Below, in pieces: positions 1 to 64,000 of a stretch of 64,000 bases of DNA. A program made the translations under genes and the position numbers. The stretch is from assembly GCA_951802425.1 (NCBI GenBank), contig OX637796.1, forward strand, positions 1,550,001-1,614,000, read 5' to 3'. Origin of the DNA: Clavaria fumosa (taxonomy: Eukaryota > Basidiomycota > Agaricomycetes > Agaricales > Clavariaceae). The stretch's first letter is position 1, and every line of letters begins with the position of its first letter. The notes beneath the pieces were generated by a model. That model ran no database searches, was not told where the DNA came from, and saw nothing but the letters and a program-made list of their open reading frames with translations.

Positions 1-2703
1 GTGGATCTAGTGGACTAGGTGCAGCAAGTAGGTGTAGGTCTAGTGGACTAGTTGCAGCTATTAGCTGTAGATGTAGTGAACTAGTTACAGCTAGTAGCTG
101 TGGGCCTAGTGGACTAGTTGCAGTTGCAGCTACTAGCAGTGGGCCTAGTGGACTAGTTGCAGCTAGTAGGTGTAGGTCTAGTAGACTAGTTGCAGCTATT
201 AGCTGTAGATGTAGTGAACTAGTTACAGCTAGTAGCTGTGGGCCTAGTGGACTAGTTGCAGCTACTAGCCGTGGGCCTAGTGGACTAGTTGCAGCTATTA
301 GTTGTAGATGTAGTGAACTAGTTGCAGCTAGTAGGTGTAGGTCTAGTAGACTAGTTGCTGCTATTAGCTGTAGATGTAGTGAACTAGTTACAGCTAGTAG
401 CTGTGGACCTAGTGGACTAGTTGCAGCTACTAGCTGTAGATCTAGTGAACTAGTTGCAGCTAGTAGCTGTAGATGTAGTGAACTAGTTGCAGCTAGTAGG
501 TGTAGGTCTAGTGGACTAGTTGCAGCTATTAGCTGTAGATGTAGTAAACTAGTTACAGCTAGTAGCTGTGGGCCTAGTGGACTAGTTGCAGTTGCAGCTA
601 CTAGCAGTGGGCCTAGTGGACTAGTTGCAGCTAGTAGGTGTAGGTCTAGTAGACTAGTTGCAGCTATTAGCTGTAGATGTAGTGAACTAGTTACAGCTAG
701 TAGCTGTGGGCCTAGTGGACTAGTTGCAGCTACTAGCTGTGGGCCTAGTGGACTAGTTGCAGCTAGTAGCTGTGGGCCTAGTGGACTAGTTACAGCTACT
801 AGCTGTGGGCCTAGTGGACTAGTTGCAGCTACTAGCTGTAGATCTAGTGAACTAGTTACAGCTATTAGTTGTAGATGTAGTGAACTAGTTGCAGCTGGTA
901 GGTGTAGGTCTAGTGGACTAGTTGCAGCTAGTAGCTGTGGGCCTAGTGGACTAGTTGCAGCTACTAGCTGTAGATGTAGTGAACTAGTTACAGCTATTAG
1001 CTGTAGATGTAGTGAACTAGTTGCAGCTATTAGCTGTAGATGTAGTGAACTAGTTACAGCTAGTAGCTGTGGACCTAGTGGACTAGTTGCAGCTACTAGC
1101 TGTAGATGTAGTGAACTAGTTGCAGCTATTAGCTGTAGTTGTAGTGAACTAGTTACAGCTAGTAGCTGTGGACCTAGTGGACTAGTTGCAGCTACTAGCT
1201 GTAGATCTAGTGAACTAGTTACAGCTATTAGTTGTAGATGTAGTGAACTAGTTGCAGCTAGTAGGTGTAGGGCTAGTGGACTAGTTGCAGCTATTAGCTG
1301 TAGACGTAGTGAACTAGTTGCAGCTAGTAGCTGTGGACCTAGTGGACTAGTTGCAGCTACTAGCTGTAGATCTAGTGAACTAGTTACAGCTATTAGTTGT
1401 AGATGTAGTGAACTAGTTGCAGCTAGTAGGTGTAGGGCTAGTGGACTAGTTGCAGCTACTAGCTGTAGATCTAGTGAACTAGTTACAGCTATTAGTTGTA
1501 GATGTAGTGAACTAGTTGCAGCTAGTAGGTGTAGGTCTAGTGGACTAGTTGCAGCTATTAGCTGTAGATGTAGTGAACTAGTTACAGCTAGTAGCTGTGG
1601 GCCTAGTGGACTAGTTGCAGTTGCAGCTACTAGCAGTGGGCCTAGTGGACTAGTTGCAGCTAGTAGGTGTAGGTCTAGTAGACTAGTTGCAGCTATTAGC
1701 TGTAGATGTAGTGAACTAGTTACAGCTAGTAGCTGTGGGCCTAGTGGACTAGTTACAGCTAGTAGCTGTGGGCCTAGTGGACTAGTTGCAGCTACTAGCT
1801 ATAGATGTAGTGAACTAGTTACAGCTATTAGTTGTAGATGTAGCAAACTAGTTGCAGCTAGTAGGTGTAGGTCTAGTAGACTAGTTGCAGCTAGTAGTTG
1901 TGGACCTAGTGGACTAGTGGCAGCTACCAGCTGTTGGTCTAGCAGACTAGTTACAGCCATTAGCTGTGGATCTAGTGAACTAGTTACAGCTATTAGTTGT
2001 AGATGTAGTGAACTAGTTGCAGCTAGTAGGTGTAGGTCTAGTGGACTAGTTGCAGCTATTAGCTGTAGATGTAGTGAACTAGTTACAGCTAGTAGCTGTG
2101 GGCCTAGTGGACTAGTTGCAGTTGCAGCTACTAGCAGTGGGCCTAGTGGACTAGTTGCAGCTAGTAGGTGTAGGTCTAGTAGACTAGTTGCAGCTATTAG
2201 CTGTAGATGTAGTGAACTAGTTACAGCTAGTAGCTGTGGGCCTAGTGGACTAGTTACAGCTAGTAGCTGTGGGCCTAGTGGACTAGTTGCAGCTACTAGC
2301 TATAGATGTAGTGAACTAGTTACAGCTATTAGTTGTAGATGTAGCAAACTAGTTGCAGCTAGTAGGTGTAGGTCTAGTAGACTAGTTGCAGCTAGTAGTT
2401 GTGGACCTAGTGGACTAGTGGCAGCTACCAGCTGTTGGTCTAGCAGACTAGTTACAGCCATTAGCTGTGGATCTAGTGAACTAGTTACAGCTATTAGTTG
2501 TAGATGTAGTGAACTAGTTGCAGCTAGTAGCTGTGGACCTAGTGGACTAGTTGCACCTACTAGCTGTGGGTCTAGTCAGTTACTAGCTGTAGATCTGGTG
2601 AATTAGTTACAGCTACTAGCTGTGGATCTAGTGGACTAGTTGCAGCTAGTTGCTGTGGGTTGGTAGACTGGTTACAGCTATTAGCTGTGGATCTAGTCAG
2701 TCA
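1..2703 (+). repeat. 33-bp minisatellite array, left arm of P1
   Basis: Tandem units of 33 bp, with occasional 39-bp units carrying a 6-bp GTTGCA insertion. Each unit carries a short dyad CAGCT-NNN-AGCTG and usually an ACTAGT palindrome. Several unit variants alternate (GGGCCTAGTGGA, GATGTAGTGAA, GGTCTAGTAGA). A block around 1560-1911 recurs 501 bp later, which equals 14 units of 33 bp plus one of 39 bp, so there is higher-order repetition. Because unit lengths are multiples of three, one frame stays open from base 3 to 2606 (11-residue repeat rich in Ser, Cys, Ala and Leu). It has no ATG, so I treat it as structural rather than coding. Confidence 0.95.
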
Positions 2704-4339
2704 ATGATGTAGATTCCTTGCAATAAACTATTGTAATTACAATAGGTGGCCATTGTGAGAATGACTGAACAAACAATGGCAAACAAAATATGCCAAAAAT
2801 AAACACAAAACTCGAAATTGAGCAGCCCTGTGCCTGGTCCCTCAGGTACAGGTTACCAATCAAGCATAGCTGCTTTTGGTAAGCTGCTATGACTGTGGAA
2901 AAAATTTTGCATGGCTTGCAAAATATGACTTTTTATACACCAAAAAATCGGCAAAAATCAGGAGATTCCAGATCCGGACACCCCACATTTGTATCTGCCT
3001 TGGCTCAGTGTCAATTTGCAAAATACACAGAAAATATTCATTTTTCTACAGTTCTGCAGTACTCTGGCTTAAAAATGGATAGGAGAGGATACACACACCT
3101 ACACACACTACCTGTGGACATATGGGGAGGGTGTGGATTAGTTTAACAACTCACCCACCATCTCTGTCACCTCCCTGGAATCCATTACTAGGAATTAGGG
3201 TGTTATTGGCCTGGGAGCATGGCTATTTGTTATATTGCAAATTCCAGCCATCAGACTACACCTTATGACATCTAATACAATCACACAAAAGCCCATAATA
3301 TTTGGTGCAGAATTACAGATTCCCCATGTCTATTTTCTCAAAATTCTCAAAATCTCTCCCCAGACAGTCCCCTTTGTCAAATCACATATTCCTGTGGTCT
3401 GATAGCTGACAAGGTATGTGTGAATACATGTTCAAAGTTTGGTGAAGTTAGGCCAAGTTCTCAGGAAGATAGCCCAGAATGTGTCTTTTAGAGGACAGTC
3501 TAAAGTGAGAGCAAAGATGAAGGCAAGGATAAGGAAGACCTTGACTGTCCTCCAAAAGACTCAATCTGAGCTATCTTCTTGAGAACTTGGCCTAACTTCA
3601 CCAAACTTTGAACATGTATTCACACATACCTTGTCAGCTATCAGACCACAGGAATATGTGATTTGACAAAGGGGACTGTCTGGGGAGAGATTTTGAGAAT
3701 TTTGAGAAAATAGACATGGGGAATCTGTAATTCTGCACCAAATATTATGGGCTTTTGTGTGATTGTATTAGATGTCATAAGGTGTAGTCTGATGGCTGGA
3801 ATTTGCAATATAACAAATAGCCATGCTCCCAGGCCAATAACACCCTAATTCCTAGTAATGGATTCCAGGGAGGTGACAGAGATGGTGGGTGAGTTGTTAA
3901 ACTAATCCACACCCTCCCCATATGTCCACAGGTAGTGTGTGTAGGTGTGTGTATCCTCTCCTATCCATTTTTAAGCCAGAGTACTGCAGAACTGTAGAAA
4001 AATGAATATTTTCTGTGTATTTTGCAAATTGACACTGAGCCAAGGCAGATACAAATGTGGGGTGTCCGGATCTGGAATCTCCTGATTTTTGCCGATTTTT
4101 TGGTGTATAAAAAGTCATATTTTGCAAGCCATGCAAAATTTTTTCCACAGTCATAGCAGCTTATCAAAAGCAGCTATGCTTGATTGGTAACCTGTACCTG
4201 AGGGACCAGGCACAGGGCTGCTCAATTTCGAGTTTTGTGTTTATTTTTGGCATATTTTGTTTGCCATTGTTTGTTCAGTCATTCTCACAATGGCCACCTA
4301 TTGTAATTACAATAGTTTATTGCAAGGAATCTACATCAT
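2704..4339. repeat. Central single-copy inverted repeat of P1
   Basis: The segment from 2704 to about 3500 is repeated in reverse complement from about 3543 to 4339 (positions sum to 7043). The arms are almost identical. One clear difference is G versus A in the sequence next to GCTGCTTTTG (left) and its mirror (right). Mismatches increase over the last 40 bp towards a loop of about 42 nt (3501-3542). The arms hold only short, probably meaningless frames of 68 and 85 codons, present on both strands because of the symmetry. The same segment occurs in P2 at 19377-21012. Confidence 0.9.
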
Positions 4340-6033
4340 TGACTGACTAGATCCACAGCTAATAGCTGTAACCAGTCTACCAACCCACGGCAACTAGCTG
4401 CAACTAGTCCACTAGATCCACAGCTAGTAGCTGCAACTAGTCCACTAGGCCCACAGCTACTAGCTGTAACTAGTTCACTACATCTACAGCTAATAGCTGC
4501 AACTAGTCCACTAGGCCCACAGCTAGTAGCTGCAACTAGTCCACTAGGCCCACAGCTACTAGCTGCAACTAGTTCACTACATCTACAACTAATAGCTGTA
4601 ACTAGTTCACTAGATCTACAGCTAGTAGCTGCAACTAGTCCACTAGGCCCACAGCTACTAGCTGCAACTAGTTCACTACATCTACAACTAATAGCTGTAA
4701 CTAGTTCACTACATCTACAGCTAGTAGCTGCAACTAGTCCACTAGGCCCACAGCTAGTAGCTGTATCTAGTCCACTCGGCCCACAGCTACTAGCTGCAAC
4801 TAGTCCACTAGGCCCACAGCTAGTAGCTGCAACTAGTCCACTAGGCCCACAGCTACTAGCTGTAACTAGTTCACTACATCTACAGCTAATAGCTGCAACT
4901 AGTCCACTAGGCCCACAGCTAGTAGCTGCAACTAGTCCACTAGGCCCACAGCTAATAGCTGCAACTAGTCTACTAGACCTACACCTACTAGCTGCAACTA
5001 GTCCACTAGGCCCACAGCTAGTAGCTGCAACTAATCCACTAGGCCCACAGCTACTAGCTGTAACTAGTTCACTAGATCTACAGCTAATAGCTGCAACTAG
5101 TCCACTAGACCTATACCTACCAGCTGCAACTAGTTCACTACATCTACAACTAATAGCTGCAACTAGTCCACTAGACCTACACCTACTAGCTGCAACTAGT
5201 TCACTACATCTACAACTAATAGCTGTAACTAGCTCACTAGATCTACAGCTAGTAGCTGCAACTAGTCCACTAGGCCCACAGCTACTAGCTGTAACTAGTT
5301 CACTACATCTACAGCTAATAGCTGCAACTAGTCCACTAGGCCCACAGCTACTAGCTGTAACTAGTTCACTACATCTACAGCTAATAGCTGCAACTAGTCC
5401 ACTAGACCTACACCTACCAGCTGCAACTAGTTCACTACATCTACAACTAATAGCTGCAACTAGTCCACTAGACCTACACCTACTAGCTGCAACTAGTTCA
5501 CTACATCTACAACTAATAGCTGTAACTAGTTCACTAGATCTACAGCTAGTAGCTGCAACTAGTCCACTAGGTCCACAGCTACTAGCCGCAACTAGTCTAC
5601 TAGACCTACACCTACTAGCTGCAACTAGTTCACTACATCTACAACTAATAGCTGCAACTAGTCCACTAGGCCCACAGCTAGTAGCTGCAACTAGTCCACT
5701 AGGCCCACAGCTACTAGCTGTAACTAGTTCACTAGATCTACAGCTAATAGCTGCAACTAGTCCACTAGACCTACACCTACCAGCTGCAACTAGTTCACTA
5801 CATCTACAACTAATAGCTGTAACTAGTTCACTAGATCTACAGCTAGTAGCTGCAACTAGTCCACTAGGTCCACAGCTACTAGCTGTAACTAGTCCACTGG
5901 ACCCACAGCTAGCAGCTGTAACTAGTTCACTAGACCCATAGCTAGCACCTGCAACTAGTCCACCAGGTCCACACCTAGTAGCTGTAACTAGTCCACTAGA
6001 TCCACAGCTGTCAGCTGTATCTAGTCTACTAGT
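4340..6033 (-). repeat. 33-bp minisatellite array, right arm of P1
   Basis: Reverse-complement version of the 33-bp array. It is shorter (about 1.7 kb) than the left array of P1 and has its own order of unit variants, so it is not the mirror of that left array. Its last 150 bases before the terminal domain are identical to the right end of P2. The difference suggests deletion or unequal exchange within this arm. Confidence 0.9.
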
Positions 6034-6174
6034 CCCCCATGTACTACCTTTGACAAGTTAACTTGACAAGTTGACTGACCATAAGGATTCCTTGTCCAGC
6101 TGTAGCTGCAAAGAGTACACTATGAATTATACCTAACTGCTGTGTCTAGTTAATTATTTCATTCAGTACTACTG
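6034..6174. repeat. Terminal domain and right terminus of P1
   Basis: A non-repetitive 141-bp end common to all three visible P termini. It contains an internal dyad TTGACAAGTTAACTTGTCAA-like block and ends TTCATTCAGTACTACTG. Reversed, the terminus begins CAGTAGTACTGAATG. The CAG start recalls hAT or Zisupton-like ends, but no 8-bp target duplication can be tested here because the left flank is missing. Confidence 0.8.
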
Positions 6175-6207
6175 GAGGTGGCTGGGTAACTGGATAGGGC
6201 CGTGACA
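6175..6207 (-). mobile_element. LTR of family X, 5' fragment
   Basis: Read on the minus strand this begins TGTCACGGCCCTATCCAGT and continues CACCCAGCCACCT-like, matching the start of the family X LTRs at 11825 (minus), 38783, 42369 and 46730. P1 interrupts it after about 33 bases, and the rest would lie left of the window. It is probably a solo LTR inserted in the ORF that follows. Confidence 0.75.
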
Positions 6208-6957
6208 CAGCGTACCGGACCTGGTCGGGTCAAGAGCTGCGACGAATGTCGCGAAAAGCACATAGTGTGCAATTGGCCGGGAGAGCCGGAACGGGGGAAG
6301 AAAGCGGGGAAGCGGGTGGAGAAGCGAGCCGCAAGTCCAGGATCGGACGAGGCGGTGGTGCTGGCGCGGAAAAAACAACGGGCGGTGGGGTCGGAGCCGG
6401 GGCCGATGCCGGGGGAGATTGCTGCGGGGACTATGTTCCTGCAGGCGGCGCAGTGGCTCGTGTGGGAGTTGCGGGCTCTCTGAGCCACTGTCAAGGAGAC
6501 GGGGGAAATTTTCGTGAAGGAATTGGCGGCAGCCGATGGTCGGGCCCTACACCGGTCCCTACACCGGGAGGTGATGACGAAGCGGTGGGACCATATTATC
6601 GAGCAAGTCTCGATCAGTGTTGAGGAGAACATCCGTGCGAGTCTCACGAAGTCCGGGTTCGAAGTCCCGGAGTTGGGGGAAGACGCGGAGATGCCGGATG
6701 CGGAGCCGGAGACGGGAGCGGAGGGGAAAGCGGGTCCGGGGGTCGGGAGGAAGACGGACGCGGGTCCAGGAAAAAGGACGGAGGCGGATGTGGGGAAGGG
6801 GTCGGATAAGGGAGCGGGTCCGGGACCGGCTGCAGAAAAGACGGCGGGCACGGGTCCGGGACCCGCAAAGGCGGCGGATGCGGATGTGAGGGAGGGATCG
6901 GAGCCGGCCCCGGCTCCGACGGAGAAAGCAGCTGCAGGCAACAAGTTGCCTGCGTAA
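6208..6957 (+). pseudogene. Broken Zn-cluster-like protein, N terminus lost
   Basis: One reading frame of about 250 codons, entered from the X LTR without its own ATG and interrupted by a single TGA at 6481-6483. Near the start it has Cys-X2-Cys-X6-Cys followed by NWPG, the first half of a fungal Zn2Cys6 pattern. The second cysteine triad is absent. The rest is rich in Arg/Lys, then Gly/Pro/Glu/Ala repeats. The closest look-alike in the window is the antisense ORF of element B (27952-28959), which has CVWP at the same place in a full six-cysteine motif. I infer that this is the equivalent accessory ORF of a decayed LTR element, truncated by the X LTR. A host zinc-cluster regulator is the alternative. 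Confidence 0.5.
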
Positions 6958-9900
6958 GTACATAGTTTCCTTGATTCTTACTTAATGTACTTTTGCTTTT
7001 GTGCTCGGACTTGTGTGAATTAAGTCATGTGCGGAAATGGCGGAGATCGGAGTAAGTTCCGGGTGGTGTCGGATACGCAGAGTAAAAAATCTGCGACCAG
7101 CTCCTATGCAGGAGTTGGACTTCAAAACCTGTGAGTCGAGAGATGTCGGGGCTCGGATTCCGGGATTCGGAGTTTGTGCCGGAAGTTGGAATACGAATGA
7201 AACTTGTTCCTTGGGATGGCACTTCGGAGGTCATAGCATTACTGCGCTAAGTTGCTCCAAGGGTCGGATGGACAGATGTCCGGGTTCGGATTTCGGGGGT
7301 TGGATATGTGTTTCGGCAGCTTGACAATGGGATGGGACGTGGCGCCGGAAACAGGTTCAGATAGGCTCAGGTGGAATTTCTTATTCCCGAAGATCGGGGA
7401 AATTCCGGGGCTCGGAGTATTGCTGATTCGCAAATTCCGGTGGTGGGACGGATTTCGGATTTGGGGTCGGATATTACGTGTGTCGGAATCCCGTGTCTGT
7501 AAGGACTTGAGTGACAAAGAAATTAGTCAACTCCTCAGGTGACTGTGTCTCGCATTGGGATAATGATCCCTGGCTTGCAACCGGGTTCGGATGGTTCGGT
7601 GAAATATGTACGGAGGTTGATTTCCGTGATTTCTCCGGAGTCGGATGTTGCGGAGGAGTCTGTAGGCTTAAACTGGAGGACTTGATCTCTGCAGTTCATG
7701 CAGGAATTGCGGAACTTTGCAGATGGCCGGGCCATGCATAATCCCGGTGGGTTGGATTTCCGGGTAAGTCCGAGTTGACCGGCTTTCGGGTGGTTGTGTC
7801 GAGACTGTAGGACTTGTAGGACGTTTGGAAACTAAGTCCGGGTGTCCAGTCGGAGGGGTCCGGGATAAAGTCCGGACAGTCAGATTTCGCTTGTGCGGGG
7901 CCTGCAAGTTCGCGTCTAGTGGTCAGGTTTTGCTCATGCAAGCGTGCGGGTTTCGGGTCGGGTTTCAGAGTTTACGAGGTACGATGCCCGGAGGAGGATT
8001 TCGAGTGGTTTTGCCAAAGGTGTGGGTCGGAAATTGCTTCAAAGCCTAGAATGGCATAGCCACTCTCCCCCTCTTAGGGCAGAGGTCCCATCGATTCGGA
8101 GTTTCGGATTTTGGTTTCGGATTCCGGAGCGGGATCAGATTACCAGGTGGGGGCGGAATAGGGTTGGAAAGGAACTCCGGTTGCTGGACTCGACACAGTC
8201 AAAGTCTGAGTGGTTCCTGCCTGTTTGGGTTTCTCGTAGTCAGTGAATGCCTAAGCTGGGATAACAAATCCTTTGAGGTGCAAAGACTGAGGGTTTTGAA
8301 CATCTGTCAGGAGTTCCTCATGAGTAGTTCGACTATGCCGGAATAGAAAGTCCGGGAGTGGAGTATGACCGGAAACGATTTTCCGGATGTGGAGATCGCG
8401 GAAAATCGTGGCGACCGTCGGAGATGACAGTCGCCGAGGTGGAAAGCGTAGTAAGCATTGAACTTTCAACGTCTCGAATGCTCGAGACATTTTGCGGAGA
8501 GTTTCCGGGTGAGGGATATCGCCTAGTTCATAATAGCTGTACCACGGAGTCGGAGAATCGGATTTGCGGAGAATAATTCTCCGGACAGGGTTTGCGCAGC
8601 TTTGGAGTAAGTACTTTCCTTAGCCTTGCAGGGCTTCAGGCCAGTCCTGGGTGACAAAACTGTTTCCTAGGACCATGGCAGCCTGCTGGGTGAGGTCCGG
8701 GGTCCGGGGTATTCAACTTCCTTGCTTTTGGAAGGAGTTTCCCCAGGGTGTGCATAAGTGCGCGAGATCGGAGACGTCGGACAATATTCAGAGGTGTTGG
8801 AGATCGGTCAGAGGAAGTTCAGATTTGGCGGGGTGTCGGAGTGTTGAAATGCCGAAATGGCACTAGTCGGGTGGAAAGGCATGAGCCAATCGAGGGACCG
8901 TGAGTGGGTCCGAGGCGCGGGTTTTCCATAAGTTGCTTCTATGATGCGGACGAATGGAAGGTGAGCCGGAGATCGATTGCCATAAAAGATCTTTGCGCTT
9001 CCGGGGATGCCTTAAGGAATTCCGGGTGTTGCGGAATTGGTTTGCGGTTTCCGGGTGGTTCGGATTAACGACCCAGGAGTTCTTTGCCGAAGCGGAGACA
9101 ACCGTCTAGGGGGGACAGATACTCCATATGCGGAGTTAAGCGGACGGGTGGTGGATAAACCGGATTCAGAGGTAATGGGATCTCAGAAAGACTCGGAGTT
9201 CCGGGCGGGAGCAGGAATTGATTGTGCCATATTGCGGTCTCTTTTCCTGCTTCCAGTATTGACCTTGCGGTCGAACGGAGCTGATGTGTCAGTCAACACT
9301 TGACTTGGTGGGCATGTCGGTGGGGTTGCGGACTTCCGGAATTATGTCGGAGAGGTCCGCAGGTTCCGGGGGATGGAACCGGATGGAGGTTTCGTCCTGG
9401 GACTAAGTCTGGAACAAAAGGATTTTGATCTCCGAAGTTCGGTGATCACGGAGTAGGTTACTGCATTTTGAGGAATAAATGTCCGGTGCAGCAATCCGGA
9501 GTTTGGGAGTTTTGAGTTCCCAGTTTCAGATAATGCGACTTTCCTTTGTGTCCGGTAGTCCGGAAATTGGCACTGTCTCTGACCCAATGAACCAACAGGT
9601 TCTGGCGGGTGAGTCAGTAATATCCTGGGACTGCGGAGGAGGTTGAGTCGATCGGAGTGATGAGGAGATCTTGGGAAATGATTCCTGAGGTCGGGGAGTA
9701 GGTCGGAGATGGGATCGGATTTTGACGGATGTAAAACAATCCATCGGGAGTTGCCGGGATTTGACGGGGCAGAGTCGGAGAGGTTGGATTTGGTCAGATT
9801 GGTGTTTTCCGGACGCACAAGTGCGATGTCCGGGGTCAGTCGGAGTTTGGGGACTACGGAGACTGAACTACACGGAGATGGGCAGAGGTTATTGACAAAA

Positions 9901-10660
9901 GATCAGACGGGGTGGAAATCGCAAATGCGCCGAAGCAGAGCTCATAAGTCAAAAAATATCGACTTGAGAATTTTTCGGAATTTCGGAGTTTCTCGGAGGT
10001 CGGATCCATTGAAGGGGTTCGGGTTCCCTAACTCGCGATTATGCTGGGACTTGGTCTGGTGGACTTTGTAGTGGCATGGATTGCATCAGCGAGTTTTAGC
10101 GGGGCAGCGGAGTATTCTTGGCTGGTCAGGATAGTGATGTTGGGAATTGACGATTCACTTGGAGTTGTGGAAATGGGGTGTCGGCCTTTGTCCACTAAGG
10201 GAGTTGGAGGTCAACTGTGTCAGGTGAAGGAATTTCTCAGGACTAGAAAGCAGGAGTCCGGATACACTGTTATGTGTGTGCTTGGAGGGTCAGGGTGAAG
10301 TCTGGTCGGAGTTCGGATTTTGGGTCCGGGAGGTCCGGAGGTCCGGAGTTGGACTTCGGGGTTCAGGTGGGACTTTGGCGAACATATTGAAATGACGCCC
10401 TTACTGAGTCCTGGGTGTCCCATATTTCGGAGTTACAGGATTCGGGACTTCGGGTCCGGTGCTCGGGCGAGATGTCCAGGATGGACTTCGTCATATTCGA
10501 GGTGAGGGACAGATGGGAGGGTGGAGACGGAGTTCAGATGGAGTTCGGGTTTAACGAGTGACTAAGTAGAGGAGACGGAGGCCAGGAAGGAGGAGGGATA
10601 CGGAGTTCTGGAGTTCGCAGATGATTTCCGGAGGTCGGACGGATGGTGTGGGCTGTCGGG
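6958..10660. other. Gene-less region rich in TCCGGA/CGGAGT motifs
   Basis: No frame here shows family motifs, and all open frames are short and of mixed strand. The plus strand is dense in words such as CGGAGTTCGGA and TTCCGGA. The reverse complement of these words resembles the interior of non-autonomous element X1 (39608-42368), where the same CTCCGAACTCCGG words are partly decayed to CTCTGAACTCTGG. I read it as the interior of a related non-autonomous LTR element in minus orientation, but no second LTR proves this. Element A inserted at its right edge. Confidence 0.4.
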
Positions 10661-11097
10661 TGTCAGGACCCATTCATTTTTCCTTGCCCAAGCCGACTTC
10701 ACCCACATCCACGAGCTTCCCGACGACCCTCTACAACCTCGCGAGTCCCTCTATACACATCCGGGACCCGCTGTCTCCTTCCGGAAGCCTCTCCAACCTC
10801 CCCTGCGCTCACACGACACTCGCGACGCTTCCTATCACTTCACACTACGTGCATACTTCACCCGGACCCACCAATTCTATGCGCGACACACTGATACGCA
10901 TACTTCCACCAGCACGTGACTTGCCGTGCGGCACCCCCGGCGCTACCACTGCCAGCGCCAATACGTTACCAGCGTTACGACCGTTACTTGCATTACCAGC
11001 ATTACTCACATGACTACCCACCCATAGGTCACCTGCATCACTAGCGTCACCCACGTGATCGCTCTTATGATCTCGCGACCTTAACACTCAAACGCGC

Positions 11098-11825
11098 TGT
11101 TAAGATCTGATTCTTTGCTTCAAAGCAGGAGTGGGAGGGGTAGTGTAGAGGAGACCAAAAAGGAGGGTGGCAAAGGCGAAGCCAGAACGGAGCGGAGTCC
11201 GGTTGGAGTCCGGATCAGAGTTGCATGAGGACTTCTCCTCTACACAAAAGCTAGAAGGACTAGAAGGAGGTCAAAGGGTTGGGACTATGGCCTCAACTTA
11301 TGGGTTGTGCCACCACGTGTATACATGTCCCAATTTAACCTTGCTGGTACTTTGCTTTCCAGGACAAGGACCAGAAATAACGTTAATATTCGAACTGAGG
11401 ATCATGGAGACACATGGGGGTTTATATGCTACTAGGGTAGGGCATAGGGCAGACTGTGAAACATGAATATATCAAATGTACATAGTAATTTCACCTGAGG
11501 AGTGGGAAGGCATAGGTGATACATGTAAGACAAAGAATAAGTTCCCATGGGTAGTGGGCATCGTCCCAATGGTTACTAACCATGGACTAGCACCAAGGAA
11601 CATGCTAGAAACAAAGTCCATTCGGTCCGAAGGACCGATATCGAAGTCCGACGAAAGTCCGGACCGGAGTTTCGGACCCCGGAGCGGAGTCGGAGCGGAG
11701 GTGCCGGAGTTGGAGCGGAGATGCGTCGGAGATGCATCAGAGGTATTTCGGAGGCACTAGGAAGTGTATCGGAGGTATTTCAAAGTGATTAAGGGTGTTC
11801 TGGGTGACTGGATAGGACCGTGACA
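11098..11825 (-). mobile_element. Solo LTR of family X in LTR of A
   Basis: 728 bp. On the minus strand it starts TGTCACGGTCC and ends TCTTAACA. It is flanked by a perfect 5-bp target duplication CGCGC (11093-11097 and 11826-11830). Removing it restores continuity with the third A LTR (around 57600). This is the least CpG-decayed X LTR in the window. Confidence 0.93.
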
Positions 11826-12134
11826 CGCGCCACCAACGGTCAGCTGTATGAACACTTCAAATATGCGTCCCTTCTTCTCCTCAGTCATCTATAATTACAT
11901 TACTTATGATCCGAGAACCCCTCTGTAGTTATAGCGATGTATATACTTATTTAACTAGGTCGCGACCCGTGACAGGTCATCTTCGCGACCTTACCTATGC
12001 ATACCTAACCCCTCGCGACCTTAGTAGAACACGCGCCTAGTCACTTTACGACTAAACATACCCTGTACTACTATAGTCTTGTCGCCTGGCGACCTCTGTA
12101 CTTTCCCTTTTTCGTTATACTCTCTGTACATATG

Positions 12135-12178
12135 TATATAAGGTCTCACATGTACTTATGGTACTCTAGACTTGATAT
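12135..12178 (+). promoter_or_regulatory. TATA box and predicted RNA start of element A
   Basis: TATATAAG at 12135-12142 is followed 33 nt downstream by AGACTTGATAT (12168-12178). That 11-mer is exactly complementary to the ATATCAAGTCT found two bases after the LTR end. The spacing fits a TATA-driven start at the A of AGACTTG. The start itself is inferred, not measured. Confidence 0.75.
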
Positions 12179-12860
12179 TGACGCACATTGGTTTAAGCTT
12201 GAGGCTAGTACGCCCTTTGAGCTTGGAACCATCACGATTGATAGGTCTTGTCTCTCTTGGTGACCACAAGATCGCCAAGACACACTCTACTCTGTTCTAA
12301 CTCACCCTCTGCGCTCCTACAACTCGCACAATCTAAGTATTCTCTATTATTCGTCTTGGTACTGATCTTGGAACCCTACAGGTTCACCCGTCGGTTGGCA
12401 AAGTCATCGCCTTCACTGACACATTTCTCAACACCATCATGACCACCACGATCCTTCCAACATTCTCTATTTCTTTCACCTCGTCTTTTTCCTTCTCTAC
12501 GCTTCATCGGTCGACCTCGCGACCTTCTCAGCATTATCACTTTCTCCCACCTCGTCTATTCCTTTCTTCACGCCTCGTCGGTCGACTTCGCGACCCTCTC
12601 AGTGTCACCCATTTCCCCCCTCCTCGTCAATTACCTCCTTTACGCTTCGTTTACCGACTTCGCGACCTTCCCAATGACGTCTTCCTCCTCTATACTTGTC
12701 TTTCTTCGCTCTTACATCTTCTCAGACATCTTTGCGACCTTCCGGGACCGAGCATTCTTGACTGTGCTCAACAGTTGATTGGTCTTAGCGAGTTTCCAGC
12801 ATAGGTCACCAACAAGTCGATCTCCAACACTACTATCGAGACAGGACAGGCCCTAACATA

Positions 12861-12871
12861 ATATCAAGTCT
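12861..12871 (+). other. Self-priming primer binding site of element A
   Basis: ATATCAAGTCT lies two bases after the LTR end and is the perfect reverse complement of the predicted first 11 nt of the element RNA. No TGG start of a tRNA-complementary primer site is present. This is the arrangement known from Tf1/sushi-type Ty3 elements, whose RNA 5' end folds back to prime reverse transcription. Confidence 0.75.
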
Positions 12872-12914
12872 CCCCCTCGCCCCACCACTCAACACCCGGA
12901 TAACACAAACTATT

Positions 12915-13724
12915 ATGTCTTCTAGTCACACTCCTCCCCAACCAACCACTCATCACTTCCAGACATGCACAGGTAGCCGCATGATCACTCCAATGATCTT
13001 GGAGACTACTCGCGAGCCGCCTACCACCGTACAAGAACGACCCACGTCCGTCGTTCAATCGCAGCCCGAAGAACCTGCCCAAATTGTACCTAGCCACACC
13101 TCGTCACCGCGAGAAGAGGCCGAATCGCTCGTGGAGCAGTTCGGCTACCCGCGCTTCGATTGCCCTCGCCACCGCACCTACCAAATCCTTAACAATACTC
13201 ACTGCCAATACGAGGCCGGAACTCTCGATGAAGAATTAGCGTATCTCATTGAGATGACGAATCTCTACGAGGCATTGGTACAATTAACGGATGGATTTCG
13301 AGCTAACCCGCAGAACCGACTCTACGAGAGTCAACGCCAATATCCAGGCACTACCGACCGAGGAGCCCTGTCTCCCCCCGACCTGGATACCCCCTCGCGA
13401 CCTCCGAGAGTCGCCCAGCCTACAAGAGGACCCCGAGACATGGCCCCACTTTTCCAAGTCACGGCACAATCCCTGCAGAACTTTGCCAACCCTGCCGCGC
13501 TCGACGAGCGACCCGCCATTGTCTCTAGGATCCCTAGGTACACCGCCCCTCGCAGCAGCTGGCCTACGTGGACGCAGCCAACCACTACTCCGAGTAGGGC
13601 GCTCCCTCGCGACCCTATAGGGACTGAAGCAACGCTTCAACCTGCCCCTCACCTCGAGATTCCAGTCGAGCCCTTCCGTATTCCACAACCGGAAGTGCGA
13701 CCAGTACCCCAGATGGAGACGTGA
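12915..13724 (+). CDS. Pre-gag ORF of element A, unknown function
   Basis: 269 residues from an ATG 56 nt after the LTR. The protein is Pro/Thr/Ser-rich at both ends with a central block (about residues 75-135) of predicted helical character. No recognisable domain. It ends at TGA (13722-13724), and the same frame continues into gag. A' has TGA at the identical place (26037-26035), so either the stop is an original boundary or readthrough signal of the family, or the same CGA decayed twice. It is probably the N-terminal part of Gag or a separate Gag-associated product. Confidence 0.6.
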   Translation: MSSSHTPPQPTTHHFQTCTGSRMITPMILETTREPPTTVQERPTSVVQSQPEEPAQIVPSHTSSPREEAESLVEQFGYPRFDCPRHRTYQILNNTHCQYEAGTLDEELAYLIEMTNLYEALVQLTDGFRANPQNRLYESQRQYPGTTDRGALSPPDLDTPSRPPRVAQPTRGPRDMAPLFQVTAQSLQNFANPAALDERPAIVSRIPRYTAPRSSWPTWTQPTTTPSRALPRDPIGTEATLQPAPHLEIPVEPFRIPQPEVRPVPQMET

Positions 13725-14888
13725 CCAGCATCTCACCCTCCGTCACAGGCTGAAGCCCCGCAGGTCCCTCCGGTCCCCCCTATGCCTCCACACCCCGCTG
13801 CCATGCTTTGAGATGAGGCCCCTGGTACCCACCACCACCATTACTATTACCAGGCCCCTCCCTCCGAAGGACCATCGGCCTGAGACGCCTTCACTCGAGA
13901 ATCCAAGCTCGACACCAGACGTCCCGAACCGTTCAATGGTCATGACCGACGCAAGTGGAAACCTTTCGTCATGGAATGCCTAATGACTTTCTTCGCCAAG
14001 CCCGTAACCTTCCAAGGAGATCACGAGAGGGTTACATTTGCCGCCTCTTACCTCACAGACACCGCGCAGAGCCACTACACCTCCCTCCTTCAATTCAATG
14101 CTGAACACCCGGCTCTACATTCCTGGGAAGGATTCATCCGCGAGTTTGGAGGGATGTTTGGAGTGGTCAACACGCAGATTGAAGCTGACCAGAACCTTCG
14201 CTTGTTGCAGATGGGCGAAAACGAACGGTTTTCGAACCACATCATCCGTTTCGAGTCCTTCGCTTTCGAATCCAACTGGAACTCAGCCGCCCTACAATCC
14301 AAACTCTATTGCTCGATGTCCACACGCATCAAAGAGGCCATGAAAGTCATTCCGCGATCTACGACATATCAGGAACTTCGCGATTTAGCCATGCAGATTG
14401 ACCAGAGACACTGGGAATATGAGAGTGAGACTCACCGAACTCAATTCCACGCTAACCCTCCTGCTCCCTGTCCCCCTGTTCAACAAGGTGGAAATCGCCC
14501 CTTGGCTCAACAAGGTGGAAATCGCAACTACCAGACGACGTCGCGACCTTATCCAGCCGCTGGCAATAATCCTACGATGCCCCGACCAGCCGCAGGGAAT
14601 CCTGCAACTTCACCGCGACCCGCTAATCCGCCCTACGTCCCCCTCAGCGATGAGGAACGAGAACGTCGTCGTCAGGGAAATCTTTGTTTGAGATGTGGAA
14701 AACCGGGACATTACAGCATTGCATGCCCCGATCGACGATTAGCCAGACGAGCTGTCTTCACGCTAGAGGAAGGAGAGGAAGAGATCCAGGAAGAGTACGA
14801 AGTTGAGGAAGAGGTAGAAGAGGATGTGGATGACCCGCACGAAGAGTTAAACGAGGAAGCGACTCAGGAGCTTCTGGGGGAACTCTGA
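13725..14888 (+). pseudogene. gag: Gag of Ty3 element A
   Basis: Capsid/nucleocapsid polyprotein in the same frame as the pre-gag ORF. Two in-frame TGA codons (13809-13811 and 13881-13883) interrupt the first 55 codons. At both places A' has CGA (Arg). From 13971 the frame is open for 305 codons: a retrotransposon-gag capsid region starting ECLMTFFAKPVTF, a Pro-rich linker, a zinc knuckle CLRCGKPGHYSIAC (C-X2-C-X4-H-X4-C) near residue 240, and a very acidic tail. The gag stop is at 14886-14888, preceded by a run of five G (14876-14880) at which the ribosome could slip into the -1 pol frame. Confidence 0.85.
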
Positions 14889-16345
14889 GTCGCGACGATC
14901 CAACCCCCATACTCGCGCGGGCCGCGACTAGTTCCTCTTCCCCTCAATTTCCTCGCGACCTTTCTAATACTCCCATTGCTTCCCAGTCTTCCCAATCCTT
15001 CCTCATAAAGACACAAATACCAGATTTCAGCTCGATTCCCTTAAATACTCTTGTTGATTGCGGCACATCAATGAATTTCATCAATTTCACCCTTGCGAAC
15101 TCCCATCCAAACCTCCTAATGCCACTTCCGCAACCTCTACCGCTTCAATACTTCGACGGAAGTTCCTCCAGCTCCAATATAACCCACTTCCTCCACGCTA
15201 ATACAAAATTCCCCGATGATACTATCCAATCCATTAAGTTCCTCGTCACTAAAACTCATCCTCTCACTCCTGTGGTTCTAGCGCTCGATTGGTTGCGAAC
15301 CTGGAACCCTAGGATCGATTGGACCAACCTCACTTTTAGTTTCGGACAGACAGCCCACTCCACGACTATCCCTCTCACTCTTCTGGACGCGAAACCCCCG
15401 AGTAAACCTTCCCCTGACCTCACGAACTCGACACCGAAACCCTCTAAACCCCCGCGAGTTCAATTGGTCAAGGCCACCACGCTTCGTCGATTGGAACAAC
15501 AAGGAGAATTTATAGGTCTCCTATACTTCCAACCCGCGAGCAACCCCTACGATGACGAATCCATACTCGCGAGTTCCGCGACCACTCAACCCCCTCCGAA
15601 ACCCGAAGGAACAGTCCCGCACGAGTATCACGACTTCCTGGACGTCTTTTCTGAAGATCTAGCCCAGGAATTACCTCCGCACCGCGACTACGACCACCGA
15701 ATTGAACTTGAGGAAGGCGAAACACCTCCTCACGGGAAGCTGTACAACATGTCAGAAGTGGAGTTAAAAACGTTGAAAGATTATTTGGACGACATGTTGG
15801 ACAAAGGCTTCATTCGGCTGTCGAAATCCCCCGCAGGTGCACCAGTACTCTTTGCGAAGAAGAAAGATGGAAGCCTTCGCCTCTGCGTCGACTATCGAGG
15901 TCTCAACAAAATCACCTGCAAAAATCGCTACCCCATTCCTCGAATTGAGACCCTCGTCGACCAATTACGCTCGGCCAAAATCTACTCGAAGATCGACCTC
16001 CGTGTTGGGTATAACAACGTGAGGATAGCTGAAGGAGACGAGTGGAAAACTGCGTTCCGCACTCGCTACGGCACGTTCAAATATCTTGTCATGCCGTTTG
16101 GACTCACGAACGCACCCGCGACCTTTCAGCACCTTATGAATGATATCTTTCACGATCTGGTCGATGTCAACATAGTAGTCTACCTCGACGACATCTTAAT
16201 CTATTTGGACAACCTCGAACAGCATCGCGACCATGTCCAAGAGGTCCTACGACGTCTACGCAAGGCAGACTTACATGCGCGACCCGAGAAGTGTGATTTC
16301 CACACCACGACGGTTGAATACCTTGGAGTTATAGTGTCCCCTGAC
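14882..16345 (+). pseudogene. pol: Pol of Ty3 element A, truncated in reverse transcriptase
   Basis: In the -1 frame relative to gag and open from the end of gag. The aspartic protease site reads LVDCGTS around 15050-15070, with Cys where Ser is usual after the catalytic Asp. Reverse transcriptase follows: the LRLCVDYRGLN region, YSKIDLRVGYNNVRI with a catalytic Asp, [14 protein letters not shown], and YLDDILIY with the Asp pair. It ends at VEYLGVIVSPD, where P2 joins. RNase H, integrase and the 3' LTR are missing. Apart from truncation this part shows no stop. A' carries TGA where A has CGA (RRLEQQ). Confidence 0.9.
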
Positions 16346-16486
16346 CAGTAGTACTGAATGAAATAATTAACTAGACACAGCAGTTAGGTATAATTCATAG
16401 TGTACTCTTTGCAGCTACAGCTGGACAAGGAATCCTTATGGTCAGTCAACTTGTCAAGTTAACTTGTCAAAGGTAGTACATGGGGG

Positions 16487-19376
16487 ACTAGTAGACTAGA
16501 TACAGCTGACAGCTGTGGATCTAGTGGACTAGTTACAGCTACTAGGTGTGGACCTGGTGGACTAGTTGCAGGTGCTAGCTATGGGTCTAGTGAACTAGTT
16601 ACAGCTGCTAGCTGTGGGTCCAGTGGACTAGTTACAGCTACCAGTTGTGGATCTAGTGGACTAGGTGCAGCAAGTAGGTGTAGGTCTAGTGGACTAGTTG
16701 CAGCTATTAGCTGTAGATGTAGTGAACTAGTTACAGCTAGTAGCTGTGGACCTAGTGGACTAGTTGCAGCTACTAGCTGTAGATCTAGTGAACTAGTTAC
16801 AGCTATTAGTTGTAGATGTAGTGAACTAGTTGCAGCTAGTAGGTGTAGGTCTAGTGGACTAGTTGCAGCTATTAGCTGTAGATGTAGTGAACTAGTTACA
16901 GCTAGTAGCTGTGGGCCTAGTGGACTAGTTGCAGCTACTAGCCGTGGGCCTAGTGGACTAGTTGCAGCTATTAGTTGTAGATGTAGTGAACTAGTTGCAG
17001 CTAGTAGGTGTAGGTCTAGTAGACTAGTTGCTGCTATTAGCTGTAGATGTAGTGAACTAGTTACAGCTAGTAGCTGTGGACCTAGTGGACTAGTTGCAGC
17101 TACTAGCTGTAGATCTAGTGAACTAGTTGCAGCTAGTAGCTGTAGATGTAGTGAACTAGTTGCAGCTAGTAGGTGTAGGTCTAGTGGACTAGTTGCAGCT
17201 ATTAGCTGTAGATGTAGTAAACTAGTTACAGCTAGTAGCTGTGGGCCTAGTGGACTAGTTGCAGTTGCAGCTACTAGCAGTGGGCCTAGTGGACTAGTTG
17301 CAGCTAGTAGGTGTAGGTCTAGTAGACTAGTTGCAGCTATTAGCTGTAGATGTAGTGAACTAGTTACAGCTAGTAGCTGTGGGCCTAGTGGACTAGTTGC
17401 AGCTACTAGCTGTGGGCCTAGTGGACTAGTTGCAGCTAGTAGCTGTGGGCCTAGTGGACTAGTTACAGCTACTAGCTGTGGGCCTAGTGGACTAGTTGCA
17501 GCTACTAGCTGTAGATCTAGTGAACTAGTTACAGCTATTAGTTGTAGATGTAGTGAACTAGTTGCAGCTGGTAGGTGTAGGTCTAGTGGACTAGTTGCAG
17601 CTAGTAGCTGTGGGCCTAGTGGACTAGTTGCAGCTACTAGCTGTAGATGTAGTGAACTAGTTACAGCTATTAGCTGTAGATGTAGTGAACTAGTTGCAGC
17701 TATTAGCTGTAGATGTAGTGAACTAGTTACAGCTAGTAGCTGTGGACCTAGTGGACTAGTTGCAGCTACTAGCTGTAGATGTAGTGAACTAGTTGCAGCT
17801 ATTAGCTGTAGTTGTAGTGAACTAGTTACAGCTAGTAGCTGTGGACCTAGTGGACTAGTTGCAGCTACTAGCTGTAGATCTAGTGAACTAGTTACAGCTA
17901 TTAGTTGTAGATGTAGTGAACTAGTTGCAGCTAGTAGGTGTAGGGCTAGTGGACTAGTTGCAGCTATTAGCTGTAGACGTAGTGAACTAGTTGCAGCTAG
18001 TAGCTGTGGACCTAGTGGACTAGTTGCAGCTACTAGCTGTAGATCTAGTGAACTAGTTACAGCTATTAGTTGTAGATGTAGTGAACTAGTTGCAGCTAGT
18101 AGGTGTAGGGCTAGTGGACTAGTTGCAGCTACTAGCTGTAGATCTAGTGAACTAGTTACAGCTATTAGTTGTAGATGTAGTGAACTAGTTGCAGCTAGTA
18201 GGTGTAGGTCTAGTGGACTAGTTGCAGCTATTAGCTGTAGATGTAGTGAACTAGTTACAGCTAGTAGCTGTGGGCCTAGTGGACTAGTTGCAGTTGCAGC
18301 TACTAGCAGTGGGCCTAGTGGACTAGTTGCAGCTAGTAGGTGTAGGTCTAGTAGACTAGTTGCAGCTATTAGCTGTAGATGTAGTGAACTAGTTACAGCT
18401 AGTAGCTGTGGGCCTAGTGGACTAGTTACAGCTAGTAGCTGTGGGCCTAGTGGACTAGTTGCAGCTACTAGCTATAGATGTAGTGAACTAGTTACAGCTA
18501 TTAGTTGTAGATGTAGCAAACTAGTTGCAGCTAGTAGGTGTAGGTCTAGTAGACTAGTTGCAGCTAGTAGTTGTGGACCTAGTGGACTAGTGGCAGCTAC
18601 CAGCTGTTGGTCTAGCAGACTAGTTACAGCCATTAGCTGTGGATCTAGTGAACTAGTTACAGCTATTAGTTGTAGATGTAGTGAACTAGTTGCAGCTAGT
18701 AGGTGTAGGTCTAGTGGACTAGTTGCAGCTATTAGCTGTAGATGTAGTGAACTAGTTACAGCTAGTAGCTGTGGGCCTAGTGGACTAGTTGCAGTTGCAG
18801 CTACTAGCAGTGGGCCTAGTGGACTAGTTGCAGCTAGTAGGTGTAGGTCTAGTAGACTAGTTGCAGCTATTAGCTGTAGATGTAGTGAACTAGTTACAGC
18901 TAGTAGCTGTGGGCCTAGTGGACTAGTTACAGCTAGTAGCTGTGGGCCTAGTGGACTAGTTGCAGCTACTAGCTATAGATGTAGTGAACTAGTTACAGCT
19001 ATTAGTTGTAGATGTAGCAAACTAGTTGCAGCTAGTAGGTGTAGGTCTAGTAGACTAGTTGCAGCTAGTAGTTGTGGACCTAGTGGACTAGTGGCAGCTA
19101 CCAGCTGTTGGTCTAGCAGACTAGTTACAGCCATTAGCTGTGGATCTAGTGAACTAGTTACAGCTATTAGTTGTAGATGTAGTGAACTAGTTGCAGCTAG
19201 TAGCTGTGGACCTAGTGGACTAGTTGCACCTACTAGCTGTGGGTCTAGTCAGTTACTAGCTGTAGATCTGGTGAATTAGTTACAGCTACTAGCTGTGGAT
19301 CTAGTGGACTAGTTGCAGCTAGTTGCTGTGGGTTGGTAGACTGGTTACAGCTATTAGCTGTGGATCTAGTCAGTCA
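16487..19376 (+). repeat. 33-bp minisatellite array, left arm of P2
   Basis: About 2.9 kb of 33-bp units with the same variants and the same 501-bp higher-order block as P1. Apart from its first few hundred bases it matches the left array of P1 in order and sequence as far as I compared. Such identity in a fast-changing array implies very recent copying or an assembly duplication. Confidence 0.93.
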
Positions 19377-21012
19377 ATGATGTAGATTCCTTGCAATAAA
19401 CTATTGTAATTACAATAGGTGGCCATTGTGAGAATGACTGAACAAACAATGGCAAACAAAATATGCCAAAAATAAACACAAAACTCGAAATTGAGCAGCC
19501 CTGTGCCTGGTCCCTCAGGTACAGGTTACCAATCAAGCATAGCTGCTTTTGGTAAGCTGCTATGACTGTGGAAAAAATTTTGCATGGCTTGCAAAATATG
19601 ACTTTTTATACACCAAAAAATCGGCAAAAATCAGGAGATTCCAGATCCGGACACCCCACATTTGTATCTGCCTTGGCTCAGTGTCAATTTGCAAAATACA
19701 CAGAAAATATTCATTTTTCTACAGTTCTGCAGTACTCTGGCTTAAAAATGGATAGGAGAGGATACACACACCTACACACACTACCTGTGGACATATGGGG
19801 AGGGTGTGGATTAGTTTAACAACTCACCCACCATCTCTGTCACCTCCCTGGAATCCATTACTAGGAATTAGGGTGTTATTGGCCTGGGAGCATGGCTATT
19901 TGTTATATTGCAAATTCCAGCCATCAGACTACACCTTATGACATCTAATACAATCACACAAAAGCCCATAATATTTGGTGCAGAATTACAGATTCCCCAT
20001 GTCTATTTTCTCAAAATTCTCAAAATCTCTCCCCAGACAGTCCCCTTTGTCAAATCACATATTCCTGTGGTCTGATAGCTGACAAGGTATGTGTGAATAC
20101 ATGTTCAAAGTTTGGTGAAGTTAGGCCAAGTTCTCAGGAAGATAGCCCAGAATGTGTCTTTTAGAGGACAGTCTAAAGTGAGAGCAAAGATGAAGGCAAG
20201 GATAAGGAAGACCTTGACTGTCCTCCAAAAGACTCAATCTGAGCTATCTTCTTGAGAACTTGGCCTAACTTCACCAAACTTTGAACATGTATTCACACAT
20301 ACCTTGTCAGCTATCAGACCACAGGAATATGTGATTTGACAAAGGGGACTGTCTGGGGAGAGATTTTGAGAATTTTGAGAAAATAGACATGGGGAATCTG
20401 TAATTCTGCACCAAATATTATGGGCTTTTGTGTGATTGTATTAGATGTCATAAGGTGTAGTCTGATGGCTGGAATTTGCAATATAACAAATAGCCATGCT
20501 CCCAGGCCAATAACACCCTAATTCCTAGTAATGGATTCCAGGGAGGTGACAGAGATGGTGGGTGAGTTGTTAAACTAATCCACACCCTCCCCATATGTCC
20601 ACAGGTAGTGTGTGTAGGTGTGTGTATCCTCTCCTATCCATTTTTAAGCCAGAGTACTGCAGAACTGTAGAAAAATGAATATTTTCTGTGTATTTTGCAA
20701 ATTGACACTGAGCCAAGGCAGATACAAATGTGGGGTGTCCGGATCTGGAATCTCCTGATTTTTGCCGATTTTTTGGTGTATAAAAAGTCATATTTTGCAA
20801 GCCATGCAAAATTTTTTCCACAGTCATAGCAGCTTATCAAAAGCAGCTATGCTTGATTGGTAACCTGTACCTGAGGGACCAGGCACAGGGCTGCTCAATT
20901 TCGAGTTTTGTGTTTATTTTTGGCATATTTTGTTTGCCATTGTTTGTTCAGTCATTCTCACAATGGCCACCTATTGTAATTACAATAGTTTATTGCAAGG
21001 AATCTACATCAT
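19377..21012. repeat. Central inverted single-copy arms of P2
   Basis: Same sequence as 2704-4339. The arms run 19377-20173 and 20216-21012, with an unpaired loop of about 42 nt at 20174-20215 (purine-rich on the plus strand). Within about 40 bp of the loop the arms carry several mismatches, while further out they are nearly identical. The pattern is expected if arm-to-arm correction fails close to a hairpin loop. Confidence 0.9.
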
Positions 21013-23902
21013 TGACTGACTAGATCCACAGCTAATAGCTGTAACCAGTCTACCAACCCACGGCAACTAGCTGCAACTAGTCCACTAGATCCACAGCTAG
21101 TAGCTGTAACTAATTCACCAGATCTACAGCTAGTAACTGACTAGACCCACAGCTAGTAGGTGCAACTAGTCCACTAGGTCCACAGCTACTAGCTGCAACT
21201 AGTTCACTACATCTACAACTAATAGCTGTAACTAGTTCACTAGATCCACAGCTAATGGCTGTAACTAGTCTGCTAGACCAACAGCTGGTAGCTGCCACTA
21301 GTCCACTAGGTCCACAACTACTAGCTGCAACTAGTCTACTAGACCTACACCTACTAGCTGCAACTAGTTTGCTACATCTACAACTAATAGCTGTAACTAG
21401 TTCACTACATCTATAGCTAGTAGCTGCAACTAGTCCACTAGGCCCACAGCTACTAGCTGTAACTAGTCCACTAGGCCCACAGCTACTAGCTGTAACTAGT
21501 TCACTACATCTACAGCTAATAGCTGCAACTAGTCTACTAGACCTACACCTACTAGCTGCAACTAGTCCACTAGGCCCACTGCTAGTAGCTGCAACTGCAA
21601 CTAGTCCACTAGGCCCACAGCTACTAGCTGTAACTAGTTCACTACATCTACAGCTAATAGCTGCAACTAGTCCACTAGACCTACACCTACTAGCTGCAAC
21701 TAGTTCACTACATCTACAACTAATAGCTGTAACTAGTTCACTAGATCCACAGCTAATGGCTGTAACTAGTCTGCTAGACCAACAGCTGGTAGCTGCCACT
21801 AGTCCACTAGGTCCACAACTACTAGCTGCAACTAGTCTACTAGACCTACACCTACTAGCTGCAACTAGTTTGCTACATCTACAACTAATAGCTGTAACTA
21901 GTTCACTACATCTATAGCTAGTAGCTGCAACTAGTCCACTAGGCCCACAGCTACTAGCTGTAACTAGTCCACTAGGCCCACAGCTACTAGCTGTAACTAG
22001 TTCACTACATCTACAGCTAATAGCTGCAACTAGTCTACTAGACCTACACCTACTAGCTGCAACTAGTCCACTAGGCCCACTGCTAGTAGCTGCAACTGCA
22101 ACTAGTCCACTAGGCCCACAGCTACTAGCTGTAACTAGTTCACTACATCTACAGCTAATAGCTGCAACTAGTCCACTAGACCTACACCTACTAGCTGCAA
22201 CTAGTTCACTACATCTACAACTAATAGCTGTAACTAGTTCACTAGATCTACAGCTAGTAGCTGCAACTAGTCCACTAGCCCTACACCTACTAGCTGCAAC
22301 TAGTTCACTACATCTACAACTAATAGCTGTAACTAGTTCACTAGATCTACAGCTAGTAGCTGCAACTAGTCCACTAGGTCCACAGCTACTAGCTGCAACT
22401 AGTTCACTACGTCTACAGCTAATAGCTGCAACTAGTCCACTAGCCCTACACCTACTAGCTGCAACTAGTTCACTACATCTACAACTAATAGCTGTAACTA
22501 GTTCACTAGATCTACAGCTAGTAGCTGCAACTAGTCCACTAGGTCCACAGCTACTAGCTGTAACTAGTTCACTACAACTACAGCTAATAGCTGCAACTAG
22601 TTCACTACATCTACAGCTAGTAGCTGCAACTAGTCCACTAGGTCCACAGCTACTAGCTGTAACTAGTTCACTACATCTACAGCTAATAGCTGCAACTAGT
22701 TCACTACATCTACAGCTAATAGCTGTAACTAGTTCACTACATCTACAGCTAGTAGCTGCAACTAGTCCACTAGGCCCACAGCTACTAGCTGCAACTAGTC
22801 CACTAGACCTACACCTACCAGCTGCAACTAGTTCACTACATCTACAACTAATAGCTGTAACTAGTTCACTAGATCTACAGCTAGTAGCTGCAACTAGTCC
22901 ACTAGGCCCACAGCTAGTAGCTGTAACTAGTCCACTAGGCCCACAGCTACTAGCTGCAACTAGTCCACTAGGCCCACAGCTAGTAGCTGCAACTAGTCCA
23001 CTAGGCCCACAGCTACTAGCTGTAACTAGTTCACTACATCTACAGCTAATAGCTGCAACTAGTCTACTAGACCTACACCTACTAGCTGCAACTAGTCCAC
23101 TAGGCCCACTGCTAGTAGCTGCAACTGCAACTAGTCCACTAGGCCCACAGCTACTAGCTGTAACTAGTTTACTACATCTACAGCTAATAGCTGCAACTAG
23201 TCCACTAGACCTACACCTACTAGCTGCAACTAGTTCACTACATCTACAGCTACTAGCTGCAACTAGTTCACTAGATCTACAGCTAGTAGCTGCAACTAGT
23301 CCACTAGGTCCACAGCTACTAGCTGTAACTAGTTCACTACATCTACAGCTAATAGCAGCAACTAGTCTACTAGACCTACACCTACTAGCTGCAACTAGTT
23401 CACTACATCTACAACTAATAGCTGCAACTAGTCCACTAGGCCCACGGCTAGTAGCTGCAACTAGTCCACTAGGCCCACAGCTACTAGCTGTAACTAGTTC
23501 ACTACATCTACAGCTAATAGCTGCAACTAGTCCACTAGACCTACACCTACTAGCTGCAACTAGTTCACTACATCTACAACTAATAGCTGTAACTAGTTCA
23601 CTAGATCTACAGCTAGTAGCTGCAACTAGTCCACTAGGTCCACAGCTACTAGCTGTAACTAGTTCACTACATCTACAGCTAATAGCTGCAACTAGTCCAC
23701 TAGACCTACACCTACTTGCTGCACCTAGTCCACTAGATCCACAACTGGTAGCTGTAACTAGTCCACTGGACCCACAGCTAGCAGCTGTAACTAGTTCACT
23801 AGACCCATAGCTAGCACCTGCAACTAGTCCACCAGGTCCACACCTAGTAGCTGTAACTAGTCCACTAGATCCACAGCTGTCAGCTGTATCTAGTCTACTA
23901 GT
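21013..23902 (-). repeat. 33-bp minisatellite array, right arm of P2
   Basis: Mirror image of the left array, including the variant order and the rare 39-bp units (for example the block at 21110-21799 mirrors 18590-19279). This strict symmetry differs from P1, whose right array is independent of its left one. Confidence 0.92.
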
Positions 23903-24043
23903 CCCCCATGTACTACCTTTGACAAGTTAACTTGACAAGTTGACTGACCATAAGGATTCCTTGTCCAGCTGTAGCTGCAAAGAGTACACTATGAATTATA
24001 CCTAACTGCTGTGTCTAGTTAATTATTTCATTCAGTACTACTG

Positions 24044-24843
24044 GCAGTGCGGAGGTAGTTCCTGGGCTAGATCTTCGGAAAAGACGTCCAGGAAGTCGTG
24101 GTACTCGTGCGGGACTGTTTCTTCGGGTTTCGGAGGGGGTTGAGTGGTTGCAGAACTCGCGAGTATGGATTCATCATCGTAGGGGTTGTTCGCAGGTTGG
24201 AAGTATAGGAGACCTATAAATTCTCCTTGTTGTTCCAATCAACAAAGCGTGGTGGCCTTGATCAATTGAACTCGCGGAGGTTTAGAAGGTTTCAGTGCCA
24301 AGTTCGCGAGGTCAGAAGGAGGTTTACTCAGGGGTTTCGCGTCCAGGAGGGTGAGAGGGATAGTTGCAGAGCGGGCTGTCTGTCCGAAACTAAAGGTGAG
24401 GTTAGTCCAGTCGATCCTAGGGTTCCAGGTTCGCAACCTGTCGAGTCCTAGAACGACGGGAGTGAGTGGATGGGTCTTGGTGACGAGGAACTTAATGGAT
24501 TGGATAGTATCGTTGGGAAACTTCGTGTTAGCGAGGATGTAATGGGTTATGTTGGAGCTGGAGGAACTTCCGTCGAAGTATTGGAGAGGTAGGGGTTGCG
24601 GGAGTGGTATTAGGAGGTTCGGACGGGTGTTCGCAAGTACAGAGTCGATAAAATTCATGGATGCGCCGCAGTCAACAAGAGTATTTACGGGAGTCGAACC
24701 GAAATCTGGGATTTGTGTCTTTATGAGGAAGGATTGGGAGGACTGGGAAGGAATAGGAGTATTAGAAAAGTCGAGAAGAAACTGAGGAGAGGAGGAACTA
24801 GTCGTGGCCCACGTGAGTATGAGGGTTGGTTCATCACAACTCA
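24044..24843 (-). pseudogene. pol: Pol fragment of A' (protease region)
   Basis: Starts in the -1 frame after gag. The protease site and following region match A residue for residue with scattered changes (MNFIDSVLANTRPN versus MNFINFTLANSHPN). A TGA at 24241-24239 lies where A has CGA, and the neighbouring codon is TGT where A has CGT. It ends at the P2 junction before any reverse transcriptase motif. Confidence 0.85.
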
Positions 24844-26034
24844 GAGTTCCCCCGGAAGTTCCTGAGTCACTTCCTCGTTTAACTCTTCGCGTGGATCATC
24901 GACATCCTCTTCCACTTCTTCTTCAACTTCATATGCTTCCTGGAAGTCTTCCTCTCCTTCCTCGAGCGTAAACACAGCTCGTCCTGCTACTCATCGGTCA
25001 GGACAAGCAGCGCTGTAGTGTCCGGGCTTCCCACATCTCATGCAGAGGTTTCCCTGACGACGATGTTCTCATTCCTCATCGCTAAGGGGGACGTAGGGCG
25101 GATTCGAATTCGGATTCGGCTGTCGAGGCGGATTGGTGGGTCGCGGTGAAGTCGCAGGGTTTCCTGCGGCTGGTCGGGGCGTTGTAGGATTATTGCCAGT
25201 GGCGGGATAAGGTTACGACGTCGTTTGGTAGGTGCGATTTCCGCCTTGTTGAGCCAAGGGGCGATTTCCGCCTTGTTGAGCAGGGGGACGAGGAGCAGGA
25301 GGGTTAGCGCGGAATTGGGTTTGGCAGGTCTCACTCTCATATTCCCAATGCCTCTGATCAATCTGCATGGCCAAATCTCGAAGTTCTTGGTACGTCGTAG
25401 GTTGCAGAATGACTTTCATGGCCTCTTTAATGCGTGTGGACAACGAACGGTAGAGTTCTGATTGAAGGGCAGCCGAGTTCCAGTTGGATTTGAAGGCGAA
25501 AGACTCGAAGCGGATAATGTGGTTTGAAAAGCGTTCGTTTTCGCCCATCTGCAACATACGGAGGTTCTGGTCGGCTTCAATCTGCATGTTGACCACTCCA
25601 AACATCCCTCCAAACTTGCGGATGAATCCTTCCCAGGAATGTAGAGCTGGGTGTTCGGCATTGAATTGGAGGAGGGAGGTGTAGTGGCTCTGCGCGGTGT
25701 CCGTGAGGTAAGAGGCTGCGAAAGTAACCCTCTCGTGATCTCCTTGGAAGGTTACGGGCTTGGCGAAGAAAGTCATTAGGCATTCCGTGATGAAAGGTTT
25801 CCACTTGCGTCGGTCATGACCATTGAACGGTTCGGGACACCTGGTGTTGAGCTTGGATTCTCGAGCGAAGGCGTCTCGGGCCGATGGTCCTTCGGAGGGA
25901 GGGGCCTGGTAATAGTAGTGGTGATGGTGGGTTCCAGGCGCCTCATCTCGAAGCGCGGCAACGAGGTGTGGATGCATAGGGGGGACCGGAGGGACCTGCG
26001 GAGCTTGAGCCTGAGACGGAGGACGAGATGCTGG
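24841..26034 (-). pseudogene. gag: Gag of A'
   Basis: Open from MHPHLVAALRDE (25977) through the capsid region to about 25213 and then broken. It retains CGA codons where A has TGA. The zinc knuckle (C-X2-C-X4-H-X4-C, around 25000-25040) is present but followed by a TGA. The gag end is conserved with A, including the G run before the terminal TGA at 24843-24841. Confidence 0.85.
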
Positions 26035-26844
26035 TCACGTCTCCATTGGGGGTACTGGTCGTGCTTCTGGTCGTGGAATATGGAAGGGTTCGACCGGAAT
26101 CTCGAGGCGGGGGGTGGGTTGAAGGGTTGCTTCAGTCCCTATAGGGTTGCGAGGGAGCGCCCTACTCGGAGTAGTGGCTGGCTGCGTCCACGTCGGCCAG
26201 CTACTGCGAGGGGCGGTGTACCTTGGGATCCTGGAGAGAATGGCTGGTCGCTCATCGGGCGCAGCAGGATTTGCAAAATTCTGAAGAGATTGGGCCGCGA
26301 CCTGGAAAAGCGGGGCCATATCCCGGGGTCCTCTGGTGGGTTGAACCTGTCTTGGAGGTCGTGAGGGGGTATCCAGATCAGGAGGAGTCGGAACTCCACG
26401 GTCAGTAGTTCCTGGATACTGACGCTGACTCTCGTATAACAGGTTCTGTGGGTTAGCTCGGAATCCATCCATCAATCGTACCAATGCCTCGTAGAGGTTT
26501 GTTGTCTCAATGACATATGCAAGTTCTTCATCGAGAGTTCCGGCCTTGTATTGGCAGCGAGTATTGTTAAGGATTTGGTAGGTGCGGTGGCAAGGGCGAT
26601 CGAAGTGCAGGTAGCCGAACTGCTCCACGAGCGATTCGGCCTCTTCTCACGGTGACGAGGTGTGGCTAGGTACGATTTGGGCGGGTTCTTCAGGCTGCGA
26701 TTGAACGACGGACGTGGGTCATTCTTGTACGGTGGTAGGCGGCTCGCGAGTAGTCTCCAAGATCATTGGAGTGATCATGCGGCTACCTGTGCATGTCTGG
26801 AAGTGATGAGTGGTTGGTTGGGGAGGAGTATGACTAGAAGACAT
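26035..26844 (-). pseudogene. Pre-gag ORF of A'
   Basis: Same product as 12915-13724, from ATG 26844-26842. Two TGA codons (26721-26719 and 26649-26647) stand where A has CGA. The frame is open from 26628 to the shared terminal TGA at 26037-26035. Confidence 0.75.
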
Positions 26845-26885
26845 AATAGGGTGCTATCCGGGTGTTGAGTGGTGGGGCAAGGGGC

Positions 26886-26896
26886 AGACTTGATAT
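26886..26896 (-). other. Self-priming primer site of A'
   Basis: On the minus strand ATATCAAGTCT, two bases after the LTR end at 26899, identical to element A. Confidence 0.7.
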
Positions 26897-26898
26897 TA

Positions 26899-26996
26899 TG
26901 TTAGGGCCTGTCCCGTCTCGATAGTAGTGCCGGAGATCGACTTGTTGGTGACCTATGCTGGAAACTCGCTAAGACCAATCAACTGTTCAGCACAGT
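26899..26996 (-). repeat. LTR of A', 3' part (left of nested B)
   Basis: The end of the A' LTR, finishing GGCCCTAACA on the minus strand. The 5-bp ACAGT at 26992-26996 is the target duplication made by B. The sequence continues at 35268. Confidence 0.85.
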
Positions 26997-27721
26997 TGTC
27001 ATGGTCCTAACAAGGTTAGTGGCGAAGGGGTTAGTGGAGCGGAGCGGAGATATTCTATCGGAGTCCGGTCGGAGTCCGATATCAGAGAAATGGAGAAGTA
27101 AACAAGAGGAAGAGAGACTTATGGGACTGCGGCCTCAACGTATGTGTTGTGCCACTGCGTATATACGTGTCCCTATTTATCATACAAGAACAATACCTAA
27201 GGGAGGATCAGAACACAAGTCAAAACTCTGAAGTTGATCGGAGTCCGTCGGAGTTGGTCGGAGTTGGTCGGATGACGTGGAGAACGTCGAGGACGATGAG
27301 GATGAAAGCTCAGAGATGTTTTTAGGATCAAGAGACGTTAATATTCGAACTAAGGAGCAGGGAGATACAGGTGGAAACTTATACTGCAAGGACAGAGTAT
27401 AGGAGTAATGTGAAACAATGTACATATCAAATTACTAGGAGAGTTTCACCACATGTGCCTGTGCAATTTTCATGGAACAAAGAAACAACAACAAAAGTGA
27501 CTCCCATGGGTCAAGGGTATCCTCTCAATAGTAAACAGAATGAGGGGATGGAGGGAGAAGGTTCTAGAACGAAGTCCGAATGGTCCGAAGGTCGGTGGAG
27601 TAAAGTCCGATGAAGATGCGGAGCGGGGCGTACGGAGTTACAGCGGAGCGGATCGGAGTTGGTACGGAGCTCGGAGTCCGGGGCGGGGATAGTGCTTATG
27701 CAAGCGGATGGGGTCGTAACA
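26997..27721 (-). repeat. 3' LTR of element B
   Basis: 725 bp. On the minus strand it begins TGTTACGACCCC and ends GGACCATGACA. The matching copy at 34528-35262 ends GGACCGTGACA, one of the C/T transitions at CpG. Confidence 0.92.
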
Positions 27722-27737
27722 GTATCCCCCTCTTAGG
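27722..27737 (-). other. Polypurine tract of element B
   Basis: On the minus strand CCTAAGAGGGGGATAC sits directly before the 3' LTR. The same tract precedes the 3' LTR of X1 (42353-42368), which links the two families. Confidence 0.8.
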
Positions 27738-27951
27738 GTCGAACCCCTGAGACCCTGTGGCCAAAGTCCGCGTGAACACGTGGCTCCCATATCAAGTTAG
27801 CACCGGAGTTTCGCGGCGCTTCGATCGGAGTCCGAAAATTTTTTTGGGGGTTAAAACGATTGTGTGCGTCGCACTCCACTTTTCTCTTCCTTAACTCATC
27901 ACTTCCACCACTCGCCCCTAACACGGGCAATTCCTTTCAAAAAAACTTATC

Positions 27952-28959
27952 ATGTCCAACACGCAATCGACACCCGGAGCCGGGCCCAGTCGCCCCTCCC
28001 GCCCTCGCCCACGACCCGTTGTCGCCGCCCCCACGCAACCTCACGCGGTGGATGAGGACCCCGAGATCGCGGCCCTCACGAAGAAAATTAATGCGTTGAG
28101 GGAGAAAAGGGCGAGGGAGGAGGAGGAGCGACGGAGGCGGGAGGAGGAGGAGCAGAAAGCGAGGGAGGCAGCGGATAGGGTGCGGCGGGAGGAGCTGGAG
28201 AGGGCGAAGGCGGTGGAGGCGAAGCGGAGGGCGGCGGAGGTGGCACGGGAGCAAGGGGTGGGGAGGAAGCGGTCTCCGACACTGGAGACGGAGGCGGATC
28301 GCGCGGAGTGCACGCGATGCCATAGGTTGGGGGTGGCCTGTGTGTGGCCGAGTGGGGGGCGGGGGATGGCCTGCAACGCCTGTGCGGGGGCGAAGCAGAA
28401 GTGCGGGGGAGGAGAGGTGGAGAGGCCGGAGCGGAAAAAGGCGAAGGGGATGCGGACCAAGCGGTCCGTGGAGTCGGAGGAGGATAGGGCGGAGATGTGG
28501 GTGCCGCGGGGTTGGCGGATGGAGGAGGAGGTTAAAAATTTGATGCAGGCCACGCATAGCATGGTCCTGAGGGGGGTGTTTGCGATGGAGGAGTGGAGGG
28601 CGGAGGCCGCAGCGGAGCGGAAGGCCGCGGCGGAGGATCGGAAGATTCTCCGCGGGATTTTGGAGAAGTGGGGGAAGAGGATGGAGGTGGCAGAGAAGGC
28701 GGAGGCAGCGGAGGAGGTGAGGAAGGAGAAGGCAGAGGTTCTGAGGGCGGAGGCGGAGGAAGCGGAGGCGGAGGACATGGTGGTGGAGGTGACGGGGAAG
28801 GAGAAGGAGAAGGGAAAGGCGAAGGAGGTGGGGTCGGAGAAAGAGGCGGAGGAAGAGGCGGAGGCGGAGGCAGAGGCAGGAGAAGTGGGAGCGGAGTCCG
28901 GGCTTAAGGAGCCCGAAGGAATTTTGCAGGCGTCGCCCGGCTCGCCCCCCTCCGCCTGA
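27952..28959 (+). CDS. Antisense accessory ORF of element B, Zn2Cys6-like coiled-coil protein
   Basis: 335 residues from ATG 27952, on the strand opposite to gag-pol, lying between the end of pol and the 3' LTR. Residues 1-30 are Pro/Arg-rich. Residues 40-100 form a long Glu/Arg/Ala coiled coil. Cys120, 123, 130, 141, 144 and 151 fit C-X2-C-X6-C-X10-C-X2-C-X6-C, the spacing of fungal Zn2Cys6 binuclear clusters. The C-terminal half is Glu/Ala/Lys-rich. A CT-rich leader precedes the ATG, and AATAAA plus T-rich sequence follows the stop, so it looks like a separate gene. It is intact although gag and pol of the same element carry stops. DNA binding or control of the element is inference only; a host gene fragment captured by the element is the alternative. 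Confidence 0.7.
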   Translation: MSNTQSTPGAGPSRPSRPRPRPVVAAPTQPHAVDEDPEIAALTKKINALREKRAREEEERRRREEEEQKAREAADRVRREELERAKAVEAKRRAAEVAREQGVGRKRSPTLETEADRAECTRCHRLGVACVWPSGGRGMACNACAGAKQKCGGGEVERPERKKAKGMRTKRSVESEEDRAEMWVPRGWRMEEEVKNLMQATHSMVLRGVFAMEEWRAEAAAERKAAAEDRKILRGILEKWGKRMEVAEKAEAAEEVRKEKAEVLRAEAEEAEAEDMVVEVTGKEKEKGKAKEVGSEKEAEEEAEAEAEAGEVGAESGLKEPEGILQASPGSPPSA

Positions 28960-29493
28960 AAAATAAAAATTTTATATACTTGTATTTATTGTTTCTTTTT
29001 TCTTTTTTGTTTTCTTTTTTATAAATTTTTTGTTTTTTATCTTTGAACTCGAGTGAAAAGTAAGCGGAGTGAAAGGAAAATAAAGTAAGACAACACGGAG
29101 AAGACGAAGAGAGGTTTGGAGTCGGACTTGGGAGAAAAAATCAAAGGTTCGGAGTTTACGGAGAAAAGGAATAAGAAGAAAGGAGGTTTTTTTATTTATT
29201 TAGAGTTTTTGGAGTTTTTGGAGACAGGAACAGAGAGAGAGACGGAGAGACAGAGAGACAGAGAGACGGAGAGACGGAGAGACAGAAATATGGTTTTTTT
29301 TTTTTTTTGGAGAAGACGGAGAAGCGAGAGATGGAGTAGTATAGAACAGAAAATGTACGTAAGTAGAAGCATAAGAGAGATTTCGGGGTATCGGAGTGAA
29401 CGGAGAAAAGAGATGGAATTGGATTGAATGGAAAATGTACGTAAATAGAAGCATAAGAGAAATTTCGGGGTATCGGAGTGAACGGGGAAAGGT
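28960..29493. other. Spacer between accessory ORF and pol end of B
   Basis: No gene. Holds AATAAA signals, T-rich tracts (28990-29040), a GACAGAGA/GACGGAGA microsatellite (about 29221-29290) and a 14-T run near 29296. Two nearly identical 50-bp stretches (around 29353 and 29431) repeat AAAATGTACGTAA. Confidence 0.7.
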
Positions 29494-32400
29494 CTAGAGG
29501 GTATTGAGAGGTCCAGGCTTGTTCGGATAAGCTTGGTGGAAGTCTGAAACAGCCTCGGAGGCATGAACAAGTTCCGTAGCGGGAAGCCAGGATGTTTCCT
29601 CATTGGTTCCTTCGTATCCGGACCACCGTACCAGGTATAGGAGTTTGCAGGTGCGGCGTTTGTTGATCTTGGAGTCGAGCACTTCGGAGATTTCGTGCTC
29701 TAAGTCTCCATCGATCTTTACCGGAGGAGGCCGGGTGATGGTACGATTCGGAATTGTATTCGGAGTGACTGGCTCCAGCATGGAAATGTGGAAGACGGGG
29801 TGGACGGCTCGCATGGCCTTGGGGAGTCGGAGTACGAAGGAGTGCGAACCGGCCTCTCCAATGATTTCAAAAGGTCCGAGGAACTTGTCGGAGAGTTTTT
29901 TGGAGGGTCTGGTCATACGGAAAAACTTCGCCTTTACGTATACTCGGTTTCCGACCTTAAACTCCGGTGCCGGAGTCCGACGTTTGTCCGCCGGACCCTG
30001 ATAGCGACTCTGCGCTTCGGCGATTTGGTTACGGAGTTCTTGGTGCAGCTGATCCAAGTCTACAGCGAGCTCTCGGGCACGGACCGAAGTTACTTCGTGT
30101 TCGGGAAATACCGAGATATTCAGATGATAACCCTTGTTCGCGAAGAATGGAGAAACCCCAGTGGTGGCGCTCGGGGCATTGTTGTAGGCAAACTCGGCGA
30201 GGGGTAGAAGCTGCGACCAGTTGTCCTGCTGGTAATTGCAGTAACAACAGAGGTATTGTTCCAACGTCTGGTTAGTCTGCTCCATCTGTCCGTCACCCTC
30301 CGGATGATATCCGGAGGTGAAGTGTAAAGTCATGTCCAGGACTTTACCCAACGAGCGAAAAAAATGGGAGACGAACTCGGAGCTGCGATCGGAGGTGACA
30401 TGCGATGGAACTCTATGTTTCGAGAAGACGTGGAATACGAATAGACGGGCCAACTCCGCGGAGTTCACTTCGTCGGTCGTCGGGATGAAGATTCCCTGCT
30501 TCGTAAACCTATCAACAACCACCAATATTGCGGTAAAACCGGAGCTCTCAGGGAGTTGCTCGATGAAATCCATCGAAATGGAATTCCACGGTTTCTCGGG
30601 TATGGGTAGCTGCTTGAGCATTCCATATGGTTTATGCCGAGGGGCTTTTGCCCTACCACAAGTCGTGCAAGACTTGCAAAAGTCTGATACAAATCCTCGG
30701 AGTTTCGGCCAGGTATAATCCCTGAAGACCAAGGCTGTAGTCTTGGTCTGACCGAAATGTCCGGCGAGCGGGTGATCATGTCTCGCACGTAAAACGCGGA
30801 GTCGGAGGTCATTGACGTCCGGTACATAAATCCGTCCGCGCTCGCGGAGAAGTCCGTCGTCATCCATGGACCACTTAGGGTCCACGGAGTTCGAGCGGAG
30901 GTCTTCTAGGATCGGGACGATCACAGGATCGAGCAAGAGTCCAGACTGGATGTCCTCTCGGAGTTGATGATCATCAATCACAAACGACGCGCGGAGTGCG
31001 GGTACGTAAAGTGACGAAGCTCGGAGAGACGATATCAATTGTTCGCTGGAGAACATTGGCCGGAGGTTTTGTGGATTGACGCGGGCATAGTCGCTATCCC
31101 CCTCTTTGGGATAGACGTCCCAACGTCTAGTCAACGCATCAGGTTTCATTCCGAGGCGCCCGGGGCGGAATCGGATCACGAAATTGAACCGGGAAAGGAA
31201 CTCCGACCACCTGGCTTGACGCCAGGTGAGCAGGCGGACCGTGGAGAAGTACTCTAGGTTCTTGTGGTTGGTAACAACATCGACCGGAATTTCAGAACCT
31301 TCGAGATAGTGCCTCCAAGCGGTAAACGCCTCAAATATAGCGAGGAGTTCCTTATCGTGGGTGTCATAGTTCAGTTCAGAGACGCCTAGGGTGCGGGAAT
31401 GAAAAGCGATAGGATGGACTTCACCGTCGGAGGCGACCGTAGAAAGTATCGCGGCGACAGCGTAGTCCGAGGCATCCGTTTCGACTATCAGCGGAGCTCC
31501 AGGTATGAAGTGCGAGAGGATCGGAGCCGTGGAGAATGCGGTTTTTAGATAATCAAACGCGGACTGGCAATCGTCGGACCACTGCCACTCAATGTTTTTA
31601 TGCGTCAAGCGGTTCATCGGAGCAATGATCTTGGAATAGCCATGGACGAAGCGGCGGTAGAAATTGGCGAACCCGAGGAAGGACTGGACATCCTTGACCT
31701 TCCGCGGAGTCGGCCAATCCTGTATAGTTTTCACTTTAGCCGTGTCCATAGAAAGTCCGGATGGAGATAAAACAAATCCGAGATACTCCACAGTTTCAGC
31801 GTGAAATTCACACTTAGCCGGGTTCAGGAAGAGACCGTGCTCCCGGAGCCTTCGGAGTACCTCTCAGACGTGCTCAACGTGTTGTTTCGGATCCTCGGAG
31901 TAAATTAGGATGTCGTCGAGGTAGACGACCATGAACGTGTCGAGAAGGTCGGAGAATATGTCGTTCATAAAGTGCTGGAATGTGGCGGGCGTGTTTGTGA
32001 GCCCGAAAGGCATCACACACCATTCAAAGGATCCGTATCAGGTGCGGAATGCGGTCTTCCATTCGTCACCCTCAGCGATACGGACCAGGTGATACGCATG
32101 TCGGAGGTCGAGTTTTGTATAGATTCGGGCTTTTCCTGGAACGTCGAGAAGATCTTTAGTCAACGGGAGCGGATAACAGTCTTTTTTGGTCAATTTATTG
32201 AGACCACAGAAATCAACGCATAATCGGAGTGTTCCGTTCTTCTTCCGGACAAAGAGCACAGGTACTCTGTGCGGAGAATGGCTTGGACAGATAAATCTGA
32301 TGTGGAGGTGCTTGTCCAAAAACTTGCGGAGTTTGCTGAGTTCGGACTGCGACAGAGAGTAGACCGCACCTGGCGGAGGGGATTGGCCATCCAGCAGGTT

Positions 32401-33324
32401 GATCTTTAAATCATACGGTCGATGCGGAGCAAGGGTATCTGCCTTCTTTTTACTGAAGACATCTGGGAAGTCCCTGTACTCCTCCGGAACGGAGAGGAGG
32501 TCCTGGGGGGTGGTGTTGGGGACGTTGAACGAAGCGGAGGCCGCGCGCGCGGACTCGCTCAACAACGTCATGCCAAAGACTTGGGACCCGCAAAGTCCAC
32601 AAGCCGTGACGAATGCGGCAGCATTCACAAAAGAAACTTTGGGTGTCTCCTGGAGAGACGGAGTAGACGGAAAGGTCAGAGACTGGGTCAAAGACGGAGA
32701 CAGAGGCAGAGATGGAGACGGAGTCCGGGTCTGGTTCGGAGTCGCTGCAGACGACATTTGAACCGGAGCACACGGAGCGGAGACAGACAGAGGGACAGAG
32801 GTGGACAGAGGGACAGAGTGGAGAGTGCTGGCCGGTGCACCCTCCAGATCAGATTTCGGAGTTTTCTCCTCTTTCGTAGATGGTCTGGGCTTTATCTGGC
32901 CAGTAATCCAGTCAACCAGCGGGTTGTTTTGGAACAGCCAATTCATTCCCAAGATCACATCACTAGAGGGATCAAGATCGGTAACTACACACAAGACGTC
33001 GGTCGGATCCATGGCGGAGAGCTGAATGGATAACCAGACCGCTTCGGTAACCCATACAGAGGTGGTCCCGTTAATAAAAACAACCTCCCGAGGGGTCACC
33101 GGAGTTTTCGGAAGACGGAAGCAAGAAGCAAATTTGGCGTCAATGAAACAAAGTTCAGCGCCGGAGTCTATCATAGCTTTGAACGGAGACGAAATAGAAG
33201 GAGAGGAGGCAAGAAGGGAAAGAGAACGATGAAAGGAAAGGGTATCGAGTATCGGTTCAGTACGATCGGAGTCGGAGCAGCCGGAGAGTCGTACTATGCT
33301 CTCTGGGCTGCTCAATCTTTTTTT
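29494..33324 (-). pseudogene. pol: Pol polyprotein of element B
   Basis: Read in the -1 frame from the slip site at 33324-33318. Order: aspartic protease (KAMIDSGAELCFID), reverse transcriptase (LRLCVDFCGLN; YTKLDLRHAYHLV), then TGA at 32040-32038 in AFRT-stop-YGSFEW, the VMPFGL and YLDD region, a second TGA at 31866-31864, then an open stretch of 765 codons from 31791: RNase H (VETDASDYAVAAIL ... TNHKNLEYF), integrase with HHCC zinc region (HPLAGHFG ... CTTCGRAK) and DDE residues (SMDFIEQLP, TSDRSSEFVS, QMEQTNQTLEQ), and a C-terminal chromodomain (LYLVRWSGYEG). Both stops fit CGA to TGA. Length without the stops is normal for a fungal chromovirus. Confidence 0.92.
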
Positions 33325-34487
33325 GGCACGGAGTCATCTCCCTCGGAGGTGATTCGTGCAGTGCTGGCACTGGCCTGCGAGGTCCGCTTACGACACTCGT
33401 TGGCTTTGTGGCCCGCTATTCCACAGAAGAGGCACAGATTATTATTGAAACGCCGTTGGCGTTCCTCTGGAGTCAGTTTTCCATCCTGACCCAGATGGGC
33501 CTTCTTTGTGTCACTGGAGCTACCGGAGTTAGCAGAGCCCTCAGCGACCTTTGGAACGGAGTTCCCAGAAGTCGAACCAGAGTTCACCGGACACTTATCC
33601 GAGGGTTTCTCGGACTTGGTATTAGTGCCGGAAGTGCTCGGGGACTTGGGAATATCCGAAGTCTCCTTTGTTATGGTGTTGTTAGGCATCGGAGCTTTAA
33701 CGGAGTCCCGAGAGATCTCCTGCTGACGAGCCCAATAATGACCATTGATCGCACTGGCCTGCTCGCGGAGTCCGCGGAGCGTGTCCGCGCGGTTAACGCA
33801 GGCCAGTTCGTCCTTGATGCGGTTAGCAAGTCCTTTGTAGAACTGCCGCTGCAACGCGTACTCGTCCCAATGAACAATGGACGCGAATCTGTTGAACGAA
33901 ATGGTATATTTTGTCAACTTCTGGTCCTCGCGCATCCAGAGGCGTTCGAGTTCGAACTCCGCCTCGCGGATCGCGTCGTAAGGACCAAAGTTCTCTGTAA
34001 GTTGAGCAACGAACATCTTATAGTTCAAAAGAACCGGATGGTCTTCACCATCCAGGATCATTGGTTCGAACCATTCCAAGGCGAAGCCTCGGAGAAAGGA
34101 AAGGACATAGCGTACCTTATGAGAATCGGACTTGAACGCTCTTGGGCGATCAAGGAAGTTTAACTGGCATTGGACCAAGAAGCTTTTCAACTTCTTAGCA
34201 TCCGAGCCATCGAATGTGTCGGGGTCGCATGGTTTTACCATATCCGGGCGCTTGTTGGCGTTGATAATTTGCTGAAGAAGGCGTGCCGGAGTTGGTTCGT
34301 GCTCTGCTCAAGGTGTCGGAGGTTCATTTAGCTCGTCATCATCGTCAGTGACTGAGGGATCTGACTCTTCGTCGTGGTCCGGAGGTCCGGACACACTTGG
34401 AGTCGGAGTATTGTCGGCCGGTTCTGGAATGTCGACGTCGTCGGCAACAGGAGGTGGAGGTCGAGCACTGGAACATGTAGTAGGCAT
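33312..34487 (-). pseudogene. gag: Gag of element B
   Basis: From ATG 34487-34485, 40 nt after the 5' LTR. A Pro/Asp-rich N terminus is followed by a TGA at 34310-34308 (CpG-type). From 34241 there are 309 open codons with a retrotransposon-gag capsid region (FDGSDAKKLKSFLVQCQ), a Ser/Thr/Lys linker, a zinc knuckle CLFCGIAGHKANEC, and a Ser-rich end. The stop is at 33314-33312. Confidence 0.9.
33318..33324 (-). promoter_or_regulatory. -1 frameshift heptamer A AAA AAA at gag-pol junction of B
   Basis: In the gag frame the codons are CCA AAA AAA GAT TGA. The heptamer A AAA AAA fits the X XXY YYZ rule for simultaneous -1 slippage and sits one codon before the gag stop. The pol frame is exactly -1. 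Confidence 0.75.
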
Positions 34488-34514
34488 TGTTAAGTTTGTA
34501 TATATGAGGTTTGA

Positions 34515-34525
34515 AGTTTGAATAT
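34515..34525 (-). other. Self-priming primer site of element B
   Basis: Minus-strand ATATTCAAACT begins two bases after the 5' LTR end. It is complementary to AGTTCGAATAT in the LTR (34892-34882) with one mismatch, which is a CpG transition. Confidence 0.65.
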
Positions 34526-34527
34526 AC

Positions 34528-35262
34528 TGTCACGGTCCTAACAAGGTTAGCGGCGAAGGGGTTAGCGGAGCGGAGCAGAGATATTCTATCGGAGTCCGGT
34601 CGGAGTCCGATATCAGAGAAATGGAGAAGTAAACAAGAGGAAGAGAGACTTATGGGACTGCGGCCTCAACATATGTGTTGTGCCACTGCGTATATACGTG
34701 TCCCTATTTATCAAACAAGAACAATACCTAAGGGAGGATCAGAACACAAGTCAAAACTCCGAAGTTGATCAGAGTCTGTCGGAGTTGGTCGGAGTTGGTC
34801 GGAGTTGGTTGGATGACGTGGAGAACGTCGAGGACGATGAGGACGAAAGCTCAGAGATGTTTTTAGGATCAAGAGACGTTAATATTCGAACTAAGGAGCA
34901 GGGAGATACAGGTGGAAACTTATACTGCAAGGACAGAGTATAGGAGTAATGTGAAACAATGTACATATCAAATTACTAGGAGAGTTTCACCACATGTGCC
35001 TGTGCAATTTTCATGGAACAAAGAAACAACAACAAAAGCGACTCCCATGGGTCAAGGGTATCCTCTCAATAGTAAACAGAATGAGGGGATGGAGGGAGAA
35101 GGTTCTAGAACGAAGTCCGAATGGTCCAAAGGTCGGCGGAGTAAAGTCCGATGAAGATGCGGAGCGGGGCGTATGGAGTTACGGCGGAGCGGATCGGAGT
35201 TGGTATGGAGCTCGGAGTCCGGGGCGGGGATAGTGCTTATGCAAGTGGATGGGGTCGTAACA
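34528..35262 (-). repeat. 5' LTR of element B with TATA box
   Basis: 735 bp, TGTTACGACCCC to GGACCGTGACA on the minus strand. TATAAG starts at 34924 and the predicted RNA start AGTTCGAATAT begins 32 nt downstream at 34892. The same start motif, AGTTCGAATATTAACG, is present in the X LTRs. Confidence 0.9.
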
Positions 35263-35267
35263 ACAGT

Positions 35268-36635
35268 CGAGAATGCTCGGTCCCGGAAGGTCGCGAAGAT
35301 GTCTGAGAAGATGTAAGAGCGAAGAAAGACAAGTATAGAGGAGGAAGACGTCGTTGGGAAGGTCGTGAAGTTGGTAGACGAAGCGTAAAGGAGGAAATTG
35401 ACGAGGAGGGGGGAAATGGGTGATGCTGAGAGGGTCATGAAGTCGACCGATGAAGCGTGAAGAAAGGAATAGATGAGGTGGGAGAAAGTGATAACGCTGA
35501 GAAGGTCGCGAGGTCGACCGACGAAGCATAGAGAAGGAAAAAGACGAGGTGAAAGAAATAGATGATGGGGAGAGGTCGCGTGAAGTTGCAACGATGTTGA
35601 GAAGTAGATTGGTTGAAGGCAATGACTTTGCCAACTGATAAGGGAACCTATTGGGTTCCAAGGATCAGTACCAAGACGAAGTGAGGAAAATACTTAGGTG
35701 GCGCAAGTTGCACGAGCGGCGAGAATGAGGTAGAAGAAAAGCAGAGTGGGTCTTGGTGTGATCTGGTCACCAAGTGAGACAAGCACTATCAATTGTGCTT
35801 GGTTCGAAGCTCAGAAGGTGTCGGGCCTAAAGCTTAAACCAATAATGCGTCAATATCAAGTCTGTCTTACAGTAAGTACATGCGAGACTTATATATACGT
35901 ACGTACAGGGAGTATGACGAGAAAGGGAAAGTACAGAGAGTGCCAGGCAACAAGACTATAGTAGTACAGGGTATAACTAGTCGTAGAGTGACTGTGCGCG
36001 TGTTCTACTAAGGTTGTGAGGGGTAAACTAAGCATAGGTAAGGTTGCGGACATGACCGGTCATGGGTCGCAACCTAACTAAATAAGCATATGTGTAACTA
36101 CGACTGAGCAGAGGGGCTTGGTCCAGGGCTAACGCAGTTATAGACAACTGGGAAGAAGAAGGGAGAACATAATTTGAAAGGATACACAGCTTGACCGCCG
36201 GTGGCGCATTTCATTGTTAAGGTCGCATGGTCAGGCAAGCGGTCACGTGGACGGCGCTGGTGAGGCAGGTGACCTTGGGCGGTCTTTGGGCGGTATGTCA
36301 CGTGAGTAACGCTGGTAATGCGAGTAACGCGAGTAGTGCCGGTGTGCCATGTGGCAAGTCACGTGCTGCTGCAGGAGTCGTGTAAGAGTGTGTTGAGCAT
36401 CGAATAGTGGGTTCGGCGGTGAGTACGCGTAAGGTGAGGTGGCGGGAGGTGACGCGAGTATGGTGGTATGATCGCGAGTGTCGTGAGGAGATGATGGAGG
36501 CCTGAGAGGTGTTCGGAAGTTGATAGCGGGTTTCGGAAGAGTGTAGGGGGGTTCGCGAGGTGGTAGGGGAATGTTGGGAGGTCCATGAGTGGTGATAGAG
36601 TTGTTAGGTTGAGGAAAAATGGATGGGTCCTGACA
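35268..36635 (-). repeat. LTR of A', 5' part (right of nested B)
   Basis: Minus-strand LTR starting TGTCAGGACCC at 36635. It contains the TATATAAG and AGACTTGATATTG start region (about 35850-35900) in the same relation as element A. It joins 26991 once B and one ACAGT are removed. Flanking bases 35263-35267 are the second copy of the ACAGT duplication. Confidence 0.88.
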
Positions 36636-37302
36636 GGAAATTACAAGTCATAGTAAAAGAGTTCAGAACACAGGACAGGGACAGTAAAGTTATACATCCC
36701 TGGTCTTCTCATAATAAAGACATGAGAGGGGAGCTGAGGGTGGTCATGAAAAAGATGAAAAGAAATCCTATCTGGTCTAACATGAGCCACTGGACCAAAA
36801 ATAACTAAAAGAAATCCTATCTGGTCTAACATGAGCCACTGGACCAAAAATAACTTGGACAACCTGTCCATCTAGCCACACTCCTATCATTGTCCAGGGG
36901 ACAATGGGGTTGATGGGGTGAATGGTGATTCCCCAGGAGAGAGAGGGGAGGTCCTGCCCAAGGAGGGAGGCCTGATCCATATTGACAATGGTGAAAAAGA
37001 ACATTCTGCTTGGAATAACACATTAGAGAATCTCTAATAGTGTAGAATCAAGAACATACTAGTGTTTCTGGGTGGTCTGAGTAGGGATAGAGTGTAGTGG
37101 TGGTGGTAGAAAGTAGTAGTGGTGGTGGAAAATAAATGTGTTCTGGGGGTGTGGCCTTGGTGTGGCACAGGTGTGTCCATTGCTGTCATGTGCTCATCAC
37201 ATGACACTCTGAACAATGCTGGTGCAGCTATTTGCTCTCTCATTCTTCTCTCATCTCATTTCAGCTGCTATTCTCTAACAATAACCACTATACTCTATAC
37301 TC
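36636..37302. other. Unassigned sequence with a 49-bp tandem duplication
   Basis: No gene recognised. A block starting AAAAGAAATCCTATCTGG is present twice in tandem with period 49 (about 36757-36855). The rest shows no TIR or LTR signal that I can support. Confidence 0.6.
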
Positions 37303-37542
37303 ATGGACTCCCCTCCCCACTTCCCTAATGGCACAAGAGTCTGGATGTTTGGGCATCTAGGCATCTTATATGGGACTGTTGTCAAAACAGTGAGGATGGC
37401 TGATGGGACCCAGCTGGTGGAGATCAAGGTGGATGGGGAGGATCCTACCAAACCTAGGACACTGCCTGTATGCACTGTCCATCAGATGAGTAAGTGGCCT
37501 TCTATTTGTCTTCTTCTGTTCACTAACTTGCTTCTAGTGTGA
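37303..37542 (+). CDS. Small hypothetical protein (about 64 aa) with one likely intron
   Basis: Starts MDSPPHFPNGTRVWMFG and continues with GILYGTVVKTVRMADGTQLVEIKVDG, a beta-rich pattern like a small SH3/Tudor-type barrel; I do not recognise a named family. A probable intron runs 37490-37537: it starts GTAAGT, has branch-like CACTAAC and ends TTCTAG (48 nt, a usual basidiomycete size). Splicing would end the protein two codons later at 37540-37542. Unspliced, the frame reads into hydrophobic residues that look like intron translation. It is convergent with, and touches, the gene on the other strand. It may belong to an unrecognised mobile element. Confidence 0.45.
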   Translation: MDSPPHFPNGTRVWMFGHLGILYGTVVKTVRMADGTQLVEIKVDGEDPTKPRTLPVCTVHQMSKWPSICLLLFTNLLLV

Positions 37543-38223
37543 CACCGGAGTTGCCAAAATCTTCGCCTTCTCTGCATGAGCCTTTATGAAATTTGTCAGG
37601 TGCACCAGTGCAACTTCCTCCTCCGATGTCTCCACAGTTTCAGTGACCTGCCTCTTCAACGTTGAGGGACCAGGTGTCAGTGATTGGGACCTCATTCGCA
37701 TCTGTTTGCCATGTGTTGGTTGCAATGGACTCTCCGGCACCAGTATCGCAACCCATGATGTCCTTATCCGACTTGCGACTTTAGGTGTTGCTGCCCCCAT
37801 CGTCTCCGACCCTTCTGCATGCCTCAGTGCCTCATCAACCTGCATGTCATCCCACCCATACTCATTCTTGACATGCCACCAATGAAACTCCTGGACCCAG
37901 GAACACTTCCCGTGGTCCTCTGCACATTGACAACACTTGCCAGCAGTGCTGTGCTCACACTGTCAGCCCTTTGCAATGCAGTTGTCGCAATCCTGGGACT
38001 TAGTGATTAAAAGAAATGAATGGGAAGGAGGATTACTGCTATGCACCTCCCATTCCATCCCATTCCACTCCTTGTTCTCCTTCACTGATCCAATTTTTTT
38101 CCAAGCCTTCGAGAACTCCATGGGCAACAGATCTTCTCCACCTGCAATGTTACCCCCCACCTCGCTGGGGATTGTGACATTTTCCGCCACCTCGCTCTGA
38201 CCCATGACCTTGACCCTTGTCAT
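37534..38223 (-). pseudogene. Zn2Cys6-like hypothetical protein with one TGA
   Basis: One frame of about 229 codons from ATG 38223, broken by a single TGA at 37965-37963. Around the stop, Cys79, 82, 89, 97, 100 and 107 fit C-X2-C-X6-C-X7-C-X2-C-X6-C, with the stop at position 87, inside the first loop. CSWVQEFHWWHVKNEY follows. The C-terminal third is polar with a short helical tail. The stop fits CGA to TGA. It resembles in design the accessory ORF of B but not in sequence outside the cysteines. Host gene relic or transposon cargo, undecided. Confidence 0.45.
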
Positions 38224-38517
38224 GCTAGAGCCTGTGACCTCGCCCCGAAGGTGTGCACATCATGCCCATTCCATGGCTTGTCAAGCCAGGGCATCATCCA
38301 GAATACTTTGATTTATTTGCAGCTCCATCTCATTGTAAATGTGCATTTTATGCATGAATTTGGTTTCTTGTTTGTGGTGTTTGATGACAACAGGGGAGAC
38401 CATGGTGGTTGGACTTAGAAATTTTTCAGGTGTTGTGACCTGATCAACAAACATTGCACTGACTAATCTGTCATGTGATCTCCACTCTCGCAGGGCTTGA
38501 GGTTTGAAAGGGGGGTA

Positions 38518-38782
38518 CAGTCATCCACCAGTCCTTGATACGACCAAATTTTTATTGCTCTCAGGCTGAATTAGTACAGCATTTTGATAAAATCCAAGGT
38601 TATATTGTAAAAGTATACAAGTAAAGGTATCAACTGCACAATTTGCTCAGTTATCGAGCATGAATTGAGAGAGATTGGTGGAAATCAGCACAAAAAGTCA
38701 TTATCAGCTGCAACACTGCTCCTTGATATGGTGTCACATCATGCTTGCCAACAAGCTGATCACTATCAATCCTCATCATGGC
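38518..38782 (-). pseudogene. Left end of pogo-like element with transposase C terminus
   Basis: Contains the left TIR and non-coding subterminal sequence. On the minus strand the first bases after the X1 insertion read on from the last codons of the transposase (acidic DEGDEGH run, then Asp-Glu-Asp and a stop near 38768). Confidence 0.65.
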
Positions 38783-39607
38783 TGTCACGGTCCTATCCAG
38801 TCACCCAGCCACCTTTGAATACCTCCAAAATACCTCTGATACATCTCCAACGCATCTCCACTCCAACTCCAACACCTCCACTCCAACTCTGCCTTCTCTG
38901 CTCCAATTCTGCTCTGACTCCGCTCCAGACTTTTGTTGGACTTCGATATCGGTCCTTTGGACTGAATGGACTTTGTTTCTAGCATGTTCCTTGGTGCTAG
39001 TCCATGGTTAGTAACCATTGGGACAATGCCCACTACCCATGGGAACTTATTCTTTGCCTTACATGTATCATCTATGCCTTTCTCACTCCTCAGGTGAAAT
39101 TATTGTAGATATTTGATATATTCATGTTTCACAGTCTGCCCTATGCCCTACTATAGTAGCATATAAGCCCCCATGTATCTCCATGATCCTCAGTTTGAAT
39201 ATTAATGTTATTTCTGGTCCTTGCCACTTGGTCCGTGTGTTAAGGGACTTCGTCCTCACTGTTCTTGACAGTCCTGATGAGTTCTGCAAAACTCTGGCAG
39301 ACTCCGATGGACTCTGGGTGATTTCCCTTCTGACTTCGTCCTTCCTTGTCCTGGAAAGCAAAGTACCAGCAAGGTTAAATTGGGACACGTATACACACAG
39401 TGGCACAACCCATAAGTTGAGGCCATAGTCCTGCCCCCTTCAACCCCCTCCTTCTAGCTCTCTCCTTTTGTGTAGAGGAGAAGTCCTTGCGCAACTCCGA
39501 TCCAGACTCCGACCGGACTCCGCTCCAACTTCGCCTTTGCCACCCTTTTTGGTCTCCTCTACACTACCCTACCACCCTTCTTTGAAGCAAAGAATCAGAT
39601 CTTAACA
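38783..39607 (+). repeat. 5' LTR of X1
   Basis: 825 bp, TGTCACGGTCC to TCTTAACA. The RNA start motif is decayed to AGTTTGAATAT (CpG transition) compared with the other X LTRs. Confidence 0.9.
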
Positions 39608-42368
39608 GTATATTCGAACCAACAACCTCGTGTATACAACTGGTCCTTTGCTTGCCCTTTGTGCTGCTGCTTGCCTTGCTCCTTGCTGCAAAAGCCAAAG
39701 GTCCGATCTGCACCTCTGATCCACACCTCTGATCTGCACCTCTGATCCACACCTCCGATCTGCACCTCCGATCCAAAACTCCAATCCACACCTCCAATCC
39801 AAACTCTGCTCCAAAACTCTGGTCTGTTCGAGTGCACTTTGTGTGCATTTGCTCCGGACCTGGATTTGCCACAAGCCGTCTGTCCATGGCAATACAACTA
39901 GGACATTTTCCAAACTCCAGCCAATAATTCATAGTGCTTCTTAGCTCTTCTCCTTCATGTTGGGAGAATTGAGGCAGAAAAACACCGAATGCTGGACTTC
40001 CGAACTCTGGCCCCCTGTTCCTGGATTCTCCCTGGCTCGCCTCCTTCATATCCCATGTTGTGAGGCTCTGAAACAGGAAACTCTGAACTCCGGATATCCG
40101 GACTCCGTCTCTGGCCACTCCGAGATGGGGAATGCTGGATATCCAGTCTCTGGCTCTTGTTTGTGCGTTCCTTGTGCTCGTTTCCTGCATGGATTACCAT
40201 GTTGCGAAACTCCGAGATGGGAAATGCCAAACTCTGAGCTCCAGACCCCCAAAACTCCGAACTTCCGAACTCCGGAACTCTGATATTGCTCCTTTTTGAG
40301 CTTTCCTTGTGCTCGTTTCCTGCGTGGATTACCATGTTGTGAAACTCCGAGATGGGAAATGCCAAACTCCGAGCTCCAGACCCCCAAAACTCCGAACTTC
40401 CAAACTCTGGAACTCCGATATTGCTCCTTTTTGAGCTTTCCTTGTGCTCGTTTCCTTCGTGGATTACCATGTTGTAAAACTCCGAGACGGGAAATGCCAA
40501 ATGCCAAGCTCTAAAGTTCCAAACCCCAGACCTCCAAACTCTGGGCTGTCAAACTCTGGACCTCTGAAATCTGGAACTCCAAACTCCGGATACTCTGTCT
40601 TGCTTCATGGCCCACTGTCCTGTCTCGACATGGCCCTCTGAACTCTGATCTTGACCCCTTGTGTGACTTGGTCCTTTGGACACCTGGCTGTACCATATAC
40701 AATCCGCTGATTGTCCAGTGTACATGCCTAACAATTCCAGGACTCCCGCACTTGTGGAAATCCAACTCTGAAACTCCGATCTGACTCCAGCCCGACTTGG
40801 GCTCAGACTCTGATGGGCGCTTAGCCAGCGCATACTCTGGACCTACTCCAGGACTCCGATTCTATCCTTGCTGCAGCGAGTCCGAATCTGGACCCGATTC
40901 TGGATGCTCCCCACTGTGGTTGCATCACCAGTTCTCAGGATTGCTATCTTGTGAACACATCTGTCCAGCGAGGTTGCTCACACAATCCTTGCTACTCTGA
41001 ACTACTCTGAACTCCTCTGACATGGTCTTGGACCTCCACGCCACATCTCTGCACAGCTCCGGACCACTCCACACTCACATTCTCGGACTCCGCATCTCCG
41101 AAACTTCGAAATTCCACCCTCCTCCGATGCTCCGAAAACTCCAAAATTCCAAAATTATGTTCCTTTGCTACATTGTTATGCTTCCTATGTCCTTATGTTT
41201 CCTGTTACTTCAATCCCCATGAATTCTGAATCTCCAAAAAACTCTATTTTTTGATACTTTGATTCCCTCACTCTTCTTGACTTTACAAAACTCTGAAATC
41301 TTGTTCCATACAATGTTGCCTTTATACAACTCCAACACTCCTTGTTTCCTGTTTTTGTTCTACTCTTCTGTCTACTCTAGCCCACTTCTTCACAATTCCT
41401 TAGTAATTTTTTTCTTAAGATAAAAAATTTCTGTAGGAGGGGGGGGTGAGTGAACTTACAATAGGTCCTCACAGCCTCCCAGCATCTCCGACCTTTTCTG
41501 GCCCCCCCCTCCACACTCTGCTACCTCCACACCTCCACTCCGCACCTCCACTCCACACCTCTGCCCCTCTGCTCCGCTACTCCGCTGCTCTGACTCCAAC
41601 TCTGCTACCTCCACACCTCTGCTCCAAAACTCTGAAACTCCACACCTCCACACCTCTGCTCCGCTGCTCCAACTCCGCTACCTCTGCTACTCCACTCTGC
41701 TACCTCTGCTCCTCCACTCTGCTGCTCCAACTCCAACTCCACTACCTCTGCTCTTCCACTCCTCCACTCCGACTCCAATTCCACACCTCCACACCTCCAC
41801 ACCTCTGCTCCGCTGCTCTGACTCCGACTCTGCTACCTCTGCACCTCTTCTCTGAAACTCCGACTCCATTTCCGCACCTCTGCACCTCCGCTCCAAACCT
41901 CCAAAACTCTGATTCCCTTACCTCTGCTCCTCCACACCTCTGCTCCAACTCCAATTCCACACCTCCGCACCTCTGCTCCAACTCTGATTCCACACCTCTA
42001 CACTCCACTCCAAAACTCCAAAATTCAATTCTGCACCTCCACTCATCTCTGATTCCTCCCTCCACACTTCTGCTCCTCTGTACCTCCACTCTGAATCTCC
42101 AAAACTCCGACTCCCTCACCTCCACACCTCTGCTCAAAAACTCCGAAGCTCCCAAACTCCGATTCTCTCAGCTCCACACCTCTGCTTCACATCTCTGACA
42201 CCCTCTGACCCATCTGCACCATCTCCGACCTGCTCCAGACCTCCGACTCCAACTCCAGCTCCAGTTCCACCCTCTCCAACCCCACCTCCAACTCCAACTC
42301 TCTCCAACCCACATAGTGAAATACAGTGACTTAAGGGTCTCGAGGGCTCAACCCTAAGAGGGGGATAC
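39608..42368. other. Interior of X1: primer site, low-complexity sequence, polypurine tract
   Basis: ATATTCGAAC at 39610-39619, two bases after the LTR, is complementary to the first 10 nt of the predicted X RNA (AGTTCGAATAT). From about 40000 to 41120 the sequence is dense in CTCCGAACTCTGG-like words, with a 128-bp block repeated (around 40185 and 40313, GTGCTCGTTTCCTGC). From 41510 to 42300 it is CTCCACACCTCTGCTCC-like low complexity. It ends with CCTAAGAGGGGGATAC. No coding region is supported. Confidence 0.75.
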
Positions 42369-43164
42369 TGTCACAGTCCTATCCAGTCACCCAGCCACCT
42401 TTGAATACCTCCAAAATACCTCTGATACATCTCCAACGCATCTCCACTCCAACTCTGGCACCTCCGCTCTGACTCCACTCCAGTCCAGACTTTTGTTGGA
42501 CTTCGATATTGGTCCTTCGGACTGAATGGACTTTGTTTCTAGCATGTTCCTTGGTGCTAGTCCATGGTTAGTAACCATTGGGACAATGCCCACTACCCAT
42601 GGGAACTTATTCTTTGCCTTACATGTATCATCTATGCCTTTCTCACTCCTCAGGTGAAATTATTGTAGATATTTGATATATTCATGTTTCACAGTCTGCC
42701 CTATGCCCTACCCTAGTAGCATATAAGCCCCCATGTATCTCCATGATCCTCAGTTCGAATATTAACGTTATTTCTGGTCCTTGTCACCTGGTCCATGTGT
42801 TAAGGGACTTCGTCCTCACTGTTCTTGACAGTCCTGATGAGTTCTGCAAAACTCCAGCAGACTCTGATGGACTCTGAGCAATTTCCCTTCGGACTTCGTC
42901 CTTCCTTGTCCTGGAAAGCAAAGTACCAGCAAGGTTAAATTGGGACACATATACATGTGGTGGCACAACCCATAAGTTGAGGCCACAGTCCCAACCCTTT
43001 GACCTTCTAGTTCTTTTCCTTTGTGTAGAGGAGAAGTCCTCATGCAACTCCAATCTGGACTCTGACCGGACTCTGCTCTGCTCTGGCTTCGCCTTTGCCA
43101 CCTCTTTTGGTCTCCTCTACACTACCCCTCCTCCCTCTTTGCAGCAAAGAATCAGATCTTAACA
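42369..43164 (+). repeat. 3' LTR of X1 with TATA box and RNA start
   Basis: 796 bp, TGTCACAGTCC to TCTTAACA. TATAAG at 42722-42727 and AGTTCGAATAT at 42752-42762, 30 nt apart. Differs from the 5' LTR by many C/T and G/A changes and small length changes, so the insertion is old. Confidence 0.9.
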
Positions 43165-44473
43165 GTGGCCCTCATCACCTTCATCTGAGCTGGCCTCATT
43201 CTTGTCATTGGCCAATGGTTTTGGCCTTGGCTCAGCCTTTTCCAATCCTCCAAACTCTTTGGAGGTTGGTTTTTTTCCTATCCCTCTCTGTCCTTCAGCT
43301 CTGGCAACCTCTTGTTCTCTCTCCCAATGCTCGACAGCAATGCACCACTGCTCTCTCACCGCTTTGTTCCTTGCCTTCCATGCCTCCTCTCTTGCCTTCC
43401 ACTCTCCTATTACTTCACCCCACCTCTCTCGTTGTACCTGCCTTGCTTCCTTCTCTTTGACTTCTCTCTCCTGTGCTTCCTCAAATTGAACAACTTGTTC
43501 AAAGAACTCATCTCCATCAAGTAAGTGCAGCAAACCATCACCCATAATCCACTTCGATTTCTTCTTCTTTTTGGCTTTCTCATGTTCCTGCAACTGACTG
43601 TGGGCTCGATCGACATGGATTGCATTCAAGATCGTGGCTGCCTGCATCTCCACCACCTGTTTCTTTTGTTCCACATCCCGAGCCTTCATCTCTCAATGTG
43701 CATCTTGTAGTCAAGCACTCTGGTACATGCTTGTACATGCTTGGTTCTTCATCTAATAGATGCTGATATCGTGTGTGATTGACAGGAGAGATGATGTTTG
43801 CATTGAATGCTGGTGGCTGCAATGATGAGGTGATTGGTGATGAACTCGTAATGAATGAGGCTGATGTTGATGCTAGCAAATCCAATGTGATCAGGGCAGG
43901 ATCAATTGGTGATGTATTTTCCTGCCCTTCATGACCTGCAAGTGCTGAGTTGTTTTCGGCACAAGCTTGGCGCCTTGCCAATTCATTTCAGATTGTGTCT
44001 GCCATCCCCCAGATTGGACTCATTTGCATCACTGGAAGAGCCCCCTGGCTTGACAACTCGATGCTTGGAGCCATACAATCTTCTGTCACAACATCACGAT
44101 TGTATGGCACAAGGCCAGTTTTTCGAAATGCCGTCTTGATGTTGTGGGGTGTAAGTGTCTTCTCATGTGCTTCCGCATAGACTGACAAAAAATTAGTCTT
44201 GTCTACCTTCTTCCCATGTTCTCGTTCATATGCATCACGAGCTTCCCACCAGTGTCTCTTCAATACTGTGAATATGACAACATCGAGTCCTTGGTGAATG
44301 TGAGTTGAATGCGAGGGGTAACATAGCACATGAATTCGATGCTCTCATGCATTTTCAAGGAAGCCACGTGTATAATGAGAGTTATGCCCATCAACAATGA
44401 GAAGGCGATGCTGTCCATTGGCCTTTGCAAGTGTTTCTTTATTGAAGTGCTTGATCCATTCAATGCCAATCTC
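43165..44473 (-). pseudogene. pogo-like transposase, C-terminal segment
   Basis: On the minus strand from 44473: WIKHFNKETLAKANG, then LLIVDGHNSHYTRGF with the second catalytic Asp, an in-frame TGA (CpG type), HVLCYPSHSTHIHQGLDVVIF with the third Asp, and LKRHWWEARDAYERE. A further TGA follows ADTI. Then a Ser/Thr-rich linker, a frame change near 43690, and a Lys/Glu coiled coil (MKARDVEQKKQVVEM ... 43689-43165) ending in an acidic run. The acidic Asp triad is complete when joined with the middle segment. Too damaged to be active. Confidence 0.85.
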
Positions 44474-44742
44474 AAGACTTTACACTGGTCCACCCATTCC
44501 AATGGACTCCACAGGACTCCGAACCAAGTCCCACTGGACTGTGATTGGACTGGGTCAGGACTATGATTGGACTCCACTGGACTGTGTTAGGACTGTGATT
44601 GGACTCCACTGGACTGTGTCAGGACTGTGATTGGACTCACTGGACTTGATTGGAGTCCACTGGATTCCTCAGGAGTCTGCATGGAGTCCACTGGAGTCCA
44701 CTGGAGTCTGAGCATAATGGAAGAAAACAAATGTCACCAGCC

Positions 44743-44796
44743 AGAGTTGAACCCAAATCCTTGTGTCACTTGGAAATGCAGTTACCAGCTATGCCA
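44743..44796 (-). other. tRNA-like Pol III boxes, left arm of S
   Basis: On the minus strand TGGCATAGCTGG (44796-44785) is a perfect A-box match and GGTTCAACTCT (44753-44743) a weaker B box. A cloverleaf cannot be completed, so this is a tRNA-derived relic as in SINE heads, not a tRNA gene. Confidence 0.55.
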
Positions 44797-45573
44797 TGCA
44801 GCCACAGTTATCTTAGCCAATATAATCCCTATAGCCCTTGTCCTGAGCTCTGTGGAGTCCTTAGGAGTCCTGAGGAGTCCTTAGGAGTCTGGCTGGAGTC
44901 CTCAGGAGTCCTTAGGAGTCCAACTGGAGTCCTGAGGAGTCTGACTGGAGTCCTGAGGAGTCTGACTGGAGTCCTGAGGAGTCCAACTGGAGTCCTGAGG
45001 AGTCTGACTGGAGTCCTGAGGAGTCCAACTGGAGTCCTCAGGAGTCTGACTGGAGTCTTCAGGAGTCTTCGGGAGTCTGACTGGAGTCCTCAGGAGTCTG
45101 ACTGGAGTCTTCAGGAGTCTGGCTGGAGTCCTCAGGAGTCCTTAGGAGTCCAACTGGAGTCCTCAGGAGTCCAACTGGAGTCCTCAGGAGTCCAACTGGA
45201 GTCCTCAGGAGTCCAACTGGAGTCCTCAGGACTCCAGTCAGACTCCTGAAGACTCCAGTCAGACTCCCGAAGACTCCTGAAGACTCCAGTCAGACTCCTG
45301 AGGACTCCAGTTGGACTCCTCAGGACTCCAGTCAGACTCCTCAGGACTCCAGTTGGACTCCTCAGGACTCCAGTCAGACTCCTCAGGACTCCAGTCAGAC
45401 TCCTCAGGACTCCAGTTGGACTCCTAAGGACTCCTGAGGACTCCAGTTGGACTCCTAAGGACTCCTGAGGACTCCAGCCAGACTCCTAAGGACTCCTCAG
45501 GACTCCTAAGGACTCCACAGAGCTCAGGACAAGGGCTATAGGGATTATATTGGCTAAGATAACTGTGGCTGCA

Positions 45574-45627
45574 TGGCATAGCTGGTAATTGCATTTCCAA
45601 GTGACACAAAGATCTGGGTTTGACTCC
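45574..45627 (+). other. tRNA-like Pol III boxes, right arm of S
   Basis: A box TGGCATAGCTGG at 45574-45585 and B box GGTTTGACTCC at 45617-45627, one CpG transition away from consensus GGTTCGANTCC. It is the mirror copy of the left arm, so any Pol III transcription from the two arms would point outward from the array. Confidence 0.6.
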
Positions 45628-45909
45628 AGCTGGTGACATTTTATTCAGCTGTGTTAGGACTCCATTGGACTCTGTGTGGACTCCAGTGGACTCCAATGGA
45701 CTCCATGTGGACTCCAATGGGACTGCTCCAATGGACTCCAGTGGAAGAAATTCCATTGGACTCCTGGCCAAGTCTGACAAAGTCCTTGCTGGCTCCAATG
45801 GAGTCCTTGTTGGCTCTGATAGAGTCCTTGCTGGCTCCAATGGAGTCCTTGCTGGCTCCAATGGACTCCATCGGAATGGGTGGCCAAGTGTAAAGTCCTC
45901 GCCAATCTC

Positions 45910-46729
45910 TCCATTTACATAGCCCTTTTGTGAGTACCCCAACCTGTGAGATGTCAGCTGCCCTGGCTTGTGTTTGTATAAAAGAGCACTGACGAAACAT
46001 TCAGGGGATTGCTTTGCTTCCAGCTTGTCTGATATGACTCCCCCTTGTATATGATCACAGGGGGAATTGATGTTCCATCGGCACAAATTCCAACAATTGT
46101 GGTAATGTTTTCCTGGTCACTGCCACGTTGCTGGTACTGAACCGACCTTCCTTTAGGCCCAATCACACGCACTTTACCCCCAAGGCCCTCTTGGAAACCA
46201 GTTTCGTCAACCCCCCAGATCAATTTGGGTGGTATCATGTCATCTCTGCCATTACCCTCAACTGTTGTTTTGTAAAGCTTAAAGAAGGCTTCCTTTGTTA
46301 TTGGGTTGACTGCTCTTGCTCGTGAGTGATCAAGCCCTTGTGACCAGTATGTCTGAAGTTCAGGGTGCCATTCAATGAACTGTGCAGTCCAGTTTTCACC
46401 AACCCCAGTTTCCTGTGTTCCATTCTGAGCACAAATGACTTCATTGACATGTTCCCTGAGTCGATGGTGACTTAAAGGGATCCCACGTTTTGCGAGTTCA
46501 ATAGCATAGTCAGAGACAACCTTCTCCTCTGCTTCTGAAAGCAATCGTTTTGTAGCATTGAATTCCTGAATCGTCTGATTTCCATTGAGGTGCCATAAGA
46601 GTGTGCAATGCAAAAGCTTGATTTTCTTTCTTGTTTCTCGAAAGCATTGATCTTCTGCCTGCTGGCAGCATATGAGTGCACCCTGAGGTTGTTTTCCAGG
46701 CACAGATTCTTCATGATCTGCATGGTACC
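45910..46729 (-). pseudogene. pogo-like transposase, middle segment
   Basis: 249 open codons from 46703. Residues from about GNQTIQEFNATKRLLSEAEEKVV resemble the helix-turn-helix/CENP-B DNA-binding region of pogo-type transposases; then WTAQFIEWHPELQTYWSQGLD, and PKLIWGVDETGF with the first catalytic Asp, followed by GICADGTSIPPVIIYKG. The frame shifts near 46080: the downstream GYSQKGYVNGEIG lies in another frame, up to the S insertion. The upstream end is cut by the X solo LTR. Confidence 0.85.
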
Positions 46730-47578
46730 TGTCACGGTCCTATCCAGTCACCTAATCACCTCCGAAACACCTCTGAAGCACCTCCAACGCAACTCCGAAG
46801 CATCTCCGGCATCTCCGACACAGTTCTGCCCAAACTCCGCTCCGCTCCATCTCCACTCCGGCTCCAACTCTGAAGTTCCGGACCGGACTTTCATCGGACT
46901 TCGATATCGGTCCTTCGGACCATATGGACTTTGTTTCTAGCATGTTCCCTGGCGCTATTCCATGGTTGGTAACCATTGGGACAATGCCCACTACCCATGG
47001 GAACTTATTCTTTGCCTTACATGTATCATCTATGCCTTCCCACTCCTCAGGTGAAATTACTATGCATATTTGATATATTCATGTTTCACAGTCTGCCCTA
47101 TGCCCTACCCTAGTAGCATATAAGCCCCCATGTATCTCCATGATCCTCAGTTCGAATATTAACGTTATTTCTGGTCCTTGTCACTTGGTCTGTGCGTTAA
47201 GGGACTTCGTCCTCACTGTTCTCGACAGTCCCAATGAGTTCCGCAAAACTCCGGCGGACTCCGACGGACTCCAGGCGATTTCCTTTCCCTTTGGACTTCA
47301 TCCTTCCTTGTCCTGGAAAGCAAAGTACCAGCAAGGTTAAATTGGGACACGTATACACGTGGTGGCACAACCCATAAGTTGAGGCCATAGTCCCACCCCC
47401 TTTGACCTCCTTCTAGTCCTTCTAGCTTTTGTGTAGAGGAGAACTCCTTACGCAACTCCGATCCGGACTCCGACCGGACTCCACTCTGCTCCGGCTTCGC
47501 CTTTGCCACCCTCCTTTTTGGTCTCCTCTACACTACCACCCCTACTCCTGCTTTGAAGCAAAGAATCAGATCTTAACA
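46730..47578 (+). mobile_element. Solo LTR of family X in the transposase gene
   Basis: 849 bp, TGTCACGGTCC to TCTTAACA, flanked by a perfect 5-bp duplication GTACC (46725-46729 and 47579-47583). TATAAG and CAGTTCGAATATTAACG are intact. Confidence 0.95.
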
Positions 47579-47583
47579 GTACC

Positions 47584-48134
47584 AGCCCATCGCCTTGAGC
47601 ATCCAATGTTCTTGCAAAGCTGAGTTTTCCTGGCACACTTTGCTTTTTGACTTTGCATTCCCAACCATCTTTGCAGTGCACTCAAGCAATGTTAAGAGAG
47701 AAAAATGAGCTTTGCAATACTGAGTCATTGCACTAATACCTTAATTGCTGTGCCAGCTTCCAAAATAGGCAGGTGTGAATCTGCATGATGTGACACAATA
47801 ATACCACCCAGAGAATGCTTGCTTCAATCCACCCCCTTCTACATGTTGTACAACCTGGAAATGGGCTGTGTGTTAGAGTAGGTTGTAGTGGTGTAGTACT
47901 CTGATTTTTTGACCAAGGTATACCAGGGATAATTTGATGTTTTGTCAGAAATGTGATAATGATTACTGTCTATCTCAAGATCCACACATCCTCAGCATGA
48001 ATCAAATTTATAGTTGATAGATGTGGCCTATCTGAAGGACACTGCACAAATTTGAGCCTTGGGAAGAGATGCTGAAGGAGCAATAAATTCTTGTATCAAG
48101 GATTGATGCCATATCAAGGACTGGTGGATGACTG
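47584..48134 (-). other. 5' end of pogo-like element
   Basis: On the minus strand about 100 bp next to the solo LTR can still be read as a probable transposase N-terminal remnant (ECKVKKQSVPGKLSF), but no in-frame ATG is clear. The rest up to the right TIR is A/T-rich and non-coding, and includes an extra TATCAAGGA copy near the TIR. Confidence 0.55.
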
Positions 48135-48683
48135 TAATATCAGGACCCACCCATTTTTCCTTACCCAAACCGACCCTACCAGCACCTATGGACCTCCCAA
48201 CACCTCTGCATAACCTTGAAAACCCCCCTGCATACCTCTGAAACCTGCCACTCTCTTCTGGAACCATCCTGGACTTCCCTCGCCTTTACATGACACTCAC
48301 AACCACCCCACTATACTTGCACAACCTTGTGCGAGCTCACCCCATGCATATATTTTGTCTGAACCCACCACCTTGATGTGTGACACGCCATTGCGCATCC
48401 TCTTCAGCTGGCACATGACTTGCCATGCAGCACCCCTGGCACTACCACTACCAGTGCTAATATGTTACCAGTGTTACCCACATGACCTCCTGCCCAAAGT
48501 CACCTGCACTAGTGTTGGGGAAGTTTGGTCTGGTTTGGTTTAAGCCCATTTCCCCCAAACCAGAAACCAAATGGTTTGGTTTGGCACAGGATTATTCAAA
48601 CCAAAACTGAAACCACCACAAACCATTTGAATCAGTTTGGTTTCAGTTTGAACCCAATCCCAAACCATTTCTGAGCATCTATA

Positions 48684-50041
48684 TGTTGGAATTGTGTTTT
48701 CTCACCATTGATCAGATAAGCGTCTTATTCAATTCTCTTTAGTCATTGGACTGGGCCTCTTAGTAATAACGTCATGTGATTATGTAGAGGTACTAATGCC
48801 ATTGGTAGTTATTATTAGCTATCACATGACTGCAGTAGTATATAAGTAGCTCACCAGATGTAGTAGACACCCATCTGGTTATCCAGTTTTGTGCCCCGGT
48901 CTACCTCTACCGCTACTGACTCGACTTCGCTCTTCGTCACCATCATCATCCTTCGATAGGATCCTCACCAATCAGCACACTGACAACCAGATTCTCTTAA
49001 CATAACCAGATACCAACCTGTGCACCTCCTCGATAATGTCTTCGTCCCAATCGACTGGCACAACCCAAAGCGGGCCACAAGAACTGGACCACCTACTTTC
49101 CACACACCCGACCAGCACCCCCTCCACTATCATCATCTGGGTTATTTCACTGATCACTACCTGGCACGCATCAGTCAACTCCCTCTTCGCATCAATACTC
49201 AAGCGCCTCTCCACTCTAGAGCGGTGTATGGATGACACAAACTCCCTACTCAATGAACTCGACACGAACATGTCTGACACCCGCACCTGCCTCATTGATG
49301 CCGAAACTACTGTTGCCGCCACCTGTGCCAGCATCACGGCTCCCTCCACAGGTCGAGCCACCTGAGGCACCTCCACCACACCTGGCCGCTATACCAAGTG
49401 CGACAAGTGCCACGCTCGCAGTCATACAGCACCCGATTGCCACACCGCCAACCCCTCTGCCATCTGACACCGCATTGCGCAGAACAAGAAGCAACGGGCT
49501 CAGCGCCCCTTCGAGGCGCCTCCCCCTGCCGCCCCTTACTTCCCGCTGCCACTTGGACTGACACCCTACTACTATCCGCCTCCTCCTCGACCATTGCCAC
49601 TGAGGCCACTGAACTGTGCCGCCGGATTGTGCAATCCAATTGAGACCGCTGCCATGCTCGCACACCCGCTGTTGCCACCGCTCCTGCCTGAAGCCTTATC
49701 GATGGATTCAATTATGGGGGAGTGTTGGAATTGTGTTTTCTCACCATCAATCAGATAGGCATCTTATTCAATTCTCTTTAGTCATTGGACCGGGCCTCTT
49801 AGTAATAATGTCATGTGATTATGTAGAGGTACTAATGCCATTGGTAGTTATTATTAGCTATCACATGACCGCAGTAGTATATAAGTAGCTCACCAGATGT
49901 AGTAGACACCCATCTGGTTATCCAGTTTTGTGCCCTGGTCTACCTCTACCGCTACCAACTCGACTTCGCTCTTTGTCACTGTCGTCGTCCTTCGATAGGA
50001 TCCTCACCGATCAGCACACCGACAACCAGATTCTCTTAACA
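48684..50041 (+). mobile_element. Small gag-only LTR retrotransposon D (TR-GAG type)
   Basis: Two 319-bp LTRs (48684-49002 and 49723-50041), TGTTGGAATTG to TCTTAACA, differing at only a few bases by eye, with a perfect 5-bp duplication CTATA (48679-48683 and 50042-50046). A polypurine tract ATTATGGGGGAG precedes the 3' LTR. The interior is just 720 bp. The LTR start TGTTGGAA is typical of Ty1/Copia-type elements, but no pol exists to confirm this. A TATATAAG box lies at 48839-48846. Confidence 0.92.
49036..49720 (+). pseudogene. gag: Short Gag of element D
   Basis: From ATG 49036, one frame to the polypurine tract, interrupted by two TGA (about 49363 and 49468) that fit CGA. After the first stop a zinc knuckle CDKCHARSHTAPDC (C-X2-C-X4-H-X4-C) is encoded, then a Pro-rich end. 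The N-terminal part has a helical, coiled-coil-like stretch (ILKRLSTLERCMDDTNSLLNEL). It lacks the usual capsid length, as in gag-only non-autonomous elements. Confidence 0.7.
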
Positions 50042-50046
50042 CTATA

Positions 50047-50140
50047 GCCCTTAACCAATTCAAACTCAAATTCACACCATTTCAATGGTTCAGCAGGGTC
50101 AGACATAATTGGCATGTGACAGAACAAAGAGAGGACCCTA
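50047..50140. other. MITE remnant between D and C
   Basis: About 94 bp of hAT MITE sequence (AAACTCAAATTCACACC) left between the two nested retrotransposons. Nothing else seen. Confidence 0.7.
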
Positions 50141-50145
50141 CTCCC

Positions 50146-50491
50146 TGTCAACAATTGTCGCGTTGACTCCCGGGTATTCGAGGAACTCAGGCAGAGTCGG
50201 TCAAATGGGAGCAAAGGAGGTGTGTGATAAGGAAGTAACAACCTAAAGGATTGTTACAGGTGGGTACGGCTACTTATATACTACAGGAGGGTAAGTCATA
50301 ATGCAGCATGGGGGAAGCGTGTAGTCCGTGCATAGGAGGCGAGGCCGGGAATGACTCACGTGTGATAACATAAGAGGGGCGCGGCATGAGGCATGTGATG
50401 AAAGAAGAAGGGGAGGCGTGAAGGGTAGAAAAGGAGGGCAGTGATATGGTGAAAAGGAAAAGAGGGGGGGTGACGTGGTGAGATTGTAACA
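50146..50491 (-). repeat. 3' LTR of element C
   Basis: 346 bp, TGTTACAATCTCACC to GTTGACA on the minus strand, identical by eye to the 5' LTR. Confidence 0.95.
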
Positions 50492-51382
50492 TAGTCCCCC
50501 TCCTGTGGTCCGGCGTCCCGACGGACCCGCTAGGCTTCCGGGCTCTCCTGGTGTTCGCGCGGTGGTAGTTCGGTTGACGGCTCGAGTTCGGTGGGTGGGT
50601 CGAGACTCGTGTCGCGTGTGTCGGGTACGAGGGGGTGTTCGTAGGCGTCGGCGGGGACAATCCACGGGGTCGTGACATCGGTGGAAACGGGTATGACCCA
50701 GGGGGGTCCTGTGCGGCTGTGGTGTACAGCCCATTCCTCTTGTAGGATAGGCTCGGGCGGTAAGGGCACCTCGAATCGCAGCCTTGAGCTCCGGGAGTTT
50801 ACCCATATCTCGACGAGGATGGGGGAGGCGCGGAGGACGCGTCGCTGTTGCTCAAATTGCAGTCCTCGTAGTTCCGTCCACATCGCACGGCTAAAGCTCA
50901 CGCTGAGCCGCTCGGCCATCCTGCGGAGCCAAACATCGTCCTCAGGCTCCAGGAGCTCTCGGTTTTGTCGAAACTGTGGTATCCGCGAAGGGGGGTCGTC
51001 CGTCATCAGCGGTGGGGGGTCTAACCCCAATACTCGGCGTGCGTGGGGGATCCGCACTGCGTCTAAGATATGGCGCATGCGGGCAGTTGTTCCAGGGGAC
51101 GATGGGGGGCGCTGGAGTGCCGGCGGCGTTCCTCGTGGGTCTGGTCCAGGCCGCAGGTCAAGCGCGGGTCGTTGGCGGGTGGTCCCAGCGGGAGGGGGGC
51201 GCGGTAGGTGGTTCGGCCATCCTGCAGCGCGGCGGGCGTACATTCCGCGGCGTGGGGGTTGAGGAGTACGGTCGGGCGGCATGGCAGCGGGTGTAGGTTG
51301 TGGGGGAGAGGAAGAAGGTGTTCGGTCGGCAAAGTTGCTTGTGGTTTTCTTTTTAGGTGCTCGACCCTGAGTGTGTGATCAC
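50492..51382 (-). other. Region between pol and 3' LTR of element C
   Basis: Polypurine tract at 50504-50492, then a minus-strand frame of about 250 codons (51282-50530) rich in Pro/Arg/Thr with WTELRGLQFEQQRRVL and PPLMTDDPPSR. It has no recognised domain. Its length and freedom from stops in a young element suggest a possible accessory product 3' of pol; its start is uncertain. On the opposite strand a 196-codon Arg/Gly-rich frame looks like a shadow. Confidence 0.4.
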
Positions 51383-54300
51383 TCAGGTAAAAGACACCGT
51401 GAGAGCACGTGTCGCTTCAGGGTGCTTTCGATGGAAGTCTGCAATCGCTTCCGCCGCTTTCTTCAGGTTTGCCTTCGGCTCCCACGTGTTGTCCTCGTGG
51501 GGATAGCCGGCCCATTTCACCAGATACTGCAACTTACGTCTGTGTCTCCGGCTCTTCAGTACTTCTTCCACATCGTATTGCAAGTGGTCGTCGATCAATT
51601 CGGGAGGTGGGCGTTCGTCCGGAGTCTGATTGGGGAACTTTCCTTCCTTATACGGCGTAAGTAGTACCTCGTTGAATACCGGGTGGATCTTCCAAGTTGC
51701 TGGTAGATTGAGTCGGTAAGCGGCTGGTCCCACCTTCTCTACTACCACGAAAGGGCCAACTCTTCTGTCCGTGAGTTTGTCTGATGGTCGTTCCGTGTTC
51801 AGGTTAGTGGCGTCCAGCCAGACCAGGTGGCCTTTCTTGTAGTCCAGTGTTTTTTTATTTTTATGCTTATCGTAGGCGGTTTTCATGTATTGAGCGGCTT
51901 TTTCCATAGCCTTTTTGGCGTTTTCTCTGGCTTTCTGTAATTTCGTGGCGAAGTCAGAGGCCTCCGGGGTATGCGGCACATCGGGCAAGCTAATATCACC
52001 CATACGGGGGTGGAAACCATAGTTCAAAAAGAAAGGGCTATATTTGGTCGTGGAGTGCTGTCGGTTGTTCAGGGCGAATTCCGCGGTGGGTAGCCAGTCC
52101 GCCCAATCGTCTTGCATGAAGTCCACATATGAGCGCAGGTATATCTCTATCTCCTGGTTCATTCTTTCCGTTTGTCCGTCGGTTTGTGGGTGGTAGGCGG
52201 TACTCGGGTTTCCTTTTATCCCAATGATCTTGTAGAACTCCCCCATGAAGTTTGAGACGAACTGGGACCCTCGGTCACTTATCACCTTGCAGGGTACTCC
52301 ATGGCTACGAAGGACGCGGTCCCGCAGGATTTTCGCTGCCCCCAGTGCCGTGAGCTTCGTGTCCGTGGCTTCCAGTAGGGTCATTTTCGTCAGTTTGTCG
52401 CATATCACGAGGATGGCATTGTTCGTGGCAGATTTAGATAACGGCCCAATCAGATCCCAAGTGATAGTGTGCCATGGGCAAGGTGGTATCGCATGGGGGT
52501 GTAGGGGCGCGCGTCGCTTTGTCCGATCCGGTTTTGTTCTTTGGCATTTTTCACAGCCGGCCACATATTCCGCTACGTCTTCCTTGACTCCTGGCCATGT
52601 AAACTGTCGAGTGACACTTTCCAATGTTTTTTCGGGTCCAGGGTGCCCTCCGAGTGGGGAGTCGTGTAGCTCCATCAAGATTTTATGTACCAGCTCTTGC
52701 GGTACCCAGATCTTTCCTTGATGTCGGAAGAGTCCATCTGTTCCTTTTTCGCAAGGTATTGCTCTAGGTGGCATAGTGTTTGCATGTGCTTCTAGGAGCA
52801 GTTGGTCAATTGTTGGCTCGGGGATCAACAATGTGGCAAGGCGGTGGGCCGGGAAAACCTGTACTGTGGGTTTTTCATATTTATCTGTTCCCTCCCAATG
52901 GTCCGGCCGTCGGGAGAGCGCATCCGCTTTCATGTTTGTTTTTCCTGGTTTGTACTTTACTTCGAAATTAAAACACTGTAACTTTGATTGCCATCGCGTT
53001 TGCCTGGGGTTGAGCTTTTGACTTTTTTGGAAATATTGAAGGTTTGCATGGTCGGTGTGGATTTCGAAAGGGTCCTTGGCCCCTAGCAAGTAGTGGCGCC
53101 ACTCCTCTAGTCCCCTGATGATTGCTAAAAATTCCTTATCATATGTCGCATAGTTCATCTCTGCCGGAGAGAAGGTCTTCGAAATAAAATCTACGGGTCG
53201 CCAGACGCCGTCGGGTTGTTGCTGTGATAGTACCCCTCCGGTGGCGTAATTGCTCGCGTCTACTTCCATCTTCCACTTGCCTTCATCTTGTGGGATCGCC
53301 AGCACTACGTCGCTCTGCAATATATCGATCAGGCGTCTCCACGCTCGTTCTTGTCGGTCTGTCCAGATATACGGTGCGTTGTCGCTCAGTAATTCATACA
53401 GCGGTTTGGCGATGGTAGCGAATCCCTGTATGAATCTTCGGAAATAGTTTAGCAGGCCGATCCCCTTTTGGAGGGCGTGTTTGTTCCTCGGCACCGGCCA
53501 GTCGGCTATTCCTTTGCATTTTTTGGGCGAATGCCGGATGCTCCCCTCCGAGATCAGTAGTCCCAGGAATGTGACCTCTGACTGCTCTATCTTGCACTTC
53601 GACTCGCGGACGCAGAGGTCGTTTTCCTGTAGTATCTTGAACACCCCGTGGAGTAGGCGTCGGTGCTCTTCGATCGTTTCTGTTGCCACAAGAATGTCGT
53701 CGATGTACACGAACACCCTCCCAGTGGCTATCAGGGTGCGGAGAATATAGTTCATTCTCCTCTGGAAGACCGAAGGGGCATTCATTAACCCAAACTGCAT
53801 GACGGTGGGCCACACCGTACCGTACTTGGTAATTATTGCGGCGAGGTGCTGTGCCCATTCGGCCATCGCGACGTTCCAATAGCCCCACTCCACGTCCACG
53901 CTTGTGAACACTTTGGCCTTTTTTAGGCTCGCCACTGTTTCGTCAATCCTGGGTAGCGGGTATATGTCCTTCACGCAGAATGAATTTAGCCGTTTATAGT
54001 CGATAATGGGTCGGAGCTTGTCTCCCTCGTCTTTGAAGAAGATGGGGCTGACATAGTCCGACTCTCCCCATACTAACCGCCCATTTTCTAAGTTTTCTTT
54101 GAGCCAGGCTTTCAATGCTTCGTCTTCCCTGTTGGTCAGCGGGTAGACCTTCGAACGTAGGAAACCAGGGTCGTTTTTAAACTTGATTTCATAGTCGATT
54201 CCCGGTAGAGATTTGGGCAATTTTTGGCCCGTCTTCCCTGCGAACACCAAAGGGTATAGGGCCTTCCAGTCAAGCGTGGTCGTTGTGTTGTGTGTGTTTC

Positions 54301-54859
54301 GTAAGCCATAGCCGTAGTCTACGATGTGGCAGTCCTTTTTCTTGCATTTGTCGAAGCGGATGTATTTCTCAAACCAACGGATACTAGGGTTGTGGTGTCG
54401 GAGCCAATCGTGCCCTAGAATCGCTGGGTAGCCAGTGACTCGTCCCAATAGGAATTGCTTGATCTCGACGTGGCCTCCAATATTGAGTCGCAGGGCCACC
54501 GAATGTTTAAAGGCCCCTGATACATTCGTCGTCCCATCAATATTTTTGAATATTATAGGGGTCTCAAGTTTTGCAAGGTTCATTTTCCTAGCGGTGGCCC
54601 ATTCCAAGTCCATAACCGACATCGTACAGCCAGAGTCGATTAGCAGTTTGATGTCATAGGTCTCCTTGGTGTCCAAGGTGGTTACAAATCCTGGCATGTC
54701 CAATTGTCGTTCTCCTCCTTTCCCATATGTGGTCCTGGGATCGGTGTCCCAATGCACATCATCATTATATCCTGGGAGTTTCTTAGAGGTGAGGTTTTTG
54801 AGGGTGTGCTTAGCCCTCTCAGCCTCCTTTGGTAACGGAAATAGTGGGGTGTCATTCAT
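51383..54859 (-). CDS. pol: Pol polyprotein of element C
   Basis: 1158 codons from the first ATG; the frame is open a further 80 nt back into gag, in the -1 phase. Protease KLLIDSGCTMSVMD about residue 60; reverse transcriptase LRPIIDYKRLN, SVDVEWGYWNV with catalytic Asp, VMQFGLMNAPSVFQ, YIDDILVA; RNase H VDASNYATGGVL ... HTDHANLQYF; integrase zinc region (HDSPLGGHPG ... CEKCQRTKP), catalytic residues in WDLIGPLS, SDRGSQFVSNFM and ERMNQEIEIY; C-terminal chromodomain YDVEEVLKSRRHRRKLQYLVKWAGY. All catalytic acids are present. The VEWGYW part of RT motif A is unusual for Ty3 (LRSGYHQ is common). Expected to be processed by its own protease into PR, RT-RNase H and IN. The chromodomain probably directs integration to modified chromatin. 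Confidence 0.96.
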   Translation of the reverse strand: MNDTPLFPLPKEAERAKHTLKNLTSKKLPGYNDDVHWDTDPRTTYGKGGERQLDMPGFVTTLDTKETYDIKLLIDSGCTMSVMDLEWATARKMNLAKLETPIIFKNIDGTTNVSGAFKHSVALRLNIGGHVEIKQFLLGRVTGYPAILGHDWLRHHNPSIRWFEKYIRFDKCKKKDCHIVDYGYGLRNTHNTTTTLDWKALYPLVFAGKTGQKLPKSLPGIDYEIKFKNDPGFLRSKVYPLTNREDEALKAWLKENLENGRLVWGESDYVSPIFFKDEGDKLRPIIDYKRLNSFCVKDIYPLPRIDETVASLKKAKVFTSVDVEWGYWNVAMAEWAQHLAAIITKYGTVWPTVMQFGLMNAPSVFQRRMNYILRTLIATGRVFVYIDDILVATETIEEHRRLLHGVFKILQENDLCVRESKCKIEQSEVTFLGLLISEGSIRHSPKKCKGIADWPVPRNKHALQKGIGLLNYFRRFIQGFATIAKPLYELLSDNAPYIWTDRQERAWRRLIDILQSDVVLAIPQDEGKWKMEVDASNYATGGVLSQQQPDGVWRPVDFISKTFSPAEMNYATYDKEFLAIIRGLEEWRHYLLGAKDPFEIHTDHANLQYFQKSQKLNPRQTRWQSKLQCFNFEVKYKPGKTNMKADALSRRPDHWEGTDKYEKPTVQVFPAHRLATLLIPEPTIDQLLLEAHANTMPPRAIPCEKGTDGLFRHQGKIWVPQELVHKILMELHDSPLGGHPGPEKTLESVTRQFTWPGVKEDVAEYVAGCEKCQRTKPDRTKRRAPLHPHAIPPCPWHTITWDLIGPLSKSATNNAILVICDKLTKMTLLEATDTKLTALGAAKILRDRVLRSHGVPCKVISDRGSQFVSNFMGEFYKIIGIKGNPSTAYHPQTDGQTERMNQEIEIYLRSYVDFMQDDWADWLPTAEFALNNRQHSTTKYSPFFLNYGFHPRMGDISLPDVPHTPEASDFATKLQKARENAKKAMEKAAQYMKTAYDKHKNKKTLDYKKGHLVWLDATNLNTERPSDKLTDRRVGPFVVVEKVGPAAYRLNLPATWKIHPVFNEVLLTPYKEGKFPNQTPDERPPPELIDDHLQYDVEEVLKSRRHRRKLQYLVKWAGYPHEDNTWEPKANLKKAAEAIADFHRKHPEATRALTVSFT

Positions 54860-54915
54860 GGCTCGTTTTACATGGCGGCGGGCGGGTACAATATATAAGG
54901 ATCCTGCCTTAGCAC

Positions 54916-56217
54916 TCAGGCGGATCCCTGCTGAAAATCCTCTTCTCCAGCGTTCGACGTTGCTGCAGTTGTTTCTGGTCCAGGTGTCGGTGCCCTGGGT
55001 CTCTGCTGGATGTGCAGTTGATCTCTCAACTGCGCAATGGTATTCTCCATTTCCTCGTAATCGTTGTGTGCAGCCGTCGAGGCTGCGTACGAGGGGTTGA
55101 ACGACGTTAAGGAGGCTGGGTGCGATGATGGGTAGGCCGGTACGGGGTATGGCGATAGCGGGGGTGGTGTGTAGTAGCCGGGGGGCGAGCGCATCTCAAA
55201 TGCACTTCCGAGTCTGGCTTGTTGTCTAGGTGTGGCGCGACGCTGGGGTGGTTCAGGGCACAGTCGGGCTGGGTGACCAACTTGTCCGCAATTATAGCAG
55301 ATGAGCGGGCGACGGGGGCCGGTTCCTTGGCTTGTGTCCATCGGCGTACCTTGCCTGGTACCCGGCGGGGCTTGTCTGTTCCATTGTCCGGGGAGTGGGG
55401 CCTGCTGTTGTTGTTGTTGCTGTTGCTGCTGCTGCTGCTGGGGGCGCGGTTGCCATTGCGCCTGCTGTGGCTGTGCGGGTGGTGCGTTCCACTGGTTCTG
55501 TCTTTCCCATACCGCCTGTGGTTGCCACTGGGGTGAGCGCCAGTAGCGGTTCTGCGGGGGTTGGCGCTGTGCGGGCTGGTTCCAGGCGGGGCGTGGCGTT
55601 GCTTGTGCCCGCATCTCTCTTTGTACCGCCGTGTGTAATTGATGTTGCCTGTCAAGGCGTATGGCCAACACTCGAAACGCTTGATAGTCGGCGGGCTGGT
55701 CTGCGCATGCGAGGATTTTCTCCATGAGCTTCGGGTGCAGTGCCCTCATCAACAGGGCGTGGATCATGTTCCAGTGGGTATCCTCTTCGTACCCAGCTCG
55801 GCTCATGAGGGTTTCGAGTCTTTGGAAGAATTGCGCGGCGTCCATGCCTATTTGCCGGAAGTTGTTGAGCTCTTGTACGGCCAACGCCTGGTCTTCGATG
55901 GGGGCAAAGGTCTCCCTCATTCGAGCCTCGAACGTGGCCCAAATTACGTGTTCACCTCCTGGTTCTAGCAACACGTTTGCAGCTTGGTTTGCCCATTCTG
56001 CCGCGTATTTCTCCGTCATGTGGCTCAAGCAGAATACTACTTTGTGGAAGTCCATAGGGTATTTCGCCTCGTTTAGTCGGAATTCTAGCCGCAAGCTCCT
56101 CAAGAACGTTTGGAACTCGTGCCTGTCTCCAGTGTATGGGACAATTTTCAATGAAAACGCAGCAGGCGCGAGGGGCGCTGCTGGTGCGGGTTCGGCGTCG
56201 GGGGCTACGTCAGCCAT
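54916..56217 (-). CDS. gag: Gag of element C
   Basis: 433 residues from ATG 56217. Ala/Pro-rich start, retrotransposon-gag capsid region (FQTFLRSLRLEFRLNEAKYP ... AAEWANQA), a Gln-rich linker with about 12 consecutive Gln near residue 265, zinc knuckle CYNCGQVGHPARLC (C-X2-C-X4-H-X4-C), and a Pro-rich tail. It ends six codons after GAT TTT C (54939-54933), a place where tRNA-Phe could slip -1 into the pol frame. Overlapped in another frame by a 182-codon shadow. Confidence 0.93.
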   Translation of the reverse strand: MADVAPDAEPAPAAPLAPAAFSLKIVPYTGDRHEFQTFLRSLRLEFRLNEAKYPMDFHKVVFCLSHMTEKYAAEWANQAANVLLEPGGEHVIWATFEARMRETFAPIEDQALAVQELNNFRQIGMDAAQFFQRLETLMSRAGYEEDTHWNMIHALLMRALHPKLMEKILACADQPADYQAFRVLAIRLDRQHQLHTAVQREMRAQATPRPAWNQPAQRQPPQNRYWRSPQWQPQAVWERQNQWNAPPAQPQQAQWQPRPQQQQQQQQQQQQQAPLPGQWNRQAPPGTRQGTPMDTSQGTGPRRPLICYNCGQVGHPARLCPEPPQRRATPRQQARLGSAFEMRSPPGYYTPPPLSPYPVPAYPSSHPASLTSFNPSYAASTAAHNDYEEMENTIAQLRDQLHIQQRPRAPTPGPETTAATSNAGEEDFQQGSA

Positions 56218-56221
56218 GCCT

Positions 56222-56843
56222 TCAATCTAGTTCTTCGAGGTAGATACGTGGGGGGTCTTGGAAGATGTCTATTCGTAGACGATCTTGGAGCGATCCGAAG
56301 GTGAGGTCGGTTTGTGCTTCGGAAGAGCGGTGTGTAAGGGGTGTCTCGTCGGTCTGCGTCGCAACAGACAAATGCGTCGGTTCTTCGAGTTCTTCGAGAG
56401 CGCTTTGATAGTCACTTTCGCTAGTAAAATCTGTAAAGTCTTCGTGTCCCTGAAGGAAGTCCGTGTCTTCGTCTGCGTGTCTCTGTTCGTCAGCCACTGC
56501 CTGTAGCTTCTCCGTGAGTGTTCTTCGGAATATTCGCCACTCGGGGGCGTGTTCGATAGTCAACGGGTTGTTCCGCGCGAAGTCCTGTGGTACAAAAATT
56601 CTTTTCGTGGCAAAGTGGTAGCGAGGCGCCAACTGAGCAGCCTCGGAGTGTCTCGGGTACTGGAAGCTTTCGTAGCTTCGATACGGTGTGCTCGGCGGTG
56701 TTAATTGTTCAAAGTCCGTTTCCTGGTCCAGTCCAAAGAGGGCTCTCCTCCTGACAAATCGTTCGTACGCCGTCCAAAAGCGTGCCAGTGTGTCTTCTCC
56801 GAATACGCAAGCCTTGCTTCGGCTCGGGCAGGGTGGGGGTGCC
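56222..56843 (-). CDS. Extra ORF upstream of gag in element C
   Basis: About 207 open codons on the minus strand between primer site and gag, ending 4 nt before the gag ATG. No ATG is seen; an in-frame TAG lies at its upstream end. Content is ordinary protein: CVFGEDTLARFWTAYERFVRRRALFGLDQE, then APRYHFATKRIFVPQDF and EWRIFRRTLTEKLQAV, then an acidic Thr/Gln-rich end. No family recognised. Element A has a comparable pre-gag ORF. Start may come from splicing or a non-ATG codon. Function unknown. Confidence 0.5.
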
Positions 56844-56871
56844 TAGGTCCGTGAGGAGGTAGGCGGGGGAG

Positions 56872-56882
56872 AGGTTGTTACT
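56872..56882 (-). other. Self-priming primer site of element C
   Basis: AGTAACAACCT, directly after the 5' LTR end (GTTGACA), is the exact reverse complement of AGGTTGTTACT in the LTR (56981-56971). Confidence 0.8.
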
Positions 56883-57228
56883 TGTCAACAATTGTCGCGT
56901 TGACTCCCGGGTATTCGAGGAACTCAGGCAGAGTCGGTCAAATGGGAGCAAAGGAGGTGTGTGATAAGGAAGTAACAACCTAAAGGATTGTTACAGGTGG
57001 GTACGGCTACTTATATACTACAGGAGGGTAAGTCATAATGCAGCATGGGGGAAGCGTGTAGTCCGTGCATAGGAGGCGAGGCCGGGAATGACTCACGTGT
57101 GATAACATAAGAGGGGCGCGGCATGAGGCATGTGATGAAAGAAGAAGGGGAGGCGTGAAGGGTAGAAAAGGAGGGCAGTGATATGGTGAAAAGGAAAAGA
57201 GGGGGGGTGACGTGGTGAGATTGTAACA
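56883..57228 (-). repeat. 5' LTR of element C with TATA box
   Basis: 346 bp. TATATAAG starts at 57017 on the minus strand and the predicted RNA start AGGTTGTTACT at 56981 is 36 nt downstream, so R begins there. Confidence 0.95.
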
Positions 57229-58507
57229 CTCCCCCAATAAAGGCCTGAATATCAACTAGTCCTGGTGATTTTCACTTAGGAGGCCATTGCTATTCACCAC
57301 ATTTCAGAGTCATTTTTGTGGTGATTTCCACCCAGTTTGGGGCCTATAGTGATTGCCACAGTTTGCAGTGTAAACCAAATGTGAAACCATTTGGGGTAGT
57401 GGCAGTGTGCTCAAACTGGAAACCAAACCATTTGGTTTTCAACAAATTTTCCCAAACCAAAACCAAACCTGCTGGTTTCAGTTTGGTTCAAACTGAGTTT
57501 GAGTCAGTTTGGAACCAAACTTCCCCAACACTAACCTGCACCACTAGTGTCACCCATGTGACCACTCTTATGACCTTGGGACCTTAACACTCAAATGCAC
57601 CACCAATGGTCAGCTGCATATACCCTTCAAATTATGCTCCCCTTCTTCTCCCCAATAGTCTATAACTATGTTGCTTATGATCTGAGAATCCCCCATAGTT
57701 ATAGTTACATATATGCTTATTTAACTAGGTTGTGACCCATGACTGGTCATCTTCACAACCTTACCTATGCATCCCTAACCCCTCACAACCTTAGTAGAGC
57801 ATGCACCTAGTCACCTTATGACTAAACATACCCTGTACTACTATAGTCTTGTCGCCTGGTGACCTCTGTACTTTTCCTTCTTTGTTATACCTTCTGTATG
57901 CATGTATATAAAGTCTCACATGTACTTACAGTACTCTAGACTTGATGTTGATGCACATTGGTTTAAGCTTGAGGCTATTACACCCTTTGAGCTTGGGACC
58001 ACTGTGATTGATAGGTCTTGTCTCACTTGGTGACCTCGACAACACCAAGACACACTTTGCTTTCTTCTAATTCATCCTCTGCACTTGTATTGACTTGCAC
58101 ACCTAAGTATTTTCTCTTATTTGTCTTGGTACTGATTTCTCAAACCCCACAGGTTCTCCCATTGGTCAGCAAAGTCATCGCCTTCACCGACCTTCCTCTC
58201 AACTACTCATGACCTTTGCAACAACACCCTTTTCCTTTTAACTTGTCTATTTCCCTTCTACACTTCGTCTATTGACTTCGCAACCTTTCTAGTGACGTTT
58301 GCTCCTTCCACACTTGTCCTTTCCTATTCTTATACTTTGTCAAATGTCTTTGCGACCTTCTGGGACTGAGTATTCTTGATTGTACTCAACAGTTGTCTGG
58401 TCTTAGCAAGTTTACAGATCAGTCACCAATGAATTGAGCTTCAGTGCTATTTATGAGATGGGACAAGCCCTAACACCTGGCTGTACAGCAGCACCTGGTT
58501 GGGGAAC

Positions 58508-59135
58508 TGTCGCGGTCGATCCTAAATCTGGAGCTCAAAGGTCGCAGTGAGGTCGCAACAAGGTCGCAAAGGTCATGTGGATAGCTGACGTAGAGGCTCA
58601 ACGAGGAGGTAGAAAGAGGCGATTTCTGAAGAATATCAAAGTCTAAGGAATACATGCTAAGTGTTTACTCGTATATATACTGGAGTCCAAGACCATAGAA
58701 ACGGTATCAGTACAAGGTAGTAAGAGAGGACATACAATGGGAACGATGGTAGGGAGGAAATGAAAGTATCCGGGTAATGATCGCAAAGTCGTCATAGTTC
58801 CTAGAAGGGAAGCGTCGGTCGGCGGGTGAACGGGATAGCGGTATAAGGGCGCCAGGGGAACAGGAAGTCGTCGTGGGAAGGAGATGGGGATGCCAAGGGG
58901 ACGGGATAGTGGTAAAGGTGGGGCGCGGGAGAGAACAAGGTCGCGTTAGGGATAGTCGCTTGATGGGCGATGTCAGATGTCAGTCTGTTGACAGGGTGAT
59001 GGCATCCCGCTTGATGTGCCATCACACATTTGGGCTGTACTGTCGGTGGTGGTCACGTGAGTTCTCATGACTTACTGATCATGTGACAGGTCACGTGTCC
59101 GCGACCTTTGAGGGTCACGTGATGTTGCCGCGACA
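58508..59135 (-). repeat. 3' LTR of element F
   Basis: 628 bp, TGTCGCGGCAACATCACG to GACCGCGACA on the minus strand. Left flank is GGAAC, the expected duplication. TATATATA starts at 58679 and an RNA-start-like AGACTTTGATATTC at 58644, 35 nt away and similar to the start of family A. Confidence 0.9.
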
Positions 59136-59146
59136 TATTCCCCTTC
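59136..59146 (-). other. Polypurine tract of element F
   Basis: GAAGGGGAATA on the minus strand sits between the pol stop (TAG, 59149-59147) and the LTR without any spacer. Confidence 0.8.
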
Positions 59147-62100
59147 CTAAGATTTGTTCTCCTGAACAAACTCCGCAACGGCCTCCTTCGCACATGTGAG
59201 GTTCTCCAGGGGTTCCCAGGTATTCTCCTCAGGCAGATAGCCAACCCAGCTCACCAGGTACTGGACCTTTCCTCTCCTCTTCCTTTTCGCTAGGACTCGT
59301 TCAACATCGTACTGCTCACCTCCCTCTATAAGTTCAGGTGGTGGACAAACAGAAGATGGGTCTCCTCGGAAGGGCTTGAGTAAGGTCTCATTGAAGACCA
59401 GGTGAATCCGCCAGCTCAGGGGAAGGGTGAGGCGATAAGCCGAGGTTCCTACCTTCTCCTCCACAGGGAAGGGGCCGACGAACTTAGGCCCAAGCTTCTT
59501 GGAGGGGAGTTTGAGGGGGAGGTTCCGCGAGTCTAAATACACCAGGCCACCTTTCCTGTAGATCTCCGGTTCTCGCGAGTGGTCGTCATAAGTCGCGGAG
59601 TCGGTCGCTTGTCCCTTCCATAAGACATCTTGGAGGCGGTCGCGGGCAGCGGAGATTCGTGTGAGGAACTCGTCGGTGGCGGGTATATCGAAGCTGGCGG
59701 GGAAATCGGGGATCGGGGCGGGGTCAAAACTGTGGAGGGCCAAAAAGGGGGTGATGTCCGAGTCGCGGATGGGTCGCGAGTTGAGAGCAAACTGGGCGAG
59801 GGGGAGCACGGCGGCCCAATCGGCTTGGTCTTCCTTGGTTAGTGCGCGGAGGACTACTTCTACCTCCTGATTGGCCCTCTCCACTTGGCCGTCCGTCTGC
59901 GGGTGGTAGGCAGTGGAAGCAGCAGATTTGATGCCTAACTTATCGTAGACCTCGCGCATGAACTTGGAGATAAATTGGCCCCCTCGATCAGACACTACCT
60001 TCTCCGGAAGCCTGTAGTAGGCGTAGACTTTCTCGAGGAGGATCGAGGCCGCTCCTTCTGACGTGAGTTCTTGGACAGTTGGGGCAAGGACAATGGTTTT
60101 GGTTAGGTAGTCTTTGATTACCAAGATCATGTCGTAACCCGCGGATTCTGAGACAGGGCCGATCAAGTCCCAACCGATGACTTGCCAGGGTCGCGAGGGG
60201 ATTGGGAGAGGGTGGAGGGGAGCCAGCTTTCGTCCGCATCGGGGTTTGATCCTCGGGCAGACATCGCAGGCGATAACGTAGGCGCGGGTGTCCTTCTTAA
60301 GTGTGGGCCAGTACCAGTACTTCGTGACCGCAACCTGGGTTTTGGAGATCCCCGGGTGTATGGTAGTCCGAGCCGAGTGGTGGAGGTCGAGGATGTCTCT
60401 CACAAGCGACGTCGGGACCCAGAGCTTCTCGTGTACCTGGAAGTATCCTTCCTTATCCTTCTCCGCTTCTTCTGGAGGGGTTCCCAGAGCCTGTTCGATT
60501 CTCAGCTTCTCCATTAGAGACAGGGTCTCGTTGACCCGAAAGAAGTGGTCCGGTAATAGAACTTGGGCAGGGCGAGGAGGTTGGTCGTCGTAGTCAGGGT
60601 GTCGGGAAAGAGCATCAGCGGTGGCGTTCGATTTTCCGGAGTGAGGGACGATCTTGAAACGGAAGAGGGACAGGAACTGTCTCCAACAGTTCTGGCGTCC
60701 ATTGAGTGGGTTTGGCTTCCAGAAATACGAAAGGTTTTTATGGTCCGTATGGACCTCAAAATCCTGGCCAAGGAGGTAGTGTTGCCACTCTTCAAGCGCT
60801 CTTATTACTGCGAGGAGTTCCAGGTCATAGACATCGTAGTTTAGCTGGGCATCCCGGAGCTTTGTCGATAGGCAGTCCACCATTCTCCACACTCCTTCCT
60901 GTTGCTGGTATAAGATAGCCGAAGTCACGATCTCGCTGGCGTCCGTCTCGATCTTCCACGTCATTCCATCCTGTGGGATCGTGACCTGGACCGAATTTCT
61001 GATTGCGTCCTGGATGTCGTAGAACGACTTTAGCATGGCGTCCATTAAGTTAAATTCACCTTTGCCGGTGCAGGCATGGAGAGGAGCAGCGATCTTGGCA
61101 TAATTCGGAATGTACCACTGATAGTAACTTCCGAGGGCCATGTACCTGCGCGCATCCTTGGCAGACTTCGGAATTGGCCAGTTGTCGATTGCCGAACACC
61201 TCTTCTCACTCTTCTCGATGGTTCCCTGCCGGATCTTGTTCCCGAGGAAAGTCACCTCTGTCCGTTCGAATTCACATTTCACGGGTTTGACAGTCAGGTG
61301 ATTTTCTTGAAGAACTTGGAAGACATGCGCAGTAAGGTCGCGGAGTTCTTCGCGGGTGTCGGAGCAGATGAGGATGTCGTCAATATATATGAAGATCTGA
61401 CCGGTGGCCACCAGATCCTTCAGGATACTGTCCATGAAACCCTGAAAGATTGCGGGGGCATTAGTCACTCCGAAAGGCATGACTCAGCAGAGAAATTGGC
61501 TGTATTCGCATATGAACGCCAACAGCTTCTCACTCTCCTTCGATGCCCGGATATTGTTGAATCCAATCCGGATATCGATTTTTGAGTAATACCGGAACTT
61601 CTGCAGGTGATCGTAGATGTTCCGGATGAGAGGGAGAGGGTAGGCGTTCTTGACTGTGACTTCGTTTAGCCGTTTGTAGTCGACCACAGGCTGGAGCTTG
61701 TCCCCTTCGTTCTTGAAAAAGAGAGGGCTAGCCCAGGGCGACTGACCTGGATAAATTTGTCCAGTCGCGAGGTTCTTGTCTAGCCACTTTCGGAGCTCTG
61801 CGCGGTAGGCCTTGGGTGTCGGGTAAATCTGGGACTGGTATGGATGGGCATCGTTCCCTAGCTGGATGTCGATGTCGACTCCGGGACGGTGCGGGGGTAA
61901 AACATTGTAGAACTCCTCTCCGAATACTCGCGGAAAGAGAGTCGGCCAGTCGGGGGAGTCGTTCGCAATGACACGAACCGCAGCACTGCAGGGAAGGTCA
62001 CGGCAATGTCGAAATTTGAGGGAGCGAGTCCGCCAGTCGATGGTAGGATTGTGCTTCCGGAGCCAATCATCGCCTAGCACAAGGTCGAAGTCGGGGTAGT

Positions 62101-62497
62101 CACCCAGGTAGCACTCGATAATCTCGCGGTGTCCAAGACCGAACTCGACCGCAACCTTGGTGAAATGTGTGATGGGTCCTCGCGAGTTTGCGGTACCGTC
62201 TGCATTCCTTGTGATCATCAGGGATGGGAGTCGCTCCATGGGGAAACGGTTTCGATTGGTGAAGCTGTGATCCATGACCGAGGTTGTACTGCCACTGTCA
62301 ATAAGCACTTTCCCGTGCACGGCTCTACTCGGGAAGGCGGGGGGGGAGATTCGAACTCTGAATTCGAGTTGGGCTGTTTCTTGACGGCCCACTATTTTCG
62401 TCATCCTTAGAAGCAGTTTGGGAGACGAGTCAGAGACTGGCATTGTCGCGGTACTAATACAGGGGGGGGACTTAGGCGGGGAAGCTGCTTCCTTCAT
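59147..62497 (-). pseudogene. pol: Pol of element F, one in-frame TGA
   Basis: About 1116 codons from ATG 62497 with TGA at 61486-61484 just before [10 protein letters not shown]. Protease GKVLIDSGSTTSVMD; RT with [34 protein letters not shown]; RNase [13 protein letters not shown] and [10 protein letters not shown]; integrase [38 protein letters not shown]; chromodomain [20 protein letters not shown] at the end. All catalytic residues remain. The stop stands at a position where Arg (CGA) is plausible. The pol ATG overlaps the gag stop (ATGA) and the frame is -1 relative to gag, open upstream of the ATG as well. Confidence 0.93.
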
Positions 62498-63806
62498 TCC
62501 TCGCCTGCGGGAAAATCCGCCTTCACCTCTTTCAGCGCCCCAAGTTCCTTGTCCTTCACTTCGATGGTGTCGCGGAGCTGGGCCACCAGGGCCTCAAGCT
62601 CATCGGCGGTCGTGGTCAAAGTGTCATTGGCCCGGACATCGATCCGGGGAACTCGGGGGGGCTTTCGAGGGAGCGGGCGGTTGCGTGCGAGGTGGCTGGG
62701 CTGCTGACAATTGTAGCAATTGCTGCGTGACAGAATCCGGTCGACCTGCATCGCATTCGGGTTGTGTTGTGGGGGTGCAGAAGGTCGCGGGGCCGGGCGA
62801 TCGGGTGGTTTGGCGTAGACGATCTGCCAGGCAGGGCGCATGGCGTCGCGACGTTCGAGCATTAAGTCGATGGCAAGGGCCTTCCTCTTCCAGGCAGAAT
62901 AGTTGGGTGGAAGGGCGGCCGCGGCATAGATGCGATCGGTAATGTTGTAGTTGAGGGCGGGCTCGAGGAGGGTAACGAGGAGGTCTCCGTGAGTTTGTTC
63001 GGAGAGTTCGGCCTTTGCGATTAGCTGGTCGAACTCTGTCAGGAACTCTTTTACGGGGCGTTTACCTTGCTTAAGCTTCCCAAGCTTAAGGTAGGCGTTC
63101 TCCTTTCTACCAAGTCCGAGAACTCGGCATCCATGCTTCCTCTGAAGACAGCCCAGGTGGGGCACGAGGCAGGGGCCGCAACTATCTTCTCGACTACGGA
63201 GTTGGCCCAATCTCCAGCGTATCCTCCGCGCATCTGGTTTAGGGCAAATAAAATTCGTTTTAGGTCCGTGTTGAACCTATCTGGCTTGGCGAGGAAGAAG
63301 ACATTGAGCTGCCGAACAAAAGTCCGGTAGGCAATGCTACTCCCGTCGAAGGGGGCGATGGTGAATCCGCTAGACATCATATCCACGGAGTTCCTCGTTG
63401 ATGTCCGGGAGTTCCATTGAGTCGGAGGCGAAGGAGACGGAGGAGACTGAGGAGGGGGAGAGGGAGTCCAAGGTGATGGGGGATTGAGTCGTACGGGGAG
63501 GGCAAGGTTCGTGGGTGGTGGCGAGGGTGCTCTGCTGGCCGAGGGCATCCTGAAGACTTCTTCGGATATCTGAAGCAGGCCGAGGCCAGGCACTAGGATA
63601 CGCTTGGGGGTTGATGGGCGCCCAAGAGGCGAGTCGGGGCGGGTTTCGGCTGGTGTCGATGACGAGCCAAGCGTTGGCTGTGTGTGCTCATAAGAAACGC
63701 TCGGGGGCGTCGGTCTGAACCGAGGCGGTGGTGTAGGTAGGGGGTCATGGGGTAGGAGCGGGCGAGGGTGTTCTCGGCGGGGACTCGACGTTTTCGATGT
63801 CCTCAA
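62494..63806 (-). pseudogene. gag: Gag of element F, frameshifted
   Basis: Two overlapping frames make one Gag: 63806 to about 63110 (Pro-rich start, then MMSSGFTIAPFDGSSIAYRT and ALNQMRGGYAGDWA, capsid) and about 63115 to 62494 (ENAYLKLGKLKQGKRPVKEF, capsid end; nucleocapsid). The join needs a one-base change near 63110. The zinc knuckle reads CYNCQQPSHLARNR: the fourth ligand Cys is Arg. GAT TTT C (62517-62511) six codons before the stop parallels element C. Confidence 0.85.
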
Positions 63807-64000
63807 TTGTCAGGCCTTCGGTAGCCTGACGGAATATCTCTTGGTTAAGGGCAGCGGTAAGTAGTGCAGGAAATTCTCTGGGGAAGTAGCCTGGGTGGAG
63901 CTTCTGCTCACGGATCTCTCTCGAGGACCAAGGTCCGGTTTTGATAAACTGTCGTTCAACTGAACGATAAACGGTGCTCCACGGTGGTCGTCCATCCAGG
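63807..64000 (-). other. Upstream leader or pre-gag sequence of F, partial
   Basis: A frame of about 61 codons (MDDHRGAPFIVQLND ...) ends at 63810 close to the Gag frame. It may be the start of a pre-gag ORF like those of A and C, but most of it lies outside the window. Confidence 0.35.

Follow-up and report, generated by a model that had tools for sequence, protein, structure and literature searches.

In foldback elements such as FB of Drosophila and TU of sea urchin, the inverted arms consist of short tandem repeats, FB having a 31-bp unit and a 9-bp target-site duplication, and foldback-like elements are agents of inversions in flies. Passages on Galileo, a foldback-like Drosophila element of the P superfamily, describe 7-bp duplications, long and internally repetitive inverted ends, copies consisting of two inverted ends alone, and non-matching 7-bp flanks that its authors ascribe to ectopic recombination, along with transposase-bearing copies and inverted ends of approximately 0.3 to 1.2 kb (PMC3573991); its association with inversions is recorded separately (PMC2775673). 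Tetris of Drosophila virilis is presented, in the sections concerned, as a nonautonomous foldback element with flanking, tandem-repeat, and inner domains, a unit of about 220 bp, duplications of 8 to 10 bp, three structurally complete copies, and a driver that was not found (PMC4079207). Tm1, a Mutator/foldback element of root-knot nematodes, is portrayed in part of its report as having composite inverted ends in which short motifs recur, 9-bp duplications, and a putative transposase encoded by some copies (PMC3169594). From a different direction, the passages on Kyakuja, a KDZ element of Agaricomycotina, describe 7-bp duplications and 5'-CA..TG-3' ends together with TET/JBP genes and an absence of terminal inverted repeats (PMC12730594).

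Here we analyze a palindrome, P2, within a 64,000-nucleotide stretch of Clavaria fumosa DNA (contig OX637796.1; the window), and the family to which it belongs. Compared by layout only, the family resembles FB and TU, although its 7-bp duplication and 33-bp unit differ from the 9 and 31 bp of FB. It shares with Galileo the length of the duplications, the repetitive inverted ends, copies reduced to those ends, and nonmatching flanks, but its arms reach 4.7 kb around a 42-nt loop. The domain plan of Tetris and the composite ends of Tm1 are likewise recognizable; Tetris is set apart by its unit, its duplications, and its number of complete copies, and Tm1 by its duplications and its coding copies. 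The duplication length and terminal dinucleotides of Kyakuja are both found here; unlike Kyakuja, the family is nearly all inverted repeat (3.8-kb arms in P2) and contains no recognized gene. No fungal foldback element was found in the open-licence literature searched, where the fold-back passages seen concern RNA hairpins (PMC9757828), Drosophila (PMC6431247), Tetris (PMC9659126), and, in a review, Mutator (PMC6446971).

Structure of the P2 palindrome

The 7.7-kb palindrome is confirmed as real in the assembled sequence. P2 spans positions 16346 to 24043 (7,698 bp), with arms at 16346-20173 and 20216-24043 of 3,828 bp each, and every arm combines a terminal domain of 141 bp with 2,880 bp of tandem 33-bp units and a core of 807 bp. 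The features of P2 and of a second copy in the window, P1, are as follows.

12910-16345, plus strand: left flank, Ty3/gypsy-type, with a reverse-transcriptase frame (15071-16351) interrupted by P2
16346-16486, plus strand: left 141-bp terminal domain, beginning CAGTAGTACTGAATG
16487-19366, plus strand: left array, 2,880 bp, 33-bp unit (Tandem Repeats Finder)
19367-20173, plus strand: left core domain, 807 bp, type A adjoining the loop
20174-20215, plus strand: 42-nt loop
20216-21022, minus strand: right core domain, type B adjoining the loop
21023-23902, minus strand: right array
21062-21106, no strand: right-arm switch interval (2937-2981 counted from the right end), type B toward the loop and the type A array away from it
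23903-24043, minus strand: right 141-bp terminal domain
24044-26849, minus strand: right flank, an inverted stretch 87 to 90% like 12910-15690
1-6174, plus strand: P1 (C3:1549700-1556174, beginning 300 bp ahead of the window), arms of 3,801 and 2,632 bp, duplication GAGGTGG

The arms of P2 are identical at 3,821 of 3,828 positions and the right array matches the left at 2,879 of 2,880, which bears out the near-perfect palindrome with 3.8-kb arms, a 42-nt loop, and mirrored 2.9-kb minisatellite arrays of the original prediction. The same prediction had confined the differences to the vicinity of the loop; this holds for five of the seven mismatches, which lie within 37 nt of it, but not for the other two, approximately 620 and 850 nt away. 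Pairing extends one base beyond P2 on each side (C16345/G24044), and no 7-bp duplication is present between the left and right flanks. The only frames of at least 60 amino acids wholly within the left arm encode 229 amino acids (array) and 68 and 85 amino acids (core), and neither RNA families, at the gathering score, nor tRNAs were found. A search with a Gag protein, at a limit of 1e-20, gave one relative, 48% identical.

A dispersed foldback family

P2 belongs to a dispersed family of foldback DNA transposons. Cores are present at no fewer than 39 sites in the 49-Mb genome (17 of the 39 lying outside the retrieved sequence set), and a 22-bp end pattern, allowing up to three mismatches, has 86 matches, 45 forward and 41 reverse, against 0 and 1 for the reversed control. 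Three loci with similar ends among these matches (L034 to L036) are unrelated, L034 and L035 reading as retroelement frames. All 40 scored genome matches to the 141-bp end, from 85 initial candidates, are 100% over the full length; the family end is CAGTAGTACTG. A 35-bp end pattern had no match in viral contigs. The 42-nt loop is identical or differs by a few bases across the 18 looped copies compared, and the palindromes of the family measure approximately 2 to 7 kb. Since these ends and this core are found again at many places in the genome, P2 is neither a chance structure nor a one-off.

Exact 7-bp target-site duplications flank 16 of 24 two-ended copies genome-wide, a further copy matching at six of seven positions. 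Included here are end pairs separated by less than 30 kb, together with the right end of L027 (75 end rows plus L027); at least three more end pairs lie outside the count (C7:345223, C11:2003541, and C12:1328671). Among the two-ended copies examined with their flanks, the duplication is exact in 13 of 19. When flanks were joined and compared with the retrieved sequence, a match having to cross the junction by 15 bp, own-flank joins recreated a paralogous empty site in 9 of the 13 duplication-bearing copies, and swapped joins in 0 of 156. Seven copies without duplications, joined as they stand (L011, L013, L018, L025, L027, L028, and P2), gave none, the L027 join passing the junction in one place by 13 bp, below the criterion. 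The family combines inverted arms of tandem repeats, dispersed copies with duplications, and no transposase gene in midelement. A genome search for the ends, as proposed with the original prediction, has returned dispersed copies sharing the 141-bp ends, and together with the duplications this upholds the claim of a foldback layout devoid of transposase.

One insertion has likely been divided by a chromosomal rearrangement. On contig 1, two family ends that point the same way are separated by 41 kb and carry complementary 7-mers (C1:4866367 and C1:4907600); chance alone would give 0.0018 matches over the 30 non-own pairs of ends at distances of up to 50 kb. Their joined flanks cross ten paralogous places with no gap at the junction, the right flank supporting it over 36 to 47 bp only. 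A 41-kb chromosome inversion that split a single copy is the likely explanation for this arrangement of sequences. A 7-mer match between C6 and C11 is unexplained, 0.17 chance matches being expected among 2,850 end pairs, and an 8-mer match between C2 and C12, which had hinted at an exchange, was set aside because joining the flanks recreated no empty site.

Concerted evolution of the arms

The arms of one copy evolve in concert, for the most part excepting approximately 37 bp adjoining the loop. In the 18 copies for which both ends and the loop were retrieved, arms belonging to one copy differ on average at 2.0 of about 750 outer-core positions (601 positions for L010), compared with 19.17 between the same arms and 19.18 between opposite arms of different copies. 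None of 20,000 permutations reached 2.0, the lowest value being 11.4, and for 28 of 36 arms the nearest sequence, ties included, is the other arm of the same copy. Of the 804 cells that make up the final 45 columns, 79 differ between arms A and B, compared with 40 of 13,800 in the remainder, and the center is equal or nearly so in four of the 18 copies (L013, L017, L021, and L022). Arm lengths are equal or differ by an exact multiple of 33 in 8 of 18. These statistics leave out L029 (loop not found), five copies with one end retrieved (L011, L012, L019, L024, and L030), L033 (ends outside the retrieved sequence), and a diverged subfamily. The arms of L018, which has no duplication, are 15 differences apart.

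Arm-to-arm recombination would spread the sequence of one arm to the other, seldom entering the last 37 bp or so before the loop. Renewal of the arms with every transposition, perhaps through a hairpin intermediate from which one arm is copied, would likewise make the arms of a copy alike; we consider it highly improbable, because P1, L014, and other copies flanked by exact duplications have unequal and distinct arrays. That P1 and L014 retain distinct A and B arrays despite their duplications indicates that transposition alone does not equalize arms. Also, the only equal-length arms among the 18 copies are those of P2 and L013, both without duplications, although two copies are too few for a test. 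In the group formed by P1, L014, and P2, an arm resembles its counterpart in another copy more than it resembles the opposite arm of its own copy, from which it follows that equalizing is slower than the latest transposition.

Origin of P2

The right arm of P2 is a one-breakpoint mosaic of arm types that are kept separate in P1 and in a neighboring copy. Over the 891 bp adjoining the loop it is identical to arm B of P1 and L014, and as a whole P2 comprises two type-A arrays around a center of one type-A and one type-B half, with a single switch point. Its flanks derive from two gypsy-type stretches and, when joined, restore no empty site. An exchange between two insertions would account jointly for the symmetry and for the missing duplication, and P2 likely arose in this way from two insertions in inverted orientation. 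The event may have been a crossover or one-sided copying between related insertions residing in inverted gypsy-type copies; it would have brought together a pair of outer arms, both of type A, and a pair of flanks from places not previously adjacent. An exact-pattern search found no end carrying either of the expected partner 7-mers, and so a simple reciprocal crossover that kept both products is not supported.

The original prediction had invoked recent arm-to-arm conversion for such a palindrome. The idea fits the family, whose arms evolve in concert, but not P2 itself as the best account, given the absent duplication, the two gypsy-type flanks, and the one-breakpoint mosaic. It could be argued that such a mosaic resembles a conversion tract and that P2 was symmetrized in place, with the outer B arm overwritten by the A arm and the duplication lost separately; this second event, needed to explain the duplication and flanks that restore no empty site, makes the scenario unlikely in our judgment. 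Somewhat less likely again is an assembly misjoin of two different insertions within the repeated palindrome. The lack of a duplication, the dual origin of the flanks, and the proximity of near-identical repeats of several kilobases would all suit a misjoin, yet the missing halves should then occur elsewhere in the assembly, and it is these that the exact-pattern search for the 7-mers did not return. Nor is P2 a fold-back chimeric read, since its right arm carries type-B states over the 891 bp nearest the loop and the flanks, 87 to 90% alike with a 655-bp offset, do not represent a newly formed inverted duplication. Exchange between insertions in inverted orientation is the reading that we favor.

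Candidate transposases

Mobility of the family could be explained by cut-and-paste through a DDE transposase acting in trans, for which the 33-bp arrays would perhaps offer additional binding sites. Candidate drivers are Kyakuja and a hAT with 7-bp duplications. The latter (hAT7), described in rust fungi in a section of the same survey (PMC12730594), could draw on the 79 hAT dimerization-domain matches in the genome, but we are inclined to doubt that it is the driver in place of a Kyakuja-type KDZ transposase: visual inspection showed no hAT gene enclosed by two family ends, KDZ matches are more common (at least 185), and Kyakuja of Agaricomycotina has CA..TG ends in addition to the duplications, according to the passages on it (PMC12730594). 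Among the KDZ matches listed, inspection by eye likewise showed no gene between two family ends, and the sole KDZ family with a placeable left end starts unlike the P2 family. The P-type transposase domain PF21787 had no match, in a search to which the control genomes were silent too.

Several places were considered for an autonomous partner and rejected by eye. Judging from reading frames, a gypsy-type element lies together with a second, diverged pair of cores in the region between the cores of L033 (C12:1329892-1339737), and the inserts of L012 and L030 both read as gypsy-type. Some 17 kb from one KDZ gene, the end fragments amount to just a 70-bp stub by a gag-like frame, and the gene itself is a separate element that has a left end of its own. 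Among 21 matches to the 11-bp end with a different base after it, no two facing ends were seen to enclose a KDZ or hAT gene.

Conclusions

Taken together, we place a probability of roughly 0.7 on a family whose transposase is likely encoded elsewhere, in which recombination probably maintains the likeness of the arms, and in which P2 likely stems from exchange between insertions in opposite orientation. A more far-reaching picture is tentative and, as a whole, doubtful: this would be the first fungal foldback family, driven by a Kyakuja-type KDZ transposase, with arms copied onto each other faster than they mutate, the 37 bp or so by the loop a fossil of the original arms, recombination between insertions inverting and joining chromosome segments, and P2 freshly made.

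One organism here combines identical ends, palindromes of approximately 2 to 7 kb, insertion sites defined to the base, one likely inversion, and measurable homogenization of arms. The survival time of palindromes, the means by which their arms stay alike, and the frequency with which they break chromosomes can therefore be tested in this fungus, where the arm-specific sites beside the loop provide built-in markers for the reach of arm-to-arm recombination.

The palindrome and its family

A near-perfect palindrome of about 7.7 kb, with arms of about 3.8 kb and a 42-nt loop, had been predicted from the sequence, and measurement of P2, the palindromic foldback copy, bears this out:

16346-24043: P2 palindrome, 7,698 bp, two arms of 3,828 bp each, loop of 42 nt
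Each P2 arm: 141-bp end, 2,880-bp array of a 33-bp unit, 807-bp core

The original prediction also confined the arm differences to the vicinity of the loop, which holds for five of the seven mismatches (at most 37 nt from the loop) and fails for the other two, at positions 2981 and 3206 counted inward from the arm's outer tip. Only the middle base of the end sequence, CAGTAGTACTG, breaks its self-complementarity, and the array motif CAGCTA[G/C]TAGCTG, present in 662 exact copies within the arrays of 18 family members (~62 kb), is similar to this terminal motif. By analogy with Galileo (PMC3573991), the array and end motifs may be considered candidate transposase-binding sites.

The genome-wide search for further copies proposed at that stage shows that ends and cores recur across the 48.76-Mb, 17-contig assembly, in which the window occupies C3:1550001-1614000 (C, contig). 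The 22-bp end pattern (at most 3 mismatches) gave 86 matches against 1 for the reversed control, three of them (L034-L036) unrelated on inspection, and at least 39 core-bearing sites were counted by hand, the majority being inverted pairs. An exact 7-bp duplication lies immediately outside CAGTAG...CTACTG in 13 of the 19 two-ended copies examined; among 24 end pairs counted genome-wide, 16 carry an exact duplication, one matches at 6 of 7 bp, and seven have none. When left and right flanks were joined, one 7-mer removed, and a match sought across the junction in paralogous sequence, 9 of the 13 duplication-bearing copies matched an uninterrupted paralogue, against 0 of 156 swapped joins. This restoration of empty sites is direct evidence that a discrete unit has inserted. 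P2 itself lies within gypsy-type sequence, as do several other insertions judged by eye.

Six loci (C1:896579, C2:2795334, C7:1717998, C8:2488377, C11:533092, and C13:1358733) belong to a diverged subfamily, its cores 91-93% alike. In a hand tally for contigs chosen after looking, contig 4 has 0 core-bearing sites (3.7 expected) and contig 13 has 7 (1.5 expected). Elsewhere in the window, a second palindrome (44729-45641; arms 44729-44941 and 45429-45641, 96% complementary) is without CAGTAG ends. Its arms enclose 21-bp GGAGTCC-rich arrays that mirror each other in order, and its outer arm appears tRNA-like by eye (box A/B-like), with no call from tRNA and Rfam family searches. An exact 49-bp tandem duplication is present at 36758-36855.

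Arm evolution and probable rearrangement

Across the 18 copies possessing a loop, the two arms of one copy show a mean of 2.0 differences over ~750 outer-core positions, against 19.2 for arms from different copies, a value equal for A versus A and A versus B (arm types told apart mainly by sites beside the loop). None of 20,000 permutations reached the within-copy mean, and for 28 of 36 arms the nearest or tied arm is its own partner. Exceptions include L018, with 15 differences between its arms, and the group of P2, L014, and P1 (a copy starting 300 bp before the window), in which the same arm in another copy is closer than the copy's own other arm. Array likeness follows suit (mean 66-mer containment 0.58 within versus 0.27 between copies), and arm lengths are equal or offset by whole 33-bp units in 8 of 18 copies. 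Unlike the rest of the core, the ~37 bp adjoining the loop carry A-type and B-type states common to most copies: 79 of 804 A/B cells differ in the final 45 columns versus 40 of 13,800 elsewhere, with no differences in this segment in L013, L021, and L022 and one in L017. The outer arms of a copy thus evolve in concert, the loop-adjacent ~37 bp excepted in most copies. As P1 and L014 retain distinct A and B arrays although each carries an exact duplication, the equalizing seems to occur after insertion, probably through recombination between the arms.

The left arm of P2 is type A over its full length. In the right arm, type A sequence extends inward from the outer end as far as ~2937-2981, and type B sequence takes over up to the loop, matching arm B of P1 and L014 without a difference across 891 bp; P2 accordingly has two A arrays, and P1 and L014 each have one A and one B. 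No target-site duplication was found in the P2 flanks, which contain oppositely oriented stretches 87-90% alike at a 655-bp offset, and the joined flanks gave no empty-site match among the sequences compared. P2 likely arose by a single exchange at the array/core boundary between two related, oppositely oriented insertions, which would explain its symmetry, its mosaic right arm, and the absent duplication together. An exact-pattern search of the genome found no end with either 7-mer expected of the partner, so either such an exchange was one-sided or its reciprocal product has since disappeared or been altered. A mis-join made by the assembler is a less likely possibility.

On contig 1, two family ends 41.2 kb apart (C1:4866374 and C1:4907607) share orientation and have complementary 7-mers, where 0.0018 chance matches are expected among the 30 non-own pairs of ends no more than 50 kb apart. 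Joined as two sides of one insertion, their flanks match ten paralogous uninterrupted places with no junction gap, the right flank supporting the junction over only 36-47 bp before similarity stops. The simplest reading is that one insertion was likely split by an inversion with a breakpoint inside the element. It is less likely that two repeat copies each received an independent insertion at the identical base, and an assembly flip is possible. Two non-own matches were observed in the full set of 2,850 end pairs, where chance predicts 0.17, the second (contigs 6 and 11) being without explanation.

Candidate driver and classification

No transposase was found among the copies examined, and the inserts inside interrupted copies are gypsy-type by eye. 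KDZ transposase domains are very abundant genome-wide (at least 185 matches), and hAT has 79 matches. According to PMC12730594, 7-bp duplications and CA..TG ends characterize the Kyakuja (KDZ) elements of Agaricomycotina, which lack the inverted repeats that our family has, and hAT7 of rust fungi has 7-bp duplications too. In one KDZ family (gene with a CxC2 cluster), the start sequence differs from the foldback end, and five copies outside shared blocks begin at the identical base. The KDZ/CxC2 genes, along with the original reading of the sequence, are the grounds for taking the genome as very likely fungal. A Kyakuja-type transposase is a mildly favored candidate for the driver. Six ends share an outer 8-mer (C1:120298, C4:78637, C4:4475240, C5:68919, C11:2675593, and C12:77162) and each has a KDZ gene at a distance of ~17.35 kb (9.5 kb for C4:78637); of these, C12:77162 and a contig 4 end were read, and both proved to be stubs retaining 70 bp of the element end.

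The family fits the structural definition of a foldback element and works like one, with a 7-bp target-site duplication where FB elements have 9 bp. Foldback hosts named by the Tetris authors (PMC4079207) are Drosophila, rye, Arabidopsis, sea urchin, and Chironomus, and no fungal foldback element was found in the literature searched. Taken with the fit to the definition, this would extend foldback elements to a new kingdom, within the reach of that search.
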